A model generated the notes under the pieces. It did not search any database. It was not told the origin of the DNA and saw only the letters and a program-made list of their open reading frames with translations. The position numbers and the translations under genes were made by a program. Of a DNA stretch of 64,000 bases, positions 1 through 64,000 are shown one piece after another. How positions within the stretch are numbered: position 1 is the first letter of the stretch; every line of letters begins with the position of its first letter. Origin of the DNA: a virus; the IMG/VR virus record IMGVR_UViG_3300042382_000102, positions 16,336 through 80,335 of that record. One strand, written 5' to 3'.

Positions 1-66
1 ACTTCTTACAGTCAACGGTGCTGTAAAACGAGCAATCACCTCTCCATTTTCATAGATACCATACAT
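1..66 (-). CDS. Partial tail protein downstream of the tape measure (N-terminus only)
   Basis: An ATG at 64-66 opens a frame that stays open to the window edge, giving 22 residues beginning MYGIYENGEVIARF. It follows the tape measure stop by 4 bases, and the AAGG just before it can serve as ribosome-binding site. By position it should be a distal tail or baseplate protein of a long-tailed phage. Only the start is visible, so the family cannot be named. Confidence 0.6.
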   Translation of the reverse strand, partial: MYGIYENGEVIARFTAPLTVRS

Positions 67-70
67 AATA

Positions 71-3000
71 TTACCTTAAACCTTTCTCTCTATTGTGGGA
101 GTTAACCCCCTCAGCAATAGATGGGAGCATTCTATAAATTTCCGATTTTGTCTGACGACTAATATCGCCAGTGATATTTAAATTAACTACTTGTTGACCT
201 TGATTAGACATAGCAGAGGCTACTCTAGCTTGTTGTGCTTCGTTTAGAATTACTTCACCTGCGTGAGCAAGAACTGGTGTAGCGGTACCTGAAGAACCAG
301 GAATAACACCACCTGAAGCAAATCCAGGTAAGAAGCTAAAGAATGAACTAAAACCTGAAAGTCCTTTAGTAAAGAAGTCTCCAATACCACTTCCAAATCC
401 TTTTAGTTTATCAAACATGCCTGTAATACCTCCAGTGCCACCTAATAAATCTTGAGCACCTGCAACTATTGAAACATACATTGGTTTTAGAGGAGATTCT
501 CCTACAGTGCCAAATAGATCTACGCCTAGAGATTCACCTAATGATTTACTAATATCTTTAAATAAAAAGTCATTTAATTGACCAGCAAAAGCATCAGTAA
601 CAGTACTAGTAGCAGCATTTAAGAAAGTTTTGCCCCTATCTTTTTCACCAGTAATAGTATTTTTAATTAGGTCTTTACTTGAACCAAGCAATGAAGAACC
701 AATTTGTTTCTTACGATCTTCTTGATCACTAATACCTTGAACGATAGCAAGCTCTTTTTCTAGTACAGCTAATCTCTCTTTATCTAGAGTATTTCCTTGT
801 AGTTTTAAATTGTTTATTTCTTTATTAATATCAGCTATTTTTGTACTTGCAGCTTGAGCTAAACCAAATTCTTTAGGGTCTAATTTTCTTAATAAATCAG
901 TAGGTAGTCCAGTATTAGCACTTATTTGAGAAAATAATTCACCAAATGTTGTTGGTTTAGCTTTAAATTCATCTAGGCTATTTGTAATTGCCTTGATGCT
1001 ATCTTTAGCTTGATTAATTCTCTTTAGACTTTCTTCTGAAAGTGGATCAGCGCCTTTTTCAAGATCAGCTAATTTCTTTTGCTCTGTACCTAAATCAATT
1101 AATAGTTGTTTTACTGTAGTAGCATCTTTTCCAAAACCAGCAATATCAACAATTTTAAAGTCATACTTAGCCTTCTTAAGAATATTAGGTATCTCACCAT
1201 TTACAAGTATATCAAATCTGTCTTTTACTTCTTCAACAGCTTTAAAATTTTCCTGTAATGCTGCTCTATCTAAAATCTTAAACGTATCACCCTCAGTAAC
1301 TATTAGTTTCTTACGAGCATCATCTAGGTTATTAAGTTGTGTCCTAATAGCTTCAAACTTACCCGTGTCAGCATCTGTAAATCCTTGGAAGAATTCTTGA
1401 CCAACAGTAACACCTGTACGACTAGCTAACGATTCTATTTTAGTAACTATATTACGATCTAACGCAGAATCTCTTTGTTTGTTTAATTCCTTAATTTGTC
1501 TATCAAATTCAGCAATCATTCCAACATCAAGGGTTGTTAAACCATTAGGATCATTTCTTCTAGTTAGTAGAAATTTATCTTTTTGATCTTGTAAAGTTCT
1601 TATCTGAGTAGTAAAGCCTTGTGCATCAAGAATATCTTTTGTAGCTAATCCAGAGGTAAATAGTTCATTAATGTCAATCTTTGATCCACTTTTAGAGATA
1701 CTATCAGCAAATATTTCAAGAACATTCTTACCTTTGTCTCTCATAATACTAGCATACTCTGCTTCAGTACCTACAATTCTATCAGAAATTTCTTTAGCTC
1801 TTTTAGGATCACTTGGTAAACCTGTTATATTAGCCGATAAGCTCTTAAGTAAATTTTTGTCGTTAAAGCTTTGGACTAATAACTCAGACGCACGTTTAGA
1901 CTCTGCTGGAGATAACATCAAAGACTTCATTAGATCAGCAGAAAGGTTTGTTTTACCAATTTGGAAACTAAAGTTTTCTGTAAAGTCTCTAACCTGAAAT
2001 TCTTCTTGAATTATCTTCTTAGCTGCGATAGCTTGACGAGCAATAGCCGCCTTATAATTTGGTGGTAATCTTGGATCAGCACTTATAGCATCTGCCTTTT
2101 CAAGTTGTTCTCTAAACTTCTCTAGTCTGGCAGTACCTCTTGCCCCAAAAGCATCAATAAGCTCTCTGTTTAAGTTTACACCCAAACCTGATAAAGATTT
2201 AGATAAACCTTCATTTCCAGTTAGTCTTTCAATTTCTTTATTAAAATCTCTAAGTGCATCTCTACCCATTAAAAAGGCTTTAGCTAATTTTTCAGCATCA
2301 GTTCCTGCTTCTGCCTCGGCTACTTTTGCTTCTTGTAATCTCTTTGTATATACAAATAAAGCGTCTTGTAATACTTTAGCATTATCAGCTCCTGCAAATT
2401 TGAAGAAGTCAGGTACACTAATATTTGTACCAGCTATTTTAAATAAGTTTTCAAGTTTCTTTTTAAGAGACCCTGCAGCTTTAGATTGTTCTAACTCAAA
2501 GTTTAGATTTTCAACCTTAGCATCAATCTGAACTTGAATAGCTAATGCTTCATCACTACCTTTAGCTTTTTCGCTTAATTGTTTAAATAATGCTTCTAAC
2601 TCATTTGTAAGTGCATTGACTTGAGCAGGATTATCAAAACCAAATAAATCTTTTAACTCTACCTTAATACCTGCGCCTACTTGGAATTTCTCTAATCCAG
2701 CTAATGCTTTCTGTGCATCACCTAATGATGTTTTATATTTGTCAACAGCGGCACGTTCTTCAGCCAGTTTCTTAAACTCAGTACTTAATTTATTAACTTG
2801 TTTTCGAGCAAGCTCTAGTTCTAACTCTGATCTTTTAAATCCACCAAATAGTCTTGAGAATATTCCACTAAATCCAGTTAGATTACCAATAGCATTATTA
2901 AGTCTATTAAATGCCATTACTGACATTTGTATTTCTTCTGGCTTTAGATATTTGTCAATCTCTTTAAATACATCTACATTAGAAGAAAGTTCTTTGTTTA

Positions 3001-6000
3001 CGTCTCTAGCACGAGAATCATTAAACTTACTAAACTTATCAATTATCTTTTCAAAAGGTAATACAAAGTTCTCAATAGAAAAGCTTGAAAAGAATGGTAC
3101 TTGTCTATTTAAATCTCTATTCATAAATGCGAATAAAGAACCTGCTTGAATTTCAGCAGCTTTCATAGAGGTAGCTAAATCATCCATGCTACTATTAAAT
3201 GCGTACTTATCAGCCTTCTTATCAAATAAATCTCTAAGTTTCTGTAGGTCTGCTGTAGTTTCAGCTGTAACAGAACCTAAGTCTTCTTCTTCTTCTTTGG
3301 CTCTCTTAATAACTTCAGAGAGTCTAGTAGCTAAACTATTTAATGATTTAGATTGACCTTCGGTTAATTTACTATAGTTAATACCACTAATTTTTCCTGA
3401 GAAATCTAATGCTTGACCACCTAATTCAGACTTAGGTAATAATGCCTCTAATTGCTTTTGACCAGATGGTTTCATACGGAATAACTTTGCAAGCTTCTCA
3501 ATGACATCATCAAGTTTAGCCATGAAGCCATCACCTTCACCAAATAACCATATTGCAATAGCACCAATACCAAGAGTAGCTACAATAGTAATAATGCCTG
3601 CTACTGATGTGACTATAAGAGCAATACCCTTAATAACAACTCCTATAGCATATATTATACTACCTACTACACCACCTAGAATACCACCTATAACTAAAAT
3701 ACCACTCATTAACGCTTTAAGACCAGCTGCTGTTTTAGCAAAGAAACCTATCCATCCACCAGTAAGTAATTGTAAAGAACCTGCAAGTACTCCAGTTGCA
3801 ATACCTGCATAATTGATAGCCATACCTACACCCCAAAGGGCTTTGAGTCCAGCATTACCCATAATACTAAAGGCAGTAACTACATTCTTAAGTGCTCCAC
3901 CAAAGAATGCCCAACCAGCTGGTGGTAGTAACAAAGCATAAATACCATAGTCACCTACAAAGGAAAGGATAGAATCAAATATATTAGAGGTAATACTAGT
4001 TGTCTCAGCTTGAGCGGCATTTGCTGCACCAGTAAACAATGCAAAGATAGAAATTAAAGCACCAGCAATAAATCCCTTTTTACCTTTAAATAGTTTACCA
4101 AGTAAGCCTTCAGGTCCAGCCATTCCTTCAACATCTACATTCATCTTATTTAAAACAGATTTAATGTTATCTGTATAAACTTTAGCTCTTAACGCTGGAT
4201 CAACTCCTTCTTTACCAAGAAGAGAAGTATCAAGTAAACTTTTACTCTTACCAAGATCTTTGAGCTTATCTGCGGCTTTAGAAACAGTTTCTTTAATAGT
4301 ACTAGAGGCAGATTTTACTTTTTCATCTACCTTTTTCTTTATTGAATCCCCTTCTTCTTTACCGAATAGGAAATCTGTAATACTTATTTTACCTTTAGTG
4401 TAGTCTTCTCTATTTTGACCGTTATTAATATTGCCAAGAACTTTACCTACAATGTCTTTTACTTTATTAATCTTGCTAGTTATTTCACTAGCTTTGATAT
4501 CTCCAAATAAACTAGTAAATAATTTTGTTTTGGATATAGTAGCTGCTGCTGCTAAGGATTGCGTAATAAAGAATTTAAACACAGATGCGAGAGAATCTTT
4601 AATAAGTTTACCTGCAACATCCTCACCGAGCATTGCAAGAGTAACTAATGGAATGCCAGCAGCCAAAGCTACGGCCATGCTAACATGATCTGAGAATCCA
4701 GAGAATATTAGAGATACACCTGCAACTAAATACTTAAAGTTAGCGCCTAATAGGGCTTGACCTAATAATCCACCACTGTTTGCACTAGAGCCTGCTGATC
4801 CAGCAACAAAAGCTAAAAAGCCGCTTACAAATTCTTTAACAACAGATACTTTACTAAGTATAGTAGCAATACCTGCTCCAACTAAAATAGTACCTAGTAA
4901 GCCTGAATCCCCTACACTAAAGAAAGAGAAAAGACTAGAGATAGCAGAGCCAATAATACCAAACTGTTCTAGGAATGCTTTTCCAAATGCATCAGCAAAT
5001 GTTACTAATTGACCTAGTAATTCAGGAATAGCTTCTATAGCTTCTCTTAGATAGAACCCAATAATAGATCCTGCAGTTTCACCAATTTCTTTAAATATAT
5101 TAGCGTCAAATGCTTCGTATAATGCTTCTCCTATTTTTGGGATTAATGCTGCTTTGATTAATATTGCAGCACCCGAAAAGAATGCGGCAAATGTAGCAGG
5201 AGCTACTAATGCAACAATAGCAGCTAATACAAACACATCGGCAATATTCTTGAATACTGCGCCAAGTTCTTTGAGTGGTAGGCTAGAGATCATTTCCCTA
5301 ACATCTATCTTTTCTATCTTAAGCTTTACTTTAGCTACAGTATCTTTTAGAGTATCTTTAACAGTACTACCAATGCTACTGTTACCAATTGTATCTCTTG
5401 TGTCTAATCCTTTTGCTGTAATTTTAGTAAAAAGATCTTTAGTACTATTTTTCAAATCAGAGAAAGAAGCTTTAACTTTCTTTGTAAATGCGTCTATCTT
5501 TGTTGTGCCTTCTGTGTATAACTTATCAGCCCAACGTAATACACCATCAACCATATCTGGCCAGTAAGAATTACCTACTACTTTATCGTATATATCAAAA
5601 AAGTAACCCTTAATTTTAGTAGCAAAGTCTCGTATAAAACCTTCTACTTTACTTAACTTGGTAAAAATACTATCTTCAATTTTGCTACTCATATAAAGCA
5701 TATAGCCTACAATAGCAATAACAGTATTTTCGATAACAGCTCTTACTTCTGCAAATGCAGTAACAAATCCGTATAATGAGCCAATTGCTACGTCTAGGCC
5801 TAGCAAGTTAGACACTAGTAATTTGAGACCAGCAACACCTTTGACTTGGAGTATAGCGAATGTTTCCAATAGACTAGGGTTTAAACCAAGTAAACTCCTA
5901 GTAAGATAGATTAAATTAGTTGTAAATTCTGCAATATAAGTTAACGAGAGTACTACTGCAGGTGCAAAGAATCTCTGAATAGTATAGCTTAAGATCTGTA

Positions 6001-7387
6001 ATGATTGTAGACCTAATTCAAGAAACCTATCAAAACGTATATTAGAAAATTCAATAAGTGGATTACTAGCAATACCTAATGCAGCACCAAATGTTTTTAG
6101 TACAGCTACACCTTGATAAAGAGGAGTTACAAAGAAGTCTCTAAATCCTACTGAGAAAGCTAAGAATCCAAAGAAATTATTTGGATCTAAACCCTTTGCA
6201 AGTTTATTTATATTACTTGTAAATTCTACTACTGATTTTGAATTAAAAATATCACCAATAGTTCTTGAAGTTCTAGTATCACCAAAGGCTACGAATAGAC
6301 CTAATTGCTCGACTACACCTCTAACTAATTTTCTAAATTCAAATACACTATCATAAAAGGCTAAGAAAGAGATTCTTAGTCTTTCAAAGAAAAATGAGTT
6401 TGCCAACACTGTTAATGGCGTTGTAAATGTACGAATAACAGGTACAATAGCACTAATGTTTCTACCTACGGCAGAGAATAAATTTCCAAAAGCATTAATA
6501 ACTAATTTTGCATCTCTAACTGTTTGACCAAATCTTGAACTTAAAATAGTAAAGTATACATCAGCAACTTCTGCTAAATTTGTTATGTATATTGAAATTC
6601 TATTTATGTTTCCACCAAGTATTTGTGAAAGTCCACTTGATTTAGATATCTCAGATAACAAAAGATTTACGGAATCTTTTAGTCTAATAATTGATTGTTC
6701 AAAAGTAGGAGCTAGTGTTTCAAATTCACTATTTAATTTATCTGTTTGACTTAGTAATGCTTTAAATACTACATCACTTGTTAATCTACCCTCTTCAGCT
6801 AGCTTTCTTAGTTCTCCAATAGAAGAACCAATTCCATCAGCAATAGCCTGTGCAATTCTAGGGGTTTGTTCTAGAACTGAGTTTAATTCCTCGCCACGTA
6901 ATTGTCCAGAAGCAAGACCTTGCCCTAACTGAATTAAAGCGGCTCTTGCAGACTCACCAGCAGTACCAGAAATAGTAACTGCCTTTTGTACGTTCTCAGT
7001 AGCTTGTAATAGTTGTTTTGTAGATGCACCTGCATTCTTTAATGAAGAACCAAATTTATTAAATACACCTACTGTACCTTCCAATGAGCTTCTAGTCTTT
7101 ACCGATAGAGCCAATAACTGGGATTGTACAACAACTAATTCTTTAGTCCTACCTACAACTAGAGCAATTCTATTCTCTAAATTTGTGAAGGTATCTGAAG
7201 CTCTAGTAATACTGTTAACTGCACCGAATGCAGCAAATGCAGCTGTAACACTAGTTGCAAGACCAGCTAATGTTCTAGTAGCGGAAGTCGTTGTCTTTTC
7301 TATTTTACCTACTGATGTAGAAAGTTTGTCTAAGTCCCTTTGTGCTTGTGACGAGTCAGACGTGACTTTCAATGCGATATCTGACAT
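71..7387 (-). CDS. Tape measure protein
   Basis: A 2438-residue tape measure protein, which sets tail length and is threaded through the tail tube. Residues about 60-270 match the tape-measure N-terminal domain (Leu/Ala/Gly-rich helix-turn units including GVFNKFGSSLKNAG and LRGEELNSVLEQTPRIAQAIADG-like segments). The middle holds several hydrophobic stretches typical of such proteins, which may act at the host membrane during DNA entry. The C-terminus has the usual FASGGVIPG...LAHAGEVILN motif. At roughly 1.5 angstrom per residue the tail would be near 360 nm, an inference from family behaviour. It lies after the G/GT chaperones and the tail completion gene, the standard siphovirus order. A strong hairpin precedes it (7406-7448). 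Confidence 0.96.
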   Translation of the reverse strand: MSDIALKVTSDSSQAQRDLDKLSTSVGKIEKTTTSATRTLAGLATSVTAAFAAFGAVNSITRASDTFTNLENRIALVVGRTKELVVVQSQLLALSVKTRSSLEGTVGVFNKFGSSLKNAGASTKQLLQATENVQKAVTISGTAGESARAALIQLGQGLASGQLRGEELNSVLEQTPRIAQAIADGIGSSIGELRKLAEEGRLTSDVVFKALLSQTDKLNSEFETLAPTFEQSIIRLKDSVNLLLSEISKSSGLSQILGGNINRISIYITNLAEVADVYFTILSSRFGQTVRDAKLVINAFGNLFSAVGRNISAIVPVIRTFTTPLTVLANSFFFERLRISFLAFYDSVFEFRKLVRGVVEQLGLFVAFGDTRTSRTIGDIFNSKSVVEFTSNINKLAKGLDPNNFFGFLAFSVGFRDFFVTPLYQGVAVLKTFGAALGIASNPLIEFSNIRFDRFLELGLQSLQILSYTIQRFFAPAVVLSLTYIAEFTTNLIYLTRSLLGLNPSLLETFAILQVKGVAGLKLLVSNLLGLDVAIGSLYGFVTAFAEVRAVIENTVIAIVGYMLYMSSKIEDSIFTKLSKVEGFIRDFATKIKGYFFDIYDKVVGNSYWPDMVDGVLRWADKLYTEGTTKIDAFTKKVKASFSDLKNSTKDLFTKITAKGLDTRDTIGNSSIGSTVKDTLKDTVAKVKLKIEKIDVREMISSLPLKELGAVFKNIADVFVLAAIVALVAPATFAAFFSGAAILIKAALIPKIGEALYEAFDANIFKEIGETAGSIIGFYLREAIEAIPELLGQLVTFADAFGKAFLEQFGIIGSAISSLFSFFSVGDSGLLGTILVGAGIATILSKVSVVKEFVSGFLAFVAGSAGSSANSGGLLGQALLGANFKYLVAGVSLIFSGFSDHVSMAVALAAGIPLVTLAMLGEDVAGKLIKDSLASVFKFFITQSLAAAATISKTKLFTSLFGDIKASEITSKINKVKDIVGKVLGNINNGQNREDYTKGKISITDFLFGKEEGDSIKKKVDEKVKSASSTIKETVSKAADKLKDLGKSKSLLDTSLLGKEGVDPALRAKVYTDNIKSVLNKMNVDVEGMAGPEGLLGKLFKGKKGFIAGALISIFALFTGAANAAQAETTSITSNIFDSILSFVGDYGIYALLLPPAGWAFFGGALKNVVTAFSIMGNAGLKALWGVGMAINYAGIATGVLAGSLQLLTGGWIGFFAKTAAGLKALMSGILVIGGILGGVVGSIIYAIGVVIKGIALIVTSVAGIITIVATLGIGAIAIWLFGEGDGFMAKLDDVIEKLAKLFRMKPSGQKQLEALLPKSELGGQALDFSGKISGINYSKLTEGQSKSLNSLATRLSEVIKRAKEEEEDLGSVTAETTADLQKLRDLFDKKADKYAFNSSMDDLATSMKAAEIQAGSLFAFMNRDLNRQVPFFSSFSIENFVLPFEKIIDKFSKFNDSRARDVNKELSSNVDVFKEIDKYLKPEEIQMSVMAFNRLNNAIGNLTGFSGIFSRLFGGFKRSELELELARKQVNKLSTEFKKLAEERAAVDKYKTSLGDAQKALAGLEKFQVGAGIKVELKDLFGFDNPAQVNALTNELEALFKQLSEKAKGSDEALAIQVQIDAKVENLNFELEQSKAAGSLKKKLENLFKIAGTNISVPDFFKFAGADNAKVLQDALFVYTKRLQEAKVAEAEAGTDAEKLAKAFLMGRDALRDFNKEIERLTGNEGLSKSLSGLGVNLNRELIDAFGARGTARLEKFREQLEKADAISADPRLPPNYKAAIARQAIAAKKIIQEEFQVRDFTENFSFQIGKTNLSADLMKSLMLSPAESKRASELLVQSFNDKNLLKSLSANITGLPSDPKRAKEISDRIVGTEAEYASIMRDKGKNVLEIFADSISKSGSKIDINELFTSGLATKDILDAQGFTTQIRTLQDQKDKFLLTRRNDPNGLTTLDVGMIAEFDRQIKELNKQRDSALDRNIVTKIESLASRTGVTVGQEFFQGFTDADTGKFEAIRTQLNNLDDARKKLIVTEGDTFKILDRAALQENFKAVEEVKDRFDILVNGEIPNILKKAKYDFKIVDIAGFGKDATTVKQLLIDLGTEQKKLADLEKGADPLSEESLKRINQAKDSIKAITNSLDEFKAKPTTFGELFSQISANTGLPTDLLRKLDPKEFGLAQAASTKIADINKEINNLKLQGNTLDKERLAVLEKELAIVQGISDQEDRKKQIGSSLLGSSKDLIKNTITGEKDRGKTFLNAATSTVTDAFAGQLNDFLFKDISKSLGESLGVDLFGTVGESPLKPMYVSIVAGAQDLLGGTGGITGMFDKLKGFGSGIGDFFTKGLSGFSSFFSFLPGFASGGVIPGSSGTATPVLAHAGEVILNEAQQARVASAMSNQGQQVVNLNITGDISRQTKSEIYRMLPSIAEGVNSHNREKGLR

Positions 7388-7405
7388 AAAATCTCCTTAA
7401 AAAAA

Positions 7406-7448
7406 TGCCCTAAGATATATCACGAATAGTGTGATGCATCAAAGGGCA
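7406..7448 (-). terminator. Stem-loop terminator upstream of the tape measure gene
   Basis: Arms TGCCCT (7406-7411) and AGGGCA (7443-7448) pair, and an inner imperfect stem (TATCAC/GTGTGA) extends the hairpin. On the minus strand it is followed at once by a run of seven T. It sits between the tail completion gene and the tape measure gene, inside what would otherwise be one tail operon, so it probably lowers transcription of the very long tape measure gene rather than ending the operon. Confidence 0.7.
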
Positions 7449-7454
7449 AAAAAA

Positions 7455-7817
7455 TTATATTATAGTGGGTTCGAAACCACTTTTCATTAAAGTTTGTTCA
7501 ATGAAATATGATGGTGCCTGTTTCGACCATCCAGCATTTAAATATGTAATATACTCAGCATCATTATTAATATAATGACTACTTTCGGTTAAGCTAATCA
7601 AAAATTTATTTGATAGTGAAAAGGAGATTTTGAATGACTCTTGTTTATAAGAAGTCCATCTACTTGCAGCATATCCTGTATCTTTTGGAGTAACTCTTTT
7701 GAGTTCTTCTATAGCAGTTTCAACAGCATTATCTATTATCTTGTTAGTTGAATCTTCTAATGCATTTGATATCTTTTTATCTAATGCCTTATTGACATTA
7801 AGTTTAATTTTTATCAA
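7455..7817 (-). CDS. Tail completion / HK97 gp10-like minor tail protein, TTG start
   Basis: About 120 residues. The pattern VTPKDTGYAASRW early and NDAEYITYLNAGWSKQAPSYFIEQ late matches the HK97 gp10-like / tail completion family, which helps join or finish the tail tube. An upstream ATG at 7841 exists, but a perfect GGGAGG lies 6 bases before TTG at 7815-7817, so TTG is the likelier start. That leaves a 14-base overlap with the T-frame of the tail chaperone. Its place next to the chaperones and tape measure supports a tail role. Confidence 0.75.
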   Translation of the reverse strand: MIKIKLNVNKALDKKISNALEDSTNKIIDNAVETAIEELKRVTPKDTGYAASRWTSYKQESFKISFSLSNKFLISLTESSHYINNDAEYITYLNAGWSKQAPSYFIEQTLMKSGFEPTII

Positions 7818-8142
7818 TTGTAACCTCCCATGGGATACCATTATCTGCTGCAGCCATTTGAAGTTTATTCAATAATCCTGAGCTAATAATAGAATTTGCA
7901 AGTCTACTCTCATCTTCATTATTAGCTCTTTTAATAGCAGCTAATGAAGCAAATAGTCTCTCGGGTTTTTCTTTAACCCCTTGTGCCTGTAATAACATAT
8001 AAGTACGCTGGTCATCTTGCCAACCAACAGGTCTCTCTCTAAAATATTCGAACCAACCTAATAGTTCTTCATAGGGCATTTCTTTAAGTAGTCTATAAAC
8101 TGGCATATGTAGTTTAAATGCCAAGTCATAGACTTCTATCAT
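7804..8142 (-). CDS. Tail assembly chaperone T domain, probably made as a G-T frameshift fusion
   Basis: The frame encodes the pattern LAFKLHMPVYRLL..MPYEELLGWFEYFRERPVG..DD, which matches the T-type (lambda gpT / DUF4035-like) half of siphovirus tail chaperones. Its first ATG at 8142 has only weak ribosome-binding sequence. The frame is open further upstream and joins the G gene at a slippery heptamer (8175-8181), so most product is probably a G-T fusion. In the family, G and GT bind the tape measure during tail assembly and are absent from the virion. Confidence 0.8.
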   Translation of the reverse strand: MIEVYDLAFKLHMPVYRLLKEMPYEELLGWFEYFRERPVGWQDDQRTYMLLQAQGVKEKPERLFASLAAIKRANNEDESRLANSIISSGLLNKLQMAAADNGIPWEVTIDKN

Positions 8143-8156
8143 TTCCTTATCTAATG

Positions 8157-8453
8157 TTATTTGCCCTGATTCACGTTTCCCAATCCAGAGAATGTGAGTA
8201 CTTCATTAGACAGACGAGATAGCTCATCGACAGGAAATGCACTGAAATCTTCAGTTGATAACTGATCTGCTCCATCAACGGAACAACCAATCACATACTG
8301 TAATAGTTGGATACTTGCATTTTCATCTTCTCCAACAGCTTTTGACTTTTCTTGAATCTCCATAACTTGAGATACAGAAAGCTTCTTAATTGTAACGTCT
8401 TCACCCATAAATTTGGTTTTCTTAGACATTACTTTTCCAACGAGATGTTTCAT
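8157..8453 (-). CDS. Tail assembly chaperone G
   Basis: A 98-residue protein from MKHLVGKVMSKK. AAGGA lies 8 bases before this ATG and the start clears the upstream gene, so I prefer it to the longer frame from 8516. It takes the G position of the siphovirus G/GT pair: after the tail tube gene, before the T frame and tape measure. Near its end the codons TTG GGA AAC form a G GGA AAC slippery site in the right phase for -1 slippage. Confidence 0.82.
   Translation of the reverse strand: MKHLVGKVMSKKTKFMGEDVTIKKLSVSQVMEIQEKSKAVGEDENASIQLLQYVIGCSVDGADQLSTEDFSAFPVDELSRLSNEVLTFSGLGNVNQGK
8175..8181 (-). promoter_or_regulatory. Programmed -1 ribosomal frameshift site (GGGAAAC)
   Basis: On the minus strand the heptamer GGGAAAC lies in the G frame as xxG GGA AAC, the X XXY YYZ form required for -1 slippage. 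Lambda G-T uses the closely related GGGAAAG. After slippage the reading is R-E-S-G-Q-I-T-L-D-K-E-M-I-E-V, running without a stop into the T frame. Without slippage, translation ends at TAA 8157-8159. Confidence 0.85.
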
Positions 8454-8469
8454 TTTATATTCCTTACTT

Positions 8470-8715
8470 TTATTTACTATCATTAAATAACTGTTTGTTA
8501 TTTTCTTGGAAGTCATCGAGTACTTTACGTACTGTATGTAACACAGATAATGTTTCCATGATCTCTCTACCTACTTCACTATTCTTGTCAAAATCTTGAA
8601 ATCTTTCAAATGATTTACGAATACTAATATCAACACTACGTCTCATATGACGAAATGTAGTCTTCATAACAAATGATTTACTGAATGGTGGTTTATCTTG
8701 ATTGTTATCAATCAT
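8470..8715 (-). CDS. Small protein of unknown function in the tail module
   Basis: An 81-residue charged, probably helical protein with no recognisable motif. It is the first gene after the phage promoter at 8761-8784 and lies between the tail tube gene and chaperone G. A tail-assembly role is possible from position only. Confidence 0.6.
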   Translation of the reverse strand: MIDNNQDKPPFSKSFVMKTTFRHMRRSVDISIRKSFERFQDFDKNSEVGREIMETLSVLHTVRKVLDDFQENNKQLFNDSK

Positions 8716-8760
8716 AATTATCCTTAATATATACTATAAATACAACCAAGGGGAGCCTCA

Positions 8761-8784
8761 GATCTCTCTTTAGCGTCCCCTGGT
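8761..8784 (-). promoter_or_regulatory. Phage RNA polymerase promoter (tail genes)
   Basis: Minus strand reads ACC AGGGGACGCTAAAGAGAGATC. Its end CTAAAGAGAGA resembles the T3 promoter end CTAAAGGGAGA, and AGGGGACGCTA resembles SP6 AGGTGACACTA. By T3 analogy the first transcribed base would be the G at about 8768. The same core occurs between genes at 26031, 26643 and 49607. It would drive the chaperones, tail completion and tape measure genes. Confidence 0.8.
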
Positions 8785-8814
8785 AAATGGACTAGAAACT
8801 AGCCCAAATTGTCA

Positions 8815-9366
8815 TTAGACGAGACCAACAGTCGCAGGACCGAAGAAGCCGCCTTGTGAAGACAATGTTAGTGTAGCTTGGTTAGCATCTGTTAACTGTG
8901 GGCTAACTAATAGAGCTTCGATTTTACCAACGAAGTAGAAGTTAGAGTTGTCAACAGAACCTAGACCAGTAGAACCTGCAGTGGTGCTTAGACCAGCTGG
9001 TTTAGCATTTAGCATAGAAAACTGGAAAGCATAAATCTTACCATTACCTACTAAAGCACCTAATGCTGAGGATGGTGCCCAGTCAGCAGGAATGTAGTTT
9101 AGAGTAATTTCTAAGTTAGGTGAATCAGACTGGCCTTGAATTTGGCTAGAAGTCTTTTGACCATAAACAGGTACGTTAACGATGTTAGCTGGTGTACCGA
9201 TTTGTGGGAATTCACGGACGTTCTTAATTTCAGTGAAAGAACCAGTAGTAGCAAACTTAGCTACTAGTTCTGCTAATGTATCTACAGTTGTGAGATCAGT
9301 AATCTCAGTTGTATTTACGGCCATTGCTGAGAAAATACCAGCTCCGATTGATGTAATATGTGCCAT
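8815..9366 (-). CDS. Major tail tube protein
   Basis: A 183-residue Thr/Ser/Gly-rich beta protein with NIVNVPVYGQKTSSQIQGQSD and a C-terminal LTDANQATLTLSSQGGFFGP. Together with its position after the tail terminator and before the chaperones, this fits a siphovirus major tail (tube) protein. It should hexamerise into stacked rings around the tape measure. The promoter at 8784 lies just downstream. Confidence 0.82.
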   Translation of the reverse strand: MAHITSIGAGIFSAMAVNTTEITDLTTVDTLAELVAKFATTGSFTEIKNVREFPQIGTPANIVNVPVYGQKTSSQIQGQSDSPNLEITLNYIPADWAPSSALGALVGNGKIYAFQFSMLNAKPAGLSTTAGSTGLGSVDNSNFYFVGKIEALLVSPQLTDANQATLTLSSQGGFFGPATVGLV

Positions 9367-9371
9367 GTGTT

Positions 9372-9779
9372 TTAATCTCCATAAGCTTTAAAATTTATTG
9401 AATAATCACCACGATAAAGAGATTTATCTGCGGGATCAAGGCCAAGCTTCATTACTGTGCTTGCGCCAAATTGGGTTCCATTTGTCAAAGTCTTACCTTG
9501 AAATAAGGAATCTATAGTATCAGCAATAGTGAACAATTCTGCATCACCATTACCTGCCTTGACAAAGATTGATAGTATTAACATACCTGAGAATTTTTTC
9601 TTAAACCCATGAGCATCAACAGTGCCTCTTCCTGGTAGAATACTAATTCTAATAAAAGAAGTAGTAGTATCTATTGTTCCACTATAGTTGGCAGGATAAG
9701 CTTTGTATCCAGTTGTTGTCCATGCGCTTGAAGCGAATAAACCATATATGTCTGACTTTAATTTACTATACATACTCAT
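9372..9779 (-). CDS. Tail terminator protein
   Basis: 135 residues starting MSMYSKLKSDIYGLF, with AGGAG before the ATG. Size, fold pattern (N-terminal helix, central strands, FTIADTIDSLFQGKTL helix, C-terminal strand YSINFKAYG) and place between the head-closure gene and tail tube gene fit the tail terminator family. That family caps the tube and docks the tail to the head. Confidence 0.65.
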   Translation of the reverse strand: MSMYSKLKSDIYGLFASSAWTTTGYKAYPANYSGTIDTTTSFIRISILPGRGTVDAHGFKKKFSGMLILSIFVKAGNGDAELFTIADTIDSLFQGKTLTNGTQFGASTVMKLGLDPADKSLYRGDYSINFKAYGD

Positions 9780-9780
9780 A

Positions 9781-10125
9781 TTATACTCCTGCTAATGAGA
9801 GTACAACAACAAACTCATCTTTTGAAATAACGTTACAACCATATTCTACATTATCAACGGTTACCCGTGAATAGCTATCGAAGTTAATTGCAGGATTACT
9901 TTTAATTGTGAGTGAAGTTGTAGTAACAGGAATACCAGACTCAAAGGACTTACTAGTACCTAAAAAGCCTTGAGCGGTGTATGTCTGATCCGTTTTTACA
10001 ATCGAACCAGTAGCAAAATTAAATCCACTGACGATCTTGTTGTCAAAAGTAGCAGTAACCGAAAGATCCTTTAATTTTTCAAAGGCAGTATCCACGGATT
10101 TTTGTACTTTTGATTTGAGGGACAT
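9781..10125 (-). CDS. Head closure / head-tail joining protein
   Basis: 114 residues, mostly beta after an N-terminal helix (SLKSKVQKSVDTAFEKLKDL). It lies one base from the tail terminator gene and abuts the head-tail adaptor gene, the usual spot for a head-closure (neck) protein. Assignment rests on order and size; no diagnostic motif is visible. Confidence 0.6.
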   Translation of the reverse strand: MSLKSKVQKSVDTAFEKLKDLSVTATFDNKIVSGFNFATGSIVKTDQTYTAQGFLGTSKSFESGIPVTTTSLTIKSNPAINFDSYSRVTVDNVEYGCNVISKDEFVVVLSLAGV

Positions 10126-10623
10126 TTAGTTTGCCCTCCACCATTGAGTAGAACCTTGGTTTACTAAAAGTGGTTTTAGGTATTTTCTAACAATACTAGG
10201 AACTACTGGAGTTCTAGTTGTGTCATTATTACTATCTTTCAATGTAATAGTACCAATTGAAATTTCTTCAAAGTTTTGTGTTTTATTATCTAACAAATTT
10301 TCATTGGATAATAAATGATGAGCCATTTCTAAAACAGCCTGTTTCATTCTCTTTGGAATTTCACTCACACTAAAGTTAACTTCTTGTCCTAATCTAGGAT
10401 CAAAAATATAAGCCCCTTTACGAGGCCACGCAAGACTCTGTGTGGAACTGACAGCAACACCGATAAATTGATTTTCATCAAGTATAAGAGTTGCAGTCAC
10501 TAATGCTGACTCCTGGTCGTCGTCTTGAGCATTTAACCATGCACCCGCATCAATGCGAGTATCAAAGTATGCATCAGCTTCGGCCATAGTTACATATGTG
10601 TTTGTACCTAGGACTAGTGCCAT
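10126..10623 (-). CDS. Head-tail connector (adaptor) protein
   Basis: 165 residues. The N-terminus NTYVTMAEADAYFDTRIDAGAW followed by A.VTAT.ILD and a helix with PKRMKQAVLEMAHHLL is typical of the head-tail adaptor family also labelled DnaT-like ssDNA-binding in databases. It would bind the portal and the head-closure protein. It lies immediately after the capsid gene. Confidence 0.75.
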   Translation of the reverse strand: MALVLGTNTYVTMAEADAYFDTRIDAGAWLNAQDDDQESALVTATLILDENQFIGVAVSSTQSLAWPRKGAYIFDPRLGQEVNFSVSEIPKRMKQAVLEMAHHLLSNENLLDNKTQNFEEISIGTITLKDSNNDTTRTPVVPSIVRKYLKPLLVNQGSTQWWRAN

Positions 10624-10640
10624 CAGTTCCTCCTAATAGA

Positions 10641-11735
10641 TTAAGCGTGGAGAATAGGTAGAATACCTAAGTTCAATGCACTCATCTTACGTGCCCATGA
10701 ACCAGCAGTTGCAAAAGCAGTGTTGGTAGCAAAAGCGTTAGTAGCGCCAGCCCAGTCGTAACCCATTGGATGTACAACGAAGCCATAACGATACCAGATA
10801 GATGTAGAACCACCACCAGTGTAGGAAGCAGCAGAGCGGTCAACTTCAACAGGTGTAGGAACAGCAATATTTGTAAAGCTGATAGCGCCTGGCTTGCAAA
10901 TGAATGTAGTCTTAGTAGAACGATCATTTACGTTAGCAGAAGCTGAGAGGTCACCTTGAGCAACACGGCTGAGGATCAAACGGAACTTACCACCGAATAC
11001 GGTTTGGAATGTTAGGTTACCATCAGTAACTGTAGTTACGTCTACTAAGTTAGCAGCACGTAATTCAGCTAAAACTTCAGGTGAAGTGATCATGTACATG
11101 AAGTCAGGCTCATAGTCTTTGAATGCCATACCAAGAGCTTGGAATAGACGTTGACCACGGGCAGCACCAATAGCGGTAGCATCAAATAGCTTACGCTGAT
11201 CAGAAGCAGAAGTAGCAGCTGCGGTACCGAATACACCAGCAGCGTTGATGTCTACGAAGTTACCAACAGTAGAACCATCAGCGTCTGTGTCATAGCCAAC
11301 AATACCAGCACCACGAGAAACTTCATAAGCAGCTACACCTTTGAGTGTAGATACGATAGAGTCAGACTCGTCTTGGCTACGAACTTCAGAGAAGTCACGA
11401 GCGATTTTAGAGAGACCGTCTTGTTGAGAAACGATTTGCTGGAGGTTAACTTGTTGTGAACCGAATGTACGGACTGTCTTGATGTAGTCAGCAATTTCAG
11501 TTGACACATCAGTGTAGTTGCCTTCATTAGCGCTAGATAAGCTAGCAACGTTAATGTTGGCAGCTAGAGGTTTGTACCAGCGCATTTGACCAATGAAGCT
11601 CTCGCCTGTTGGGTCAATACGGGCATCAGTACCAACGATACCAGTGCTGTTAAGCTTCTTGGCGTTTGTGTACATTTCATCAGCATATGCAGAAATAGCA
11701 ATAGCTACGTTTTGGAACATTGTATGATTAATCAT
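10641..11735 (-). CDS. Major capsid protein
   Basis: 364 residues of HK97-fold style: an N-terminal arm, then MRWYKPLAANINVASL, a spine-helix region with DESDSIVSTLKGVAAYEVSRG, and a C-terminal GYDWAGATN...WARKMSALNLGILPILHA. Length and placement directly after the scaffold gene fit a major capsid protein. AGGAG precedes the ATG. The gene uses more GC-rich codons than its neighbours, as expected for a highly expressed gene. Confidence 0.9.
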   Translation of the reverse strand: MINHTMFQNVAIAISAYADEMYTNAKKLNSTGIVGTDARIDPTGESFIGQMRWYKPLAANINVASLSSANEGNYTDVSTEIADYIKTVRTFGSQQVNLQQIVSQQDGLSKIARDFSEVRSQDESDSIVSTLKGVAAYEVSRGAGIVGYDTDADGSTVGNFVDINAAGVFGTAAATSASDQRKLFDATAIGAARGQRLFQALGMAFKDYEPDFMYMITSPEVLAELRAANLVDVTTVTDGNLTFQTVFGGKFRLILSRVAQGDLSASANVNDRSTKTTFICKPGAISFTNIAVPTPVEVDRSAASYTGGGSTSIWYRYGFVVHPMGYDWAGATNAFATNTAFATAGSWARKMSALNLGILPILHA

Positions 11736-11755
11736 TTAAAAAATCTCCTATGATT

Positions 11756-12451
11756 TTAAAGTGTGAAGTTACCGAGTTTACCACCTGCAGCAAGTGCTAA
11801 CACTTCTTCAGTAGTCATATCAGTAATCTTCTTATTGGGATCGAGTTTGGGAGTACCGTTCATATTGCTACCACCACCCCCTGAATTAGATTTAGGTTTA
11901 AATAGGAAAGAATTATCTTCATTCTTTACGTATTGTCCTACAAAATCCTTGATTGATACACCAGATTTGTGAATCCATGCACCAGTTTCTGGATCTTGGA
12001 TGAGTTGATCGATAATATCACGATAGGCCATTTGGCCAGATCGCTCATTACGGAAATCAAGACTGGTTAATGCATTACGAACTGCACCATCACGGGTGAG
12101 TTCAGTTACTTTACCTTCGGCTAACGCAAGCTTTTCAGTGAGTTCTGCGAGCTTCATCTCAGCAACTTCTTTATGCTTACCTTCATCCTCTAAAGCTTTC
12201 ATCTTACGTTGTTTAGCATCATCTTCAAGACGAACACGCTCTTTAACAGCATTGTCACGTTCTTGATAAGCTTTATCTAAACTTTGTTTGATTTTAGAAA
12301 GACGCTCTTCAACCATACGATTGATCATGTCTTCTGTATCTTTATTGTTAGTACCTGCACCTGGATCTCCAACCTGATCGGCTTGAAACTCTGGGTTTAA
12401 TGTGGTACCATCATCGAGGAACTCTTTGTTTCCGAACTTATCTACTTTCAT
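11756..12451 (-). CDS. Capsid scaffolding protein
   Basis: 231 residues with a highly charged central coiled coil (about residues 45-120, rich in K/E/Q/R), a Gly-rich linker SGGGGSNMNG and a short C-terminal helix TTEEVLALAAGGKLG, the usual design of phage scaffolds that bind capsid subunits through the C-terminus. It lies between the minor head fusion gene and the capsid gene. Confidence 0.85.
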   Translation of the reverse strand: MKVDKFGNKEFLDDGTTLNPEFQADQVGDPGAGTNNKDTEDMINRMVEERLSKIKQSLDKAYQERDNAVKERVRLEDDAKQRKMKALEDEGKHKEVAEMKLAELTEKLALAEGKVTELTRDGAVRNALTSLDFRNERSGQMAYRDIIDQLIQDPETGAWIHKSGVSIKDFVGQYVKNEDNSFLFKPKSNSGGGGSNMNGTPKLDPNKKITDMTTEEVLALAAGGKLGNFTL

Positions 12452-12517
12452 CTTTATTTTCCTTTGGCACAGCCATTTAATTTTAATTTTTTAGGGTTTA
12501 GTTACAAACATAAACTC

Positions 12518-15500
12518 TTACGGTCCAATACCATACCAATCCATACCTTTAGGTATAGGAGCGAGTATCTCTTTTCTCGTAATCTTGTTTTTGGGATTTA
12601 GTAAGCCATCCTCAATAGCTTTTTGGCGAAGCTTATTGTAAGTCTCGTTAGACATACCTTCAGCTTTTAATGCCAGTAATGTTTTCTCTATTGTGTTACC
12701 TTCAAGAGCATCCGCATAGATTTCTCTAAGCGCATACTTGGACTTTGCTGCTTGTCCAATGTTGGTGAAGAAAGCATCATGAATCGTAGCGGTTTCAATA
12801 CCATTTTTACGACCCCATAAATGAAATCTTCTTACAATAGTAGCATCGTTCATGTGGTTACCATTAACCCCCATGCCAATACCTGCCCTCATCAGGCTTG
12901 ATTTTCCTAGAAGTGAAGCATCTTCTGCTCGATCTTCGTAAATGTTACGGACCATCCTATTAGCTTCTTTGTCATAGAACTCAATGCTAGTTTGGATTTT
13001 AGGTCTGTATCTCTGGTATAAAGTCTTACCATCAAATGTTACCCAAGGTACATCAACCTTCTGAGTTTCATCAACGTAAGCTTTAGCAGCTTCTTTCCAG
13101 AATTGTACGAACTTTTGAGTTACTGGTGCTCTCTCAGCTAGTCTTCGAGACATAATCTCAGAGACTGCTTTGAAGTCTTGAGGTCCAATTAGACCCCTAC
13201 GAGCATTCATTAACTTATCGACAAACGCTTCTACGTCTGGGTGAGAATCACGAGCATGTGCTAAAAGTTCTTGCCCCACAGGGGTTTCACCTTCAACAAC
13301 CTCATTCAACTCACGCTTTAATTGTTTCAAACCAAAGACAACATTTTCAGCACCTAGCTTATCTGCCTCTTTGATTTTTCCATCTATAATATTTGTTACA
13401 CCACGAAGTTCTTCACGAGTAACAACAGTATATCCTTTTAACTCTAATACTGAAGCAAATTTAGCCTCAATATTAGCCGCCTGTGTTGCTTTACCAGCAC
13501 CATAGAAAGAAACCATGTTCTGAGCTTTAGCAGCTTTCTGGAGATCAGTCCATTGAACATTAGCATCTCTTAACCCTTGTATCTTTTGAAACTCTGGATC
13601 AGACACTGTATCCATAGCAACTAAGTCATACAAACGATTCTTTTGGAGTGTAGGTAACACATTTGAGTTGATTGAAATGTCTCTATCGCCTGTACTCAAA
13701 CCGATAATCTGAGCACCAGAGGATGAGGCATCATTCTCAATCATTAATTTTGTTTTGTATTCTGCTAATTTATTTACATTAGTAAAATCACCATTTACAG
13801 CTTTATGCGCACGAGCGTATTCTATTGCTAATCGACTAATCTTTGGAACTTCCTCTGCTTCAGTAGCACGGATAATAGGATGCTCTAGGTATTCCCTAAT
13901 CCTTCTATCTCGTTGAGTAGTTTCCATCATTAACCTACCAAGGCTTAGAATTTCTTTTTCATTTCTTAAAAAGATTTCCATTCTACCAGATTGTGTTAAA
14001 GCTTCTGTAGCAGGTCCAAGCATAGACCCAGTTTGAATCATTAACTCTCGTAGAATCTCAGGAGTCATATCTTCAGGTTTTGCACTATTAAGAAATGGTC
14101 TAACCACTTCACCACCAGTTGGTGTTAGGAATCCTTGATAGTATACACGTCCACGACCATCAATATTAGCGACAACACTAAAAGGTTTACCAGTATCTCT
14201 GTGATACTTAACCGTCTGCATAAAACTGTAACCTTGATCTCCACGAGTCAAAATAAGTTTTCTAAAATCATTTAAGTCATCGTACTTCTTTACGTTCCCA
14301 CGGGGATCTCTAAAGCGAACTAAGTCTTCCATGAATCCAGCATACTCGTTATCAACCTCATATTGAACTGACATTGTATGATTAAGCATATCAGCAAAAT
14401 CATTGTCAATAAGAATTTTATCGTAATTAGCATTAGCCCTGCGAGTAATAATCGGAATACCTGTATTATTGCCTCTAGCATCAAAATAAGTCTTAGCTCC
14501 AGAACGAACATACAGCTTGTCTCTTGGAGAATTAATACCAATACGTTTTGCTAGCAATGCACTACGATTAGCTCTCTGTAAGTTTAACATATCTTTGTTT
14601 AAGATCTGTACTTCACGACTAACTGTATCTCTCCAAGGACCACTTGCACGACCTGTTTCTAGGTCAACAACTGATCTCCTAGTCTTACCTCTCATGACCA
14701 CACGAATGTAGCCTTTGTCTTTTAAGGCAGTAAGAATTTGGGAACCATCAGCATGATAGTCTTGTAATGTAGGTTTAAAGAACGGGAACTCTGGGACATT
14801 CCAAGATTCTCTCAATGTCTTTCCTACATTAATAGCTAATGAGTCATAGTCAGTAGACTTACCATCAGCAACTACAGTTAAAACTTTAGATAGGGCATCA
14901 ATAGCCTTCTTGTCGTTAAGACCACCCTCAACTAATTGATTTAAATAATTTTGTCTTTGTTTACCAAATAGAAACTCTAAGTCTACTATTCTTCGATAGT
15001 CTTCTCTTCTGTTTCTTAAAAATTCATCAACTAATCTTTCAGTAGGCGCTTTATCTTTAAAAAATAGTTTAGCACCAGGAATATTATCCTCTAAGTATTT
15101 AACTATTTTCTTTTTAAAAACATCAATACCAATTCTAGGAGTACCTTTAAACCATGTGTATAGTGGAGTTCTTCCAGTATAATACAAGCTTCTGGCTAGA
15201 GGTCTACCTTCAGTAGTAGCCCAATTACGAACATATCTTTGATCATCTATATTCTTTTGAATGATTTCATCAAAGGTATAATACTTACCAAATATTTGTA
15301 CTTTAGCAGGTTCTCCAGCAACTCCATATGAGTCAAATTGTGATGATCGTGCTCTTGATCTACGATCTAGAATACGACTAGTGTTAACTACAGAATACTG
15401 CATTTCACCACGGGCAACATTCATGAAGTTTACCCAAGGCTGTTTATCATTGTTATATCGTTCAAATACAACACGCAAATTTTCAGCAATAGCAGTCTGT

Positions 15501-16936
15501 TGGTTAACAGAAACAGAATCATCTAGGCTTTCAACGAATTGTTGAATCCAAACTTTTTGTTCTTGGTTTAGAGCCTTAGAGTTTTTAATAAAGTCTAATC
15601 GTTCCTGTAATACACCAAAGTCTGGGTCATACAAAAGAGTAGAACTCTGTTCACCTGTAAAGGGATCAAAGCTATTATTACGTTCATCAAACTCGTTATT
15701 AGCCCTAATCCTAACTGATCGTTTACCTTGTAATGAGGTACCACGATAGTCTACTAGAGATAGTGTTTGTGCAGTATTTTCAGTGTCCGCTATATACATT
15801 GCCTTTAATTGTTTATTGGCCTCTGTATTTTTAATAAGTTCATTAGGTCTAGCTACATTAACAGCAAATAAATTAGATTCAGCTTCTGCTACTGCGGCTT
15901 GCCTAGTTGGAAAGAATGTTGTTCTTGCATTATCAAGTTTTCTTAATGCTGCAATACTTAATTGTTGACCCTTAGCGGTAGTAAATGCTTTAACGTCAAG
16001 AACACCTTTTTGTAGTAATCCTGCACGTTCTTCACTACCTAAATGTTTAACTTGTACCATCATAGGCTGACGCTTAAGCCATGTACCATAAGTTTCTACT
16101 GGGGGTAAGCTACCATCTAAAATATTCTCAGATGTTTCCTTAAGTTTATTTACTTTAACTCTTGATTCAGCTTCCTCAGAAGCTTTTAATAGTTCTTCTT
16201 TGTTCTTTAAAACAGGAACCATAGAACTACGGCAATTCCAGTGTAAGGGAGGTCTAAAACGAAGATCATCAATCTTATATACTTGACCATCATGGTGAGC
16301 ACAGATCTTTGATGTTCTATTATCTAACACAGCAGTAAATCTATAACCTTTTAGTAATTCGTTATTACGATCCATTACTAGATTAATTGCTTTAGCTTGC
16401 GTATTCGTAATAGCAGTTCTAACTAATACCTTAGCTTGCACTTCAGTCATAGTTGTAGTCTTAATTACATCAGCAATAATTTCTTTAACAGGTTTATTGT
16501 CTGCTAATCCTGACTTAATTTTTCCATCAATCCTAGCTAACTCAGTTGTACCAATACTGTCAAAGTGATCTTTTAAACTCTTTGAGGCAGTAATATTAGG
16601 TCCAATCAGGAGAGGAATAGCATCACTACCTCTAGGTTTTTGTACCCTAAAGAAAGATCCAGCACTTCTCTCTAGATTATTAGCATGGAAGCTTACAGAG
16701 GCATCTGCATAATCACTAACTGAATTTTTAGTAATCATGTGTAACTCTTTAGTTGCTCGAGTTACTTCTGGTTTAACATCAGCCTTAATATTTTTAGATA
16801 ATAAAATCTTTAATCTTTTCTGATGCCTACGGATGCCTCTAGAAACATTGGTTGATGTCTCTGCTTCATATAGCCTAGTGTCAGCTAAGTGTTGTACAAT
16901 ACGATCATAAACTTCCGTATTAATTGGTGTTGGCAT
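12518..16936 (-). CDS. MuF-type minor head protein fused to a single-subunit (T7/N4-like) RNA polymerase
   Basis: 1472 residues. Residues about 130-245 are a MuF/SPP1 gp7-like minor head domain: MTEVQAKVLVRTAITNT, then FTAVLDNRTSKICAHHDG and RPPLHWNCRSSMVPV (C212, C235). The C-terminal part carries single-subunit RNA polymerase motifs: DGRGRVYYQG at 926-935 (T7 DWRGRVY), motif A with D1069 (DASSSGAQ; T7 DGSCSGIQ, D537), motif B with K1137 and Y1145-G1146 spaced exactly as T7 K631 and Y639-G640, a T7-like VPWVTFDG segment at 1296-1303, and motif C HDAF with H1386/D1387 (T7 H811/D812). The T7 R627 position is Q1133 or K1134. MuF proteins sit inside the head near the portal and can be ejected, so this is probably a virion RNA polymerase for early genes. 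It follows the portal region and precedes the scaffold gene. The roughly 500 residues between the domains are unassigned. Confidence 0.9.
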   Translation of the reverse strand: MPTPINTEVYDRIVQHLADTRLYEAETSTNVSRGIRRHQKRLKILLSKNIKADVKPEVTRATKELHMITKNSVSDYADASVSFHANNLERSAGSFFRVQKPRGSDAIPLLIGPNITASKSLKDHFDSIGTTELARIDGKIKSGLADNKPVKEIIADVIKTTTMTEVQAKVLVRTAITNTQAKAINLVMDRNNELLKGYRFTAVLDNRTSKICAHHDGQVYKIDDLRFRPPLHWNCRSSMVPVLKNKEELLKASEEAESRVKVNKLKETSENILDGSLPPVETYGTWLKRQPMMVQVKHLGSEERAGLLQKGVLDVKAFTTAKGQQLSIAALRKLDNARTTFFPTRQAAVAEAESNLFAVNVARPNELIKNTEANKQLKAMYIADTENTAQTLSLVDYRGTSLQGKRSVRIRANNEFDERNNSFDPFTGEQSSTLLYDPDFGVLQERLDFIKNSKALNQEQKVWIQQFVESLDDSVSVNQQTAIAENLRVVFERYNNDKQPWVNFMNVARGEMQYSVVNTSRILDRRSRARSSQFDSYGVAGEPAKVQIFGKYYTFDEIIQKNIDDQRYVRNWATTEGRPLARSLYYTGRTPLYTWFKGTPRIGIDVFKKKIVKYLEDNIPGAKLFFKDKAPTERLVDEFLRNRREDYRRIVDLEFLFGKQRQNYLNQLVEGGLNDKKAIDALSKVLTVVADGKSTDYDSLAINVGKTLRESWNVPEFPFFKPTLQDYHADGSQILTALKDKGYIRVVMRGKTRRSVVDLETGRASGPWRDTVSREVQILNKDMLNLQRANRSALLAKRIGINSPRDKLYVRSGAKTYFDARGNNTGIPIITRRANANYDKILIDNDFADMLNHTMSVQYEVDNEYAGFMEDLVRFRDPRGNVKKYDDLNDFRKLILTRGDQGYSFMQTVKYHRDTGKPFSVVANIDGRGRVYYQGFLTPTGGEVVRPFLNSAKPEDMTPEILRELMIQTGSMLGPATEALTQSGRMEIFLRNEKEILSLGRLMMETTQRDRRIREYLEHPIIRATEAEEVPKISRLAIEYARAHKAVNGDFTNVNKLAEYKTKLMIENDASSSGAQIIGLSTGDRDISINSNVLPTLQKNRLYDLVAMDTVSDPEFQKIQGLRDANVQWTDLQKAAKAQNMVSFYGAGKATQAANIEAKFASVLELKGYTVVTREELRGVTNIIDGKIKEADKLGAENVVFGLKQLKRELNEVVEGETPVGQELLAHARDSHPDVEAFVDKLMNARRGLIGPQDFKAVSEIMSRRLAERAPVTQKFVQFWKEAAKAYVDETQKVDVPWVTFDGKTLYQRYRPKIQTSIEFYDKEANRMVRNIYEDRAEDASLLGKSSLMRAGIGMGVNGNHMNDATIVRRFHLWGRKNGIETATIHDAFFTNIGQAAKSKYALREIYADALEGNTIEKTLLALKAEGMSNETYNKLRQKAIEDGLLNPKNKITRKEILAPIPKGMDWYGIGP

Positions 16937-16990
16937 TTAAACTCCTTGATGCTAGTTAACAACTGCATCTTGGATGCCCTCGTTAATAGC

Positions 16991-17227
16991 TTATTCTGGT
17001 TGTTGTGGATATACAACTTCACCCTCTGTTGGAGGATTATTCATAATATCAGTTATAGCTTGTCTATAGGTTGCCCATTTTTCACGAGTAACTCCACTTA
17101 TATTGCTTGATGCAATCCACTCTGTTTTAGCTAGAATTTCAGCACATTTTTCTTGTACTTCGTTTACCTCAATTGGCTCCTCTAGCTTTAGAGGTTTTTG
17201 TTTCTTGTTTAGTTTACTGTATTCCAT
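16991..17227 (-). CDS. Small chaperone-like protein between portal and MuF-polymerase genes
   Basis: 78 residues starting MEYSKLNKKQK, with AGGAG before the ATG. The C-terminal segment LAKTEWIASS...TREKWATYRQAITDI resembles the chaperone-like protein at 54856-55224 (LTKSDWTQLP...EWAEYRQALRDM). This motif is common in phage fibre-assembly proteins. Its location beside the portal and the polymerase-bearing minor head protein suggests it could help assemble or load that protein. Function is inferred. Confidence 0.65.
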   Translation of the reverse strand: MEYSKLNKKQKPLKLEEPIEVNEVQEKCAEILAKTEWIASSNISGVTREKWATYRQAITDIMNNPPTEGEVVYPQQPE

Positions 17228-17228
17228 A

Positions 17229-18842
17229 TTAAGCTCCTGAATTATTATCTGTACGATTGTTGTCATTCATATCAGATACATTTGAGTCAATTCTAGTTGC
17301 CATAGTATCTACAAGAGGATCACTCTGAATCTCAGCTATACCTTCTTCATCGTTATACTCAGCAGGGAGTACATCGTTAAACTTAGCAATAGAGATAAAT
17401 GTAGAACGTGGAATAATACCTTGCTGGTACCATTCTGTAACTAGTCTCATCCAGTCAGCACCTACAGGTGTAGGATTAAAGTCAGCACTTAATGTAAACT
17501 TAATGTCTGTTGGAAGAACATCAACATTATATTTCCACTTAAGCATAACTGTAATAATCTGTCTCATTGTCTCTGAGATACGAGTATTAAGCATGCCTAA
17601 TTGAGCAGTCTGAGCAGCATTACGGATTTCTAAGCTTACGCCTGACTCACCTGAAGAACCTTCTGGCGATAACATGCGGATTCCCATACGAGCCATCTCT
17701 TCGATAGTAGCAGCAATACTTGCCTCCATATCTTTTAGAGCACCTGTAGGTGTATCTAGTGCTTTGATATCATCTCCTGCACGAAGTTTAATCCATGAGC
17801 CTAAACCAGCAGCTACAATATCCTCAAACTCTTCATCAGTCATATCTGACATGACTACTGGAGTGTATGTTGCAGCGCCATAGAGTAAATGATTACGTCT
17901 ACTAATCTTGTTGTATAGTGCAATCTCACGATCAATTAATGATTGTAGAATTGGTTCAACAGGATCAATTTGACCATTTAATGGGTAGGCAGGAATGAAA
18001 TTCATTCTCTCACCATTCATTAATGGTATTTCTGTGCGTGTTTTAGTCCATGCTGCATTAGCGTTATCTGTCTGATACTTAGAAGTAACATTACCATTAA
18101 TAACGTTAACAGACTCATTAGTGTCTCGTGTGTAAGTATCCACAACAAGTAAGCCTGCATCATCTAGGTAGTAGTGAGTAACTGTGTCTACATAGTCTGG
18201 ATGGAATTGATTTTTAGTATAGTCTTCCATATAATAACGGAAGAGTAAACTTGTTAATACTTGTTTGTTAGTATTACGGTCTTGACCTCTACGCCAGTTA
18301 ATAATATTCTCTGCTTGAATGAGCATAACATATGGTGATAGAGCCTTAGCTTCTTCTACTGTTAATGCGTCTGGGTTAGCAACTGTAGGATAGTCTACTA
18401 AGCACCAAGCTCTGGATGACTGTAATTCTTCCCAAATAGCAGCATCTAAAAATCCATGTAGTGAGGTACCATCAGAGCCAAAAGAAGTACGAATCCAATC
18501 TTCAGTTCCTTCTGGGAACATATTATCAGGTAATTCAATAGCCGCTTGTTTACGTAGTAGTCCACCCACTAAAACTTTAGCATATTGTGCTGTTAGACCT
18601 GGAAGTTCACCTTCAGCACGATAAAAATTGTACTGTTGAGAACTCATTGTAGGAGAAAATGGTAACAATAGGTTACTAAAATTTACTGGATCAATTGTAT
18701 CATCATATGCTCGTGCATGTGTCTGTCCATTTAGAACAGCTCTGGATCGTTCCCAGAGTGGCCGCATAGATTCGTATGCAGCATTAGGATCCCCAAGGCT
18801 TTTTGTCTTAGCCTTTGATGGGGTCGTTGTTAGGTTTGCCAT
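17229..18842 (-). CDS. Portal protein (DUF4055-like)
   Basis: 537 residues. The stretches FYRAEGELPGLTAQYAKVLVGGL, SSRAWCLVDYP and SPYVMLIQAENIINWRRG are typical of the DUF4055 class of portal proteins; helices with RMLSPEGSSGESGVSLEIRNAAQ follow. The portal dodecamer is the DNA gate of the head. It is flanked by PhoH upstream and the MuF fusion downstream, fitting portal-MuF-scaffold-capsid order. Confidence 0.88.
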   Translation of the reverse strand: MANLTTTPSKAKTKSLGDPNAAYESMRPLWERSRAVLNGQTHARAYDDTIDPVNFSNLLLPFSPTMSSQQYNFYRAEGELPGLTAQYAKVLVGGLLRKQAAIELPDNMFPEGTEDWIRTSFGSDGTSLHGFLDAAIWEELQSSRAWCLVDYPTVANPDALTVEEAKALSPYVMLIQAENIINWRRGQDRNTNKQVLTSLLFRYYMEDYTKNQFHPDYVDTVTHYYLDDAGLLVVDTYTRDTNESVNVINGNVTSKYQTDNANAAWTKTRTEIPLMNGERMNFIPAYPLNGQIDPVEPILQSLIDREIALYNKISRRNHLLYGAATYTPVVMSDMTDEEFEDIVAAGLGSWIKLRAGDDIKALDTPTGALKDMEASIAATIEEMARMGIRMLSPEGSSGESGVSLEIRNAAQTAQLGMLNTRISETMRQIITVMLKWKYNVDVLPTDIKFTLSADFNPTPVGADWMRLVTEWYQQGIIPRSTFISIAKFNDVLPAEYNDEEGIAEIQSDPLVDTMATRIDSNVSDMNDNNRTDNNSGA

Positions 18843-19568
18843 TTAAAGATTCTCCTCCATAAGCATCCTAACAATTCTAGCAACGATGTCTGAACGAACA
18901 ATATCGTCTACACCAAACTCGATGATAGGAATGTCAATGTTATGTTTTTTACATAGGTGGACAAATTTGAGTATGTCCTTACCACTATTAATGTCACTCT
19001 GGGCAGGATCGCCACAGAGGACCATTTTAGAATTTTCACCAAGCCTTGTTGTAATAGCTTTTAATTCTTCAAATGTTAAATTCTGACACTCGTCTACAAT
19101 GACAAGTGAGTTTTCATAAGATCGACCACGAATAGTTTCTAGTGGTTGGATCTCGATTGAACCTTTATTTACTAGGTATTGATAGAAGCCTAATCCGAAA
19201 GACTTTTCTAAAACACTAGTAATAGGCATTAACCAAGGAGCCATCTTATCAGCGATGGTCCCTGGGAAATGTCCTAAAGATTTTCCCGTAGCTACGTTAG
19301 CTCTACTTAAAATTATTTTGTCATACTTCCCTGTTAAAAACAGAGAGGCTACCATAGATGAGGAGCAATAAGTTTTACCTGTACCAGCGCAGCCAATAGT
19401 GACAGTGATAGGATAGTGGCGAATTGCAGTAAGTAGATTATCTTGCTTGTCATTTTTTGGTTGAACATGAAATGGCCTTGGGGCCTTAATAACTTTAACA
19501 TTAGATTGATAATCCTCAATATGTGTAACTTGAGCTTGTTTACGTGGAACTCTACGGGGTTTATTCAT
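18843..19568 (-). CDS. phoH: PhoH-like ATPase
   Basis: 241 residues of the PhoH family: Walker A GCAGTGKTY, the PhoH block SRANVATGKSLGHFPGT, Walker B LVIVDECQNLTFEE and the sensor segment MVLCGDPAQSD. PhoH-like ATPases are frequent in marine phages; their role in infection is not settled. It lies between lysis-associated small genes and the portal gene. Confidence 0.93.
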   Translation of the reverse strand: MNKPRRVPRKQAQVTHIEDYQSNVKVIKAPRPFHVQPKNDKQDNLLTAIRHYPITVTIGCAGTGKTYCSSSMVASLFLTGKYDKIILSRANVATGKSLGHFPGTIADKMAPWLMPITSVLEKSFGLGFYQYLVNKGSIEIQPLETIRGRSYENSLVIVDECQNLTFEELKAITTRLGENSKMVLCGDPAQSDINSGKDILKFVHLCKKHNIDIPIIEFGVDDIVRSDIVARIVRMLMEENL

Positions 19569-19581
19569 ATATAATTAGTCC

Positions 19582-19695
19582 TTACTTCTTGAACTTAGAT
19601 ACTAGCTTGTCTTGTATTGTAATTGCCCATGATGGTTGCGGAACATGCCAACCAATAACAATACCTACGGCAATGCAAATTAATGCTGTTATCAT
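19582..19695 (-). CDS. Tiny membrane protein (GWxxPQPxWA type)
   Basis: 37 residues starting MITALICIAVGIVIGWHVPQ. One N-terminal membrane helix is followed by HVPQPSWA and a basic tail. Very small proteins with a hydrophobic segment and a G-W-x-x-P-Q-P-x-W-A motif recur in marine tailed phages. Function unknown; it sits in the lysis-associated block. Confidence 0.65.
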   Translation of the reverse strand: MITALICIAVGIVIGWHVPQPSWAITIQDKLVSKFKK

Positions 19696-19704
19696 AATAT
19701 CCCC

Positions 19705-19890
19705 TTATTTCTTAGTAGGTACTTCTGTACCTTCTAGCTTTTTATGTATTTTAATTTCTTTACATACTTCCTTAGACTTTCCAGTCTTAGGGTCTTTAGT
19801 CTCTTTACAAACCTTCTTTGTTGTTTGTTCTGCAGAATGAACTGTAGGAACTATAAACATAAAGGCAAATAATAATATAAACTTATTCAT
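19705..19890 (-). CDS. Small secreted Lys-rich protein
   Basis: 61 residues. A typical signal peptide (MNKFILLFAFMFIVPTVHSA, cleavage likely after HSA) is followed by a basic mature part with two cysteines in VCKE contexts, repeated as KVCKETKDPKTGKSKEVCKE. Probably periplasmic. Function unknown. Confidence 0.65.
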   Translation of the reverse strand: MNKFILLFAFMFIVPTVHSAEQTTKKVCKETKDPKTGKSKEVCKEIKIHKKLEGTEVPTKK

Positions 19891-19899
19891 TTGTATCCT

Positions 19900-20367
19900 T
19901 TAAATAAGGGGATGCTCTGGATGAGGAGGTGCTAGCTTACCACCATAACCTGTAGTTACAGTAGTCTCAGTAATTGTACGCTGTTGTTGTACTGCTGGAT
20001 AATTTTGTCCATACTGTTGTGGTTGCTGGTTGCCCATAGGCATACCCATTGATTGGCTTTGAATTGGACCTGAAGACACTCCTGCCATTTTCTCTTGACC
20101 CCTAGACCAGGCAGTAATACCTAATACAGCACCCATAGCCATATGAAATAAACCACCGCCCTGAAGGGTTAATGGAGCCCACTGCCTAAAGGCATCATTT
20201 TGAATAGCAACTTCCCAGAATTGTACAATAGTAAATCCAATAGGGAATATAATAAAGTCACATGCGCATACACACATATACATCATAGCCATTAGTGGAC
20301 GCCATTTCTTTTGCATCCAACTTTCTTCTTCTTTCTTAGGTTCTTCAACCTTAGCTTCTTCTGCCAT
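19900..20367 (-). CDS. Holin-like membrane protein (3TM holin type)
   Basis: 155 residues: charged N-terminus, WMQKKWRPLMAMMYMC leading into a membrane segment, a second hydrophobic region around FPIGFTIVQFW, and GGGLFHMAMGAVLGITAW as a third, then RGQEK and a long Gln/Pro-rich tail. The last segment resembles the 3TM holin family found near phage and gene-transfer-agent lysis genes. With the endolysin and spanin-like genes nearby, a holin role is likely but not proven. Confidence 0.68.
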   Translation of the reverse strand: MAEEAKVEEPKKEEESWMQKKWRPLMAMMYMCVCACDFIIFPIGFTIVQFWEVAIQNDAFRQWAPLTLQGGGLFHMAMGAVLGITAWSRGQEKMAGVSSGPIQSQSMGMPMGNQQPQQYGQNYPAVQQQRTITETTVTTGYGGKLAPPHPEHPLI

Positions 20368-20376
20368 AAGAAATCC

Positions 20377-20925
20377 TTAAATTGTTAGGGGTAGCCATAG
20401 CCATATAGCTTGTGACATTAAGAATGCTGCTACAGCACCTACTCCAATACTTGCTTGGAATAATTTTCTATTAACTGCTAGTATAGAAGCAGTAAGCAAT
20501 ACAATAGCAATCTGGAATAATGATCCAGCGTATGTATAAAACGGTGAACGCTGTTTAGCTACTGTTCTTTCAGCCTCTAGCTTACGAGCTTTAGCCATAA
20601 GTTCTTTCTTACCTTCACCTGTAGAAGGTTCTGACTCATATCTATCTATTTTCTTTTGAAGCTCTGCGGCTTTCTTAATGTTGCCTCTAGCTAATGCATT
20701 CTCTTGAGAGATCTCAGCTAGGCGACTCTTGATATCTTTAGATTGGTAGAATGACCATGTGTTATTAGCATCAATTGTGTTGTTGAGTACTTTAGAACTA
20801 TTAGATCCACCCATTAAGGTGTTAATAGCAAGCAATGCAGCAAGCACTGTAATAACCCATCCAGCCTTATCTTTTAAGAGGGCTTCTCTCTCGCTTCTAC
20901 TTAAAGGTTTAGTTTCTTCTGTCAT
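20377..20925 (-). CDS. DUF4337-like membrane protein
   Basis: 182 residues from MTEETKPLSRSE; AAGGA precedes this ATG and it clears the upstream gene's stop. A membrane helix at KAGWVITVLAALLAINTLMGG, the DUF4337-like signature NNTIDANNTWSFYQSKDIK, a coiled-coil segment (KKAAELQKKIDRYE), and two or more C-terminal membrane helices. Function unknown; position suggests envelope or lysis association. Confidence 0.7.
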   Translation of the reverse strand: MTEETKPLSRSEREALLKDKAGWVITVLAALLAINTLMGGSNSSKVLNNTIDANNTWSFYQSKDIKSRLAEISQENALARGNIKKAAELQKKIDRYESEPSTGEGKKELMAKARKLEAERTVAKQRSPFYTYAGSLFQIAIVLLTASILAVNRKLFQASIGVGAVAAFLMSQAIWLWLPLTI

Positions 20926-20932
20926 AGTGTCC

Positions 20933-21085
20933 TTAGAAAGGTAAGTATTTAGCAATTAGCCCATTAACAATTCTGTCTGATAGGTCGTCAGGTAGGAACT
21001 TAAGAAAACCTAGAAAGTATAGGCCTACAGCACCATAGCAGAATATCTTTAAACATAAGTCGAAGGTCTTTTGATACTCGTTCAT
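20933..21085 (-). CDS. Small membrane-associated protein
   Basis: 50 residues starting MNEYQKTFDLCLKIF, with a central hydrophobic stretch CYGAVGLYFLGFLKFLP and a C-terminal amphipathic part. It overlaps the 21082-21579 gene by the ATGA arrangement and ends 8 bases before the next start. Unknown function; likely translated with its neighbours. Confidence 0.6.
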   Translation of the reverse strand: MNEYQKTFDLCLKIFCYGAVGLYFLGFLKFLPDDLSDRIVNGLIAKYLPF

Positions 21086-21579
21086 CGTCCACACCTATTG
21101 CCTACTTGACAGTATTGCATTAGCTCGTAACCACCAATAACCATTATAAATAATACAAAGGAAACTACACTTAAAATAATAGCTAACTCATTTAGTTCTT
21201 CTTCTTTTTGTTTACGTTTCCGTTCATTAGCATTAAATAGTCTTAACTCTTGAGCATCGTCAGCATCCATCTCAGCTTGACGAGCCTTAATTTTATTCCA
21301 CACATCTATCTTACCTGTTTGCATAAAAAGCATTTTAAGCTCTTCTTCGAATGCCCTAGCTTGTTCTAGAGCCATCTCGATCTGGAGAGCCGTTCCCATA
21401 TTGGAACCCTTGCCACTTTTCTTAGCCTCTATCAAGGCTTTAGTAGCAGTACTCTTAGCATCAAACATCTTGCCTATCATAGGTGCAAGAGAACCTAGGT
21501 CATTAGCTACTTTACTAGCTTTCTTAACCATTGATATAGCTGACTGTATGCCAGCAAGAGCCGTTAGCGGATCAATCAT
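21082..21579 (-). CDS. Membrane-anchored protein of unknown function
   Basis: 165 residues: MIDPLTALAGIQSAISMVKKA, a long charged helical/coiled-coil middle (EQARAFEEELKMLF, KARQAEMDADDAQELR) and one C-terminal membrane helix (LAIILSVVSFVLFIMVIGGY). This architecture recurs beside lysis genes in marine podoviruses and siphoviruses. Function not established. Confidence 0.68.
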   Translation of the reverse strand: MIDPLTALAGIQSAISMVKKASKVANDLGSLAPMIGKMFDAKSTATKALIEAKKSGKGSNMGTALQIEMALEQARAFEEELKMLFMQTGKIDVWNKIKARQAEMDADDAQELRLFNANERKRKQKEEELNELAIILSVVSFVLFIMVIGGYELMQYCQVGNRCGR

Positions 21580-21731
21580 TTTCTTTTTTCCTTATCCGTT
21601 TTGTCGTTGTTCTTCCACTTTAAACAACTAACCTTACGGTTATAAGGAGGACCTTGCCATGTCCATCTCTCGCATTGAGGAAGGCGGGGGTCATAACCAG
21701 CTAACACTAAGGTAAGAAGAATAGTAGACAT
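21576..21731 (-). CDS. Small Cys/Trp-containing protein
   Basis: 51 residues starting MSTILLTLVLAGYDPRLPQC, then ERWTWQGPPY and a very basic tail. A short hydrophobic N-terminus could be a signal or anchor. It overlaps both neighbours (TAATG with the endolysin stop, ATGA with the next start), a strong sign it is a real gene. Function unknown. Confidence 0.65.
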   Translation of the reverse strand: MSTILLTLVLAGYDPRLPQCERWTWQGPPYNRKVSCLKWKNNDKTDKEKRK

Positions 21732-22346
21732 TTACACACCGAGTACATGGAGTGCATGTGCATAGTGCTTTTTACGGTCCTCGATACCAATGGTACCTCC
21801 GTTAATTTTTCTTGTTAATGTCTCTATATCGCCTTGATCTGCCCATTTATTTAAGTTATTAGTTTCCCAGAACCAGCAAGCACTCTGTGCAGCACCCTCA
21901 AAGGTACTCATGTACTCACTAGCTTCTTCTGCGGAAATACCAATAGACTCAGCAAACCAAAAATAATTATCTTTACCTGTTAACTGGATTAGGCCTCTAC
22001 CAGAGTACCTATATCCATCTCCTGAAGCCTCATCCCCATTACCCATACGATTAGCATAAACCTTATTAGCAATAGCTTCAGGCTTCTGAGCGAACTGTTT
22101 AGCAAGTTCATCTGTAGGGAAATATTTAGGGAATATCTTACGGAGTGTCTCCCAACGATAGTTGAGATTTTCTTTAATCATTGTGAACTCACCTGACTCA
22201 TGAGCGCATTGAGCAACAAATGCTGCTATACGCTTCTCATTATCAATACCATAGTCTGGTAGGAGTTGTTCTAAGGCATTATGCCAGTACGTAACATGCT
22301 TGTTCTTTGGGATAAGCTGTTTAAGTTGGTCTAGTGTTAGATTCAT
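21732..22346 (-). CDS. Endolysin, glycoside hydrolase family 19
   Basis: 204 residues of the chitinase class I / GH19 endolysin family. Visible signatures are FVAQCAHESGEF with the probable acid E50, KENLNYRWE with E59, and YRYSGRGLIQLTGKDNY. It would cleave the peptidoglycan glycan strand at lysis. No signal peptide is present, so it needs a holin. The spanin-like pair lies immediately upstream and overlaps its start by ATGA. Confidence 0.92.
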   Translation of the reverse strand: MNLTLDQLKQLIPKNKHVTYWHNALEQLLPDYGIDNEKRIAAFVAQCAHESGEFTMIKENLNYRWETLRKIFPKYFPTDELAKQFAQKPEAIANKVYANRMGNGDEASGDGYRYSGRGLIQLTGKDNYFWFAESIGISAEEASEYMSTFEGAAQSACWFWETNNLNKWADQGDIETLTRKINGGTIGIEDRKKHYAHALHVLGV

Positions 22347-22606
22347 TTAAGTGCCTCAAAAAGTTTCTTTTGTTCGATATACCACTCATTCCAAGCATCT
22401 AGGCGGATAGCACATATGTGATATTCAGCATAGTTATGCAGAATAGTCTTAGTAAGCTCTGATAGTTCAGGCTTAGAGTCAGCCTCTTTTAACTTAGCAC
22501 ATGCCACAGTTAGCTGACTAGGTACCTCTGGGAACTTAGCTACAACAGGTACTGTAGTAGAGCATCCTGATATCGTTAACAATAGAATAGCTAATAGGTA
22601 TTTCAT
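22343..22606 (-). CDS. Outer-membrane spanin-like lipoprotein (Rz1-like)
   Basis: 87 residues with a lipoprotein signal MKYLLAILLLTISGCS (lipobox LTISGC, Cys at residue 15) followed by a short helical mature part. It overlaps the preceding membrane/coiled-coil gene and the endolysin start by ATGA. Lipoprotein next to a membrane-anchored coiled-coil protein and endolysin fits a two-component spanin. The mature part lacks the high Pro content of classic Rz1, so this is by context. Confidence 0.6.
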   Translation of the reverse strand: MKYLLAILLLTISGCSTTVPVVAKFPEVPSQLTVACAKLKEADSKPELSELTKTILHNYAEYHICAIRLDAWNEWYIEQKKLFEALK

Positions 22607-22992
22607 TGTGTAACTGCCTTATTATGTATAGTTATAACCTCTGGAGGAATCTTACATTGATCATTGTATTTAATTATCTCACGATCAACATATTGTATTT
22701 GGCCTTCAACAACCTGTTTAACAATTAATTCTTTATTAACAACTTTTGTTACTATTTTAGTATTAACTATTGCTTTCTTAGCATCTAACTCAGCTACCTT
22801 CTTTTCAAGTTCAGTAACTCTGTCTTGCCATACTTTATCAGCAGTCTTATAACCGATTAGAAATAAAGATGCAAAGATTAATCCCACAGCAATAGGTCTG
22901 TAAGTCTCAAATTCCTTTACTAACCATCCAAACAACCCTACCATTAGGGTAATAAACAATAGCCAAGTAGGTATATAGTTTAATATAAACAT
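22603..22992 (-). CDS. Inner-membrane spanin-like protein (Rz-like)
   Basis: 129 residues with two N-terminal hydrophobic segments (WLLFITLMVGLFGWL, AVGLIFASLFLIGY) and a coiled coil (DRVTELEKKVAELDAKKAIV) followed by a Val/Lys-rich part. It could span the periplasm and pair with the lipoprotein encoded just downstream. Rz proteins usually have one membrane helix, so the assignment is moderate. Confidence 0.58.
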   Translation of the reverse strand: MFILNYIPTWLLFITLMVGLFGWLVKEFETYRPIAVGLIFASLFLIGYKTADKVWQDRVTELEKKVAELDAKKAIVNTKIVTKVVNKELIVKQVVEGQIQYVDREIIKYNDQCKIPPEVITIHNKAVTQ

Positions 22993-23010
22993 TTAAATCC
23001 TTTAAAAGAA

Positions 23011-23083
23011 GAGTGATAGTGGGAGTCGAACTCACATTCCGAAGCAATTAAATCCTCGATTCTACCGATTGAATTATACCACT
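23011..23083 (-). tRNA. tRNA-like gene, apparent anticodon UAA (irregular anticodon arm)
   Basis: Folds as a 73-base class I cloverleaf: acceptor AGTGGTA/TATCACT with all seven positions paired (one G-T), D-stem ATTC/GAAT, T-arm GTGAG-TTCGACT-CCCAC with one mismatch. The anticodon stem GAGGA/GCTTC has one mismatch and the loop TTTAATT gives UAA (Leu UUA codon). A leucine tRNA should have a long variable arm and base 37 should be a purine, so identity is doubtful. CCA is not encoded. It may be a decayed or specialised tRNA. Confidence 0.6.
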
Positions 23084-23224
23084 CTAGTGACGCCTTTTAC
23101 TGTAGCGACAACAGCCCTAAGGTGGGATCATGCTGAATACCTCATGAACTTAATCACTTGGCTACCAGAGGGTTATTTAAATTTGTTTGTCCACTTAACT
23201 ACCCATGCTAATCAATAGCCATGG
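23084..23224 (-). other. Non-coding, partly structured region upstream of the tRNA-like gene
   Basis: About 140 bases without a usable reading frame, unusual in such a compact genome. Short inverted repeats are present, for example CCATG/CATGG at about 23203-23225 and CTGT/ACAG near 23098-23112. A segment around 23150-23165 (GTAGCCAAGTGATTAAG on the minus strand) looks like a tRNA D-arm, but no T-arm follows. It could be a small RNA, a degraded tRNA or a processing leader. Confidence 0.35.
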
Positions 23225-23272
23225 TTACTTACCTTTAGGCTTAGGTGGTTTTTTCTTTTTATTGTTATACAT
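23225..23272 (-). CDS. Possible tiny Lys/Pro peptide
   Basis: 15 residues, MYNNKKKKPPKPKGK. The start overlaps the stop of the preceding gene as TAATG. Very short basic peptides occur in marine phages, but nothing besides the coupling supports translation. Confidence 0.3.
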   Translation of the reverse strand: MYNNKKKKPPKPKGK

Positions 23273-23490
23273 TATTTTTTCTCTTTTTGAGGATATAGAA
23301 TATCTGATTGTTTATCAAAACAATATTTTGTAATAGTTGTTGTATTATTTACTACCATGTTAGCCCAAGCTGTTTGAGCATCAATAAAGTCATTGGCTAC
23401 TTTATTTAAAGTGGTATCAGTAATGACCTTATTAGTAAAGTCATGCTTAAGACTCTGAAAAGAGTTAATATAAAATTGAGGTGTAAACAT
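23272..23490 (-). CDS. Small helical protein, phasin-like in pattern, unknown function
   Basis: 72 residues beginning MFTPQFYINSFQSLKHDFTN, then LNKVANDFIDAQTAWANM. The F.IN..QS.K and F.DAQ pattern recalls short phasin-like helical proteins, but the match is weak. It lies directly downstream of the large terminase gene. Function unknown. Confidence 0.55.
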   Translation of the reverse strand: MFTPQFYINSFQSLKHDFTNKVITDTTLNKVANDFIDAQTAWANMVVNNTTTITKYCFDKQSDILYPQKEKK

Positions 23491-23499
23491 ATAGTTCCT

Positions 23500-24825
23500 T
23501 TAAAACATAAAACCTTTAGTGACTGTCTTAGTACCTGAACGAACAGGGAATAAGTATTCAACAGCATACCTTAGTGCATCTGTCCAATGTTCTACATTTT
23601 CAGACTTAGATATTTGTGCTGTATTAGGGTTATTCTCAACCCATACAGTTCTTTCAAGGGATCGAATTGTGTGTTCTGCTCGTGGATGAATATACATGTC
23701 TATATCACCATTAGCATTCTTAAATTTACGATTAACAGCAGCTACAGAGTCAACAATAGGAGGAGCAGCTCTATGTGCTCTACAGACAATGCCATAACTC
23801 TCTAAGATAGAGAAGTCAGTGGCTCCAGCAACAGCACTAGTTTTTCTAGCACGTCCTGCAGGATCTGGATAAGCAAATATCCTGTGTCCCTTGTCCTTAA
23901 ATTGTGTCTTAAGCTTTTTAGCTAATTGTTCAGTATCGAGTACATTCTGCATATCCTCTAAGATATGTATTTGTCCAGCTCTAACAGCAAATACTACTGC
24001 GGCCATAATACCAATGTTAAAGTCGATAGCTACATGTACATCTTCTTTGTTTGCTGTCTCTACATTGAAGTAAGGGAGATCAGCAGTAACATGAGTCTTA
24101 CGATCAAACATGTAGAATACCTTAGCACCTGAGTCTTCAAAGGAACACTCATACTCTCGAGCAAACTTCATAGGATCGATTAAACGCTTAGTTCTCTCAA
24201 TCTCTTGTACAGATAAATATGGAGAGTCTCTGTAAGTATATCTAAAGGTTTTCCAACGATTATCCATTGTCTCAAAGTTAGTCATGTCATAAAAGTAATT
24301 CATACCTTTAGGAGTACCAATAATGAGAGCCTTGTGATTACCTGCCCAACGTGTAGTCATGGCAGGTTGAATGATAGATTCCCAAGACTCTTTAAGTCCT
24401 GGTTGACCTGTCCAGTCAGAGACCTCATCTCCAACAACAAAGTATTGACCTGATCCTCGCATCCTCTCAGATGCTTCATAAGACCATAACTTAAGCTTAA
24501 CATTATTTGGAAACCAAAATGTTCCAGCTGTCTGGGAAGACTTTTCAGCATAATCCTCTAGACCTAAGTTATAGGCTAATAGTGGCCAATAAATATCTAA
24601 TGACTGTTGATATGTAGGGCAGATGATAGACACATTCTTATTAGGAACATCCTGATCCATCTCCAGTAACTCATGCACAGCCATTGTAGCAGCAACACTA
24701 GCAAGGTAACTTTTACCAAAGCCTCGTGAGGCAACTGTGGCAGCATATCTTGTGCCGCCTTTCTCAGAGAATAAATACTTTAATACTTCTGACTGACCTC
24801 TGTGTAATTTAATTTCATTTGACAT
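23500..24825 (-). CDS. terL: Terminase large subunit
   Basis: 441 residues. ATPase: Walker A SRGFGKS (33-39) and Walker B YFVVGDE with D133/E134, coupling motif IIGTPKG. Nuclease: D268 in VHVAIDFN, D321 in YPDPAG and D416 in HWTDALRY, the expected RNase H-like acidic triad. It packages DNA through the portal and cuts it. Two small genes separate it from nothing else in the operon; the small-subunit candidate lies upstream at 25096-25494. Confidence 0.95.
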   Translation of the reverse strand: MSNEIKLHRGQSEVLKYLFSEKGGTRYAATVASRGFGKSYLASVAATMAVHELLEMDQDVPNKNVSIICPTYQQSLDIYWPLLAYNLGLEDYAEKSSQTAGTFWFPNNVKLKLWSYEASERMRGSGQYFVVGDEVSDWTGQPGLKESWESIIQPAMTTRWAGNHKALIIGTPKGMNYFYDMTNFETMDNRWKTFRYTYRDSPYLSVQEIERTKRLIDPMKFAREYECSFEDSGAKVFYMFDRKTHVTADLPYFNVETANKEDVHVAIDFNIGIMAAVVFAVRAGQIHILEDMQNVLDTEQLAKKLKTQFKDKGHRIFAYPDPAGRARKTSAVAGATDFSILESYGIVCRAHRAAPPIVDSVAAVNRKFKNANGDIDMYIHPRAEHTIRSLERTVWVENNPNTAQISKSENVEHWTDALRYAVEYLFPVRSGTKTVTKGFMF

Positions 24826-25029
24826 TTAAACGTATAAGTCTACACTATCCTTAGTTAAGACACCCTTTTTATTCTTTGCATTAATCTCTTCAAGTTTTCG
24901 ATAGAACTCTGCTATCTCCATTCTAGCTTGGAGGCCTTCTCGGAATACTTTATCAGAAGCTTCCTTGAGTGCATTGTATTGTTCTTGGTACTTCTTTATG
25001 CTGTATTCAGCAGGTGGTTGGACTCTCAT
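24826..25029 (-). CDS. Small helical protein of unknown function (terminase operon)
   Basis: 67 residues, highly charged and helical (KKYQEQYNALKEASDKVF, REGLQARMEIAEFYRKLEE). It lies between the two terminase genes and abuts the terL start. Could assist packaging; no family recognised. Confidence 0.6.
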   Translation of the reverse strand: MRVQPPAEYSIKKYQEQYNALKEASDKVFREGLQARMEIAEFYRKLEEINAKNKKGVLTKDSVDLYV

Positions 25030-25045
25030 AGCTTATCCTTAAAAA

Positions 25046-25098
25046 TGTATACTTTATTACTAAAAAACTAATATCTAATTAATTTGTATACTTTATTA
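25046..25098. repeat. Two direct copies of TGTATACTTTATTA
   Basis: The 14-mer TGTATACTTTATTA occurs at 25046-25059 and 25085-25098, 39 bases apart start to start, in an AT-rich spacer between the small terminase gene and the next gene. Each copy contains the palindrome GTATAC. The second copy overlaps the stop codon of the 25096 gene. Could be a protein-binding or recombination trace; purpose unknown. Confidence 0.5.
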
Positions 25099-25494
25099 TT
25101 CGTTTGTAAACACAATTTTAAGAGGCTTTTTGTCCTCAATCACTTGTTCGGTCTTCTCAGGAACCTGTCTATAACCATAGCGCATTAACGTGTTCATGAC
25201 ATTGGTTTGTATGTTAAGTAGGTTAGCCATAGCAACAGCAGAGAACCTTGTCTTGCCTTCTTCCATGTCCGTAACCTTATCCTGTACAGTGTAGTAGTGC
25301 TCCACTAGCTTCTCAATAGGATCAAATCCCAATGTCTGAAGCTTCTTAACAGACTCCTTAGAGTATATAGTGGTAGTTCCCTTTGGACGTCCTTGTCCAG
25401 GTCGCAAGCCTCCACGCTGACCATAAGTAGTTCTAGCTTTATAGTCTTTACTCGTGGGATCAGGTGAAGACACTTTTTCATCAGTGTCTGACAT
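25096..25494 (-). CDS. Terminase small subunit candidate
   Basis: 132 residues. The segment GQRGGLRPGQGRPKGTT is the Gly/Arg/Pro DNA-binding start seen in many phage small terminase proteins, followed by helices SVKKLQTLGFDPIEKLVEHYY and MANLLNIQTNVMNTLMRYGYRQ. Located two genes upstream of terL. It should recognise the packaging site. Confidence 0.72.
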   Translation of the reverse strand: MSDTDEKVSSPDPTSKDYKARTTYGQRGGLRPGQGRPKGTTTIYSKESVKKLQTLGFDPIEKLVEHYYTVQDKVTDMEEGKTRFSAVAMANLLNIQTNVMNTLMRYGYRQVPEKTEQVIEDKKPLKIVFTNE

Positions 25495-25497
25495 AGT

Positions 25498-25797
25498 TTA
25501 TTTTCCTTGCATTGGGTTCTTGGAGTTGCGTCTAGCTACTGGTTTAGCAGGAGTCTTAACAACAGGAACAATATTATTGCTGTGTAATTGGATCTTTAGA
25601 TCAGAGATCATAGTGAGTAACTCATCTTTATCTCTAAGCAGTTTGTCAACTTTACCCTCTAACTTCTTCACCTCTGACATAAGCAGATTAGTGAGCATAT
25701 CATGGGCCTCTTGGCGCTGCTTATCTTTGTTATGGAGGTAGGTCCAGAAGGCACCAGTACTTAACACAACAATAGCCACTTGTACGATTGATTCCAT
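25498..25797 (-). CDS. Membrane-anchored coiled-coil protein, unknown function
   Basis: 99 residues from MESIVQVAIVVLSTG, with AAAGGA upstream; this start is better than the non-canonical frame start at 25833. One membrane segment (VQVAIVVLSTGAFWTYL) is followed by a coiled coil (LLMSEVKKLEGKVDKLLRDKDELL) and a basic tail. First gene after promoter 26031 and hairpin 25837. Could be a lysis or membrane protein; unassigned. Confidence 0.6.
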   Translation of the reverse strand: MESIVQVAIVVLSTGAFWTYLHNKDKQRQEAHDMLTNLLMSEVKKLEGKVDKLLRDKDELLTMISDLKIQLHSNNIVPVVKTPAKPVARRNSKNPMQGK

Positions 25798-25836
25798 TTT
25801 AATTCCTTTAATTTTGGCGATTTCTATACACATCGG

Positions 25837-25873
25837 GAGGTACCCTCTATTGGTCGGGAGCCAATAGTACCTC
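25837..25873 (-). promoter_or_regulatory. Leader stem-loop of the terminase transcript
   Basis: Outer arms GAGGTAC/GTACCTC (7 bp), inner arms TATTGG/CCAATA (6 bp), a CCTC bulge on one side and a 7-base loop. It lies in the 5' leader of transcripts from promoter 26031, about 40 bases before the first start codon. There is no T-run on the minus strand, so it is more likely an RNA processing or stability element (as with RNase III sites in T7 leaders) than a terminator. Confidence 0.55.
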
Positions 25874-25906
25874 TACACAAATGTTACAGAAACATCTAAA
25901 ATAATA

Positions 25907-25930
25907 TTTTAAAGTACTTTTTAAAGTACT
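25907..25930. repeat. Perfect tandem repeat of TTTTAAAGTACT
   Basis: TTTTAAAGTACT is repeated twice without spacing, at 25907-25918 and 25919-25930, in the AT-rich part of the control region. The unit contains palindromes TTTAAA and AGTACT. Possible iteron-like or regulator-binding repeat; only two copies are seen. Confidence 0.55.
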
Positions 25931-26030
25931 CCTTAAAAATATTTTATAATATTATTTTAATAATAACAACAATAACAATAATAATTTAAATATTATTATA
26001 GTTAACCCCCTAAATCCCCCTTTTGGGTAG

Positions 26031-26055
26031 GACTCTCTCTTTAGCGTCACCTGGT
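26031..26055 (-). promoter_or_regulatory. Phage RNA polymerase promoter (terminase, lysis and head genes)
   Basis: Minus strand ACCAGGTGACGCTAAAGAGA, with GAGTC following. It differs from the commonest form only in AGGTGAC instead of AGGGGAC, which brings it even closer to SP6 AGGTGACACTA. Predicted first base is the G at about 26039. It lies directly downstream of the hydrolase terminator and upstream of the leader hairpin. Confidence 0.82.
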
Positions 26056-26064
26056 CTTTTTTGA

Positions 26065-26142
26065 CAAAAAAAAAAAGAATTACCCCTCCAGAGTACCCTC
26101 TAACCACCCCCGAAGGAGCAGCTAAAGAGTACCCTGGAGGGG
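26065..26142 (-). terminator. Terminator of the cell-wall hydrolase gene
   Basis: Arms CCCCTCCAG (26083-26091) and CTGGAGGGG (26134-26142) form 9 perfect pairs, extended by GTAC pairing with GTAC and further imperfect pairs. On the minus strand the stem is followed by TAATTC and a run of 11 T (26066-26076). This is the strongest terminator in the window and lies 14 bases after the hydrolase stop. Confidence 0.82.
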
Positions 26143-26155
26143 ATCTTTTGGCTAA

Positions 26156-26629
26156 TCATGCATAAAACACATGATTGCCTATTGTTACAGTTTTAGTAAC
26201 TTTACTAGCCCACTTTGGTAGGACATAGTGAGCATGATAGAAGATAGAACCATTTGTAGGATCTTTTAGCTTCCCTTGAACGTAGTTAGATGCAATAGCA
26301 TGAGCTAACTCGTATCTCTTCCTGTCTTTAGGTGAGTGGTTCTTTAGTAGTTTAACCCAAGAGAACTGATTGGGTTGATAGACTACTTGGCAAATAGAGG
26401 TTGGATACCCCTGTGATAAGAGTCTATTGATCGTGACAGCTGCAACAGCTATCTGACCCTTTATTGACTCTCCCCTAGCTTCATGGTAAATGTTATGAGC
26501 TAGGCAGTCTACTTCTTTTTTAGGTTGAAACCCTAGATTAAAGAGTTTCGTGTTAATTGAATCTAGTGCTGTGACAGTAGATAATTGTAGAGGAAAAAGA
26601 AGTAGCATTATTAGTGCTAACTTGTTCAT
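26156..26629 (-). CDS. Exported SleB-type cell wall hydrolase
   Basis: 157 residues. A signal peptide (MNKLALIMLLLFPLQLSTVTA) precedes a Hydrolase_2/SleB domain: CLAHNIYHEARGES with the probable catalytic Glu, GQIAVAAVTINRL, a Cys near CQVVYQPNQFSW, and IFYHAHYV. The family cuts peptidoglycan. It is separate from the GH19 endolysin and has its own promoter (26643) and terminator (26065-26142), so it is an independently controlled single-gene unit. Could aid lysis or block superinfection. Confidence 0.9.
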   Translation of the reverse strand: MNKLALIMLLLFPLQLSTVTALDSINTKLFNLGFQPKKEVDCLAHNIYHEARGESIKGQIAVAAVTINRLLSQGYPTSICQVVYQPNQFSWVKLLKNHSPKDRKRYELAHAIASNYVQGKLKDPTNGSIFYHAHYVLPKWASKVTKTVTIGNHVFYA

Positions 26630-26642
26630 TTTGATCTCTCTT

Positions 26643-26662
26643 TCTCTTTAGCGTCCCCTGGT
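26643..26662 (-). promoter_or_regulatory. Phage RNA polymerase promoter (cell-wall hydrolase)
   Basis: Minus strand ACCAGGGGACGCTAAAGAGA, then AAGAGAGATC. The core is identical to that at 8761-8784. Predicted start at the G near 26646, giving a short leader to the hydrolase ATG at 26629. Placed between the 26667 gene and the hydrolase gene. Confidence 0.82.
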
Positions 26663-26666
26663 AGTT

Positions 26667-26888
26667 TTAGCTGATAAAGACAGCCTTTGCCTGTTTATTA
26701 AATGGGTAACTATTGTTAGGAGTTACTAGCTCATGAGGTCCATAATACCACTCATTGTTAATGTCTAATGCAATTGTGCATGGACCAGTTCCTGCGATCT
26801 CAGTAACCCCTCCCTCATAACCAGCCTTAACGACTATTACTTCAGGGTCTAATTTACTAAGTTGTTCGATTAATTCTTTAACTTTCAT
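26667..26888 (-). CDS. Conserved-type small phage protein
   Basis: 73 residues beginning MKVKELIEQLSKLDPEVIVV, then KAGYEGGVTEI. The opening helix and LxxLDPExxV...GYEGG pattern are common in small phage proteins of unknown function. It overlaps the 26878 gene by 11 bases and is the last gene before promoter 26643. Confidence 0.65.
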   Translation of the reverse strand: MKVKELIEQLSKLDPEVIVVKAGYEGGVTEIAGTGPCTIALDINNEWYYGPHELVTPNNSYPFNKQAKAVFIS

Positions 26889-27063
26889 AGTCTAGTCCTA
26901 GTTCCCTAGCATCCTCAGCTTTCTTCTCTAAAGCATCCTGAGCTTTATCGAAAGCAAAGTCACGTTCTTTGTCACCTTTATCACGACCAAAGATCAAATC
27001 CCACCTAGCTTCATACTGTTCTTGAGCCACACTAAATGGCCTTGGCTTAGATCCTTTACTCAT
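26878..27063 (-). CDS. Conserved-type small phage protein (SKGSKPRPFSV)
   Basis: 61 residues. The start MSKGSKPRPFSVAQEQYEAR with WDLIFGRDK after it is a recurring small phage protein. Charged and helical afterwards. Function unknown. Confidence 0.65.
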   Translation of the reverse strand: MSKGSKPRPFSVAQEQYEARWDLIFGRDKGDKERDFAFDKAQDALEKKAEDARELGLDYES

Positions 27064-27066
27064 ATC

Positions 27067-27570
27067 TTAATCCCATAGTGCTTGATAATATTTGCCAAAT
27101 AGCCTAAATCCGTTTTGGATTCTAGCCTCGTGTTTTTCTAGACCTTCCATGTCTATTTTGAATGTATCGTTGGGTCCTCTTACCATCTCAGAATAAAATG
27201 GATATTCTTTTGATTTAATAAACTGGAGATCATGTGTTCCTGAATAGAACTTTTTATCATGATCAATATCAATTTTAGTACTAAATGACCAAATCATTTC
27301 ATCTAAAATCCAGTCCCATCGCTTAAACCAATTTTCATCTGTATCCCACTCGTTTTCTTTAGGTGGGGCACTTGTACTTTTAAGATAATCAGGTACGTCA
27401 TCATCATCTATATTAGGACTACCCTGTTTCTTTTCTTTAAGCAAAAGAAGAGCAGGATGAATAATATAAGCTAATGTATGATCTAAACTCCAGATATCAT
27501 AGTTGTCAATTGTGACATCAATCTCTCGATCAAGGTCATCGTCACGGTATTCACCAATTAATACTTTCAT
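27067..27570 (-). CDS. Unknown acidic phage protein
   Basis: 167 residues from MKVLIGEYRDDD; ATG overlaps the previous stop as ATGA, which favours this start over one 21 bases upstream. Tryptophan-rich middle (DENWFKRWDWILDEMIWSF) and an acidic linker IDDDDVPDYL. Similar proteins occur in other phages as hypotheticals. No function suggested by context. Confidence 0.65.
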   Translation of the reverse strand: MKVLIGEYRDDDLDREIDVTIDNYDIWSLDHTLAYIIHPALLLLKEKKQGSPNIDDDDVPDYLKSTSAPPKENEWDTDENWFKRWDWILDEMIWSFSTKIDIDHDKKFYSGTHDLQFIKSKEYPFYSEMVRGPNDTFKIDMEGLEKHEARIQNGFRLFGKYYQALWD

Positions 27571-27860
27571 ACTAAATCTAAATTTTCCCAAAGTTCAGGT
27601 ACACAACAAATTAGTAGTTCATTCTTTGAGTAACGATAGAATACAAGACGACTAGGTACTCCAATACTATTATTAAGAATATCAAATACTTCTTCACAAA
27701 ACTGGCCTATATACATAGTACCATTAATAACAGCCTTTATCATATGATGATTATTTTTTGTATAAAATTCGGTGACAAAAGAGACTAAACAATTTTCATA
27801 TGTTTCAAATAGTTTATATGAGCCAGATACATATTTAGTTGTGCTATCGATTTTATGCAT
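27567..27860 (-). CDS. Unknown protein
   Basis: 97 residues from MHKIDSTTKYVSG; AAGGAAAG lies before the ATG. Mixed alpha/beta pattern with several Cys and Tyr, no recognised motif. Coupled to the next gene by ATGA. Confidence 0.55.
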   Translation of the reverse strand: MHKIDSTTKYVSGSYKLFETYENCLVSFVTEFYTKNNHHMIKAVINGTMYIGQFCEEVFDILNNSIGVPSRLVFYRYSKNELLICCVPELWENLDLV

Positions 27861-27873
27861 TTTACTTTCCTTA

Positions 27874-28170
27874 TTAAATAATTTTTGCTGAGATAAGATC
27901 ACCTGTACTATCAAACTCTAACTCAAGATTTTCTATTTCACCATGAGTAGCTACTTTAAATATAGGTGCTCTGCCAATCTGGATTACATTATACCTATAA
28001 ATTTTGTTTTTAGGCGTTTCTCTATACTCTACATTTTCATTAAAGCTAGGGAAATTACCACCCATTACTGATAGTCTAGGCACATCAACCCATTCGCCTA
28101 AGCTATAGTACTGAATTTGCTTATCTTCTAGATAGGCAATAATTAAATCATGATGAGGATGAATTTTCAT
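27874..28170 (-). CDS. Unknown protein with a phage-typical FNENVEYR repeat motif
   Basis: 98 residues. HHDLIIAYLEDKQIQYYSLGEW followed by PSFNENVEYRETP resembles a short module found in many phage proteins (aromatic strand, GxW, then x-x-x-x-EYR). Role unknown. Overlaps the upstream gene by 23 bases. Confidence 0.58.
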   Translation of the reverse strand: MKIHPHHDLIIAYLEDKQIQYYSLGEWVDVPRLSVMGGNFPSFNENVEYRETPKNKIYRYNVIQIGRAPIFKVATHGEIENLELEFDSTGDLISAKII

Positions 28171-28393
28171 ACATTTCCTGTGTAATATAGTTGTTTTTCA
28201 TTAGCTGATTCCTTACATCGGTAGGTAAGAAATAAACACCATCATAGTCTTCTAGTTGCATATCTTTATCAAACCAAAGACCACCTCCATTTTCGTCACC
28301 AAAAATCTTATCTTCAAACCAACCATATCTAGCGTCAGTATTAATCCATATCTCAAACTTATTAGTTGAGAGGTTTACGTTGTACGAATTCAA
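28148..28393 (-). CDS. Unknown protein, non-ATG start
   Basis: About 81 residues. There is no ATG at the start; AGGAGG lies 6 bases before TTG at 28391-28393 (GTG at 28394-28396 is the alternative). The pattern NTDARYGWFEDKIFGDENGGGLWFD...LEDYDGVYFLP is a compact acidic/aromatic domain seen in other phages without known function. Overlaps the upstream gene end by about 30 bases. Confidence 0.6.
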   Translation of the reverse strand: MNSYNVNLSTNKFEIWINTDARYGWFEDKIFGDENGGGLWFDKDMQLEDYDGVYFLPTDVRNQLMKNNYITQEMYENSSSS

Positions 28394-28991
28394 CACGTAC
28401 CTCCTCTGGATAAACTAAATTGTAAATAGTATTTAATGTTTCAAAGGTACTATCAGACAGTTGCCCAACTACAACACTAGTAGTAATCCATCGATTTACT
28501 AAGTCTGGTCTACCTTCATGTCCAATACAAAATCCCTTTAACCGATCATGAATACCATCAGAGGAAACAGCCTCATTATCTAGTTTAACAACTAAAATAG
28601 CTAAAGGTTTACCTTTACGAAACTCTAATTCATCTCTGAATACTTTGACTAAGTGTTGACGAGCATAGCCTTCATCAAGAATCTTTTCAATATGATTCGT
28701 TGATAAATGCTTTAACTTTGACCATACAAGCGGTCCTTTACCTTCTTTGCCATAAGTACCCCATCGGAACCAATCACGAATTTTAGCATGAGGATCATCA
28801 TCATAGACTGACAAGTCTTCCCCATTATCTTCATCGTGCCATGTTCTACGGATGTACTGGACACCACCATCCACCATATACAACTTACCATTAGCATCTG
28901 TATGTTCTACATAGTCATGCACATGACAGGATTGTAATACAGTACCGTCTGGTGTCCTCATTACATTAGCTAATAATTTACGTTCATTCAC
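28362..28991 (-). CDS. Unknown protein, GTG start
   Basis: 209 residues starting at GTG (GTGAATGAACG), preceded by GGAG and overlapping the upstream stop as GTGA. It contains HVHDYVEHTDANGK and a KIRDWFRWGTYGKEGK segment. No family recognised with confidence; similar proteins occur in marine phages. Confidence 0.62.
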   Translation of the reverse strand: MNERKLLANVMRTPDGTVLQSCHVHDYVEHTDANGKLYMVDGGVQYIRRTWHDEDNGEDLSVYDDDPHAKIRDWFRWGTYGKEGKGPLVWSKLKHLSTNHIEKILDEGYARQHLVKVFRDELEFRKGKPLAILVVKLDNEAVSSDGIHDRLKGFCIGHEGRPDLVNRWITTSVVVGQLSDSTFETLNTIYNLVYPEEVRVEFVQRKPLN

Positions 28992-29173
28992 TTAATATCT
29001 CCACTATTAGTTAGCCATTCAAATGTATTCCATAATTGTTTAAATTTTAAATCATAGTATTTTGCTAATACTTCAATATCATTCTCGTTATCAATTCTAC
29101 GAAGATCCTCAATCACATTCATACATGCAAGGATGTCTTGCTCAAGATCGATTCTTGTGGTTTCTTTTTCCAT
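28988..29173 (-). CDS. Small protein (DLEQxI type), unknown function
   Basis: 61 residues starting MEKETTRIDLEQDILACMNV. The R-x-D-L-E-Q-x-I-x-x-C motif followed by a helix with acidic residues is a recurring small phage protein. The start overlaps the upstream small gene by 55 bases; an internal ATG at 29122 would remove the overlap but lose the motif. Confidence 0.6.
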   Translation of the reverse strand: MEKETTRIDLEQDILACMNVIEDLRRIDNENDIEVLAKYYDLKFKQLWNTFEWLTNSGDIK

Positions 29174-29277
29174 ACAATGTAAATTCCATTTGCGTTAAGT
29201 TTAGCCCATTCAATAGCCTCTTTACGAGTTTTGAATACCTTGTCAAGATTACCCGTTGTCCTACAAATCCACTTCAT
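29119..29277 (-). CDS. Small basic protein (WICRTTG..F.TRKEAIEWA)
   Basis: 52 residues beginning MKWICRTTGNLDKVFKTRKE. The N-terminal part looks like a small folded domain with a conserved feel (strand, TRKEA helix, YIVWKKK strand). The last residues overlap the next gene in another frame. It overlaps the upstream gene by 17 bases. Unknown function. Confidence 0.5.
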   Translation of the reverse strand: MKWICRTTGNLDKVFKTRKEAIEWAKLNANGIYIVWKKKPQESILSKTSLHV

Positions 29278-29473
29278 TTTCAGCTTTCCAAATATTTATT
29301 TCAGATGGTGTCATATAGTATTCCAATATTGCTTGTATGTGAGGTAAAATACTTCTGTCTAAAACATTATTATTTGAACTGTGAGTATTAATAAACTTAT
29401 AGTTTGCCTTTAATTCTTGAACAATTATTAAGTCAATTTGTTCAGGTTCTAAATCAATAGTTACTCTAGTCAT
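29261..29473 (-). CDS. Small unknown protein
   Basis: 70 residues: MTRVTIDLEPEQIDLIIVQE, then a helix ending ILEYYMTPSEI. A strand-then-helix pattern found in other phage hypotheticals. ATGA overlap with the upstream membrane peptide gene. Confidence 0.6.
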   Translation of the reverse strand: MTRVTIDLEPEQIDLIIVQELKANYKFINTHSSNNNVLDRSILPHIQAILEYYMTPSEINIWKAENEVDL

Positions 29474-29616
29474 TTTGCTGCTTCCATATATAATCCTACA
29501 TTACCTAATGCATAACCTACAAAGGCAATACCTAATCCTGTACTGCCCTTCATAAGTAAATCGATTGCTACTACAGTGTATACAACACCTACTACTCCGA
29601 TCAACCAAGCGCTCAT
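29470..29616 (-). CDS. Small two-helix membrane protein
   Basis: 48 residues, MSAWLIGVVGVVYTVVAIDL then a second hydrophobic stretch GLGIAFVGYALGNVGLY. Overlaps both neighbours by ATGA (4 bases each), a strong sign of a real gene. Function unknown. Confidence 0.62.
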   Translation of the reverse strand: MSAWLIGVVGVVYTVVAIDLLMKGSTGLGIAFVGYALGNVGLYMEAAK

Positions 29617-29837
29617 TTTATTTCCTCATAAATAGTGTCATTATATGTGTCTTTAAAAGACCATACTCGATTACAAGAAGAGCAGCTTAACTTACCAGTA
29701 GTTACACTTAAATCTACTGCTAAATTATTTCCTTCTTTGTCATACATAGGCGCAGAATAACCACCTGTCCTATCGGTATCAGTAAGCGTAAACCTACAAT
29801 CACTTCTCATACAATCTAACAATTTAAAGTTTTTCAT
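29613..29837 (-). CDS. Small Cys-containing protein (possible zinc ribbon)
   Basis: 74 residues with C9, C14 and CSSC near residue 52-55 (SCSSCNRVW). Two Cys pairs of this spacing suggest a small zinc ribbon. It overlaps the deaminase start by 4 bases. Function unknown. Confidence 0.58.
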   Translation of the reverse strand: MKNFKLLDCMRSDCRFTLTDTDRTGGYSAPMYDKEGNNLAVDLSVTTGKLSCSSCNRVWSFKDTYNDTIYEEIK

Positions 29838-30139
29838 GTGTGTTCAATTATTTTAATACCAGCCTCTTTAATAGCTGACATACAGATCGGACAAGGTTTG
29901 GCATTTAATGAATCACCCTGTCTGCCGTATCTAGCTACAAAGATTCTGTGAGCTTTGTTTAAATCTTTACATTTAAGAATAGCATGTACCTCTGCGTGTA
30001 AATATATTTTATATGGTTCACCAACCCCCACAGCATGTTTTGCCATAAGAGGGTGGCTCTTCACATAATTATTTTGACCTACAGAAAGTACACGTCCCTT
30101 CTTATCATATAAGATAGCAGTCAGGGCATGCTTAGTCAT
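29834..30139 (-). CDS. Cytidine/deoxycytidylate deaminase-family protein
   Basis: 101 residues of the zinc deaminase fold: HAEVHAI supplies the zinc His and catalytic Glu, and PCPIC supplies the two zinc Cys. It is shorter than a typical dCMP deaminase, and a fuller dCMP deaminase is encoded at 43188-43601, so the substrate here may differ (nucleoside, nucleotide or RNA/DNA base). Coupled by 1-base overlap to its upstream gene. Confidence 0.82.
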   Translation of the reverse strand: MTKHALTAILYDKKGRVLSVGQNNYVKSHPLMAKHAVGVGEPYKIYLHAEVHAILKCKDLNKAHRIFVARYGRQGDSLNAKPCPICMSAIKEAGIKIIEHT

Positions 30140-30420
30140 TACTCGTAATCGTAATCCCAGTCAATATCTTTTTGGTTTAAAAATGCATCACTGATTTCAT
30201 CAAGAATATCTTCCTTAATAATATCTGTAACATCTACCCCTTTAAGACTAACAGAGATTACATTTGCTACCGCATCATAATCTGGGTCAAGTTGTAGACC
30301 TGTACCGTATTCTCGAGAACCCCTCTCACCTGGCTCATACTCAATTTTACAATCAAGAAATAAACTTCCATATTTAAAAGTATAATCGTGATCTCTAAAA
30401 TAAACTTTAGTTGTACTCAT
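30139..30420 (-). CDS. Unknown acidic protein
   Basis: 93 residues: beta-rich N-terminus (VYFRDHDYTFKYGSLFLDC), then YDAVANVISVSLKGVDVTDIIKE and an acidic end IDWDYDYE. No family recognised. It ends where the deaminase begins. Confidence 0.58.
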   Translation of the reverse strand: MSTTKVYFRDHDYTFKYGSLFLDCKIEYEPGERGSREYGTGLQLDPDYDAVANVISVSLKGVDVTDIIKEDILDEISDAFLNQKDIDWDYDYE

Positions 30421-30421
30421 A

Positions 30422-30565
30422 TTACCTCATGTGTAAAGCTTGGATTAAAATATTAATGGATTGGATTACCATTTGCTGTCGTTGGATTCCTAACTTATGC
30501 CAATCAGGTAAAGGTTCAGGCCATTTAGCACGAATAGCATCATAGTACTTTTCTACATCGCTCAT
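30422..30565 (-). CDS. Small unknown protein
   Basis: 47 residues starting MSDVEKYYDAIRAKWPEPLP, then a hydrophobic helix (MVIQSINILIQALHM). ATGA overlap with the upstream gene supports it. Function unknown. Confidence 0.55.
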   Translation of the reverse strand: MSDVEKYYDAIRAKWPEPLPDWHKLGIQRQQMVIQSINILIQALHMR

Positions 30566-30780
30566 TCTAACTTCAACTCCATTTCACAATAAACATCATC
30601 ATTAAAACGTTCAGCAACCCACTCTTCAGGATCACCTGTTCTAGCTTTCTTTATACCATAAGGTATATCATCAAAATAGTGGTCATAAAGGTCTTGAAAT
30701 AATTCGTCTGACATATCCCATCTTTCTAAAAAATTAGGAATTTCTTCCTTGTGCTTTTCACATATTTCAGTTAGTGTCAT
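30562..30780 (-). CDS. Small acidic unknown protein
   Basis: 72 residues with YGIKKARTGDPEEWVAERFN, a segment that recurs in small phage proteins. Acidic and helical. Overlaps its upstream neighbour by 14 bases. Confidence 0.6.
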   Translation of the reverse strand: MTLTEICEKHKEEIPNFLERWDMSDELFQDLYDHYFDDIPYGIKKARTGDPEEWVAERFNDDVYCEMELKLE

Positions 30781-30997
30781 AAATCTGTTCTGCTAAATTA
30801 CAGATGTCCCAGAATGGTGCTCTACGAATTGATGCATTATCTGGCAATTCAATCCAAAAGTCATTCCAGAAATAAGGGGTATTCATCTTCATATTGCGAT
30901 CAATATAATACTTTCTTACAGTATTAAAAATATGAATATAGTAATCATGAGCATAAACTAACTCAACTACTTTTGCATGTTCTTCATCTGAGATCAT
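30767..30997 (-). CDS. Small unknown protein (FWIELPDNASIRRAPF)
   Basis: 76 residues from ATG at 30997; AAGG 8 bases upstream favours this over TTG at 31003. FWNDFWIELPDNASIRRAPF then WDICNLAEQIY looks like a conserved small phage domain. Function unknown. Confidence 0.62.
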   Translation of the reverse strand: MISDEEHAKVVELVYAHDYYIHIFNTVRKYYIDRNMKMNTPYFWNDFWIELPDNASIRRAPFWDICNLAEQIYDTN

Positions 30998-31163
30998 ATT
31001 CAACCTTGTTTAAAAATACTTCTGCATCTTCTTTAGTTTTAAATGGTCCATAGATATTATCTGAATCATAGTGATAAGCAGTAAATGTATTATCATTAGG
31101 GTCTTCAGTTACATCACCAATTGGATAGCCAAATAAATCTTCAAGAGTATAAACTATTTTCAT
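30984..31163 (-). CDS. Small unknown protein
   Basis: 59 residues from MKIVYTLEDLFGYPIGDVTE. The ATG overlaps the previous stop by ATGA, favouring this start. The ending YGPFKTKEDAEVFLNKVE resembles a common substrate-processing-like alpha/beta motif of phage small proteins. Function unknown. Confidence 0.6.
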   Translation of the reverse strand: MKIVYTLEDLFGYPIGDVTEDPNDNTFTAYHYDSDNIYGPFKTKEDAEVFLNKVEYDLR

Positions 31164-31414
31164 ACTGTGTTTCCTAAGAATGTCCATGTTTTAGGTAATA
31201 TAAATCCAAACTCTCTCTTGAATTTGAATCTCATAAATACCTGAAGTTCTTCAAATGTCTTTTCTAATAAAACTTTCTTTATATAGATTTGTGCTAATAT
31301 TTGCCTTGTCTTTTTATCTAATAATTGAACTTTAATTGTACCGTCTTTCTCTGGTCTAAAACGATTATATGCAATAATGACTTGCTCCAATTTAACATTT
31401 TTATTGGCGTTCAT
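31160..31414 (-). CDS. Small basic unknown protein
   Basis: 84 residues, basic (MNANKNVKLEQVIIAYNRF; FMRFKFKREFGFILPKTW). No motif recognised. Overlaps neighbours at both ends by 4 to 14 bases. Confidence 0.55.
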   Translation of the reverse strand: MNANKNVKLEQVIIAYNRFRPEKDGTIKVQLLDKKTRQILAQIYIKKVLLEKTFEELQVFMRFKFKREFGFILPKTWTFLGNTV

Positions 31415-31568
31415 TCTCGATTACCCTATAAAGTTCTTTTCTTAAAATAGCTAACTCGTCTAGAGTGTCAACTGTTGCTTCTCCTGAGATTTGTATTAGG
31501 CTTAGTAGCAAGAATCGTTTAACGATTTTATCTTGCTCTCGAATTAACTTATTTACTACTTTAATCAA
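31401..31568 (-). CDS. Small helical protein, TTG start
   Basis: 55 residues from TTG at 31566-31568, preceded by AGGAG in the end of the upstream gene. Helical and amphipathic (VVNKLIREQDKIVKRF, TLDELAILRKELYRVIEN). No ATG is available in this frame; the overlap pattern and ribosome-binding site support it moderately. Confidence 0.48.
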   Translation of the reverse strand: MIKVVNKLIREQDKIVKRFLLLSLIQISGEATVDTLDELAILRKELYRVIENERQ

Positions 31569-31758
31569 TCCAAGTTGCTCCTACTACTGATGGATAAAAT
31601 CCGCTTACCATATTATTTTTCTTTACATATACTAATCCAGTAGAACTAGAGTTATGTGGTTTAACGAAACTAACAATTTCACAAAGATCACCACGGAAGG
31701 TTTTAACTTTATCTCCTTCCATTACACAACGACCTGTATCATCATAAACTAGTTTCAT
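31561..31758 (-). CDS. Conserved-type small phage protein (GD.V.TFRG)
   Basis: 65 residues. MEGDKVKTFRGDLCEIVSF, HNSSSTGLVYVK and FYPSVVGATW make a small all-beta (SH3-like) domain that recurs in phages. Function unknown. Confidence 0.65.
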   Translation of the reverse strand: MKLVYDDTGRCVMEGDKVKTFRGDLCEIVSFVKPHNSSSTGLVYVKKNNMVSGFYPSVVGATWID

Positions 31759-31760
31759 GT

Positions 31761-32906
31761 TTACTCCTTGTATAATATATCAAACAAATACTCAATTACT
31801 TGATGCTCTTCATAACCTACACGAATCATATCTTCTGCATCAAGAATAACTTCCTCTGTTAATGCATTTCTATTTAAGAATTTAATTGCAGTATCTGGAT
31901 TTTCAGGATGAATAAAGTTAGCTACTAAGTTTAATAACTCTGTCTTTAAACCAAACTTAGCATCTGCTAAACAATCAATCAACGCAGTAGCTTCTTCCGT
32001 ATATGTTGTTGGACCTACAGGATCTTCATCGTTATCTAAACCATAATCAGCAGAAGGAGTTCCATAGTTACTATAGCCATAAGCATCTTTATTATAGGTA
32101 GGGAATGAGGTATAATAAGTAGGCGCAAGCTCATCTGGATCTGGTAAACTTGGATCACGAACTACTGGTAATTTATCCCATTGCATTTCTAATACAGCTT
32201 TAGCTAAGTCTTCAAAGTGAATTATATCTAATTTTTCATTAGGTGTATGTTCAGAATAATAACCAACACTAATATTAGTACATTCAGGGATTATTCCAGA
32301 GAATTCAGCAGTATCAGTATAAACACCAGTATCATCAGGGACATACATAAAATCAGGGCATAAATCGTTAAGCTGATCAGATAATGCGTAAGCAAAATCA
32401 TCAGAGCAAGTACGACCACACATTTGATGAGTAATAACACTATGAGTTCCTTTACGATCAAATGTAATTGCCTTAGTAAACTGTTCAACTAATTCTTGAT
32501 CATTTAACGCTAGCCAGCTAGAACCGATACCGCCTTTTTCTTCGCCTTGAAAGAACACATAGTAACCAGGTACTCTATGGTCAATCATATGAAGTAAAAT
32601 AGCAACACCTGCACCGTCATCAGCGCCAAGAGGTTTTCCACCATCAGCTAATAAGTATTGGCCCTCATATTTAAAAGTATTAAAGCCATCTTCACGATGT
32701 ACAGTGTCTACGTGAGCAGTAAACATAGTTTCGTTAGATGAATCATCTCTCATGTCAACATGAATATTACCACAGAAATCTACGGATAGATCTCCCTCAC
32801 CAACACGTTCTACAATATAGTTACATAGCGCAGTTACTCCAGTTCCACCATGTGGTCTCTTGAAGGATAACGCATATTCTAGATCTTTGATTAATTGAGT
32901 CTTCAT
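31761..32906 (-). CDS. Binuclear zinc aminopeptidase-like protein (M20/M42 family)
   Basis: 381 residues. Metal ligands and catalytic residues are visible: H65 and D67 in FTAHVDTVH, D96/D97 in PLGADDGAGVA, E122/E123 in FFQGEEKGGIGSS, D150 in ITFDRKG and H220 in YYSEHTPNE. This is the co-catalytic zinc arrangement of M20/M42 (peptidase T / tetrahedral aminopeptidase) enzymes. The C-terminal third (from about 245) is acidic, Tyr/Asp-rich and not part of the family. It overlaps the Cys-rich 32903-34252 gene by 4 bases. A role in peptide recycling or in disarming a host factor is possible; unknown. Confidence 0.85.
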   Translation of the reverse strand: MKTQLIKDLEYALSFKRPHGGTGVTALCNYIVERVGEGDLSVDFCGNIHVDMRDDSSNETMFTAHVDTVHREDGFNTFKYEGQYLLADGGKPLGADDGAGVAILLHMIDHRVPGYYVFFQGEEKGGIGSSWLALNDQELVEQFTKAITFDRKGTHSVITHQMCGRTCSDDFAYALSDQLNDLCPDFMYVPDDTGVYTDTAEFSGIIPECTNISVGYYSEHTPNEKLDIIHFEDLAKAVLEMQWDKLPVVRDPSLPDPDELAPTYYTSFPTYNKDAYGYSNYGTPSADYGLDNDEDPVGPTTYTEEATALIDCLADAKFGLKTELLNLVANFIHPENPDTAIKFLNRNALTEEVILDAEDMIRVGYEEHQVIEYLFDILYKE

Positions 32907-34252
32907 TCTGTTTCTTCCAATGTTACTGGCAAATGTTCAGGGTGATAAGTCTTACCATTAAATTCTACAGGCTCTGCATCATCTATTAAATACCAAGTAA
33001 GTGATGCGTAACAGCAATACACTTCATGTCTTGGATAAGCAATACCATCATGCAAGAGCACCCAGTCTTTTTCTGGACCTACATCAGATTTTAATACACG
33101 GATATCGTCACTATTAGTCTCATATGTATCCTCTTCTTTAGCATACTCACCATCTTGTACTTCTACTAAATCATGATGATCTAAATACTCCATATGGTAG
33201 TATTCGCCTTCAAATGTAATCACATTATCTTCATGAATACGCTCTTTATAGAGAGTACTATCTACATAAGCCATTACATAATAGTTATCTGCACAATCAT
33301 AGCAAACATCATCATCTTCGTATACAGATCTCATATCATCTGAATTATAGTACTCATCGCAGCAATTACAATGACAATCAGCACTATTGCAAGGAGCGCC
33401 ATCAGTATTAGTACATTCAAAGTCACCATCTTCACAAATAACTAAGCTATGTGGAACCCCTTTATAAGTCATTCCACTTCTTTTACTTACTCGCTGATGT
33501 TCTCCGTCAATATACGGAGCTAAGAATTCACTATTGTTACTAAAATACTTTAATGGAGCGCCATCAGGCCATCCATCATAGTGCATGTAACCACTCTCTT
33601 TTAACCAATACTCTAATGCCTCATCAGCATAACTATAATCAGTCCCTCTCTTATAAGTACGAACAAAACATTTTTGCTTATCATCATCAGAATGCCATAC
33701 TAAAGCACGACCATTAATTGACTTTGTATCAGGGTCAAGTCTAACTGCAGCTTTCCAACCTAGTTCAGGTGCATAAACCCGATAAGGATGTAAATAATCA
33801 GGGCAATATTCATCATGTCCAGGTGTATAGGCAGAATCCCAAGTCATGCAAGAACGTGGACCTTTCTGAACACTTAGAATAATACCATCTGAGTCTTCCC
33901 AGATCTCAAATGTATCATTACGACATTTAGTAGCAAAGTCACGGATCTCATGATCTTTTAACTGTGGAAACATTCTACGGATATAACGTCCGAAGGTAGT
34001 AACAGTTTGACGATCACTTTCGCCTGAACGCTCATCACGAGTAAATGCAACATTACTAGCATCCTTAATAGACATATGAGGATACTCTAATGCTAACAAG
34101 CGATAATTTTCAGGAACATGTTTCTTCATGATATCTTTAATCACAGGGTGAAACTCATAAGCCCTCTGTTCTCTTGCATGCCAATCTCTTGACATACGGA
34201 GAATCTCTAATACTACAGGAAATTTAACTTCTAACTCTTGAATTGTGATCAT
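32903..34252 (-). CDS. Large Cys/Asp-rich protein of unknown function
   Basis: 449 residues. Around residues 285-345 it has a cluster of Cys residues (CTNTDGAPCNSADCHCNCCD, then DDVCYDCAD) that could form zinc ribbons, surrounded by very acidic, Tyr-rich sequence. The N-terminal 200 residues look globular. It shares a 4-base overlap with the peptidase gene, so the two may act together. A similar protein type exists in some large marine phages; no function known. Confidence 0.68.
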   Translation of the reverse strand: MITIQELEVKFPVVLEILRMSRDWHAREQRAYEFHPVIKDIMKKHVPENYRLLALEYPHMSIKDASNVAFTRDERSGESDRQTVTTFGRYIRRMFPQLKDHEIRDFATKCRNDTFEIWEDSDGIILSVQKGPRSCMTWDSAYTPGHDEYCPDYLHPYRVYAPELGWKAAVRLDPDTKSINGRALVWHSDDDKQKCFVRTYKRGTDYSYADEALEYWLKESGYMHYDGWPDGAPLKYFSNNSEFLAPYIDGEHQRVSKRSGMTYKGVPHSLVICEDGDFECTNTDGAPCNSADCHCNCCDEYYNSDDMRSVYEDDDVCYDCADNYYVMAYVDSTLYKERIHEDNVITFEGEYYHMEYLDHHDLVEVQDGEYAKEEDTYETNSDDIRVLKSDVGPEKDWVLLHDGIAYPRHEVYCCYASLTWYLIDDAEPVEFNGKTYHPEHLPVTLEETE

Positions 34253-34577
34253 TTATTTCTCTTGAAAGATTTAAAATATAATTTGCTTTCTGGAAAACCC
34301 AAGGGTTTCTGTGTGGCAGATGTGCTCCAGTAGCTCCATCCCAATCTCTAAATTCCCAATCGTAAAAATCAATTCTTAAACAACTTGGGTGTTCTTCTTG
34401 TAGTTTTTGTAATTCATCAGCCCATGCTTGCCACTGATGATCAGAGATTATGCTTTCATTTAGCTCATAATAGATACACGAATGTATTAACATTTGTGAT
34501 CTTCGCCTTCTTACTAATTCTACTAATTCGCTTGAACAAATAGTTTTAGTAGTCGTTATTTTCTTAGGCCGTGGCAT
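34224..34577 (-). CDS. LigA-related small protein
   Basis: 117 residues. RRRSQMLIHSCIYYELNESI followed by ISDHQWQAWADELQKLQEEHP resembles the N-terminal helical (Ia-like) region of NAD-dependent ligases, as in phage proteins labelled DNA ligase LigA-related. No adenylation lysine motif is present, so it is not a ligase by itself. Confidence 0.62.
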   Translation of the reverse strand: MPRPKKITTTKTICSSELVELVRRRRSQMLIHSCIYYELNESIISDHQWQAWADELQKLQEEHPSCLRIDFYDWEFRDWDGATGAHLPHRNPWVFQKANYILNLSREINDHNSRVRS

Positions 34578-34836
34578 CTTCCCTACTCAATATTTTAAAG
34601 AGAGTTTCTTGTCTGATTCTTGTAGGTGGGCCATCTTCTAATAATTCAAGTGTATCCTGAAGTAGACTAATGTTATCCCATTCAAAAGAGTATCTTGACT
34701 GAATAACATTACTAGATTTAATCATACGTAATGCTAAATATGCTCCGTAGCTAGAGGTATAACTAAAGTTAGTAGTATTGTTAATTGCATGAATTTCTTC
34801 TAACAATTCATTTGCTAGTGTCGTCAGTGTTTTCAT
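34564..34836 (-). CDS. Unknown helical protein
   Basis: 90 residues, helical, starting MKTLTTLANELLEEIHAINN. No recognised motif. Overlaps both neighbours by 14 to 29 bases. Confidence 0.55.
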   Translation of the reverse strand: MKTLTTLANELLEEIHAINNTTNFSYTSSYGAYLALRMIKSSNVIQSRYSFEWDNISLLQDTLELLEDGPPTRIRQETLFKILSREDATA

Positions 34837-35113
34837 CTGTAAGTTCCTTTATGATATAAGACCTTGTATCAAATATTGTGGAGTTATGAGGGTTATAAGT
34901 ATCCCTCCAACTAAACCTTCTTCCTCTACTTTCCATCTCAAATCTACGCTTACTATTAATATTACTTACTGCCATAGCTACTATCTTATCTGCAAAGAAA
35001 TGTTCTCTTCCTTTCTGATCTGCTTTTGGTTTAAAATCTTTTAATTCTCCAAGTAGTTTGTATTCTTTTAATACTCTTCTAGCTTCTATTGATAATGTAT
35101 TTGATTTAACCAT
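34808..35113 (-). CDS. Unknown basic protein
   Basis: 101 residues, basic and polar (IEARRVLKEYKLL, SRGRRFSWRDTY). No family recognised. Overlaps the upstream gene by 8 bases. Confidence 0.55.
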   Translation of the reverse strand: MVKSNTLSIEARRVLKEYKLLGELKDFKPKADQKGREHFFADKIVAMAVSNINSKRRFEMESRGRRFSWRDTYNPHNSTIFDTRSYIIKELTDENTDDTSK

Positions 35114-35318
35114 CTATATCCTTTTTACATAATGCACAAACTTTATTTAATTTAGGAAGTGAGTCTAATGCTTCAGAGAGCCCCTCATAAGCATAGTGAC
35201 TAGCACAGGCATAACCATTTTCGAAATCATTCTTAATATCATCTGTTTTACTTTCATTTTTAAATCTATCTAAAAGTTTAATTAGTAATTTATAATTCTC
35301 GATTGGAATTGATATCAT
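35106..35318 (-). CDS. Small unknown protein with a C-terminal CALC pair
   Basis: 70 residues. GAGG lies upstream of the ATG. It ends with VCALCKKDIDG, a single Cys-x-x-Cys knuckle. Function unknown. Confidence 0.55.
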   Translation of the reverse strand: MISIPIENYKLLIKLLDRFKNESKTDDIKNDFENGYACASHYAYEGLSEALDSLPKLNKVCALCKKDIDG

Positions 35319-35490
35319 TTAACCTCTTTAAAATACGTGTGATTTGGCCAAGACTTTTATTATAAGAATGTTTAAGTTCCTCATTAGTACATAATGAATT
35401 AGAGAATTGCCAATAACTCTTTTCCATTTGCTGTTCTACTTCCTTTAGTTCATAATGTAACCAATCTTCAATATCTTTTTCACTTATCAT
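35290..35490 (-). CDS. Small helical unknown protein
   Basis: 66 residues, helical (ISEKDIEDWLHYELKEVEQQ, YNKSLGQITRILKRLN). First gene after the ClpP terminator at 35508-35533. Function unknown. Confidence 0.55.
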   Translation of the reverse strand: MISEKDIEDWLHYELKEVEQQMEKSYWQFSNSLCTNEELKHSYNKSLGQITRILKRLNDINSNREL

Positions 35491-35507
35491 AGTATCCTTA
35501 ATAAAAT

Positions 35508-35533
35508 AGCCCCAACTATTTCTAGTCAGGGCT
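35508..35533 (-). terminator. Terminator after the ClpP-like gene
   Basis: An 11-bp stem on the minus strand, AGCCCTGACTA / TAGTTGGGGCT with two G-T pairs, closed by a GAAA tetraloop and followed by ATTTTATT. It lies 5 bases after the ClpP-like stop and separates the replication block from the downstream small-gene block. Confidence 0.75.
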
Positions 35534-35537
35534 TGGG

Positions 35538-36221
35538 TTATGGATTCTTAATCACTTCATCTACAATACCATGTATAACTGCTTCATCTGGAGAGAAGAA
35601 ACAATCTGATTGTTGTAGTAAGTGTTTACGAATATATGCTACAGATTTACCTGTACATTTACGATAATGGGTTAGCATTCTTGCTGAATCTAATTGGAAA
35701 TCTTTTGAGGCAGCAGCTATTTCATGTTCTTTACCAACTACTCCACGAGAGAATTGATGAGACATTACAGAACAATTTTCAGTAATAAACCGATTGCCTT
35801 TAGCTCCAGCCATTAATAACATTACCCCAGCAGATGCAATTTCACCTGTACCAATAGTAGCTATTGGAATAGTAGACTGTTTAATAGTGTCAATTAAATG
35901 ATATGCTGATGAAACAAAACCACCTGGACTGTTAATAAATAGTACTAATTTAGTTGGTTGATCTTCTTTAGCCATAAGATTATATTCCATAATAGCCATA
36001 ATAATAGGCTGTACAGAATCGTCTTCTACTTCACCCATAAGATACATAATGCCATTACGCATAATGTTCTTTCCAAACCAATAGTAATTACCTTCATTAT
36101 CTTCAGGAATTACAGGTTGAGGTGGATTTGGGGACTCTGGCTCTTGAGGTGCTTTAGGTCTAGCCTTCGCATTAAATACACTTGAGTAGCTTTTGAACTG
36201 GCAACCGAATAGTTTGCTCAT
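35538..36221 (-). CDS. ClpP-like serine protease
   Basis: 227 residues from MSKLFGCQFKSYSS (AAGGA upstream). After a Pro-rich linker (residues 23-41) comes the ClpP fold: LVLFINSPGG, GEIASAGVMLLMAG with nucleophile S130, MSHQFSRG with H154, and a C-terminal DEAVIHGIVDEVI. All residues needed for proteolysis appear present. Phage ClpP proteins can act as head-maturation proteases, but this one lies far from the capsid genes and directly downstream of nucleotide-metabolism genes, so a regulatory or host-directed role is more likely. Confidence 0.88.
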   Translation of the reverse strand: MSKLFGCQFKSYSSVFNAKARPKAPQEPESPNPPQPVIPEDNEGNYYWFGKNIMRNGIMYLMGEVEDDSVQPIIMAIMEYNLMAKEDQPTKLVLFINSPGGFVSSAYHLIDTIKQSTIPIATIGTGEIASAGVMLLMAGAKGNRFITENCSVMSHQFSRGVVGKEHEIAAASKDFQLDSARMLTHYRKCTGKSVAYIRKHLLQQSDCFFSPDEAVIHGIVDEVIKNP

Positions 36222-36513
36222 CTGATAATTCCTTAGTTGAAATAAATAGCTCTGCTGGTTCAAGATAAATATCTGCTGGAGTTGTTACTTTCCAACGACC
36301 AATAGATCCTGACCGATTAATAATTTTGTTGTTTAGTTCATTTAACGCAACTAAATCTGTAGAACCACTTACAATAAATGTAATACCAGTATCCCATAAA
36401 TCATCAACAAGTTTTGTAGTTGTCTTGTTAATATCATCAATAATTAACCTAAACTGAGAGACATGAACAGTACTATTAACTACAAAGTCTTTAATTTGAT
36501 CCGTCAATGTCAT
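36172..36513 (-). CDS. Unknown protein upstream of ClpP
   Basis: About 113 residues from MTLTDQIKDFVVNSTVHVSQ. The longer frame up to 36630 overlaps the charged small gene by 140 bases, so this internal ATG is preferred. Contains FIVSGSTDLVALNELN. The C-terminus overlaps the ClpP start by 50 bases. No family recognised. Confidence 0.5.
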   Translation of the reverse strand: MTLTDQIKDFVVNSTVHVSQFRLIIDDINKTTTKLVDDLWDTGITFIVSGSTDLVALNELNNKIINRSGSIGRWKVTTPADIYLEPAELFISTKELSDEQTIRLPVQKLLKCI

Positions 36514-36670
36514 CGTCTTCTTCGGAACTATATTCGTCCCACCATCTTCCTTGTTGTCGCTCTCGCTTATAGGGTCTTTTGTGTCTATCTGAGTGAGAGG
36601 TTCGCTCGTCTTTAAATTGCTTTTCTTCACGTTCTAATTCCTGCCAATTTGTGGTATTATTTCTGTTCAT
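36491..36670 (-). CDS. Small highly charged protein
   Basis: 59 residues from MNRNNTTNWQELEREEKQFK, rich in Arg, Lys, Glu, His and ending EYSSEEDDDIDGSN. Probably disordered, possibly nucleic-acid binding. Overlaps the preceding gene end by 14 bases. Unknown function. Confidence 0.48.
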   Translation of the reverse strand: MNRNNTTNWQELEREEKQFKDERTSHSDRHKRPYKRERQQGRWWDEYSSEEDDDIDGSN

Positions 36671-36902
36671 CTGTGTAACTACGTTTAACACCTAACTTAT
36701 CCGCTTTCTTTTGTAGATATACTGCAAAGAATTTTACAAGATCTTCTGAATCTTCAAAAGAAGATCCTTCTACAATAGATAAAGAAACTCTCTCAAAATG
36801 ATTCATAATTTCTTCTGGATTTGTTACACTTAATGCTGATAAAGTATGGTTAACACCTTGATCAACCATATTTGTAAGTTTAATTTTATCTGATGGAGTC
36901 AT
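36657..36902 (-). CDS. Small unknown protein coupled to nrdB
   Basis: 81 residues from MTPSDKIKLTNMVDQGVNHT; the ATG overlaps the nrdB stop as TAATG, so translation is coupled. Helical, mildly acidic. No family recognised. Confidence 0.6.
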   Translation of the reverse strand: MTPSDKIKLTNMVDQGVNHTLSALSVTNPEEIMNHFERVSLSIVEGSSFEDSEDLVKFFAVYLQKKADKLGVKRSYTDEQK

Positions 36903-37885
36903 TACCAATCCCAGTTACCATTCATACCATTAACACTATACTCAGTAACACGCTTCTCAAAGAAGTTATCGTGAGATACACCTGATAAAACCCAGTCAAG
37001 CCAAGTTAAAGGATTTTCTTTTACTCGGAATACTGGTTTTAAACCAAGCTGAATAAGGCGACGATCTGTGATAAATCTAATATAATTTCTTACATCTTCT
37101 TTAGTTAATCCTTCAATTTTATTACCAGTAAAGGCAAGATCAATAAACCTATCTTCTAACTCAACAGCTTCTTTAGCCATTTGATAAATTTTAGATTTAA
37201 ACTCATCATTGATAATACGAGGATGTTCTTCACAATACTTACGGAATAATGCCGCACCGCCCTCTACATGTACTGTTTCATCTCGAATAGACCATTCAAC
37301 TACAGTTCCCATACCTTTCATTTTACCGAAACGTTGGAAGTTAAGTAACATAACAAATGAAGCGAATAAAGCAACACCTTCATTAAATACACCTTTGGCT
37401 AAAGTTAAAGCTACGCCAGAATGTGTTCCTGTATCATTAGATTGCATAAAGTCAATCTTATCTGCCATCTCTTTGTATTCTAAAAATCGATGATATTCTT
37501 CATCAGGCAAACCTAGGGTATCATTCAATAGTGCATAAGCTCTTTGATGAGTACCTTCACGACCAGCAAAGGAACCTAGCATAACACGAACTTCATTGTT
37601 CTTAAATTTAGGTATTAAATAGTCATAATAGTTTTGACCTACTTGAACATCACCTTGAGTAAATAATCTTAAGATATGAGTAATAAACTCTTTTTCCTGA
37701 TCATTTAACTTTAGTTTCCAATCTGATACATCTTCAGATAAATCAGCTTCATCTTCAGTCCAATGAATTTCTTCATGTTTCTTTGTTAAATCTACAGCCC
37801 AATCATGAAAGAAAGGTTTATAAGTTTTATTAAAAGTGGTTAATGTTGATGCAGGAATATTATCCTTCACAAGCTTTGCATTCAT
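36902..37885 (-). CDS. nrdB: Ribonucleotide reductase class I beta subunit
   Basis: 327 residues. Ferritin-like di-iron ligands are visible in the expected order: E in W.EDEADLSEDV.DW context, EGTHQRAY, NEGVALFASF and DETVHVEGG. It makes the tyrosyl (or metal-based) radical for NrdA. The C-terminus NGMNGNWDW would bind NrdA. Start overlaps the nrdA end by 26 bases. Confidence 0.94.
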   Translation of the reverse strand: MNAKLVKDNIPASTLTTFNKTYKPFFHDWAVDLTKKHEEIHWTEDEADLSEDVSDWKLKLNDQEKEFITHILRLFTQGDVQVGQNYYDYLIPKFKNNEVRVMLGSFAGREGTHQRAYALLNDTLGLPDEEYHRFLEYKEMADKIDFMQSNDTGTHSGVALTLAKGVFNEGVALFASFVMLLNFQRFGKMKGMGTVVEWSIRDETVHVEGGAALFRKYCEEHPRIINDEFKSKIYQMAKEAVELEDRFIDLAFTGNKIEGLTKEDVRNYIRFITDRRLIQLGLKPVFRVKENPLTWLDWVLSGVSHDNFFEKRVTEYSVNGMNGNWDW

Positions 37886-39863
37886 TGTCTTCTGCCTCTA
37901 CTGCGTTTGTTAATGTTTGGAAATGAGCATATAGTTTATCAAATCCACCGATATACTCTCCGTCTAAATAAATTTGTGGTAACGATCTAACATCATCACG
38001 ACCAGTAACTTCAGCCGCTGTTTTGCCTAAAGCTACAATATCAATATAGTCAAATGGAATACTCTTTGAATTTAACAAAGCTTTAGCCATTTCACAATTT
38101 GGACAATTTGGTTTACCATATATGATTGTTGTCTTCTCATATTTTAATTTATCTTCTTTAACTTTTTCTGAGACATTTTCAGCACGAACTTTAGCTTCTG
38201 TACGGAGATAATACAAACCTTTCAACCCAGATTCCCAAGCTAAAATATGTGCATCTTTAACATATTTCTTTTCTGCTCCTGCAGGGAAAAATAAGTTAAC
38301 AGATTGGCCTTGACAAACATATTTTTGTCTATCTGAAGCATGTTTAATAACCCAACTTTGATCTAACTCAAAACTAGTTTTAAACACATCTTTTATACTA
38401 TCTTCTAAGAATGGCAAATGTTGCACAGATCCACCACTAGTAATAATATTAGCCCATACTTCATTTGTATTATGTTGAATCTTATCTAAATACTTTTCAA
38501 GATATTTGTTTTTAACTAAGAAAGATCCTGCACGAGTACGATGTGTATATGCATTAGCCTTATTAGGTTCAATACTAGGAGAAGTACTTAACAGAATACC
38601 AGAAGAAGCATTAGGGGCTACTGCTAGTAAATGTGAATGCCTTACCATTACTGGAGACATATCTGGAGCAGGTCCACGACTTTCAGCTAAAGCGCCAGAG
38701 ATCTCTTTTGCTTGATTTTTAATATAATCAAATATTTCAATGTTTAGCTTGGATGCATCGTTACTTTCAAAAGGTATCATTCTACTCTGTAACAAGTTAT
38801 GAAAACCCATTGCTCCAACACCAATAGATCTTTCTTGAGTAGCGCTATATACTGCCCTACTAAGACTGTCTGGAGCATTCTCAATAAAATATTCTAGTAC
38901 GTTGTCAAGCATTGTTACTAAATCTTTGACCATTGATGTATGTTTCCATTGGTCATAGTGTTCTAGATTAACAGAGCTTAAACAACATACTGCTGTACGA
39001 TCTTCATTCGTAGGTAAATGAATTTCATTACAGAGGTTGCTACCATGTACTTTTAAACCTTTTTCCTTTAATTGAATAGGTAATGCGTCATTAACAGTAT
39101 CAATGAAGTTAAGGTAAGGCTCACCTGTACGGAAGCGAGTTTCCAATAACTTGATAAATACTTTTCTAGCATCAAGGGATTCGCCTGTTGGTCCTTTCTT
39201 TGGATCAACAAGCTCATATGTTCTACCTTCTTTGACAGCTTCCATGAAATTATCAGTGATATTAACAGCGTTATGTAAGTTAAGACATTTACGATTGTTA
39301 TCACCTGTGGGAACACGAATACTAATAAATTCAAGAATATCAGGATGATCAATATCGAGATATGCAGCATAAGAGCCCTTTCTAGTTTTACCCTGCCTAT
39401 AAGCAGTCATATCAGCATCAATTGTGCTTAAGAAAGGTATAGGCCCAGGAGCAATGTCAGATACACTACGGATGTCAGACCAATGACCTCCGACCCCTCC
39501 GCCCATGACGGATAACCAACGAATTTCAGAACTATGATCAATAAGACCAGAGACAGTATCAGGAACATAAGTTAAAAAGCAAGAGATTGGCATTCCTTTA
39601 CCTTTACCATTAATATCGGGAGCATTCGATAATACAGGTGAGGCAAACATAAACCATTTGTTTGAGATATAGTCATACAGTCTTTGAGCTAACTCTAAAT
39701 CTGTTTGACCTTTAAATGTGCTCCAAGCACGACAAGCTCTAGCATAAACTTCCTGTGGAGATTTTTCATTATCTTTTGCATAGAACTCTAGTACCATGTC
39801 AAAGGCATAATCTGTTAAAAGTTTATCTTTATCTAAATCAATTTCAATATCGTAGTATTTCAT
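37860..39863 (-). CDS. nrdA: Ribonucleotide reductase class I alpha subunit with inserted glutaredoxin domain
   Basis: 667 residues. NrdA core: SCFLTYVPDTVSGLIDHSSE, LSVMGGGVGGHWSDIRSV, NLCNEIHLPT with TAVCCLSSVNLEHYD, and APNASSGILLSTSPSIEPN. From about residue 577 to 651 there is a glutaredoxin domain (TTIIYGKPNCPNCEMAKALL, active site C587-P-N-C590; SLPQIYLDGEYIGGFD). The protein then ends in ECKACEG, the Cys pair (C662, C665) of the usual NrdA C-terminal redox tail. The glutaredoxin thus sits between the catalytic core and the tail it would reduce, giving a self-contained reductant. No ATP-cone is evident at the N-terminus. Confidence 0.94.
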   Translation of the reverse strand: MKYYDIEIDLDKDKLLTDYAFDMVLEFYAKDNEKSPQEVYARACRAWSTFKGQTDLELAQRLYDYISNKWFMFASPVLSNAPDINGKGKGMPISCFLTYVPDTVSGLIDHSSEIRWLSVMGGGVGGHWSDIRSVSDIAPGPIPFLSTIDADMTAYRQGKTRKGSYAAYLDIDHPDILEFISIRVPTGDNNRKCLNLHNAVNITDNFMEAVKEGRTYELVDPKKGPTGESLDARKVFIKLLETRFRTGEPYLNFIDTVNDALPIQLKEKGLKVHGSNLCNEIHLPTNEDRTAVCCLSSVNLEHYDQWKHTSMVKDLVTMLDNVLEYFIENAPDSLSRAVYSATQERSIGVGAMGFHNLLQSRMIPFESNDASKLNIEIFDYIKNQAKEISGALAESRGPAPDMSPVMVRHSHLLAVAPNASSGILLSTSPSIEPNKANAYTHRTRAGSFLVKNKYLEKYLDKIQHNTNEVWANIITSGGSVQHLPFLEDSIKDVFKTSFELDQSWVIKHASDRQKYVCQGQSVNLFFPAGAEKKYVKDAHILAWESGLKGLYYLRTEAKVRAENVSEKVKEDKLKYEKTTIIYGKPNCPNCEMAKALLNSKSIPFDYIDIVALGKTAAEVTGRDDVRSLPQIYLDGEYIGGFDKLYAHFQTLTNAVEAEDNECKACEG

Positions 39864-39877
39864 TATTATTTTTATTA

Positions 39878-40081
39878 TTAAGCGTTAAAGCAAGCACCAG
39901 GGCGTAATAACACTTCTGCTATCATACCCTCCATCGACTCATCTGAAATACATATAAAGGCAGTAATATCAAACTCCGTAAAGCTTTCAAGAGCTGCCTC
40001 ACATTCTTTACTATTTTCATAGATATACTCATTATATTTTTTACTAGAGTGATCAAAAGCAAATACAGAATATCTCATCAT
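39878..40081 (-). CDS. Small unknown protein
   Basis: 67 residues starting MMRYSVFAFDHSSKKYNEYI, alpha/beta, with ITAFICISDESMEGMIAEVL. ATGA overlap with the primase-helicase stop. Function unknown. Confidence 0.58.
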   Translation of the reverse strand: MMRYSVFAFDHSSKKYNEYIYENSKECEAALESFTEFDITAFICISDESMEGMIAEVLLRPGACFNA

Positions 40082-41709
40082 ATAGTAAGATCCTCAAAAC
40101 TATTACTTGCATTAATCAATCTACCAGTGTCTTCAATAAATCTATATTGACCCATAGGACCAGTTCTGCCAGTCCATCTATCTTTTAGTACCCAAAGCTT
40201 ACTAGTGTGCCTCTGCACAGGGTCTGCTTCAAGTTTATTCCTACTAATAGCAATTAGTTGAGCACCAATTTGCTTTAGAGAACCAGAACCTTTTAAATCA
40301 TCATCTGAAGGTACAGCACCCTCTTCAAAAGATTTTTGATTATTGTTTGTTTTTCTTAAATGACTAACAACTCCAAGCCATATCCCATGACGCTTGGCTA
40401 GCTTTAGTAGGTCTGACATAAGTTTATCTGTAGCTCGATTAACATCATTATCTTCAGCATCTGATACTGCAATAGTAATGTGATCAAGATATATAAATTT
40501 ACATCCACTTAAAGCCATGAATTCCATTTTATCAATTAGAGAATCGTCTCCCATTGAGCCTTGGTGATCTAAGAACATTATGCGACCTGTACCCATAGTC
40601 TCAGCCCAAGCAGACTTTTCTTCATCTTCAGTAACTTCAACATCAGGTAATTGGATACGCTTATTTAAGTGTAAAGCCATAATACCTTCAACTGTCTCAG
40701 ACACACTTTCTTCTAAAGAACAAATACCAATCTTTTCATTTGTTGTTTGAAGTAAATGATATTGATCTTCTTTTAGAAAAGAACTCTTACCCATACCAGT
40801 ACCTGAGCAAAGTACAGTAATAGAGCCTAAACATCTACCATAAATCTTTTTATTAAGATCTACAGCAAATTCAGGCCAAGGTACATAATCAATCTCTGAT
40901 TCGGCCTTGTATAAATCCCAAGTATCCGCTGAGTTAACAATGCCAACTGGACTCCAAGCTTGAGCATCCCAAACTTGAGATAAGACTGCCATATGCCCTT
41001 CTTTTAAATAAAGTTCATTGGCATCTTTTAACTTAGTGTTCTTAACAATTTTAACTTTGTCAAAACCAATAATCTTAGCAGCACGATCAGCAGCTTCTTT
41101 TCCTGGCTCATCATTGTCAAACCAAATAACTACTGAATCAAAACTACGTAACCAATCTCTATTACTCAATAAGATACTAGTTTGACTTGCTGATGGTATA
41201 GAAACTACTGGATAAATCTTTTCATATTTATCGAACCAAGCCTGTGATACAGTTAATGCATCAATCTCACCTTCAGTAATTACTAACTGTTTACCCCCAT
41301 TACCCGCTTGCATTTGTCCAAAAAGACTTTTAATTTTTCCGACAACTGTGAAGTCTTTAGGGAGAATCCGTTTCTTATATCCTGTAATTTCATTAATACC
41401 ATATGGGTAATAATGTGTATCCACATCACCTTTTTCATTTACGGTAACCCTTATATTGAAGTGTTCTGCAATTTTCTTTGTGATCTTGCGGTCAGCAAAA
41501 CCTCTTATAGCGTAACTAGAAATTTCTTCTAATGTTTCAGTGCCATAATTTTCCTTCTTAGTTGTCACTAGAGAATCCTTACTTTGATCTGGAAACCAAC
41601 CACTACATGAAAAACAATATGAGGTTCTATCCTCGTATATCTGTCTAGCATCACTACTACCACAGTCTTCACTTAGGCAAGGTTGATCCTTTACAACTAT
41701 TTTTCCCAT
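40078..41709 (-). CDS. T7 gp4-like primase-helicase
   Basis: 543 residues. Zinc-binding domain with C11, C16, C32 and C35; Toprim primase domain with E146 in VITEGEIDAL and D198-N-D200 in IWFDNDEPG; then a RecA-type helicase with Walker A GTGMGKS (303-309), EES box (SLEESVSE), Walker B FIYLDH (D409), and VSHLRK. It unwinds DNA and primes lagging-strand synthesis, working with the polymerase and ssDNA-binding protein encoded nearby. Confidence 0.94.
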   Translation of the reverse strand: MGKIVVKDQPCLSEDCGSSDARQIYEDRTSYCFSCSGWFPDQSKDSLVTTKKENYGTETLEEISSYAIRGFADRKITKKIAEHFNIRVTVNEKGDVDTHYYPYGINEITGYKKRILPKDFTVVGKIKSLFGQMQAGNGGKQLVITEGEIDALTVSQAWFDKYEKIYPVVSIPSASQTSILLSNRDWLRSFDSVVIWFDNDEPGKEAADRAAKIIGFDKVKIVKNTKLKDANELYLKEGHMAVLSQVWDAQAWSPVGIVNSADTWDLYKAESEIDYVPWPEFAVDLNKKIYGRCLGSITVLCSGTGMGKSSFLKEDQYHLLQTTNEKIGICSLEESVSETVEGIMALHLNKRIQLPDVEVTEDEEKSAWAETMGTGRIMFLDHQGSMGDDSLIDKMEFMALSGCKFIYLDHITIAVSDAEDNDVNRATDKLMSDLLKLAKRHGIWLGVVSHLRKTNNNQKSFEEGAVPSDDDLKGSGSLKQIGAQLIAISRNKLEADPVQRHTSKLWVLKDRWTGRTGPMGQYRFIEDTGRLINASNSFEDLTI

Positions 41710-41710
41710 T

Positions 41711-41887
41711 TTATTTATTTATTACATTGTTAGCTGCGAAACAAGCTGTTGATACAAAACTTAGTGCTATAGATACTAGTAAAAAGTCTGCTGAAGTCCA
41801 TTGCTCTGTACCTGTTAATAAGTTAACTGATTGTGTTAATACCACAAGCATTGAACAAAAACCAAGTATAAAACCAATTAATTTCAT
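41711..41887 (-). CDS. Small membrane protein
   Basis: 58 residues starting MKLIGFILGFCSMLVVLTQS, with a second hydrophobic segment SADFLLVSIALSFVSTACFA. TAATG overlap with the nuclease stop. Function unknown. Confidence 0.62.
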   Translation of the reverse strand: MKLIGFILGFCSMLVVLTQSVNLLTGTEQWTSADFLLVSIALSFVSTACFAANNVINK

Positions 41888-42333
41888 TATTTTAATCCTG
41901 CTAATTTATTTAATCTTTTACGATGTCTGAGAGATACTGTTTCAGAAGAGCGCCATTGTACTTTATCAATGAATCTATTATACCAGATATGATTATTAGT
42001 TGGAACTTCTACAAAACATTGAGACCATGTTTCTGCCCAACTTAAACCTCCTCTAGTATAATATTGCTCTAATACGTGGAATTCAAATGAGTCTATACCA
42101 TTCTCTTCTATTAGTGCATTGATGTCTTTAGATGAACTAGTATAAACTCTCCAATTGCTTGGTTTGCCTTTATTAAGTCTACCATTCCCTTTAAACATCT
42201 TTTTACCAATATACATCATACCATTCTTTTTATCTTTAATTAAATAAATAAATCCAAAAGCATTTTCATGATCTAGTTGTTCAGTAAATTCCCAGTGCCC
42301 ATTATCCTTCTTCTTTAATTTGGAAGTGGTCAT
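41887..42333 (-). CDS. GIY-YIG-like endonuclease
   Basis: 148 residues. FGFIYLIKDKKNGMMYIGKK has the G-x-I-Y...Y-I-G pattern of GIY-YIG nucleases, followed by KPSNWRVYTSSSKDINALIEENG and YTRGGLSWAETWSQ with a candidate catalytic Glu. It lies between the 5'-3' exonuclease and the primase-helicase, where T7-like phages keep recombination nucleases, and no T7 endonuclease I is seen. Could process branched DNA or be a former homing enzyme. Confidence 0.72.
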   Translation of the reverse strand: MTTSKLKKKDNGHWEFTEQLDHENAFGFIYLIKDKKNGMMYIGKKMFKGNGRLNKGKPSNWRVYTSSSKDINALIEENGIDSFEFHVLEQYYTRGGLSWAETWSQCFVEVPTNNHIWYNRFIDKVQWRSSETVSLRHRKRLNKLAGLK

Positions 42334-43006
42334 TTATATAGCGCCAGATGTGGATCAACCTGCCATTGGCAAGTAAATAAGGTTTCCACTGGTCGCCATA
42401 TTGTTGTTTGTAAGCATTTATTACTGCTGCCTTTCTTTTATTATTATTATCACAGCCCTCTAAAATCTTTAAGGCCTTTACTGGCCCGATCTTAGGTAGT
42501 CCAGGAATATTATCTACTGCATCACCCATTAAAATTTGTTTCCAATAGTGTATATCAGCTGATTCCTCATCTACTTCATAATGTTCATCCTTTCCTGGTT
42601 TAAAATGTTTACCAGGAATACAATCTAGATCTTTGTCTATTGTACATACTACAAACGGATCATTATCCCTAGTTGCTTCTACCGCCCAAATTCGAATTAA
42701 GTCATCTGCCTCAAATCCGTGAGCAACTACAGCATTAGGATGATTACAAAACCATTCTTTGAGTTCATCAAAATATTCAGCCCTATTTTTCTTAGATGCT
42801 AACCTAGATGCACTTCTTTTATATTCTTTAAAAAACTCTTCTCTCCAATTATTTAGACCACCAATTGCAATGAGATAATCAGTGCAAAAGGTGTTTTCAA
42901 TAACTTCTTGAAGAACTATGTCTAATTTAATCTTAGCTTCTTCTACGTTTTCAGTATCCCAAATAGCCTGATATAGTAGAACGTCTCCGTCTACTAATGC
43001 TATCAT
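42302..43006 (-). CDS. 5'-3' exonuclease (T7 gp6 / FEN family)
   Basis: 234 residues. MIALVDGDVLLYQAIW, HGFEADDLI with metal-binding Asp, VVCTIDKDLDCIPG, and the helix-hairpin-helix region MGDAVDNIPGLPKIGPVKALKIL define the flap-endonuclease/exonuclease family. It would remove RNA primers and degrade host DNA. Overlaps the GIY-YIG gene by 32 bases. Confidence 0.92.
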   Translation of the reverse strand: MIALVDGDVLLYQAIWDTENVEEAKIKLDIVLQEVIENTFCTDYLIAIGGLNNWREEFFKEYKRSASRLASKKNRAEYFDELKEWFCNHPNAVVAHGFEADDLIRIWAVEATRDNDPFVVCTIDKDLDCIPGKHFKPGKDEHYEVDEESADIHYWKQILMGDAVDNIPGLPKIGPVKALKILEGCDNNNKRKAAVINAYKQQYGDQWKPYLLANGRLIHIWRYINDHFQIKEEG

Positions 43007-43191
43007 ACTGGGTAGGTTACTTTCTCAAAGCCATATCTCTTAACTCGAGCTAATAGTTTCTTGCCAACTTTATTACGAACTTTATACTTAATAATTGTAG
43101 GACGATCTACAAAGCTAAGATATAAATACTTATCGCCACGAGGATAAGTATATGTTGCCGATGGAACTCTGTATACTAATGATTTTTTCAT
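43003..43191 (-). CDS. Small basic unknown protein
   Basis: 62 residues, very basic and beta-rich (MKKSLVYRVPSATYTYPRGD; IIKYKVRNKVGKKLLARVKR). Possibly nucleic-acid binding. ATGA overlaps with both neighbours. Confidence 0.58.
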   Translation of the reverse strand: MKKSLVYRVPSATYTYPRGDKYLYLSFVDRPTIIKYKVRNKVGKKLLARVKRYGFEKVTYPV

Positions 43192-43601
43192 TTTTGTTGT
43201 ACTCTTATATTACTGTGAATTAATGTTAAAATACCTGAATCAGTTTTATATCTGTCTGAAAATATTACTCTTTCAACGCCAGATTGGATTAGTAGCAGTG
43301 AACAATTGTCACAAGGAGCAGTTGTCACATATACTGTTGATCCTTTTAAACTCAAACCTTCTGCAGCAGCCTTAGAGACTAAATTTGCTTCAGCATGAAT
43401 TACATAGGATAATGTTTTATTATAATCATCTTCACATTTATTAGGAAAACCTGTGGGAGTTCCATTAAATCCGAAGCTGAGAATATTATTATTTTTTACT
43501 GCTATAGCACCAACCTTACGCTTTTCAGCATGAGACATTAGTGCTATTCTTTTAGCAAGATCTAAATACAGGGAATCGTAGCGATCTTCTTTTGTAACCA
43601 T
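43188..43601 (-). CDS. dCMP deaminase
   Basis: 137 residues. Zinc site HAEAN (His plus catalytic Glu) and APCDNCSLLLIQSGV (two Cys); substrate region KVGAIAVKNNNILSFGFNGTPTGFPN is typical of deoxycytidylate deaminases. It supplies dUMP for dTTP synthesis. No phage thymidylate synthase is visible in this window. Confidence 0.9.
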   Translation of the reverse strand: MVTKEDRYDSLYLDLAKRIALMSHAEKRKVGAIAVKNNNILSFGFNGTPTGFPNKCEDDYNKTLSYVIHAEANLVSKAAAEGLSLKGSTVYVTTAPCDNCSLLLIQSGVERVIFSDRYKTDSGILTLIHSNIRVQQK

Positions 43602-44053
43602 GAAGGTGCATCTCTATTTGTATATCGCATTAAATTTATTTTTTCAGTTAAATAATAATTTCGATATGATTCAACTGTATCATTTAACTTACAATGATCT
43701 GGCATGGCTAAGGGAGGGTCTTGCCAATCTTCTGCTTTAATGTCCCTTGGAAAACTAGAAAGTGTACCTGAATGATCTAAAATAGTTTTATGTACTTTTC
43801 CAAATCGGTGAGTATACTCTTTACCAAGTTCTTCCATAAGAATATAAAGCCACATATAATGCTTAATACTACTACGAACCCAAACAGCAGAAGGATGATT
43901 GTCATGTGTCTTTTTGTAAGGCCCACCATCACCAACTAGATGATGGGCGGTAGATAATAACTGTGCTGACTCAAGAATCATCTTTACTACATGAGAATCA
44001 TAGTGAGCCTTAGCACATTCTGTTTGGTTTTTGTCTAAATAAAAAATGTTCAT
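43562..44053 (-). CDS. Conserved phage protein of unknown function
   Basis: 163 residues. MNIFYLDKNQTECAKAHYDSHVVKMILESAQLLSTAHH, with HPSAVWVRSSIKHYMWL and PLAMPDHC. Several conserved His, Asp and Cys suggest an enzyme; the family is frequent in marine phages but I cannot assign an activity. It overlaps the dCMP deaminase start by 40 bases, hinting at nucleotide or DNA metabolism. Confidence 0.68.
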   Translation of the reverse strand: MNIFYLDKNQTECAKAHYDSHVVKMILESAQLLSTAHHLVGDGGPYKKTHDNHPSAVWVRSSIKHYMWLYILMEELGKEYTHRFGKVHKTILDHSGTLSSFPRDIKAEDWQDPPLAMPDHCKLNDTVESYRNYYLTEKINLMRYTNRDAPSWLQKKIATIPCI

Positions 44054-44688
44054 GATTCGTGTATGTGTGTAAATTCAGGGTATTTAGCTTTAATTTTAGC
44101 TATATACTTTGGATCATCATTCTTTCTAATTAAATGAACTTTGAATTCTTTACTAATGTCAAACTCTACACTAGTGTCTAATTCATAATCTTCCGAATTA
44201 GTTAAATAATCCCAATAATAACCACGAGTATAAGAAGCTTTAGACAAACTTCCATGAAATGTGTTTAACATCTCAATTGGTTGTCTATCACATAATACAA
44301 TTTGAATTGGCATAAAACAATTTTTTACGTTTAATACACCAACAACTCCATTATCTAAACTATGTGTATAATAAGAATTATTTGTTACATCTTCTAATTC
44401 ATCAGCTTGAAGCTGTAATGCTTGTGATATTCTGTCTTTGATACTATTTCTAGACTCATTAGGATACCCATGAATATAGATATCTAAATCCTTTGCAGGG
44501 TTACCTAATGCCCAGTCTCGTGGTGCTCCACCTAGAATACAAGAATAAGGGTCCACAATATGTAACATGTTTAATGCTGCATGAGCACAGTTTTTCTGTG
44601 ATTCAATAGTTTTACTTTTCATTTCAGTTTTTAAAGAAAGAGATTCTAAAAGTGCTTTTTTAATTCTATCATTTATATCGTTATACAT
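44050..44688 (-). CDS. Nucleotidyltransferase (pol beta superfamily)
   Basis: 212 residues. SCILGGAPRDWALGNPAKDLDIYIHG is the classic GG...D-x-D head of pol-beta-type nucleotidyltransferases (CCA-adding and related). There is no RNA-binding tail of a full CCA enzyme. The two phage tRNAs nearby already encode CCA, so tRNA end addition is only one option; modification of another target is possible. Confidence 0.78.
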   Translation of the reverse strand: MYNDINDRIKKALLESLSLKTEMKSKTIESQKNCAHAALNMLHIVDPYSCILGGAPRDWALGNPAKDLDIYIHGYPNESRNSIKDRISQALQLQADELEDVTNNSYYTHSLDNGVVGVLNVKNCFMPIQIVLCDRQPIEMLNTFHGSLSKASYTRGYYWDYLTNSEDYELDTSVEFDISKEFKVHLIRKNDDPKYIAKIKAKYPEFTHIHES

Positions 44689-44699
44689 TTTATTCCCAG

Positions 44700-46577
44700 T
44701 TAATGTACATCATACCAGTTATTACCGATTTTGGACTCACCATCCATAATATCCACACCAAATAACTTTGGACCATCTTGAAAAGCTTTTTTAGCAATTG
44801 CAGATGCTCTTTCAGCATACTCGATAGGAACTTCAAATTCAATCTCGTCATGATAAAATATCAACGGATTGAATGGTATGTTCTCCTCTTGGAGTCTAAC
44901 ATAAGTAAGAGCAGTAGCTGCTTTACATGTAATAGCTTCACAACTCTGTAATAGATAATTGAGAGACTTATGAGCAGATTCACAAGGAATCTTTCTACCA
45001 TCAAGTGCAGGAATCCAAGGACTGCCACGTAACTCTGTTTGGTTATAAACAGCATTAATACGCTTAATCAATGAATCTAGTCCTGGAATACGTTTTGCAA
45101 ACTCAGCTTTAATCTTATTACCAAGTTTAGCATTACGAACACCAGTTAAAATTAAAGAAACCTTCTCACCACCAGCACCAAACAAATAAGCATAAATGAA
45201 TGGCTTCGCTAATTTACGAGATACAGTAGGGTCTTTAATAATCTTAGGAAACTTAGATTGTTCTTCTGTCATTACAGCTGTTAGTACATCTGCATTCTTT
45301 TGATGCACATCTCCATTTAAAACTTCATTAGTATACTCATCATTTTTTAGATAATGACATAAAGCTCTAAATTGATTACCAGAAGAGTCAGCGCCAATAA
45401 TTGCATACCCAGGACTAGCCATAAATAATTTACGAATATCTGGACCCCATTCGGAATCAGCACCTGGAACATTGACAATACCACTATGTCTAGCACGACC
45501 AGTTGGAGTAGAGATAGTAAAACAACTACCATGTAATCTGTTATTCTCATCTAAAGACTCCAACCATCCAGACAATATAGAGTGTCTAGATCTAGTAGTA
45601 TAATACTTATCAATTAGCATCCCTACTTCACCTAACTTCTCTAGTGAACTAGTAGTTAACTTTTCAGATACTTTAATAAATTCATTACCTTGTTTTTTCC
45701 AATTCCAGTCGTCAGGCTCCCAACCAATTTTGTGTAAATATAATTTAACTGAATCAATATTACCTAAATCAGGTTGTACATATTCAAATCGTTGATATGG
45801 ACCCTCTACCATACGATCATCCCTGCCATTAGAAGGATCAATATTAAAATATCTAGCAGTAACGGCATCATAATTACCGTTCTTAATCCACTTTGGTATT
45901 TTAGGTTGTTTATCCAAGACTTTAGTTTCTGTACTAAGTCGTGGCTCAATAACAGCTTGAACTTCTGCCATTTGAGCTTCCATAGCAGCCAATAGTTTTG
46001 TAGCAGCATCTTTGTCAAATTGCCATCCTATATATTCTGCATCAGCACAAAATTGTGCGGTAAGGTGCTCATTTTTAATAGAAGTTTTAAGATATGGCTT
46101 TTTCTCAGTCATACCTTTTAATTCTTTAATAAGACCTCTATAGACCTTAACGTTGATTTTTACGTCTTCTCTACACCGATGTAGCATGTCGGTTGAGTAC
46201 TGACTCCAGTCCTCATGCTCGACCTTACTATGACCAAGGTATTCACCCCATACAGCTAGAGAATGCTTTCCATTAAATCGATCATAATTAATGACTTGCG
46301 ATAGTAACATCGTATCATATAATTTAGTTTCTTTATTTGGAATCCAATTGTATAGTTTTCGGAGAACAAGTAAGTCATAGCCAATAATATTATGGCCAAT
46401 TAAACTTGTTGCTTTCGATAGGTGTTGTAAGCCTTGCTCTAAGCTTGGATATTGTGGATCATAGTCGGTAAAGATTAGCTCTTCACCAGTACTAGTATCA
46501 TTTGTCACAATCATCCAAACTTTACTTACAGTGTCTAGTAAACCATCACTTTCGATGTCAAATACTAGATTGCTCAT
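44700..46577 (-). CDS. T7-like family A DNA polymerase with proofreading exonuclease
   Basis: 625 residues. Exonuclease: D7/E9 (VFDIESDG), D68 (GHNIIGYD), D138 (CREDVKIN). Polymerase: motif A D397 in GADSSGNQFRAL, motif B R454, K458 and Y462 (SRKLAKPFIYAYLFGAGG), motif C H576-D577-E578 (YHDEIEFEV). Y462 is the T7 Y526 / E. coli F762 position. T7 has Glu where this protein has Gln in motif A (SGNQFR against SGLELR). At 625 residues it is about 80 shorter than T7 gp5, consistent with loss of the thioredoxin-binding loop. Confidence 0.95.
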   Translation of the reverse strand: MSNLVFDIESDGLLDTVSKVWMIVTNDTSTGEELIFTDYDPQYPSLEQGLQHLSKATSLIGHNIIGYDLLVLRKLYNWIPNKETKLYDTMLLSQVINYDRFNGKHSLAVWGEYLGHSKVEHEDWSQYSTDMLHRCREDVKINVKVYRGLIKELKGMTEKKPYLKTSIKNEHLTAQFCADAEYIGWQFDKDAATKLLAAMEAQMAEVQAVIEPRLSTETKVLDKQPKIPKWIKNGNYDAVTARYFNIDPSNGRDDRMVEGPYQRFEYVQPDLGNIDSVKLYLHKIGWEPDDWNWKKQGNEFIKVSEKLTTSSLEKLGEVGMLIDKYYTTRSRHSILSGWLESLDENNRLHGSCFTISTPTGRARHSGIVNVPGADSEWGPDIRKLFMASPGYAIIGADSSGNQFRALCHYLKNDEYTNEVLNGDVHQKNADVLTAVMTEEQSKFPKIIKDPTVSRKLAKPFIYAYLFGAGGEKVSLILTGVRNAKLGNKIKAEFAKRIPGLDSLIKRINAVYNQTELRGSPWIPALDGRKIPCESAHKSLNYLLQSCEAITCKAATALTYVRLQEENIPFNPLIFYHDEIEFEVPIEYAERASAIAKKAFQDGPKLFGVDIMDGESKIGNNWYDVH

Positions 46578-47160
46578 TTAATAATTTTTCTATATCTTTA
46601 ATTTTAATTGGTTGGTTATTGTTTTTAGTGTAAGCAAGTAGGAACTTTAAATACCATAATGCTTTACCTAATTCTTGTTCTTCAGCATCTTTACCGCCAA
46701 GGCGATCTAGATACTTTCGTACTTGTAGTTCAACTGCTGCCTTGAAGCAATCAGGATTTCTAAAGCTCGGTAGATATTGCATAGCCTCTAGCCATTGTAA
46801 ATCCATTATATAACTCTGATAGTGACTAGGATTAATAGCACTCTGGTAGTTAGGAGTAAGAATAGTGCTCTTTAATGTTGTTGGATTTTCTTTTAAGTAT
46901 TTCATAAGCTGATCTACTTCCCACTCATCATCACCATCTTCAATAGCCCACGTATTTAATAAGTTACGATAGTCATTTACAGCACCAATTGTATTTAACT
47001 CCTTAGATCTGTTTTTTACAGATGTAGGCCAAATACATTTGATAGTAAAGAAATTCATATTGTCTTTCCATGCAGTTACAGCATTTTCAAAGTCATTATA
47101 TGTTCCTACTACCCCACGCTTATCATCATACGAATACACTTCATATACTGGTACGTACAT
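46558..47160 (-). CDS. DUF3310-containing protein (SaV-like nucleotide kinase family label)
   Basis: 200 residues from MYVPVYEVYSYDDKRG (GAGGATC upstream). The C-terminal half NPSHYQSYI...LQWLEAMQYL...FKAAVELQVRKYLDRLGGKD...ELGKALWYLKFL is the DUF3310 domain found in many phages. The N-terminal 100 residues are a separate unknown domain. Lies directly upstream of the DNA polymerase. Molecular function unknown. Confidence 0.82.
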   Translation of the reverse strand: MYVPVYEVYSYDDKRGVVGTYNDFENAVTAWKDNMNFFTIKCIWPTSVKNRSKELNTIGAVNDYRNLLNTWAIEDGDDEWEVDQLMKYLKENPTTLKSTILTPNYQSAINPSHYQSYIMDLQWLEAMQYLPSFRNPDCFKAAVELQVRKYLDRLGGKDAEEQELGKALWYLKFLLAYTKNNNQPIKIKDIEKLLNEQSSI

Positions 47161-47323
47161 CTTGATCCTCTGGTTTATATAGTTTGCCCTCATCAATAGC
47201 TTGTTTTAGCATATGTATAAAAGCATAATTCATAAGGTATTCTCTTGCTTCGTTATCTAAGTCTAGTATAACATTAGCACTACCATCTTCATTTTCATTA
47301 ATCTTAGATATTGTAAACTTCAT
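47141..47323 (-). CDS. Small conserved-type phage protein
   Basis: 60 residues: KFTISKINENEDGSANVILD then a helix REYLMNYAFIHMLKQAID. The DGSA-strand-helix pattern recurs in T7-like phages. Function unknown. Confidence 0.6.
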   Translation of the reverse strand: MKFTISKINENEDGSANVILDLDNEAREYLMNYAFIHMLKQAIDEGKLYKPEDQDVRTSI

Positions 47324-47586
47324 TAGTATACATCTCCATTTTCTTGAATCTTTTTATCTTCATAAGGTGCAGCTATTCTACGATAAAACTCAATCTTAGC
47401 ACCTTCTAGAGCACCTACAATGTCGTTAATTGCTTGGTAGTTACCTTTATCTGTACGATTAAAATAATCTCGTACAATAGAAGTAATAACAAAGTTTAAC
47501 TCACCAGGGGTAGTGCATAAATCACCAACCTCAGCTACACTCTTTGTATGTAAGAACTGTTTAAAGTCTTGTCGAATATAAGGCAT
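47323..47586 (-). CDS. DUF6899-like protein
   Basis: 87 residues. MPYIRQDFKQFL..., PGELNFVITSIV, INDIVGALEGAKIEFYRR and the ending YEDKKIQENGDVY match a small family common in phages. Role unknown. Single-base overlaps with both neighbours indicate translational coupling. Confidence 0.72.
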   Translation of the reverse strand: MPYIRQDFKQFLHTKSVAEVGDLCTTPGELNFVITSIVRDYFNRTDKGNYQAINDIVGALEGAKIEFYRRIAAPYEDKKIQENGDVY

Positions 47587-47999
47587 TAATCTAAATACTC
47601 CGTAATAATAGTGTCACAAGCTTTGTCTACTGTAGATCTCCACTCTGTAACTAGAGACTCAAAGAAAGGGTGGATAGTAGAAGCATTAGCTTTAAATGCA
47701 ACTACTGGTTTTCGTAATACATAAGAAGCATAAAAAACTTCCATTGCAGTACCGTGTTTAGCAATTGTAGGATTATCTAAATTAACAAGGATTAAATCTG
47801 ATTCTTGAATATCACGAAGATCTAACTCAAATATACGTTTCATATATTTAGGTTGAAATTCATGAACTCTACGAGTGGGATCTAATACTTTCTGATCTGC
47901 TTGTAATAGTAAATCAGTAGCAATTGTTCTCCATCCTTTTGCATCTTCAATAGAAACATGTTCCATTGGACCTGCTAAATATACTGTTCTTTGTTTCAT
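47586..47999 (-). CDS. Nucleoside 2-deoxyribosyltransferase-like protein
   Basis: 137 residues. YLAGPMEH at the start, LDLRDIQESDLILVNLDNPT and HGTAMEVFYAS with the likely nucleophile Glu match the nucleoside 2-deoxyribosyltransferase / DNPH family, which exchanges or hydrolyses the base of deoxynucleosides or nucleotides. It fits the nucleotide-scavenging genes around it. Confidence 0.8.
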   Translation of the reverse strand: MKQRTVYLAGPMEHVSIEDAKGWRTIATDLLLQADQKVLDPTRRVHEFQPKYMKRIFELDLRDIQESDLILVNLDNPTIAKHGTAMEVFYASYVLRKPVVAFKANASTIHPFFESLVTEWRSTVDKACDTIITEYLD

Positions 48000-48298
48000 A
48001 AAAGTTCTTCTAAAATACGCATGTAGTTAGCGGTATACCATAAACCGCCTTGATTATATGGTCTTTGATGTCTATTGTAGTCTTGAATTTCTACTTTACA
48101 CCACACTCGATCTTTGTAACTCAAGTGAGGCGCATTAGGAGTAGAACAGCAATGCCACCCAGGGCGATAAGCGTAGCCAACAGTAGGATGCGATTCTGCT
48201 CCATATAGAACACCTTTTTGTATTTTCTGTTTACGATTAATAAATAATGGACCATAAGTTCCATCTTTACGTTTCTTAAATAGTTTGTATGCAATCAT
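47996..48298 (-). CDS. Conserved phage protein of unknown function
   Basis: 100 residues. YGPLFINRKQKIQKGVLYGA, HPTVGYAYRPGWHCC, NAPHLSYKDRVWCKVEIQDY and GGLWYTANYMRIL are strongly patterned with His/Trp/Cys, as in a family of small phage proteins. Likely an enzyme or binding domain. ATGA overlap with its downstream neighbour. Confidence 0.7.
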   Translation of the reverse strand: MIAYKLFKKRKDGTYGPLFINRKQKIQKGVLYGAESHPTVGYAYRPGWHCCSTPNAPHLSYKDRVWCKVEIQDYNRHQRPYNQGGLWYTANYMRILEELL

Positions 48299-48564
48299 TA
48301 TGACTTAAAATTTAACCAATCTGGTTCCATAGTTACAAGGTGCTGAATTAACCCGATGTTCTCTACATCAACTAAATCTGCAATCTCTCTAATAAATTCT
48401 CGTTCTCCCATTAATGATTCAATTGTGCAAACAGTATAATCTTCATTATATGAAAAATCATCTCCAAGTTTACACAATAATAACATTTCAAATTCACTAA
48501 TAGAATCAGTGAATGTTATAGTATATTCAGAAGTAACCAAGAACTGCTCCAATGAAGGGTACAA
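48298..48564 (-). CDS. Small unknown protein, TTG start
   Basis: 88 residues, acidic. No ATG is available near the start; TTG at 48562-48564 has GGAG just upstream with short spacing. FTDSISEFEMLLLCKLGDDF and a C-terminal helix. Overlaps the preceding membrane peptide gene by 38 bases. Unknown function. Confidence 0.5.
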   Translation of the reverse strand: MYPSLEQFLVTSEYTITFTDSISEFEMLLLCKLGDDFSYNEDYTVCTIESLMGEREFIREIADLVDVENIGLIQHLVTMEPDWLNFKS

Positions 48565-48703
48565 AGACTCCGATTATACGACCGATAATCCAACCAAGTG
48601 GGGTATCAGCATTCATGAATAAAATAGCTACAAAGTTTGCTATCCAACCATAAATAGATGCTATTACAATACCTAATCCTACTAAACCTGCAAATATATT
48701 CAT
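48527..48703 (-). CDS. Small two-helix membrane protein
   Basis: 58 residues, MNIFAGLVGLGIVIASIYGW, then a second membrane stretch WIIGRIIGVFVPFIGAVLGY. ATGA overlap with the basic protein upstream. Function unknown. Confidence 0.6.
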   Translation of the reverse strand: MNIFAGLVGLGIVIASIYGWIANFVAILFMNADTPLGWIIGRIIGVFVPFIGAVLGYF

Positions 48704-48837
48704 TTACCTTGTCCTCGATAGCGTTTAAATGATCGACGTTGTGTCTTGGTCATTGTTGATGTTTTAGGTCGTGAACCACCTTGTGAAGTTCGTTTAACAA
48801 TGCCCTTAACTGTTTCTTTTCCAATTTTCTTTGCCAT
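48700..48837 (-). CDS. Small basic protein (KTQRRSFKRYRGQGK)
   Basis: 45 residues, MAKKIGKETVKGIVKRTSQG and a C-terminal TKTQRRSFKRYRGQGK. This ending recurs in marine T7-like phages. Highly basic, so nucleic-acid binding is plausible. ATGA overlap with the next gene; lies just downstream of the tRNA pair. Confidence 0.62.
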   Translation of the reverse strand: MAKKIGKETVKGIVKRTSQGGSRPKTSTMTKTQRRSFKRYRGQGK

Positions 48838-48850
48838 ATATTCCTTTAAT

Positions 48851-48925
48851 TGGTCCCTCTTGTAGGAATCGAACCTACATTAATAACTTAGAAGGTTACT
48901 GTTCTATCCATTGAACTAAAGAGAG
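48851..48925 (-). tRNA. tRNA-Arg (UCU)
   Basis: 75-base cloverleaf with encoded CCA: acceptor CTCTCTT/AAGAGGG, D-arm GTTC/GAAC, anticodon arm GTAAC-CTTCTAA-GTTAT with anticodon TCT, T-arm GTAGG-TTCGATT-CCTAC. Reads AGA/AGG, frequent in AT-rich phage genes. Confidence 0.93.
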
Positions 48926-48927
48926 TG

Positions 48928-49002
48928 TGGTGGGACAAGTAGGAATTGAACCTACACTCAATCGATTATGAGTCGACTGCTTTACCATTAAGCTATTATC
49001 CC
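48928..49002 (-). tRNA. tRNA with CAU anticodon (Met or Ile2)
   Basis: 75-base cloverleaf with encoded CCA: acceptor GGGATAA/TTGTCCC, D-arm GCTT/AAGC, anticodon arm GTCGA-CTCATAA-TCGAT, T-arm GTAGG-TTCAATT-CCTAC. CAU could be elongator Met or, after lysidine modification, Ile reading AUA, which would suit an AT-rich genome. Two bases separate it from tRNA-Arg. Confidence 0.92.
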
Positions 49003-49038
49003 TGATAAAATAGGAGACCTAAGTCCCCTAATTGCTAA

Positions 49039-49539
49039 TTAATAAGGACTATCTTCAAAGTCATCACTACCATTTGCATCTGCTACTCTTACAATCTCTG
49101 TTTCAGTAAGTTCAAAGTCATCACCAGAAGATCTAGGGATATATTCTTTCAACTTAGTAATCTGCACAGCCATTAGCATAGATGCAATCTTATTCTCTGG
49201 TGGATACTCATACTGGAAAATCTTTACATTAGCAATAGAACCATTACCAATACTAGCAGGATCAATTGCAGTTAAAGAACCATCAACTACAGTTACTGGT
49301 TGATTGTCAGCACCATCTTTCTTTTTAGACTTTTTACGAAGAGTTACAGAATAAAATACTCCATCATCATCTTCTACTGTTTTAGGCTTTAAGTTAAGTG
49401 CTACCCATTCTGCTTTAACTTTCTTGTCTCGAGTGCGAATCTGAACATCCCATGTAGGTTGTTCTTTGTTAAATTTAGAATTAGGTCTCTTGGGGTCTAA
49501 TTGTGCCCAGAATAACTCAACATTTTTTAAAATAGCCAT
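49039..49539 (-). CDS. Single-stranded DNA-binding protein (T7 gp2.5-like)
   Basis: 166 residues. OB-fold pattern with aromatic residues (MAILKNVELFWAQLDP, PTWDVQIRTRDK, KIFQYEYPPEN) and an acidic C-terminus DDFEDSPY ending in an aromatic residue, the tail that contacts polymerase and helicase in gp2.5. It is the first gene after promoter 49607, so it should be strongly expressed. Confidence 0.87.
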   Translation of the reverse strand: MAILKNVELFWAQLDPKRPNSKFNKEQPTWDVQIRTRDKKVKAEWVALNLKPKTVEDDDGVFYSVTLRKKSKKKDGADNQPVTVVDGSLTAIDPASIGNGSIANVKIFQYEYPPENKIASMLMAVQITKLKEYIPRSSGDDFELTETEIVRVADANGSDDFEDSPY

Positions 49540-49606
49540 AGGTTTTAGTTTCCTTAATTATAATTTCATTTTTAATATTTAGTATACAATTGAATTTGCA
49601 TACGTT

Positions 49607-49627
49607 AGTGCTTTAGCGTACCCTGGT
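49607..49627 (-). promoter_or_regulatory. Phage RNA polymerase promoter (replication genes)
   Basis: Minus strand ACCAGGGTACGCTAAAGCAC. The core matches the other sites except AGGGTAC for AGGGGAC and GC in place of GAG after +1. Predicted start near 49611. It lies 6 bases after the RNA polymerase stop codon and drives the ssDNA-binding protein and the replication block. Confidence 0.78.
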
Positions 49628-49632
49628 AAAAC

Positions 49633-51801
49633 TTAACAAAAAGCATAATCAGAATACACAATCTGACCGACATCTAGATTACCCCTTTCAGGAATAAGGT
49701 CTTTACAGTCGAGTTCAGCAAGCAATTTTTCAAGAGGTTTACTTTTGTAAAACTCAACAAACTGTTCTCTTACTCTATAAAACAAATCATCCATTCGTCC
49801 TGGTAAAGTACCAAAAGAATCATGAACAACAGTCATTTCATAAGGAGCAGATACAACAGTCATTGTTAGGTGAGCAGCATCAAAGCTATGAACAATGTTT
49901 GGTGCAGCACCTGTTCTTTGGGAATCTTTATTAATAGTTGTTTCTTCCCAAGTTTGAAGTTGAATCTTTAATTCTTCTTCTCCGTACTTCAACTTAGTAC
50001 GTACAATAGATGGCTTACGATATGCCTGTACAACTGGGAAGTTAGTTACAGGTGTAGTCCATTTTAGAAACACTTCTTTTTCATTAGATCTTTGTGCAAG
50101 ATCCTGAAACATACGCAACATAGTGGCTGGTCCTTTGAGTTTCTCATAACAAGTCTCAAATACCAGATCACCTAATAGCGCACCCCAGAGGTGTTCCTTG
50201 TCACGAAGATACTCAGACATATCACGAGTGTCATCAATAATTTGTTGACCCATGCCGTATGCAGTACCACCGTAACCGAGTGTCATTACATTTCTCTTTA
50301 CTACTTTCCGTTGATCTTTAGGGTTATCGATTTTAAGCCAGTAAACAGGAAATAATTTTTCTCGTATTGCTCTATTTTGATTACGCCATTCTTGGGCAGC
50401 AGCATAGGCTAATGCTTTTTGCTCTGTCTTTTCAGGTGCATCAAAATAAGCTTTTTGTAGTTCTTTAGCTTTACCATAAACAGAGTCAAACTGACCTCTT
50501 TCTTCAGGTGTTAGCTTGTCTGCCATCTCTTGTAAATGTTCCCATACATATTTTGCAATATACATGTAGACATCACCAGGAAGCTCTTGTGGAACTAAAT
50601 TTACTAATGGAGCAATATCTTCATCCTGAGACATAGCTACTAGATGTTGAACTCCGTTATTAGAACCATCAATGTAAACAGGAAGTGAACATTCATATTC
50701 TTCTAACTTATTTCCTTCCATTAGCCACTCCTTAATCTTCTTTAACTCATAACAAGCAGCTAAGAAAGAAAATGGGGCATCAGTATCAATCCAACCTTGG
50801 TTAATAGTTGGCTTCTCTGCATAAGATAAAAATAAATTAATATTCTCATCTACAAACTCTGCTCTTTGTTTTAGTGTAACTTTGTCATTACCGAAAGAGT
50901 TAGAGGTATGTACTTTTAACCAGAATAAACCATTTTCTCCAAGTGGTGCTGGTTGATCTAATAAGAGTAAACCTTTAGCATTATCACTAGATTGCTCATG
51001 CAAGAATGCTGTATTCACATATACACGACCACGAAAATCGAAGTTATACATATGATAAAAGGTATTATCTAAATGGTTTGAAGCTAGTTGTTCAATAGCC
51101 TCAGCTTCAATCAGCAGAGATTTCTTTTTCTCTTCATCAATTTCAGAATGTAATTTAAATGGACTAACTGAATTTTCCTTATGAAGAAAATGTTGATAAA
51201 CTTTAAATACATCTTTGTTAATGCGCCATCCTGTAGCTTGTAATTTATTTAGAACATTGTAAAGTATTTCTTTATCATTATTCTTAAATTGTGCTAATGC
51301 TGTAGAGTGACCTTTCTTAATAATAGGAACACCTAAATTATTATGAGCAGAATCCCATGGGCATGGGGCTTCTCTCATGGGAAAGATATCAACTTTAGTT
51401 TGATCAATTAGACTCCATAAGTCTTTAATTGATTTCCAATCTTTAACTTGAAAGAAATAAGCTTGGTACTTACTCTTCTTGCCATTCTTGTATGTATACT
51501 TTAATTTAAAAGATAAAACATTACATTCAATATAAGCAATACACACAAACCAGCCGACTTGTGCATCAAAGATTGTGTCATTAGGTAATTCAAGAGTTTG
51601 TCGAATTCTCCTGCCAATAGTAGCAATAATGTCTACTAAAGTACCTTGTCTCTCAAGTCCACGTAATACATGAGGATATGAGATGTCTATTAGTGTCTTT
51701 GGATCTACATCTTTCAAGTAGTGAGTATAGATATTTCTATCTGAACGCAACGTAGCTTGACGTAGCTTAATATCATTAACTAATTTATCTAGAACGGTCA
51801 T
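49633..51801 (-). CDS. T7-like single-subunit RNA polymerase
   Basis: 722 residues, shorter than T7 (883), mostly through a reduced N-terminal domain. Motifs: NFDFRGRVY (D255), motif A DGSNNGVQH with D378, motif B R498, K502, Y510-G511 (KVVKRNVMTLGYG), motif C H660-D661 (VVHDSFGT) and the C-terminal foot ending DYAFC, like T7 FAFA. It should read the T3/SP6-like promoters found in this window. It lies between the early small-gene region and the first of those promoters. Confidence 0.96.
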   Translation of the reverse strand: MTVLDKLVNDIKLRQATLRSDRNIYTHYLKDVDPKTLIDISYPHVLRGLERQGTLVDIIATIGRRIRQTLELPNDTIFDAQVGWFVCIAYIECNVLSFKLKYTYKNGKKSKYQAYFFQVKDWKSIKDLWSLIDQTKVDIFPMREAPCPWDSAHNNLGVPIIKKGHSTALAQFKNNDKEILYNVLNKLQATGWRINKDVFKVYQHFLHKENSVSPFKLHSEIDEEKKKSLLIEAEAIEQLASNHLDNTFYHMYNFDFRGRVYVNTAFLHEQSSDNAKGLLLLDQPAPLGENGLFWLKVHTSNSFGNDKVTLKQRAEFVDENINLFLSYAEKPTINQGWIDTDAPFSFLAACYELKKIKEWLMEGNKLEEYECSLPVYIDGSNNGVQHLVAMSQDEDIAPLVNLVPQELPGDVYMYIAKYVWEHLQEMADKLTPEERGQFDSVYGKAKELQKAYFDAPEKTEQKALAYAAAQEWRNQNRAIREKLFPVYWLKIDNPKDQRKVVKRNVMTLGYGGTAYGMGQQIIDDTRDMSEYLRDKEHLWGALLGDLVFETCYEKLKGPATMLRMFQDLAQRSNEKEVFLKWTTPVTNFPVVQAYRKPSIVRTKLKYGEEELKIQLQTWEETTINKDSQRTGAAPNIVHSFDAAHLTMTVVSAPYEMTVVHDSFGTLPGRMDDLFYRVREQFVEFYKSKPLEKLLAELDCKDLIPERGNLDVGQIVYSDYAFC

Positions 51802-51930
51802 TTAGGCAAATTCGAAAGCTGTTTGATGATTTGATTGTGTTGTTTCCTTGTTGTTTAACTTTTTATAGAGCCAGATAATAAAGGTCTCTAGTAAAAGAAC
51901 TAAAACTTCAAATAGGATTGCTTTTGTCAT
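51802..51930 (-). CDS. Small membrane peptide before the RNA polymerase gene
   Basis: 42 residues from MTKAILFEVLVLLLETFIIW, a single membrane helix, then a polar tail NNKETTQSNHQTAFEFA. It abuts the RNA polymerase start. A longer frame to 51984 would read through the hairpin at 51974-51996 and is less likely. Confidence 0.5.
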   Translation of the reverse strand: MTKAILFEVLVLLLETFIIWLYKKLNNKETTQSNHQTAFEFA

Positions 51931-51973
51931 TATTATTATTATATCCTGTTTTTGATTAAAAAATTCAGAAGAA

Positions 51974-51996
51974 CCCCAAGGCATCTAGCCTCGGGG
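51974..51996 (-). terminator. Hairpin upstream of the RNA polymerase gene
   Basis: Arms CCCC-A-AGGC and GCCT-C-GGGG pair around a 5-base loop with one mismatch. On the minus strand it is followed by TTCTTCTGAATTTTTT, a broken T-run; on the plus strand by ATCTTTTT. It directly follows the stop of the 52003 gene. It may be a terminator or attenuator. A hairpin-type promoter for the virion RNA polymerase is a speculative alternative. Confidence 0.5.
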
Positions 51997-52002
51997 ATCT
52001 TT

Positions 52003-52212
52003 TTAGGAAGCTAATTTAGCGTCCATTGGTAGTTCAGTAGCCTCTACTTCAACTATACCATTTTTTCTATCTTGATACCATGTAACTACTTTATTAGCCA
52101 CATAGAAAGATAAACCGATAACTAAAACTTCCTTAGCAAAATTCAAGGTAAGAAGTGCAGCTAAGAAGCCAAGCAACCAACCAAGAAAGTAACCAACTGT
52201 TGTTAAAGCCAT
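52003..52212 (-). CDS. Small two-helix membrane protein
   Basis: 69 residues: TVGYFLGWLLGFLAALLTL and VLVIGLSFYVANKVVTW hydrophobic segments, then an acidic tail ending MDAKLAS. The final codons coincide with a promoter-like sequence (52011-52030). Function unknown. Confidence 0.6.
   Translation of the reverse strand: MALTTVGYFLGWLLGFLAALLTLNFAKEVLVIGLSFYVANKVVTWYQDRKNGIVEVEATELPMDAKLAS
52011..52030 (-). promoter_or_regulatory. Possible degenerate phage promoter inside a coding end
   Basis: Minus strand ACCAATGGACGCTAAATTAG against the consensus ACCAGGGGACGCTAAAGAGA: four differences, with GGACGCTAAA intact. It overlaps the last codons of the 52003 gene and lies about 210 bases before the RNA polymerase start. 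If active it would let the RNA polymerase amplify its own gene. Chance resemblance is not excluded. Confidence 0.4.
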
Positions 52213-52224
52213 TTTAATACTCCA

Positions 52225-52359
52225 TTAAATAAAAGGTTTTGGAAAGGGACCACTGAATAAAATTAAAAAGATATAAGCAATTAGTACTATAAAAAATAAT
52301 GGTCTAGCCACTACAAATAGTACAAACATAATAAGCAAAAATATTACAAAGAGGCTCAT
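52225..52359 (-). CDS. Very hydrophobic small protein
   Basis: 44 residues, MSLFVIFLLIMFVLFVVARP then LFFIVLIAYIFLILFSGPFP; almost entirely membrane. TAATG overlap with the next gene upstream. Function unknown. Confidence 0.55.
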   Translation of the reverse strand: MSLFVIFLLIMFVLFVVARPLFFIVLIAYIFLILFSGPFPKPFI

Positions 52360-52592
52360 TACTTCCTCATTGTATTAACATGGCCTACTAGCTTAAATCT
52401 TTGGTTTATGTGAGCTAACGGATTAACTTTCCATAAATCTAGTTCTTGACCAACTTTATCAAAGAAGTCTAAACTATGTGGTTCATAACGAACTTTGATG
52501 TAATTAACGATCTCTTTGCTGACTTGGTAGACATAACCTTCCTCATCAGCAATTCGAACACTAGAATACACAGGTGGACATTTAGTACACAT
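52359..52592 (-). CDS. Small unknown protein
   Basis: 77 residues from MCTKCPPVYSSVRIADEEGY (GGAG six bases upstream). One CxxC pair at the N-terminus. Function unknown. Confidence 0.55.
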   Translation of the reverse strand: MCTKCPPVYSSVRIADEEGYVYQVSKEIVNYIKVRYEPHSLDFFDKVGQELDLWKVNPLAHINQRFKLVGHVNTMRK

Positions 52593-52593
52593 T

Positions 52594-52848
52594 TTAAACT
52601 CCAAGTTTTTTATCTACAAAAACTAAATCTTCAATTGCTTTAAAGAGCCTACTAAAGTCTTCAGCAGATTCTGTAATAACCGAAGCTACAGTTTCTCCAA
52701 CCATATATGCTGATTTAACATCATACAATGAAGGAGAAACAACTTTCTGTAAGAAGTCATCATAGACAGTTACTTGAACTGAATCAAATAAATTCTCTTG
52801 AATAGCTTCAATAGTATAGTCACCTGATTTTAGAGTCAATCTTGGCAT
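52594..52848 (-). CDS. Small unknown protein
   Basis: 84 residues, beta-rich N-terminus (PRLTLKSGDYTIEAIQENLF) and helical C-terminus. No motif recognised. Confidence 0.55.
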   Translation of the reverse strand: MPRLTLKSGDYTIEAIQENLFDSVQVTVYDDFLQKVVSPSLYDVKSAYMVGETVASVITESAEDFSRLFKAIEDLVFVDKKLGV

Positions 52849-52850
52849 TT

Positions 52851-53144
52851 TTAATCCTCAATTTTCTGATCATATATAGAAGTGAATTCAATAATAGAAC
52901 CATCGAGTTCAACTTCAGTACACATTCTTTCAATTAAAAACTTAGAGTTACTTGTTGCATAGATTGCAGGTATACCTTTAGTATCATTTGAGAATATATA
53001 AGTTAATCCAAACTCTTCTAACGATTCAATTACCTCTTGTGCAGTAACTCCAAAGTTATCCCCATAAAGTGGATTCAACAATAAGTACTTAGGCATAGAT
53101 TTTTCCTTATCAAGCTCTTTAATTCGATTTGAATTGCTACTCAT
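52851..53144 (-). CDS. Small unknown protein
   Basis: 97 residues. NPLYGDNFGVTAQEVIESLE and YIFSNDTKGIPAIYATSNSK suggest an alpha/beta fold. No family recognised. Confidence 0.52.
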   Translation of the reverse strand: MSSNSNRIKELDKEKSMPKYLLLNPLYGDNFGVTAQEVIESLEEFGLTYIFSNDTKGIPAIYATSNSKFLIERMCTEVELDGSIIEFTSIYDQKIED

Positions 53145-53159
53145 TTACAATTACCTTTA

Positions 53160-53270
53160 TTAATAAACTAGCGCATCAAGACCATGTAATACCAAAGCAC
53201 ATAGGCCTAAGCCAATAGCAATAGCAGTAACAACATCCATAAATGTTTCAGATTCAAAAAACTTTTTCAT
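53160..53270 (-). CDS. Tiny membrane peptide
   Basis: 36 residues: MKKFFESETFMDVVTAIAIG then LGLCALVLHGLDALVY. One membrane helix. Function unknown. Confidence 0.48.
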   Translation of the reverse strand: MKKFFESETFMDVVTAIAIGLGLCALVLHGLDALVY

Positions 53271-53301
53271 TTTAAACTTTCTTAGAGTGAACAATTATAT
53301 T

Positions 53302-53397
53302 TCAATATCCAACTGTTTTGCAGATGGTATAGAAATCAAACAACCGCATGATCAAAAGACCAACAGCCAAACCAGCAAAAAATGTCAATACAATCAT
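53302..53397 (-). CDS. Tiny membrane peptide
   Basis: 31 residues, MIVLTFFAGLAVGLLIMRLF then DFYTICKTVGY; a small hydrophobic peptide. Support is limited to an open frame and composition. Confidence 0.4.
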   Translation of the reverse strand: MIVLTFFAGLAVGLLIMRLFDFYTICKTVGY

Positions 53398-53491
53398 ATA
53401 ACCTTTCAAGTTAATAGAGATTAGAGTCCTATCTTTTAAGATATTCTTCTATTATAGATACATCATTTTTCTCACTTTTTTTGATAAAAAA

Positions 53492-53511
53492 GGCCACCCT
53501 TTCGAGTGACC
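53492..53511 (-). terminator. Terminator downstream of the bilin genes
   Basis: Arms GGCCACCC (53492-53499) and GAGTGACC (53504-53511) form 8 pairs closed by GAAA on the minus strand, followed by TTTTTTATC. On the plus strand it is followed by GTTTTT, so it can act in both directions. It closes the heme oxygenase - bilin reductase segment. Confidence 0.8.
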
Positions 53512-53515
53512 GTTT

Positions 53516-53602
53516 TTAATTTGTTTCGCAATACCATTTAATATACTCTTTAGTATACCAATAAAATATTGGAGGTACAGTTAGTAGTGCTAAGTATTCC
53601 AT
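53516..53602 (-). CDS. Tiny peptide after the bilin reductase gene
   Basis: 28 residues, MEYLALLTVPPIFYWYTKEY then IKWYCETN. The start lies next to the bilin reductase stop and the stop next to the terminator. Hydrophobic N-terminus, aromatic C-terminus. Weak support. Confidence 0.38.
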   Translation of the reverse strand: MEYLALLTVPPIFYWYTKEYIKWYCETN

Positions 53603-53603
53603 A

Positions 53604-54290
53604 TTATACCTCTGGAAAAAGACATTCTTGAATAAACTTGTTTACTGTTGCTTCATCGAAGCCTAATGATTGCATAACTCTAGGCGTGTGAGGATTTTTC
53701 TTTTGATTTTGACAATACCAATTTTGTTGTTCAGTAAAATTAAAATTTTCTACTTTATACTCATAACTATGTTGAGCATTTAGTATATGTAGCGTGTCTA
53801 AATATTTTTCTAATGATCTCTTAGACAAATCTAATACTTCATTTAGTTCAAACTCAGAGTTAATATTACCAGCAGCTACCATTGATGGACTAAAAATATT
53901 CCTAGCCCATTCGGGTAAGTCTCTTGGTTTACTCCACTCATAATCTTTTACTTCATTAGCAAACCACTTAACTAGCTCATGATCTTTATTTCCTGATGGA
54001 CTAAAGTCATGGAATGCTCCAGTAACTTTTGTTGGACCAGCTATTAAATCAAAACCATAGATAGGTGCATCTGAATAAATCTTTGGAAATACACAAAGAT
54101 GCATCATGAGAAGTTTCTTAGTATCCCTTGCATCTACAACATCTAAATGTGCTCTACGAATATTACCACTAATATAGATTTTATTTTCCCAAGGAAATGG
54201 ATGAGTCTCTTCAGATAAGAAAGTTCTTGACTCTAATATATCTTTAAAGTCTTGTGTATGCTTCTCTAGTTTACTGAATATTATACTCAT
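53604..54290 (-). CDS. pcyX: Ferredoxin-dependent bilin reductase (PcyX/PebS type)
   Basis: 228 residues. FPWENKIYISGNIRRAHLDV, LMMHLCVFPKIYSDAPIYGFDLIAGP and GAFHDFSPSG are the core of ferredoxin-dependent bilin reductases. The PcyA catalytic Asp105 appears as D81 and His88 as H64, while the PcyA Glu76 position is Asp (D50 in HLD). The Glu-to-Asp change argues against plain PcyA chemistry and fits the phage PcyX class, which makes phycoerythrobilin from biliverdin by four-electron reduction. The start overlaps the heme oxygenase end by 20 bases. The PcyX subtype is inferred, not proven. Confidence 0.88.
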   Translation of the reverse strand: MSIIFSKLEKHTQDFKDILESRTFLSEETHPFPWENKIYISGNIRRAHLDVVDARDTKKLLMMHLCVFPKIYSDAPIYGFDLIAGPTKVTGAFHDFSPSGNKDHELVKWFANEVKDYEWSKPRDLPEWARNIFSPSMVAAGNINSEFELNEVLDLSKRSLEKYLDTLHILNAQHSYEYKVENFNFTEQQNWYCQNQKKNPHTPRVMQSLGFDEATVNKFIQECLFPEV

Positions 54291-54807
54291 CAGCTAACTC
54301 ATCAAATAGTTGTGTTGCAAAGGCAAAGACTATTTTGGCTTCATCAGCTAAATCGTCTGTAAGCTTTTCTCTTACAGTAGCAATAAGCTCTGCTCGGTTA
54401 TAAAATTCATACATAGTACCATTTCCTGGAACTAGTTTCTTTAACATTTGACCACCATACATATCACCAAAATGGCGTACATATAAGTGAGCAAGTAGTT
54501 GTTCTTTAGTACAGGTCTTTACATATTCACAATAGTTCATTGTACTCATATGTAAATGTTGTCTTGACTTGTCTCTATGCAGATCTCGTAGATCTTGTGC
54601 AATTTTTGCTGTACGTTTAATAGGTCCAATATCATCTAATAAACCTAATACCTCAGCAGTTTGTTCTAATGCAGCATAACAATGTTTTTGATTAAACAAA
54701 AAGTCACCATACTCTTCTTTTGTAATTTGTCCTGCAAATAACTTTTTTACAAAAGGATGATTCTCTGCACTATCATGTGCATCTTTAATTAATTCTCGTA
54801 ATGCCAT
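54271..54807 (-). CDS. ho1: Heme oxygenase
   Basis: 178 residues of the HO-1 fold: proximal heme ligand H11 in LIKDAHDSAENHPF, distal helix G-D-M-Y-G-G-Q at 114-120 (RHFGDMYGGQML), and LYVRHFGD preceding it. It opens heme to biliverdin IX alpha, releasing CO and iron, and provides the substrate for the overlapping bilin reductase gene. Shorter than plant or cyanobacterial HO1 (about 240), like other phage forms. A terminator hairpin lies just upstream. Confidence 0.93.
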   Translation of the reverse strand: MALRELIKDAHDSAENHPFVKKLFAGQITKEEYGDFLFNQKHCYAALEQTAEVLGLLDDIGPIKRTAKIAQDLRDLHRDKSRQHLHMSTMNYCEYVKTCTKEQLLAHLYVRHFGDMYGGQMLKKLVPGNGTMYEFYNRAELIATVREKLTDDLADEAKIVFAFATQLFDELADEYNIQ

Positions 54808-54827
54808 TTAAACTCCTTAATAAAACA

Positions 54828-54850
54828 GGGAACCGAAGTTCCCCGTTTTT
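54828..54850 (-). terminator. Terminator between fibre chaperone and heme oxygenase genes
   Basis: Arms GGGAAC (54828-54833) and GTTCCC (54838-54843) enclose a TTCG tetraloop on the minus strand (CGAA on plus), extended by flanking pairs, and followed by TGTTTTATT. On the plus strand GTTTTT follows. It separates the receptor-binding module from the bilin genes. Confidence 0.8.
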
Positions 54851-54855
54851 AATAC

Positions 54856-55224
54856 TTACTTAGATGGTTCTGTTGGAACCGTTACTTCTGTTGGATGTGT
54901 TGCATCGGCAAAAGTTTCAGGCATATCTCTTAATGCCTGACGATACTCTGCCCATTCTGCTTTCTTTTCTGCTGATAGTGGTGTATCAGGTAACTGTGTC
55001 CAGTCTGATTTAGTTAATAGAAAATCTCTTAAACCACGAATACCAACTTGAACTTGTTCAATAGTGATTTCTGGTAGGTTTTCTTCAGGCATATACTCAA
55101 TATAGCCTAATTCTGTAAAACCTACTGTATCTTTTAAACCTGTTCTTTCAAGAACTGATTGATAGGACATAGGTCCTTCTAGTACAACCCCATCTACAAC
55201 ATAATTAAATAAAACATTATCCAT
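54856..55224 (-). CDS. Tail fibre assembly chaperone-like protein
   Basis: 122 residues from MDNVLFNYVVDGV; ATG overlaps the adhesin stop as TAATG with AGGAG upstream. C-terminal RDFLLTKSDWTQLPDTPLSA then WAEYRQALRDM is a motif common in phage fibre-assembly proteins. It follows the adhesin gene, the usual site of a fibre chaperone. A related segment occurs in the 16991-17227 protein. Confidence 0.72.
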   Translation of the reverse strand: MDNVLFNYVVDGVVLEGPMSYQSVLERTGLKDTVGFTELGYIEYMPEENLPEITIEQVQVGIRGLRDFLLTKSDWTQLPDTPLSAEKKAEWAEYRQALRDMPETFADATHPTEVTVPTEPSK

Positions 55225-56078
55225 TACATATCTCCTGTACCTGTTGATGGGAATGATCGGTTTGGTCCCCAAATAATGCGAACACACCCTCTTCCACCAC
55301 GATTAATCTGGTAACCCATATATTGATTACTACCAGTGCCACCAGCACCGCCTCCATATAAACCACCATCTCTACGATGGAAACCATAACTAATCCATGG
55401 ATTTTCACCCATTAATCCATCTTCACCTCCAGAGCCACCTCTTCCAGGTCCTCCAGAACTTCCACCTGAGCCAGAAGAGCCTTGACCAAAAGGGCCAGTA
55501 CCCCCACCTGATGGGCCGCCATAAGTAGAGCTGTAAGAACCACCACCTCCAGCACCTCCACCATTACCTGCAGAGTCCTGAGTTCCACCATTACCAGTGT
55601 AACCTCCAGCACCACCTCCACCATATTGGGCACCGCTTCCTCCATTACCACCGCCTGCGCCAGTCCAGGTACCTCCGCTAGTACCTGATGCTCCGCCTCC
55701 TCTAACAGTACCAGTGTCAATAAAATAGCTATCAGTACCACTATATTGATAACCGTAGCCATCACCCCCTTTACCAACTACTACAGTATAGTTTTGGCCA
55801 GGTACTACAGGAATATTATTTTTCCAACCTAATCCTCCACCACCACCAGCTTGGGATGACCATTGTGAACCTTGAGTAGAAGAACCTCCACCAATACAAA
55901 CAACAGATACACTGGTTACTCCTGGAGGACAAGTCCAAGTATAAGTTCCACTACCAAAACCATAAAAGGCTTGTCCAATTGGGGTAGAAGAACTAGAGGA
56001 AGAGGAAGAAGAAGAACTACTTGTAGCCCCTCCTACTACCCCTAGTCTATTATCAATTGTAGTTAAAAATCTACTCAT
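55224..56078 (-). CDS. Polyglycine-rich receptor-binding adhesin
   Basis: 284 residues. A run of 12 Ser at residues 20-31, a strand region TYTWTCPPGVTSVSVVCIGGG, then long glycine-rich stretches (about 75-265) consistent with the polyglycine-helix sandwich of phage tip adhesins such as T-even gp38. It ends RGGRGCVRIIWGPNRSFPS, a common end in marine phage Gly-rich fibre proteins. Likely the distal receptor-binding protein with variable loops between Gly motifs. Confidence 0.8.
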   Translation of the reverse strand: MSRFLTTIDNRLGVVGGATSSSSSSSSSSSSTPIGQAFYGFGSGTYTWTCPPGVTSVSVVCIGGGSSTQGSQWSSQAGGGGGLGWKNNIPVVPGQNYTVVVGKGGDGYGYQYSGTDSYFIDTGTVRGGGASGTSGGTWTGAGGGNGGSGAQYGGGGAGGYTGNGGTQDSAGNGGGAGGGGSYSSTYGGPSGGGTGPFGQGSSGSGGSSGGPGRGGSGGEDGLMGENPWISYGFHRRDGGLYGGGAGGTGSNQYMGYQINRGGRGCVRIIWGPNRSFPSTGTGDM

Positions 56079-56081
56079 AAA

Positions 56082-57581
56082 TTACTCCTCAAAACCATAA
56101 ACATCAATCTTAGTGTCTGAGTTAGTTGCTCTTGCATAAACCTTATCACCTGCATTTAGAATAATTCCTCTATGCTCTAAGTGATTCTTTGCTGGTACAG
56201 TTAAATCTAACTCAAATGCATCTGGCTTAATTGTAGGTGAGCCTAAAGAACTAAGTGTTGTATATTTACCTGTTGAGGTATACACAGCAAACTGAGCAAA
56301 TGTGTCTGTCTTTGGCCCTGTATAAGCACTAGTTAAACTACCAATACCTGACGTAATTATAGAGGTATCTCCCTTAACCCAAGTTGCCCCATCTTTAGAG
56401 AACAGAACATCACCATTAGTTGTGATAGTATAGCCATAACCATTTCTATCTTCAATAAATGGGAAGTAAAAGTGTAGGTTACTAGGGAAAGATGAAGTTA
56501 CATCTGTCCAGTTATTTAAAGATGAAAACCAAGAAGTAACAGGTGCTCTAAAAACTTTATTTGCAGTTCCACCATACACATAATCACCAACGGGACGAAA
56601 CCATAGCCAATTTAAAGAAGTTTGATCATAAGACCCACCCCAGTTAGTTCGTGTAAGATTAACAGATATATTATAACTTTGGTTTGAGGAAGCATCAGTT
56701 ATTGTAGCACCCCATATTGCATTACTACCACTTGTCCAAGAACATCCTGTTACAAGTCTTAGATTTGCAGTACTAAGTCTTGCTGTTGGTAAAATAGAAA
56801 GTGCATAAGGAGAATGTTGACCATAATTAGTATTTAACCAATATGGTGAATTACTACTACTAGTGTAATCACTTTGACTACCATTACTAGAGGTACTGCT
56901 ACCAAGACTATATTGTCTTGTTAAATATCCAGTACTATTTACATGGAAACACTGCTGTCTAAATCCAGCCGTGCCATAATCATAATAACTTGGAGTATTA
57001 TCATAACCACCAAATACAGAAGCAGCGGGATAACCTTCATAGCTTTTATCTAATGTATCCCAAGGATAGCCTTTAACTCTTCGAGGATATCTACTAGAAT
57101 TCATTACAATGTAATCATTCTCTGAGTAAAATCCTGATATTTGGTAACCTCTACCGATCCAATAGCCTGGACCACCCATGGACCATTGTCCAGTACCCCA
57201 ACCTGAATTGTATGGATAACCTAGACTATTAGTACTTTCATTCCAAATACCAAAAGGTGGATAAGAAGTGCTAGGGCTAGGGTCAGAACCAGAGCTTACT
57301 TGTGGACCAACTGCTAAAGAGATTGTAGGGGTACCTATATTAAGAATACCAAGCGGTGCTTGTTTACTAGCAGTATACTCTACACCATTAACTTTTAAAG
57401 CGGATGTATTATCTGCTGGTGAATTTGATAGTTGGCTATGTGCTAAACTAACAACTGAAGAGTCACTACCTACATTCCTTGCAAATACTGATACCGTTGC
57501 GCTTTTACCTGCAGGTACAGTATACACAGCAGTTGTTGCTCCTGCTGCTAATAGCGTTGAAGCTAAACGTTTTTGTGCCAT
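56082..57581 (-). CDS. Fibre-associated virion protein of unknown fold
   Basis: 499 residues. N-terminus MAQKRLASTLLAAGATTAVY and a VPAGKSATVSVFARNVG strand pattern resembles the small virion protein at 61756-62082. The middle is rich in Gly/Tyr/Trp/Ser with repeated GY, NGYGYT and FSKDGATWVKGD, the latter typical of beta-propeller-like sensor or sialidase-type repeats. The C-terminus returns to a beta-sandwich pattern (LEHRGIILNAGDKVYARATN). Probably an adhesion protein between spike and adhesin. Confidence 0.68.
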   Translation of the reverse strand: MAQKRLASTLLAAGATTAVYTVPAGKSATVSVFARNVGSDSSVVSLAHSQLSNSPADNTSALKVNGVEYTASKQAPLGILNIGTPTISLAVGPQVSSGSDPSPSTSYPPFGIWNESTNSLGYPYNSGWGTGQWSMGGPGYWIGRGYQISGFYSENDYIVMNSSRYPRRVKGYPWDTLDKSYEGYPAASVFGGYDNTPSYYDYGTAGFRQQCFHVNSTGYLTRQYSLGSSTSSNGSQSDYTSSSNSPYWLNTNYGQHSPYALSILPTARLSTANLRLVTGCSWTSGSNAIWGATITDASSNQSYNISVNLTRTNWGGSYDQTSLNWLWFRPVGDYVYGGTANKVFRAPVTSWFSSLNNWTDVTSSFPSNLHFYFPFIEDRNGYGYTITTNGDVLFSKDGATWVKGDTSIITSGIGSLTSAYTGPKTDTFAQFAVYTSTGKYTTLSSLGSPTIKPDAFELDLTVPAKNHLEHRGIILNAGDKVYARATNSDTKIDVYGFEE

Positions 57582-57593
57582 TTTTTAAACCTT

Positions 57594-60500
57594 TCAAAAT
57601 GTGCTAAAGAATGCTACTTTAGCCACGGATGGTGCTGATGCAACAACTGCATTCACCGAGTTTGTTAACGATGTTGAGATAGTATCTACATAAGTTTTAA
57701 CTGCGTATTCTGTTGGTACAGCAAGATTACTTGCTCCACTCAATGTTGAATCACTACTAAACTCATTAATAGATTCACCAATTTGAGCACCAATAGAACC
57801 AAGGCGTAAACTTGTAAGACCACTTAAATCGAATGCAGAGGCATCTAATGTAGCTCGTCCTGTAGCTTGATCAACTCGGAAATAGTTACCAATTCTAAAA
57901 TTACCATCTTGGTCTGTAGATACATAGTATACACGACCTGGTAGGTTTTCAATAACCTCATTACCTTGAGATGGAGACTGTGTAGGTACTCCTGGGTAAT
58001 TAGTTGTAGTTTTACCACCAGTGCCAATACTTAAGAAGTCATGACCAGTTAATCGAACTTGAGAATAATTATAACGGATATTAAAATGTTGACCATAATA
58101 TGAATCAGCCGTATCTAATTTTTCTTGGCTTAAAGTAATTGTAGCGGTGCCATTTATAGCGTCCCAACCACTAACTGAAGTAATAATATAACTACGTGTA
58201 TCTGCACCAGTGTTAAGTGGTTCAGTAATATCTGGATTATCTATTGGAGAGTAAGTTGGACCTTCTACAAATTCAATAGATCCACCTGCAATAGGGCTTG
58301 CGGATAAACCACCAAGAACTAATGCAAAGCCATATTGGCCTCTATGAGCATCTGTGCCAACTAAAGTTACAGTAGTTCCGCTATTAGCAATAATTGTAGA
58401 ACCGTCTAAGAAAGGATAAATTGTTTCACCAGTAAATCTATCATATGCAGTAGTACTATGAGCAACTATAGAAATTGAACCACCTGTAGCAGTACCATTA
58501 GATTTGTAGTATAATGTAGTACCTGCTAATGCAGCATCTACTTGTAATCTAACTTCTCTATTAGTTGCAGCAGCAAATCCAGCAATATACGCTGCATTAT
58601 TAGCTACTTGTGTATTATTTAACCAATAGGTTACTCCTGTTGTATATGGCGTAACACCACTTACAGTAGTAGTAAAATATAAGGCTTCTCCTACGTTAGT
58701 TGTATCATTTTGTTCAAATACATATTGTCTAGTTGTATAAGCTGTGAAGCTTAGTGATTTAGTTCCATTAAGGTAAAAACCTTTATTTAAACCAACCGTC
58801 TTAGTGTTTAATTTATACGTATGGCCTGTAGTACCTAGCTTAAGATCACTAATAACTAATCTATGGTAATTTGTACCTAAATTTGTTTGGATATTAGTAA
58901 TAGTAGCTTTAGGTTTAGCAATAGTGATTGTACCAGTAGTTAAAGTAGTACCTACCAATGTTCTAGTCGCAGTGCCACCAGAAATATAGTTACCCATTGT
59001 TGTACCATCTACAGGTATTGTTCTTGCTACATCTGTATATAAGCTTACACGATCGGCATCTAATACAGTAACGTAATAGCTATTTCCATTTAGTTGTGTT
59101 TGACCTAAAATACCTGTGATATCAGAAATTCTTTCACCACTAGTAAATCCATGTGAGTTAATTTGTAAAATAACAGGATTGCTACGTAATGCATCTGTAA
59201 TAGTTAGAGTAGCAATACCCCAACCACCAATAGAACGATTATCAAAGTAATTTGTTAAATCAAAATTAGAGCATAGCTTAAAGGTATTAGGAGTAATTAC
59301 ATCTGCATACCATGTTTTTCTTATACCTTGTGCTTGATCACCTAGAATAGGTTGCCATACTGATTCTGCAATACCTGTAATACTAACTGGTTGACCATTG
59401 TATAAACCGTGGTTGGTACTTGTAGTTATTACAGCTTGAGCCGCAATACTCATTCCAGTTATTGTAAGATTGGTTGGTTCTGTTTGGCTTATAGTATTAC
59501 CAACTGAGAAGCCTGCAGAAGTAGATAAGGTGCTTGGATCATAGGTTAATGTATCACCGTACATAGTACCTGACAAAGCATTTTCATTTACATCAAAACC
59601 ACTAGCCATAGAACCATAAGTACCATAACTATTATTACAGTTTAATGCACGGATTTTACCACCACCAGTAGCGGCTAATCCAAAATCACAGTAATATGTA
59701 AAGCAGCTTACAATTTCAGAAAGACCTCTGTCTTTTACCCAAAAACCTACACCACCATCATGTACTTGAGTAAATGTGTGGAATACCATTGAGCCGCCTG
59801 AACCAACAGGTCCAATACTACCATCAATAATCGCACCTACACCACCAGTAGAGAATGCACTAGATTCTTTAACATAAGGTGATTTAGTAATCATTGAAGC
59901 AGGGTTTAATCTGCAGTATACACCTTTAATAGTAGCTGTATTTAGATCTTCAGGATTACTTGTACTTTTGACAAAGCCAGTTAATCCCTTCATTACCAAA
60001 CCTTCAATCATCACTCCACTAGAGAGGAAAAACATTGTAGTTTGATTATTAGGTGTTATACCATCATCACTTAAACCAGCTTTAGGTTGTATAATAGTAT
60101 TACGCTGCCCATCCCCAACAATTGTAACATTTTCAGGAACAATAATTGGAAGCTGCTCGTTATATACACCATCCTTAACAAAGATAGTTGCAGGACTACG
60201 ATTAGCCATATCTGCAGCAATATACTGACATGCATATTTTAAACTTGCAAACGCATAGTCTACACTTGCACCATGATTAACATCATCTGCACTAGACACT
60301 AAATCTTCAGCTACATAATAAATATTATCGTTAGCGTTAGCAAATTCCCAACTATAGTTTTGTCCATCGGGAGTTTGTAAATATCTGCCATTTTTATTTG
60401 TAGTAGCAGGTAATACATAAGCAGCACCAACAACGAATGTAGTCCATTTGTTTGCAGCTAAATCTTGGAAGAAATCAGCTGTTCCAACATGATCTGTTAA

Positions 60501-61529
60501 GCAAATGTAAGTACTGACTGAATTAGATACAATATCATCTTTTACATAAGAAGTACCTGTAGTCCAAGGACCCATATACCTAACACCAGAATTATATTTA
60601 ATCCATTTTGGTGTTGGAACTGCATTTAAAGCGTCATTAAAGTTGTTAGAAGAAGTATGGCTAATTGTACAAATAAATGTATTACCACCATAAACAACAA
60701 CATCATTAGCACCGTAGTAAGTTACACTAGTCCATGCACCTCTAACGTTTGTACCACTAAAATATAAAGACCAATTTTGTGTTTGGCTACTTGGTTCTGA
60801 GTTAGTATTATTGTTTAATGCTTGATAAATATTACCACCAAACCTTACTGTTTGACCAACAATATAATTTGAACCAGCATTCCAATTACCTTGGAAGTCA
60901 TTCCCTTTAGAATACAAATCCCAATATTGAGCAACTGTTGGAATATTACCTGTAGTCTCCACTTTACATTTGTATAAGTTTGCGCCATAAGCAACGATTG
61001 CACCAGGTACATAAGCAGTAGCTGCATTATAAATACCATCAGCACTAACGCCACTCACAAACTTTTGCCAGTAAGAAGCATTGGTAGGTAAATTATTTAC
61101 TGTATCTTGTGTAGCAATGTAAGCCTGTGCACCATAAGTTACAACGTCATTCTTTTGATAATTTGTTGTACCTACATAAGTACCTTCCCACTGAATACCA
61201 TCAGCAAATTGTGACCAATATGTTGCATTAGGTGGAATTTGATTTTGGCTATCTTTAATAGCAATATAAACCTTACCACCATAAGCAATACCATCACCAA
61301 CACGATATTGTGTTGAAGTACTGAAGTTACCTTTAAATTTAAAACCTTCTACCATTAGAACCCAGTATTGGATGTCTGTTGGTAAATTACCCATGGTTTT
61401 TACTGGGTTTGTATATACATATACGTTACCGCCATATTTGACGATATCATTTGTTTCGTAAGTGGTGGATGATAACCAGTCACCTGCGAAATGAAACCGT
61501 AGTTTCCCTAAATCAATTAATTGTGTCAT
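57594..61529 (-). CDS. Tailspike/fibre with repeated carbohydrate-binding-like modules and a beta-helix
   Basis: 1311 residues. Residues about 10-370 contain seven repeats of roughly 50 residues with G-x-W...T-x-Y...D-V-V-x-Y-G-G-x-x-Y-x...P...Y-W, like chitin/carbohydrate-binding type 5/12 modules. From about 405 to 700 comes a right-handed beta-helix/pectate-lyase-like region (ATIFVKDGVYNEQLPIIVPE, VTIVGDGQRNTIIQP). The rest is beta-rich and ends GASNLAVPTEYAVKTYVD, a trimer-forming fibre end. Likely binds or cleaves a surface polysaccharide. Confidence 0.83.
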   Translation of the reverse strand: MTQLIDLGKLRFHFAGDWLSSTTYETNDIVKYGGNVYVYTNPVKTMGNLPTDIQYWVLMVEGFKFKGNFSTSTQYRVGDGIAYGGKVYIAIKDSQNQIPPNATYWSQFADGIQWEGTYVGTTNYQKNDVVTYGAQAYIATQDTVNNLPTNASYWQKFVSGVSADGIYNAATAYVPGAIVAYGANLYKCKVETTGNIPTVAQYWDLYSKGNDFQGNWNAGSNYIVGQTVRFGGNIYQALNNNTNSEPSSQTQNWSLYFSGTNVRGAWTSVTYYGANDVVVYGGNTFICTISHTSSNNFNDALNAVPTPKWIKYNSGVRYMGPWTTGTSYVKDDIVSNSVSTYICLTDHVGTADFFQDLAANKWTTFVVGAAYVLPATTNKNGRYLQTPDGQNYSWEFANANDNIYYVAEDLVSSADDVNHGASVDYAFASLKYACQYIAADMANRSPATIFVKDGVYNEQLPIIVPENVTIVGDGQRNTIIQPKAGLSDDGITPNNQTTMFFLSSGVMIEGLVMKGLTGFVKSTSNPEDLNTATIKGVYCRLNPASMITKSPYVKESSAFSTGGVGAIIDGSIGPVGSGGSMVFHTFTQVHDGGVGFWVKDRGLSEIVSCFTYYCDFGLAATGGGKIRALNCNNSYGTYGSMASGFDVNENALSGTMYGDTLTYDPSTLSTSAGFSVGNTISQTEPTNLTITGMSIAAQAVITTSTNHGLYNGQPVSITGIAESVWQPILGDQAQGIRKTWYADVITPNTFKLCSNFDLTNYFDNRSIGGWGIATLTITDALRSNPVILQINSHGFTSGERISDITGILGQTQLNGNSYYVTVLDADRVSLYTDVARTIPVDGTTMGNYISGGTATRTLVGTTLTTGTITIAKPKATITNIQTNLGTNYHRLVISDLKLGTTGHTYKLNTKTVGLNKGFYLNGTKSLSFTAYTTRQYVFEQNDTTNVGEALYFTTTVSGVTPYTTGVTYWLNNTQVANNAAYIAGFAAATNREVRLQVDAALAGTTLYYKSNGTATGGSISIVAHSTTAYDRFTGETIYPFLDGSTIIANSGTTVTLVGTDAHRGQYGFALVLGGLSASPIAGGSIEFVEGPTYSPIDNPDITEPLNTGADTRSYIITSVSGWDAINGTATITLSQEKLDTADSYYGQHFNIRYNYSQVRLTGHDFLSIGTGGKTTTNYPGVPTQSPSQGNEVIENLPGRVYYVSTDQDGNFRIGNYFRVDQATGRATLDASAFDLSGLTSLRLGSIGAQIGESINEFSSDSTLSGASNLAVPTEYAVKTYVDTISTSLTNSVNAVVASAPSVAKVAFFSTF

Positions 61530-61756
61530 AAGAATTTCACCTGTAAATGTCCATTGTTACCCCACTGAAACTTTAACGTATCACGGGACCATACCCATTG
61601 GCTATAGTCGAATTTATCGATAATACCTTCATCTGGTAGTACTACTGGAGAACCATCGTTAATGATCTCAATATCTAAGTTACCAGTGTCTGGATTAAAT
61701 CTAAACCCATAAAAAGTCTTGTCAGCTAAATCTGTACCTTCATAAAAGCCAGCCAT
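61526..61756 (-). CDS. Small virion/fibre-linked protein
   Basis: 76 residues. DKTFYGFRFNPDTGNLDIEI, SQWVWSRDTLKFQWGNNGH. Overlaps the tailspike start by 4 bases and the upstream gene by 1. Small proteins of this kind accompany fibre genes in marine phages; a connector or chaperone role is likely. Confidence 0.65.
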   Translation of the reverse strand: MAGFYEGTDLADKTFYGFRFNPDTGNLDIEIINDGSPVVLPDEGIIDKFDYSQWVWSRDTLKFQWGNNGHLQVKFL

Positions 61757-62082
61757 TATGCTACTCCTGCTAGAATTGAAGCAATAGCGTCAAAAGCATT
61801 GTTATCAACACTGATAGATACTAATTGATCGCCAGGTAATAGTATAATTTTATTACCCTTCATTACTTCTTCGTTATCTCCGTTACCTACACGTTTATCT
61901 TTTACGATATATGCATCGCCAGTAGACTTACGTAAGATAAGACTAACAGGAAGAAAACTACCTGTTTTGTTTGCCAAGTTACATCCAATAAGAATTGCTT
62001 TGGTATTAGCAGGAGCTGTATAAATTACAACTTCAGTAGTTCCAATATTAGATGCAACAGCGTTAATAAAATTATTTGCCAT
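61756..62082 (-). CDS. Small beta-sandwich virion protein
   Basis: 108 residues: MANNFINAVASNIGTTEVVI, YTAPANTKAILIGCNLAN, then LPVSLILRKSTGDAYIVKD and LLPGDQLVSISVDNNAFDA. The pattern matches small beta-sandwich virion proteins found beside marine phage fibres and is similar to the N-terminus of the 56082-57581 protein. Confidence 0.65.
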   Translation of the reverse strand: MANNFINAVASNIGTTEVVIYTAPANTKAILIGCNLANKTGSFLPVSLILRKSTGDAYIVKDKRVGNGDNEEVMKGNKIILLPGDQLVSISVDNNAFDAIASILAGVA

Positions 62083-62092
62083 TGTTTTCTCC

Positions 62093-64000
62093 TTAACCTA
62101 AAGCAATTGCCATTGCCAATATATCATCCATAGTTACTGAATTAGTAGCCTGAGAGACAATACTATTTGCAACCGCTGGAGATACCAGTCTCACATTATC
62201 AATATGTAAATACTGTGGATGGTCATCATTTGTTAAACCTGAAAGATTTGAGTGATTAGTTACTGGTGTTGTTACTGAACCACCAGATGCTGCAATAGCT
62301 CTTAAATCATATACTCCTCTTAATCTAGCATTAACACTGTTATCATAACCATTTTCACCTTGGAAAATAAGCTTATATAGTGGTCTAAACTCAACTGAGG
62401 GAAATCCAGATAAGTCTAAGCTTTCAAACAAAGCTGCTTGAGCATTATTTAATGTGCTAAGATTAGACTGACTTAAAATACCAATTACAGGATAATTTAA
62501 GTTATTAGTTGCTAAGATCCAAGTACATGTATAATCTGTATTTGTAACATCTGTAGTAACCCAAGCGGAACCATTATAATTGTTATATTGAGGTCTACTT
62601 GTTCCTTGTTTCAAAGGGAAATTTGTAGGTTCATCCATTACCCAAGCATTACCAGAATGATACATCATTGGGATTCTAGCTGGAGAGCTTAGATCCTGTT
62701 GAAATGTATTTGGTGTTGGTGTATTGGTAGATACAATATCAACTTGGAAGTCTTCATCAAAGAAAGTACCACCCTCAATTGTAACTTGTGCATGAGAGTC
62801 TAAATCACCTGAACCTGTAGTTGTATAACCACCTGCAGCAAAACCAGTAGCATAAGCTGCTCCACGAGTTCTATGCAAGTACTCATGAGTCTGCCAGTCT
62901 AAGGTTGTACCATGACGTTCATCACCAAAGTATACAGCCTTTTGAGTTGTAGCATTCCAATAGATGTAAGCAGTAAAGGTATCAATACCAAAAGTAAAGA
63001 ATGTAGTCTTTGTAGACAATACACCAGTACTACTAAAATAGATATAATGCAATCCAGTTGTATTAGGAATAGTTACAGTCTGTGTTGTTAAGAACACATG
63101 TTTATTACCTTTACACCAAATCTCAAATGAAGTATTACTTGGACTAATAGTGAATGTACGACTTGCATTATCAAAAGCTATTACTGATTGACTAACGTCT
63201 GTATGACCATTAGGTTCACCAGTAGCTGTTAATACGTCTTCAAATTTAGCACCTTGAGCAGCAGTAGCAAAATCTTCATTATCAGATAAAGCAGCTGTAC
63301 CAAGGCCTAGGTTTGCTCTTGAAGTAGGAACACTTACAACATCACTTAAATTATTGGCAGGTAGCATAAAGCCACCACCAGAAACATAAGCAGAAGTCCA
63401 GAATGAACCTGTATAAACTCGCATACCTACGTTAGTTTGGAAGTATAACATTCCAGCTAACAACTGACCACCATCATTATCAGTTGAGGGATCTTCTAAC
63501 TTTGCACCTAGATACCTATCATCAAAACTATCATAAGCGCCTAAAGCAGCATCTCTAGCTGCCTCAGCACCTAACTGAGCATTTATAGCGGCATTCTTAG
63601 AAGTTAATGCACTAGCAGCACTTGTAGCTGCGTTTGTTGCATTGTATATTGTTTCATTCTTATATGATAAAGAAGTAACCTCAGAGGCTAATGCATTACC
63701 TGCACTTGTAGCTGCATTTGTTTCGGATGTAGCAGCATTAGTAGCACTAGTAGCGGATGCATTTTTAGAACTTAAGGCTGAAGCAGCACTTGTCGAAGCT
63801 GAGTTAGCACTTGTTAAAGCATTTGCCTCAGAAATATCTGCATTTGCTTCGCTAGTTGCAGCGGCATTTTTATATGCCAAAGCATTTTGTTCGCTTGTCA
63901 AAGCATTGCTAGCACTTGTTCCAGCACTAGAGGCACTATTAGCCGCAGCCACTTTAGATGCATCAGCATTATTGGCACTTGTTAAAGCATTAGTAGCACT
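62093..64000 (-). CDS. Partial tail fibre with Ala/Ser/Asn repeats (N-terminus beyond window)
   Basis: The frame is open to 64000, giving at least 636 residues; a GTG at 63952 is inside the repeat and unlikely to be the start. The visible N-terminal 150 residues are repeats of A-x-x-S-A-x-x-A-x-T-S-x-x-N-A, typical of phage fibre repeat shafts. Then come a GMLYFQTNVGMRVYTGSFW attachment-like unit, NLSDV...SRANLGLG, and a C-terminal globular half with LTNDDHPQYLHID. Probably the first fibre protein joined to the tail. Confidence 0.8.
   Translation of the reverse strand, partial: SATNALTSANNADASKVAAANSASSAGTSASNALTSEQNALAYKNAAATSEANADISEANALTSANSASTSAASALSSKNASATSATNAATSETNAATSAGNALASEVTSLSYKNETIYNATNAATSAASALTSKNAAINAQLGAEAARDAALGAYDSFDDRYLGAKLEDPSTDNDGGQLLAGMLYFQTNVGMRVYTGSFWTSAYVSGGGFMLPANNLSDVVSVPTSRANLGLGTAALSDNEDFATAAQGAKFEDVLTATGEPNGHTDVSQSVIAFDNASRTFTISPSNTSFEIWCKGNKHVFLTTQTVTIPNTTGLHYIYFSSTGVLSTKTTFFTFGIDTFTAYIYWNATTQKAVYFGDERHGTTLDWQTHEYLHRTRGAAYATGFAAGGYTTTGSGDLDSHAQVTIEGGTFFDEDFQVDIVSTNTPTPNTFQQDLSSPARIPMMYHSGNAWVMDEPTNFPLKQGTSRPQYNNYNGSAWVTTDVTNTDYTCTWILATNNLNYPVIGILSQSNLSTLNNAQAALFESLDLSGFPSVEFRPLYKLIFQGENGYDNSVNARLRGVYDLRAIAASGGSVTTPVTNHSNLSGLTNDDHPQYLHIDNVRLVSPAVANSIVSQATNSVTMDDILAMAIALG
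63550..64000 (-). repeat. Degenerate tandem coding repeat of the fibre shaft
   Basis: Repeats of about 21-33 bases encode Ala-Ser-x-Ser-Ala-x-x-Ala units. Plus-strand words such as gcacttgt and gctgcattt recur at irregular spacing. The repeat continues beyond the window. Such arrays can expand or contract by recombination and alter shaft length. Confidence 0.65.

Follow-up and report, generated by a model that had tools for sequence, protein, structure and literature searches.

The fusion gene and the structural block

The window, the whole stretch of viral DNA analysed here (64,000 nucleotides), carries within its structural block a gene in which a MuF-type minor head domain and a single-subunit RNA polymerase (RNAP) are encoded in one frame. 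The features of this block are as follows.

17229..18842, minus strand: portal protein gene (position as the annotated DSS3_VP1 portal; Pfam DUF4055, E 1.5e-9)
12518..16936, minus strand: MuF-RNA polymerase fusion gene, one open frame of 1472 codons
15890..16783, minus strand: MuF / SPP1 gp7-type head domain, residues 52-349 (PHROG 241, TIGR01641)
12521..14539, minus strand: single-subunit RNA polymerase part, about residues 800-1472 (Pfam RNA_pol, fold, profile-profile match)
14147..14161, minus strand: DxxGR motif DGRGR, residues 926-930 (T7 DWRGR, R425; alignments)
13730..13732, minus strand: motif A, catalytic D1069 (T7 D537; invariant in alignments)
13499..13528, minus strand: motif B, K1137 to Y1145-G1146 (T7 K631, Y639-G640; alignments)
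12776..12781, minus strand: motif C, H1386-D1387 (T7 H811-D812; alignments)
11756..12451, minus strand: probable scaffold gene, between the MuF and capsid genes as in DSS3_VP1
10641..11735, minus strand: probable major capsid protein gene (position of the annotated DSS3_VP1 major head protein)

The order portal, MuF fusion, scaffold and capsid is the same as in DSS3_VP1; a Pfam search gave no match for either the probable scaffold gene or the probable major capsid gene. The original prediction, made from the sequence alone, had described a 1472-residue frame at 12518-16936 with C212 and C235 in the head domain, the polymerase residues DGRGR (926-930), D1069, K1137, Y1145-G1146 and H1386-D1387, and a K-to-Y spacing equal to that of T7. 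The frame held, on the minus strand, which had not been stated, and so did every residue; the spacing from K631 to Y639 in T7 is also 8 residues.

The joining of the MuF head domain and the polymerase in one frame is real. In all, 89 distinct unbroken fusion proteins were recovered, from many independent assemblies and from the named phages DSS3_VP1 and DSS3_PM1, so that homologues in which the two halves are always separate, a finding that would have refuted the original prediction, were not what was found. All four motif patterns are kept in 86 of the 89, over an identity range down to 30%. MuF and RNA_pol are the only above-cut-off Pfam matches in the protein, and a scan of genome contigs for a prophage origin found no relative.

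The MuF domain matched Pfam Phage_Mu_F (PF04233; E 9.6e-11, 42.9 bits vs a curated cut-off of 29.6), NCBIfam TIGR01641 (phageSPP1_gp7; E 2.1e-16, 60.3 bits vs 39.65) and PHROG 241 (head morphogenesis; E 3e-53), and C212 and C235 are invariant in the aligned fusions. With its domain above the curated cut-off and its gene beside the portal and ahead of the scaffold and capsid genes, the fusion satisfies the sequence and gene-order criteria of the MuF/SPP1 gp7 family. The model of the N-terminal MuF part had no PDB fold match at E < 0.001. Since the gene lies in the structural block, late synthesis is expected, and an early role would require the protein to be brought into the cell. Its location beside the portal and its packaging are inferred from the MuF fusion and the operon position.

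The polymerase part

The polymerase part matched Pfam RNA_pol (E 4.8e-7) and the PHROG RNA polymerase family (E 3e-22), and profile-profile comparison matched it to T7 RNAP (E 1e-11). The catalytic residues are invariant in two alignments of 15 and 48 members. When residues 400-1472 were modelled with AlphaFold2 and searched with Foldseek, the best PDB match was T7 RNAP (E 1.8e-19, probability 1.00), with TM scores by target of up to 0.58, and N4-type virion RNAPs were also among the matches in viral models. Sequence similarity in the fold alignments with T7 RNAP was low, at 13-15%. A fold in which D1069 and D1387 do not meet in a palm would have refuted the original prediction; the predicted overall fold is T7-class, a result that rests on the fold match and not on the geometry of these two residues. 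Profile comparison with the N4 virion RNAP gave no detectable match, and neither did T7 against the single N4 sequence, hence this comparison is uninformative. Based on its motifs and its predicted fold, the polymerase part is assigned to the T7-class RNAPs, with RNA synthesis inferred.

The dN/dS of this part is about 0.1 (range 0.07-0.12). Furthermore, 17 group I introns were found in the loci of ten relatives, several of them, in distant relatives, within motif B or directly after the HD of motif C, a placement typical of active-site codons that are needed and conserved. In some relatives an in-frame insert of ~150 residues is present near residues 1047-1052, and a Pfam search for an intein domain in it found none.

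The early region and two promoter-like elements

The second region of interest contains a further polymerase gene and is flanked by two different conserved elements, E and M.

53492..53511, minus strand: intrinsic terminator closing the block upstream of E, conserved in relatives
53445..53480, minus strand: early element E, AAAAAGTGAGAAAAATGATGTATCTATAATAGAAGA, 36 bp, candidate MuF-RNAP promoter
51802..53270, minus strand: small genes of the early region, after E and before the second RNAP
49633..51801, minus strand: second, conventional T7-like RNAP (non-virion RNAP, P0002; Pfam RNA_pol, E 1.3e-80; PHROG 414, E 4.5e-131)
49604..49630, minus strand: motif M (T3-like promoter), immediately after the second RNAP gene and ahead of the gene at 49039-49539; place conserved in relatives
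26639..26665, minus strand: motif M, preceding the gene at 26156-26629
26032..26058, minus strand: motif M, ahead of the terminase and structural block
8761..8787, minus strand: motif M, within the tail gene block

The conventional polymerase had been predicted at 49633-51801, and this held, on the minus strand. E directly follows the terminator and precedes the operon that leads to this gene, the last one of an early region of ~3.7 kb. It is a single strong site in the window's genome (position weight matrix score 51.7 bits vs at most 6.3 in shuffles); close relatives have one or two copies in the corresponding position, and DSS3_VP1 has two at the equivalent place. Its 36 bp are nearly invariant between phages whose proteins diverge to 63-65% identity. 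Among ~2.9 million viral contigs a degenerate E pattern had 33 matches; one or both polymerases are carried by 27 of these 33 contigs, the remaining six being pieces of at most about 10 kb. A search of the EBPR-type branch for E gave nothing convincing (its flanks are incomplete), and Kolga, with an unfused MuF protein and one RNAP, is without E. Two E-bearing contigs of 41-46 kb, whose completeness is not established, have the second RNAP and lack the MuF-RNAP.

E contains TATAAT, a perfect sigma-70 -10 box. The six bases that follow, GAAGAA, are those with which SP6-type promoters begin. Neither a sigma-70 -35 box nor an extended -10 was found, and a promoter scan did not list E. Folding of E gave no hairpin in the window or in DSS3_VP1 and clear hairpins in only two of the nine copies folded. 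An N4-style hairpin promoter was considered and rejected, as no hairpin is conserved.

M differs from E in sequence, and its first copy lies just behind the second RNAP gene, so that the genome holds two distinct conserved promoter-like elements. M is the candidate promoter class of the second RNAP and E would be read by the MuF-RNAP, both assignments being inferred from position only.

Comparison with known systems

The N4 virion RNAP (Schitoviridae gp50) resembles the present system in that a T7-class single-subunit polymerase resides in a structural gene and a second phage RNAP serves later genes. It differs in having 3500 residues, a short-tailed phage and hairpin promoters, whereas the fusion has 1472 residues, a MuF anchor and a long-tailed phage. 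The N4 enzyme also has a metallopeptidase domain, and N4-like virion RNAPs are said to occur only in N4-like phages (PMC5512222); the N4-type criteria, a giant protein of ~3500 residues with a metallopeptidase together with hairpin promoters, are not met by the fusion and E. In P23-45, likewise a long-tailed phage with two promoter classes and an RNAP fused to a virion protein, gp96 joins the RNAP to the tail tape measure protein, and pre-early genes, among them that of a second RNAP, are transcribed by the virion enzyme (PMC10770324). There the RNAPs are two-barrel enzymes on a tape measure, unlike the T7-class enzyme on MuF described here, and the P23-45-type criterion is not met. T7 RNAP and the Autographiviridae share the catalytic motifs, the fold and a promoter directly behind the RNAP gene, here that of the second RNAP. 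T7 starts with the host RNAP and is not known to carry an RNAP in its virion.

Enzymes behind a MuF head domain are known as MuF-effector fusions or polyvalent proteins and are believed to be passed into the cell (Iyer et al. 2017, PMC5512222). The partners listed there include RNase, kinase, RelA/SpoT and PRTase, among others, with no MuF-RNAP in the relevant passages. The original prediction knew of no described MuF-polymerase fusion, and this held within the literature searched, where no description was found; a mention in the DSS3_VP1 description paper, reportedly Rihtman et al. 2021, is not excluded. Virion RNAPs as a class are already known from the giant proteins of N4, the tape-measure fusions of P23-45 and the multisubunit enzymes of phiKZ, and the MuF-borne T7-class enzyme is inferred to be a new form.

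Proposed mechanism and rival explanations

The likely reading is a virion RNAP built on a MuF minor head protein: starting at E, it would lead to production of the second RNAP, to which transcription from M then passes. That the protein is packaged and ejected, makes RNA and recognises E is inferred. The fusion would be produced late from the structural operon, and as the head is assembled its MuF end would put a few copies beside the portal. The protein would leave on infection, together with the DNA or ahead of it, and in the new cell its polymerase would read E and transcribe the ~3.7-kb early operon, at whose end lies the second RNAP gene. The second RNAP may then take over at M, copies of which precede the replication genes and lie within the late blocks. 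The original prediction had likewise inferred a MuF-anchored polymerase, ejected with the DNA, that starts early transcription; this is supported in silico, with packaging, ejection and RNA synthesis still inferred. It had also held that the two polymerases would be redundant unless the fused one acts first. The second RNAP is judged not redundant: E precedes it, the first copy of M follows it immediately, and the fusion belongs to the structural block. Several points weigh against the virion-RNAP reading. To get through a long non-contractile tail the protein would need to be unfolded, and the TATAAT in E leaves the host RNAP not excluded; the lack of a convincing E in the EBPR-type branch and the two E-bearing contigs without a MuF-RNAP also count against it.

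Among the rivals, an unlikely one keeps the fusion as a virion RNAP but leaves the first transcription to the host RNAP, with E a host promoter and the MuF-RNAP having another early job such as pulling the genome in by transcribing the entering DNA. The perfect -10 box speaks for it, as does the T7 layout, in which a host promoter precedes the RNAP gene and phage promoters follow it immediately, the same arrangement as that of E and M. Against it, E is without a -35 or an extended -10, its conservation extends over 36 bp including GAAGAA, far beyond the needs of a host promoter, and the pattern is limited to this phage group. An improbable alternative is that the fusion serves as a second intracellular polymerase, acting late in the same cell (for example transcribing at the portal while heads are assembled or packaged) without being ejected. 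This is consistent with its late-operon position and the absence of ejection data; however, M promoters fitting the second RNAP are already present in the late blocks, in characterised phages MuF proteins form part of the virion, and MuF-borne effectors are believed to reach cells by delivery (PMC5512222). Even less probable is a structural or DNA-binding relic that makes no RNA. It is favoured by the low similarity to T7 RNAP (13-15% in fold alignments) and by the change of DGRGR to DHRAR across much of the EBPR branch, but both catalytic aspartates, the lysine, the Tyr-Gly and the histidine are invariant despite a drop to 30% identity elsewhere, and active-site codons harbour introns. An assembly artefact or chance fusion, for which no supporting point was found, is all but excluded, being ruled out by the 89 distinct unbroken proteins, the independent assemblies and the two named phages.

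Meaning and relatives

Most long-tailed phages are usually assumed to start transcription with the host RNAP. The virion-RNAP reading gives the fusion a likely, though inferred, purpose in a large family of long-tailed phages: a starter enzyme of their own would be brought into the host, and the first genes read independently of the host. The family would offer a compact and common alternative start, for which a candidate promoter is named and whose first product is a second polymerase, and would broaden MuF fusions beyond effectors to a core enzyme of gene expression. A bolder reading, towards which the balance tilts only slightly, is a new virion-RNAP architecture with its own 36-bp promoter class and a host-RNAP-independent start in hundreds of aquatic phages, whose genomes would otherwise be taken to encode a conventional T7-like RNAP and no other. 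The family may also supply a small polymerase whose promoter is distinct.

DSS3_VP1, a sequenced and isolated roseophage, makes the family testable. The "minor head protein-like" products of DSS3_VP1 and DSS3_PM1 are full-length homologues of the fusion at 49% identity, annotated as head protein only; in DSS3_VP1, which infects Ruegeria pomeroyi DSS-3, the product is gp108. In EBPR siphovirus 1, gp47 and gp49, annotated as hypothetical, together form a full-length homologue at about 31% identity. An unannotated group I intron splits the gene within motif B, at the junction of codons 1142 and 1143.

The fusion protein and its predicted fold

The fusion is encoded on the minus strand (12518-16936) by a frame of 1472 aa that begins with ATG; the plus-strand reading of this interval contains many stops. 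The original prediction, which assigned C212 and C235 to a MuF-type head domain and the motifs from DGRGR (926-930) to H1386-D1387 to a single-subunit RNA polymerase, held in that each named residue was found at its claimed position. Head morphogenesis families match residues 52-349 (PHROG 241, E 3e-53; NCBIfam phageSPP1_gp7, E 2.1e-16; Pfam Mu_F, E 9.6e-11), and RNA polymerase families match the C-terminal part (PHROG 414, E 3e-22; Pfam RNA_pol, E 4.8e-7).

Residues 400-1472 were modeled by AlphaFold2 from 48 sequences (mean pLDDT 77, pTM 0.71). In Foldseek the top matches were T7 RNA polymerase structures (E 1.8e-19; TM by target to 0.58), and mitochondrial RNA polymerases came close after them. 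A search of viral models with the same model returned a 1463-aa homologue of 54% identity as the best match, followed by T7-like RNA polymerases and N4-type vRNAPs. The polymerase part is predicted by this model to have the T7-class fold; its active-site geometry was not measured. The model of residues 1-620 (pLDDT 78.5) had no significant match in the PDB. By profile comparison, the fusion polymerase is about equally akin to T7 RNA polymerase (E 1e-11) and to the second RNA polymerase of the window (E 2e-10), a conventional T7-like enzyme.

Distribution and conservation

The same fusion was found in 51 viral loci in one search, and in 48 loci of the EBPR branch, distant relatives resembling EBPR siphovirus 1, at about 30% identity to the window protein. 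A profile search gave at least 561 matching stretches; no relative was found in the bacterial and archaeal genomes searched. Among sequences in hand, 89 distinct stop-free proteins cover both halves, and all four catalytic motif patterns are present in 86 of them, the other three lacking only the DxxGR pattern. Down to about 30% identity, every aligned member keeps D1069, K1137, Y1145-G1146, H1386-D1387 and the final Arg of DxxGR. Residues 801-1472 show a dN/dS of 0.07-0.12 in five pairs, similar to or under that of the MuF part in most of them. In the Pelagibacter phage Kolga and related contigs, the MuF protein is about 600 aa long and lacks the polymerase, and one T7-like RNA polymerase is encoded in addition, which is the unfused state.

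Genome setting, element E and motif M

The virus record of 80,335 bases to which the window belongs has a direct terminal repeat of 230 bases at its ends, and therefore the 80.3-kb record is likely a complete genome. Nearly all genes of the window lie on the minus strand, in the order terminase, portal, fusion, probable scaffold, probable capsid and tail genes, the last including a 2438-aa ORF that we take to be the tape measure. The portal-fusion-(scaffold)-capsid order also occurs in DSS3_VP1, a Naomviridae roseophage, in which the fusion homologue is labelled "head morphogenesis" or "minor head protein-like".

Two promoter-like elements, E and M, were recognized. The early element E, AAAAAGTGAGAAAAATGAYGTATCTATAATGAAGAA, is present in a single copy in the genome of the window (53480-53445), past a terminator and ahead of small genes leading to the second RNA polymerase. 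Across relatives with up to about 35% difference between their polymerases, its 36 bp are nearly invariant. Relatives carry one or two copies (DSS3_VP1 has two, at the equivalent place), more distant genomes retain the core TCTATAATGAAGAA, and Kolga was found to have no E. When the whole viral collection was searched, a degenerate E pattern matched 33 contigs, 27 of which hold the fusion, the second RNA polymerase or both, the remaining six being about 10 kb or less. This shows exclusivity, not cause, because the pattern was built from this phage group. E contains TATAAT but no -35 box and was absent from the sigma-70 sites of a promoter scan. The end of E resembles the start of the SP6 promoter. 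No conserved hairpin was found in E, whereas N4 promoters have one.

Motif M, TTTACCAGGGGACGCTAAAGAGAGA, judged by eye and taken to be T3-like, occurs five times in the genome, always on the coding strand, and relatives keep it behind the second RNA polymerase gene.

Copies of motif M
49630, coding strand, directly behind the second RNA polymerase gene
26665, coding strand
26058, coding strand
8787, coding strand
Fifth copy, outside the window, coding strand

A proposed mechanism of delivery

In the simplest reading, the fusion would be made late from the structural block, docked at the portal by its MuF part, and ejected; it would then transcribe from E, leading to production of the second RNA polymerase, which would take over at M. 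Packaging, ejection, activity and recognition of E are all inferred. In P23-45, experiments showed that an RNA polymerase fused to the tape measure transcribes pre-early genes, among them the gene for a second RNA polymerase (PMC10770324); the proposed scheme shares this logic but is built from different parts. A virion RNA polymerase is of a known kind, and what is new here, with packaging and ejection still inferred, would be the delivery domain. No description of a MuF-RNA polymerase fusion was found in the open-access literature searched; subscription papers, including the description of DSS3_VP1, were outside that scope.

Introns, inserts and neighboring genes

Motif B of EBPR siphovirus 1 is interrupted, exactly between the V1142 and S1143 codons, by an unannotated group I intron that contains an HNH endonuclease gene. 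Another 16 group I introns were found within or right beside the fusion gene in nine more loci. Split sites fall in motif B, just after the HD of motif C, and near 766, 945, 1358 and 1371. In the EBPR branch the gene is an intron hot spot of six or more sites. Group I introns prefer conserved active-site codons of needed genes. Intron-bearing loci of this branch are L054 (15170-15396), L127, L129, L135, L140, L144, L146, L166, L169 and L172. The second T7-like RNA polymerase gene is also in pieces in this branch (genomes G001, G003, G005, G006 and G009), and introns possibly split it too. Some distant relatives (L149, L150, L161, L162, L163, L168 and L170) carry an insert, in frame and about 150 aa long, near window residues 1047-1052, just ahead of motif A; no Pfam domain was found in the two inserts examined.

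Just upstream of E, adjoining genes for heme oxygenase and ferredoxin-dependent bilin reductase (53604-54807, minus strand; Pfam E 1e-21 each) form a pigment cassette resembling the hemO-pcyX/pcyA genes reported for phages of aquatic environments (PMC11480375). A ribonucleotide reductase large subunit (37860-39863, minus strand) has an apparent C-terminal glutaredoxin domain, as read by eye.

Follow-up and report, generated by a model that had tools for sequence, protein, structure and literature searches.

A probable heme oxygenase-PcyX gene pair beside the tail genes of a Naomviridae-like siphovirus

Cassettes joining a heme oxygenase (HO) to the bilin reductase PcyX were reportedly described by Ledermann in 2016 and 2018. 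In PMC11480375, HO-PcyX is found in phages of non-photosynthetic hosts, including Mosig-type myovirus pelagiphages, the phage PcyX cassettes are tied to T4-like pelagiphages via a neck-gene tree, and a hemO-pcyA/X-alaS cassette likewise brings HO and a PcyA/X-like reductase together in phages of non-phototrophs; its authors describe this co-occurrence as enigmatic, bringing up iron supply and sensor chromophores. PcyX is present in some phages and absent from cyanophages according to PMC13193486. Since PMC11480375 already reported HO-PcyX from phages whose hosts do not photosynthesize, an earlier note on the DNA analyzed here, which reported the pair in a phage without photosynthesis genes, implied more novelty than there is; the pair and the absence of such genes stand. 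The HO-PcyX pair itself is known; what is new is its occurrence on a siphovirus and several other backbones, the near-obligate pairing and the position in the tail module. No published description of a siphovirus or tail-module setting of PcyX was found in the openly accessible literature.

The window, the whole stretch of DNA analyzed, comprises 64,000 nucleotides and corresponds to positions 16336-80335 of a virus record of 80,335 bases. It contains the two overlapping open reading frames that the earlier note had assigned to an HO and a bilin reductase, an assignment borne out by coordinates and Pfam matches:

53604..54290, minus strand: predicted PcyX-type ferredoxin-dependent bilin reductase, 228 aa, with H64, D81 and a PcyX-type D50
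54271..54807, minus strand: heme oxygenase, 178 aa, with H11 and G114-D115-M-Y-G118-G119-Q120
54271..54290, minus strand: overlap of the HO end and the PcyX start, 20 nt

We consider it probable (about 0.8), on sequence evidence, that the two genes make up a heme-catabolic unit of the known HO-PcyX kind and that the phage carrying them is a Naomviridae-like siphovirus. The 20-nt overlap likely couples their translation. HO matches PF01126 (Heme_oxygenase) and the reductase PF05996 (Fe_bilin_red), each with 77.6 bits, over Pfam cut-offs of 23 and 31, respectively; these matches and the dN/dS values given below exclude chance or mis-called reading frames. The His region and the GDLSGGQ motif of HO-1 align with H11 and GDMYGGQ of the window HO, and all 21 aligned phage HOs share H11, D115, G118, G119 and Q120. 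With the HO domain, the proximal His and the GDxxGG helix all present, the protein is predicted from its family to convert heme to biliverdin IXalpha.

Pelagibacter phage Mosig EXVC030M carries the same two genes, in the same order and likewise overlapping, and its reductase has the PcyX-type Asp; the reductases are 48.7% identical over 86% and the HOs just 32% identical. In Mosig, a T4-like myovirus, the pair is followed by neck genes and preceded by annotated 2OG-Fe(II) oxygenases, whereas the window phage is a siphovirus with a tail chaperone upstream and an RNA polymerase downstream. Ahead of the Mosig pair (L002, 1491-5906), four genes bear the annotation 2OG-Fe(II) oxygenase and another that of ferrochelatase, and a Fer2 ferredoxin match lies in the genome. 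The hemO-pcyA/X-alaS cassette, as presented in PMC11480375, differs from both in having AlaS (TIGR01821), which gave no match in the 80,335-base record nor in any of 51 records, many of them fragments, that comprise the window phage, Mosig and 49 of 64 IMG/VR relatives.

Comparison with solved structures sets the reductase apart from PcyA: it scores 203.5 bits against PcyX_EBK42635 (5OWG) versus 56.7 bits against the best PcyA, with 96 of 190 residues (50%) identical to 5OWG versus 49 of 183 to PcyA 2D1E. D50 aligns with the Asp of 5OWG, and both PcyA rows have Glu there; in place of PcyA Glu76, the window reductase thus carries the equivalent of PcyX Asp55, a residue number taken from PMC11480375, the equivalence being read off the 5OWG alignment. 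That paper describes Asp55 as a PcyX-specific catalytic residue and explains by its absence why the "PcyA/X" of phage CB_2 proved a true PcyA. H64 and D81 are invariant in all 54 aligned sequences, and 49 of these have Asp in the D50 column; of the other five, the two PcyA rows have Glu and three, from one odd group, have Lys. In a larger sample, Asp occupies this position in 156 of 157 aligned proteins, the window counted; the sole exception, L194, has Asn. The odd group (L073, 9884-10567; L129; L131) consists of divergent phage-like bilin reductases in which Lys replaces the Asp of PcyX and the Glu of PcyA, and its residues do not allow the product to be predicted. The residues named in the earlier note (H11, GDMYGGQ, H64, D81 and D50) are found as it gave them in the alignments to HO-1, PcyA and PcyX 5OWG.

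A 56-row tree rooted on PebS places the window reductase, Mosig and 5OWG in one group of 34 rows (support 95/86), with PcyA outside; the tree leaves out L001 (the window's own entry), the partial proteins L048 and L065-L067, L126 (the same gene as L073) and proteins with identical cores. When PebS and L127 are additionally removed, the two PcyA rows split from all 52 others, 5OWG included, with a support of 100/99. Branching inside the PcyX part is weakly resolved, with 12 open forks per tree. The phylogeny suggested in the earlier note, run against PcyA, PcyX and PebS, hence places the reductase outside PcyA and with a characterized PcyX, and together with the bit scores and D50 it upholds the view of a bilin reductase of the phage phycoerythrobilin-synthase kind. 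The Asp at D50, the grouping with 5OWG and the published specificity of Asp55 point to a PcyX-type enzyme with phycoerythrobilin as predicted product; 5OWG, with the same Asp, is a metagenomic sequence whose product has been assayed in the literature. It is very unlikely that the enzyme functions as a PcyA and yields phycocyanobilin, its regiospecificity not following the sequence grouping. CB_2 provides a precedent in PMC11480375, and PMC13193486 stresses that phylogeny and product of such reductases correlate weakly, but CB_2 lacks the PcyX Asp, whereas the window reductase has it and groups with 5OWG. The cyanophage PcyA and PebS enzymes belong to the same superfamily and act on the same substrate; cyanophage PcyA is 25-29% identical to the window reductase, with Glu where the latter has Asp, and the window phage has no photosynthesis genes.

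The record encodes a long tape-measure protein, a T7-type RNA polymerase, a DNA polymerase, a primase-helicase and a class I ribonucleotide reductase (RNR; genes at 36902-39863 of the window). Its terL is 60% identical to that of DSS3_PM1 (family Naomviridae), and a 1472-aa minor head protein is 48.8% identical over its full length to its DSS3_PM1 counterpart. With DSS3_PM1 and DSS3_VP1, the window phage has in common terL, head protein, RNA polymerase (50%) and tape-measure and tail genes; unlike it, these two gave no reductase match (E limit 1e-5), and the G+C content is 47.3% in DSS3_PM1 versus 35.5% in the window phage. Their host is Ruegeria pomeroyi DSS-3. Both phages are termed Roseophages in PMC12697855. 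On these matches, the window phage is a Naomviridae-like siphovirus related to the Roseophages DSS3_PM1/VP1, and its hosts are probably non-photosynthetic water bacteria. One backbone gene lies downstream of the pair and is present in sister phages with and without the cassette:

49633..51801, minus strand: T7-type RNA polymerase, 722 aa

Several other genes of this backbone deserve mention. The minor head protein (12518-16936, minus strand) combines an N-terminal head-morphogenesis domain (phrog_241, residues 52-349) with C-terminal matches to single-subunit RNA polymerases (phrog_414 at 903-1158 and phrog_2051 near 1315-1440). Its DGRGR (926-930), D1069, YG (1145) and HDA (1386) resemble polymerase motifs. 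The protein may be a head-packaged, injected RNA polymerase, separate from the T7-type enzyme at 49633-51801; the predicted structure of part of it is poor (pLDDT 42). MuF-type fusions to effectors are described in PMC5512222, in whose accessible part a fusion of head protein and RNA polymerase was not found. Genes for dCMP deaminase-like (PF00383) and nucleoside deoxyribosyltransferase-like (PF05014) proteins are located at 43188-43601 and 47586-47999 (minus strand). As the DNA of DSS3 relatives is uracil-substituted according to PMC12697855, that of the window phage may be so too. An NAD-ligase N-terminal domain (PF22745) forms a small gene of its own (34224-34577), just ahead of a 449-aa protein without Pfam match (32903-34252, both minus strand), and the two are possibly a split DNA ligase.

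A first IMG/VR scan returned 64 loci, with the reductase beside HO in all except L048 and L065, which both start inside the reductase; the longest reading frames of HO and PcyX overlap in 59 of 63 phage pairs, Mosig included. Alignment-based scans of IMG/VR gave at least 599 HO stretches and at least 584 PcyX-like stretches. Among the best 80 of the at least 599 HO loci, 78 have the reductase, and among the best 80 of the at least 584 PcyX loci, 77 have HO; these two sets, nearest to the query, overlap, and the missing partners correspond to contig ends. The pairing is thus near-obligate among the sampled loci. Between the window and five Naomviridae-like relatives, dN/dS ranges from 0.05 to 0.12 (reductase) and from 0.08 to 0.15 (HO), the closest pair differing by few substitutions; two distant relatives, close to saturation, gave 0.11-0.12 and 0.28-0.48, respectively. 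The pair is under purifying selection.

Phage groups were labeled by the downstream gene, which was possible for 54 of 65 loci including Mosig: T4-type neck (19), endolysin phrog_181 (14), RNA polymerase, i.e. Naomviridae-like (8), a 317-aa gene of unknown family (7) and NrdA (6), with 11 unlabeled. When the 51 records were searched with the terL of the window phage, G003 and G049 matched at 99-100% and six others, Mosig included, weakly (24-29% over part of the length); the remaining records, many of which are fragments, gave no match. Once PebS and L127 are removed, the reductase tree requires the T4-type label to change five times, and starred branches force at least three of these changes. 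The simplest reading is that the pair has been transferred between phage backbones.

In the window phage, the pair sits behind the tail genes, 48 nt separating the chaperone gene from the HO start:

54856..55287, minus strand: tail assembly chaperone (PF16778), directly upstream of HO
55224..56078, minus strand: glycine-rich tail-module protein (PF21722)
57594..61529, minus strand: long tail-fibre protein (phrog_9851)
52359..53144, minus strand: three small conserved genes (97, 84 and 81 aa) downstream of the cassette, retained by cassette-less sister phages

Where the sequence ahead of HO extends for 3 kb or more (45 loci), genes within 3.5 kb include a tail-fibre chaperone in 20, a 2OG-Fe(II) oxygenase in 20, a carbamoyltransferase in 8 and an epimerase in 7, at least one of these being found in 37; the chaperone is absent at 25. 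When only distinct reductases are counted (n = 38), the numbers are 14 for the chaperone, 14 for the oxygenase, 8 for the carbamoyltransferase and 31 for any. A second, overlapping sample (n = 54) gave 18 for the chaperone, 11 and 9 for two oxygenase profiles and 10 for the carbamoyltransferase. As a background, drawn from related loci rather than from a random phage set, upstream positions held a chaperone for 6 of 78 window-phage genes and for 1 of 376 genes in cassette-less loci. Other phage groups (L014, L018, L027, L029, L040 and others) have carbamoyltransferase (PF02543/PF16861) and NAD-epimerase (PF01370) genes ahead of HO. The sister phages G050, G051 and G055, with terL 97% identical, keep the downstream small genes and the RNA polymerase and have another set of tail proteins; their locus gave no match to the chaperone, HO or reductase. 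More broadly, PF05996 matched none of the 16 terL relatives searched, several of which are fragments. In close sister phages, the pair is hence present or absent together with a variable tail-fibre module.

Two explanations bear on this setting. We see little chance that the pair is a functional part of the receptor-binding module, exchanged among unrelated phages along with genes for tail fibres, chaperones and 2OG-Fe(II) oxygenases and serving virion maturation, for instance by supplying Fe2+ to fibre-modifying oxygenases or bilin or iron to the tail: a gene-gain hot spot beside the tail fibre would account for the tail-module position, so that a functional link is not required. Iron-loaded tail fibres with HxH motifs, the "Ferrojan horse" idea of PMC11705849, are not supported, the six window tail-module proteins having no HxH; a slight HxH excess upstream of the cassette sits in carbamoyltransferases. 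That the pair is a neutral passenger of such a hot spot, without selected role, is highly improbable: carbamoyltransferase, epimerase and oxygenase genes do take the same place, and the pair is absent from sister phages, but dN/dS values of 0.05-0.15 in the close clade and the near-obligate pairing in the sampled loci oppose it.

The pair is bounded by two hairpins:

54828..54844, minus strand: terminator-like hairpin GGGGAAC-TTCG-GTTCCC with a T-rich tail, between chaperone and HO, 20 nt upstream of the HO start
53492..53511, minus strand: terminator-like hairpin with a T-run, downstream of PcyX

Their stability z values are -3.7 (upstream) and -3.6 (downstream), with none of 200 shuffles as stable. 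All 10 Naomviridae-like relatives tested have the upstream hairpin, one base pair of which has changed from C-G to T-A in L009 and L010 through a compensatory double substitution, and all 7 with enough sequence have the downstream one; outside this group they are rare (2 of 49 and 3 of 50, respectively). With only about 20 nt between the upstream hairpin and the HO start, a promoter of its own is unlikely there, and the pair would be transcribed by read-through from the tail genes. A promoter scan found 21 sites, versus 30.4 in shuffles.

No light-harvesting partner was detected. Profiles of the psbA type (PF00124), phycobiliprotein (PF00502) and phytochrome (PF00360) had no match in the 80,335-base record nor in any of the 51 records, which agrees with the earlier note, where no psbA, phycobiliprotein or other cyanophage marker had been seen and a search of the rest of the genome for bilin-binding proteins had been proposed. 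Pfam matches of 20 further window proteins revealed nothing bilin-related. It is barely credible that the pigment feeds phycobilisomes of a cyanobacterial host, as cyanophage PebS and PcyA are thought to do according to PMC11480375, the backbone being Roseophage-related (terL 60%) and psbA-type and phycobiliprotein matches missing from the 51 records; on terL and the lack of photosynthesis markers in these records, a cyanophage was rejected. The ferredoxin profile PF00111 had no match in the window phage record and matched only Mosig among the 51, and a phage-borne ferredoxin was rejected as electron donor. A scan of genome contigs outside phages returned three loci (L072, L073 and L074). Translated reading frames revealed T4-type phage genes on L072 and L073, and L074 is phage-like on reading its frames; all three are therefore treated as phage contigs inside MAGs, and a bacterial origin of the pair was discarded. 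Supply of the enzyme by the host was likewise discarded: PF05996 matched 3 of 385 alphaproteobacterial genomes, 2 of them above cut-off, one being a bin already met in the genome-contig scan.

A two-step pathway may be proposed for the pair. HO, as judged from its family, would open host heme to biliverdin IXalpha, Fe2+ and CO; PcyX, given its 50% identity to 5OWG and D50, would then use host ferredoxin to reduce biliverdin via 15,16-dihydrobiliverdin to phycoerythrobilin. Our leading guess, tentative and short of an even chance, is that host heme is broken down for iron during infection: Fe2+ would be freed for iron enzymes such as the phage class I RNR and, in many relatives, for neighboring 2OG-Fe(II) oxygenases as well, while PcyX would clear biliverdin and let HO turnover continue. 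We rank this role first on four grounds: Fe2+ is a product of HO, a class I RNR is encoded by the phage, 2OG-Fe(II) oxygenases adjoin the pair in many relatives and host iron-uptake genes rise in expression in one pelagiphage infection (PMC12753301), that phage itself having a 2OG-Fe(II) oxygenase. Against it, the window phage gave no match to 2OG-Fe(II) oxygenase profiles built from the relatives, and RNR is also present in DSS3_PM1, which gave no reductase match. Moreover, iron would already be released by HO on its own; the near-obligate presence of the reductase and the conservation of its Asp thus favor a need for the bilin, or at least fail to discriminate.

Two other roles may be considered. 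One, unlikely, is heme detoxification: toxic heme set free when host cytochromes break down late in infection would be removed by HO, with phycoerythrobilin as a radical-scavenging end product. It would explain the joint travel of HO and reductase (78/80 and 77/80 in the best 80 loci of each) and the structural-gene neighborhood. Bilins have antioxidant activity, but the locus holds no specific pointer to oxidative stress. It is distinctly unlikely that the pigment is a signal, with phycoerythrobilin altering or blinding a bilin-binding host receptor, for example a phytochrome, that it enters. The relatives of the window phage are Roseophages, conservation of D50 fits selection for one product, and of 295 genomes sampled for the family to which a Rhodobacteraceae bin belongs, PHY matched 50; however, the other 245 had no PHY match, a related cassette occurs in a SAR11 phage and PHY had no match in the 51 phage records.

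The presence of the pair differs between sister phages with 97% identical terminases, which provides natural pairs with and without the cassette for asking what the bilin or the released iron does for a phage of a non-photosynthetic host.
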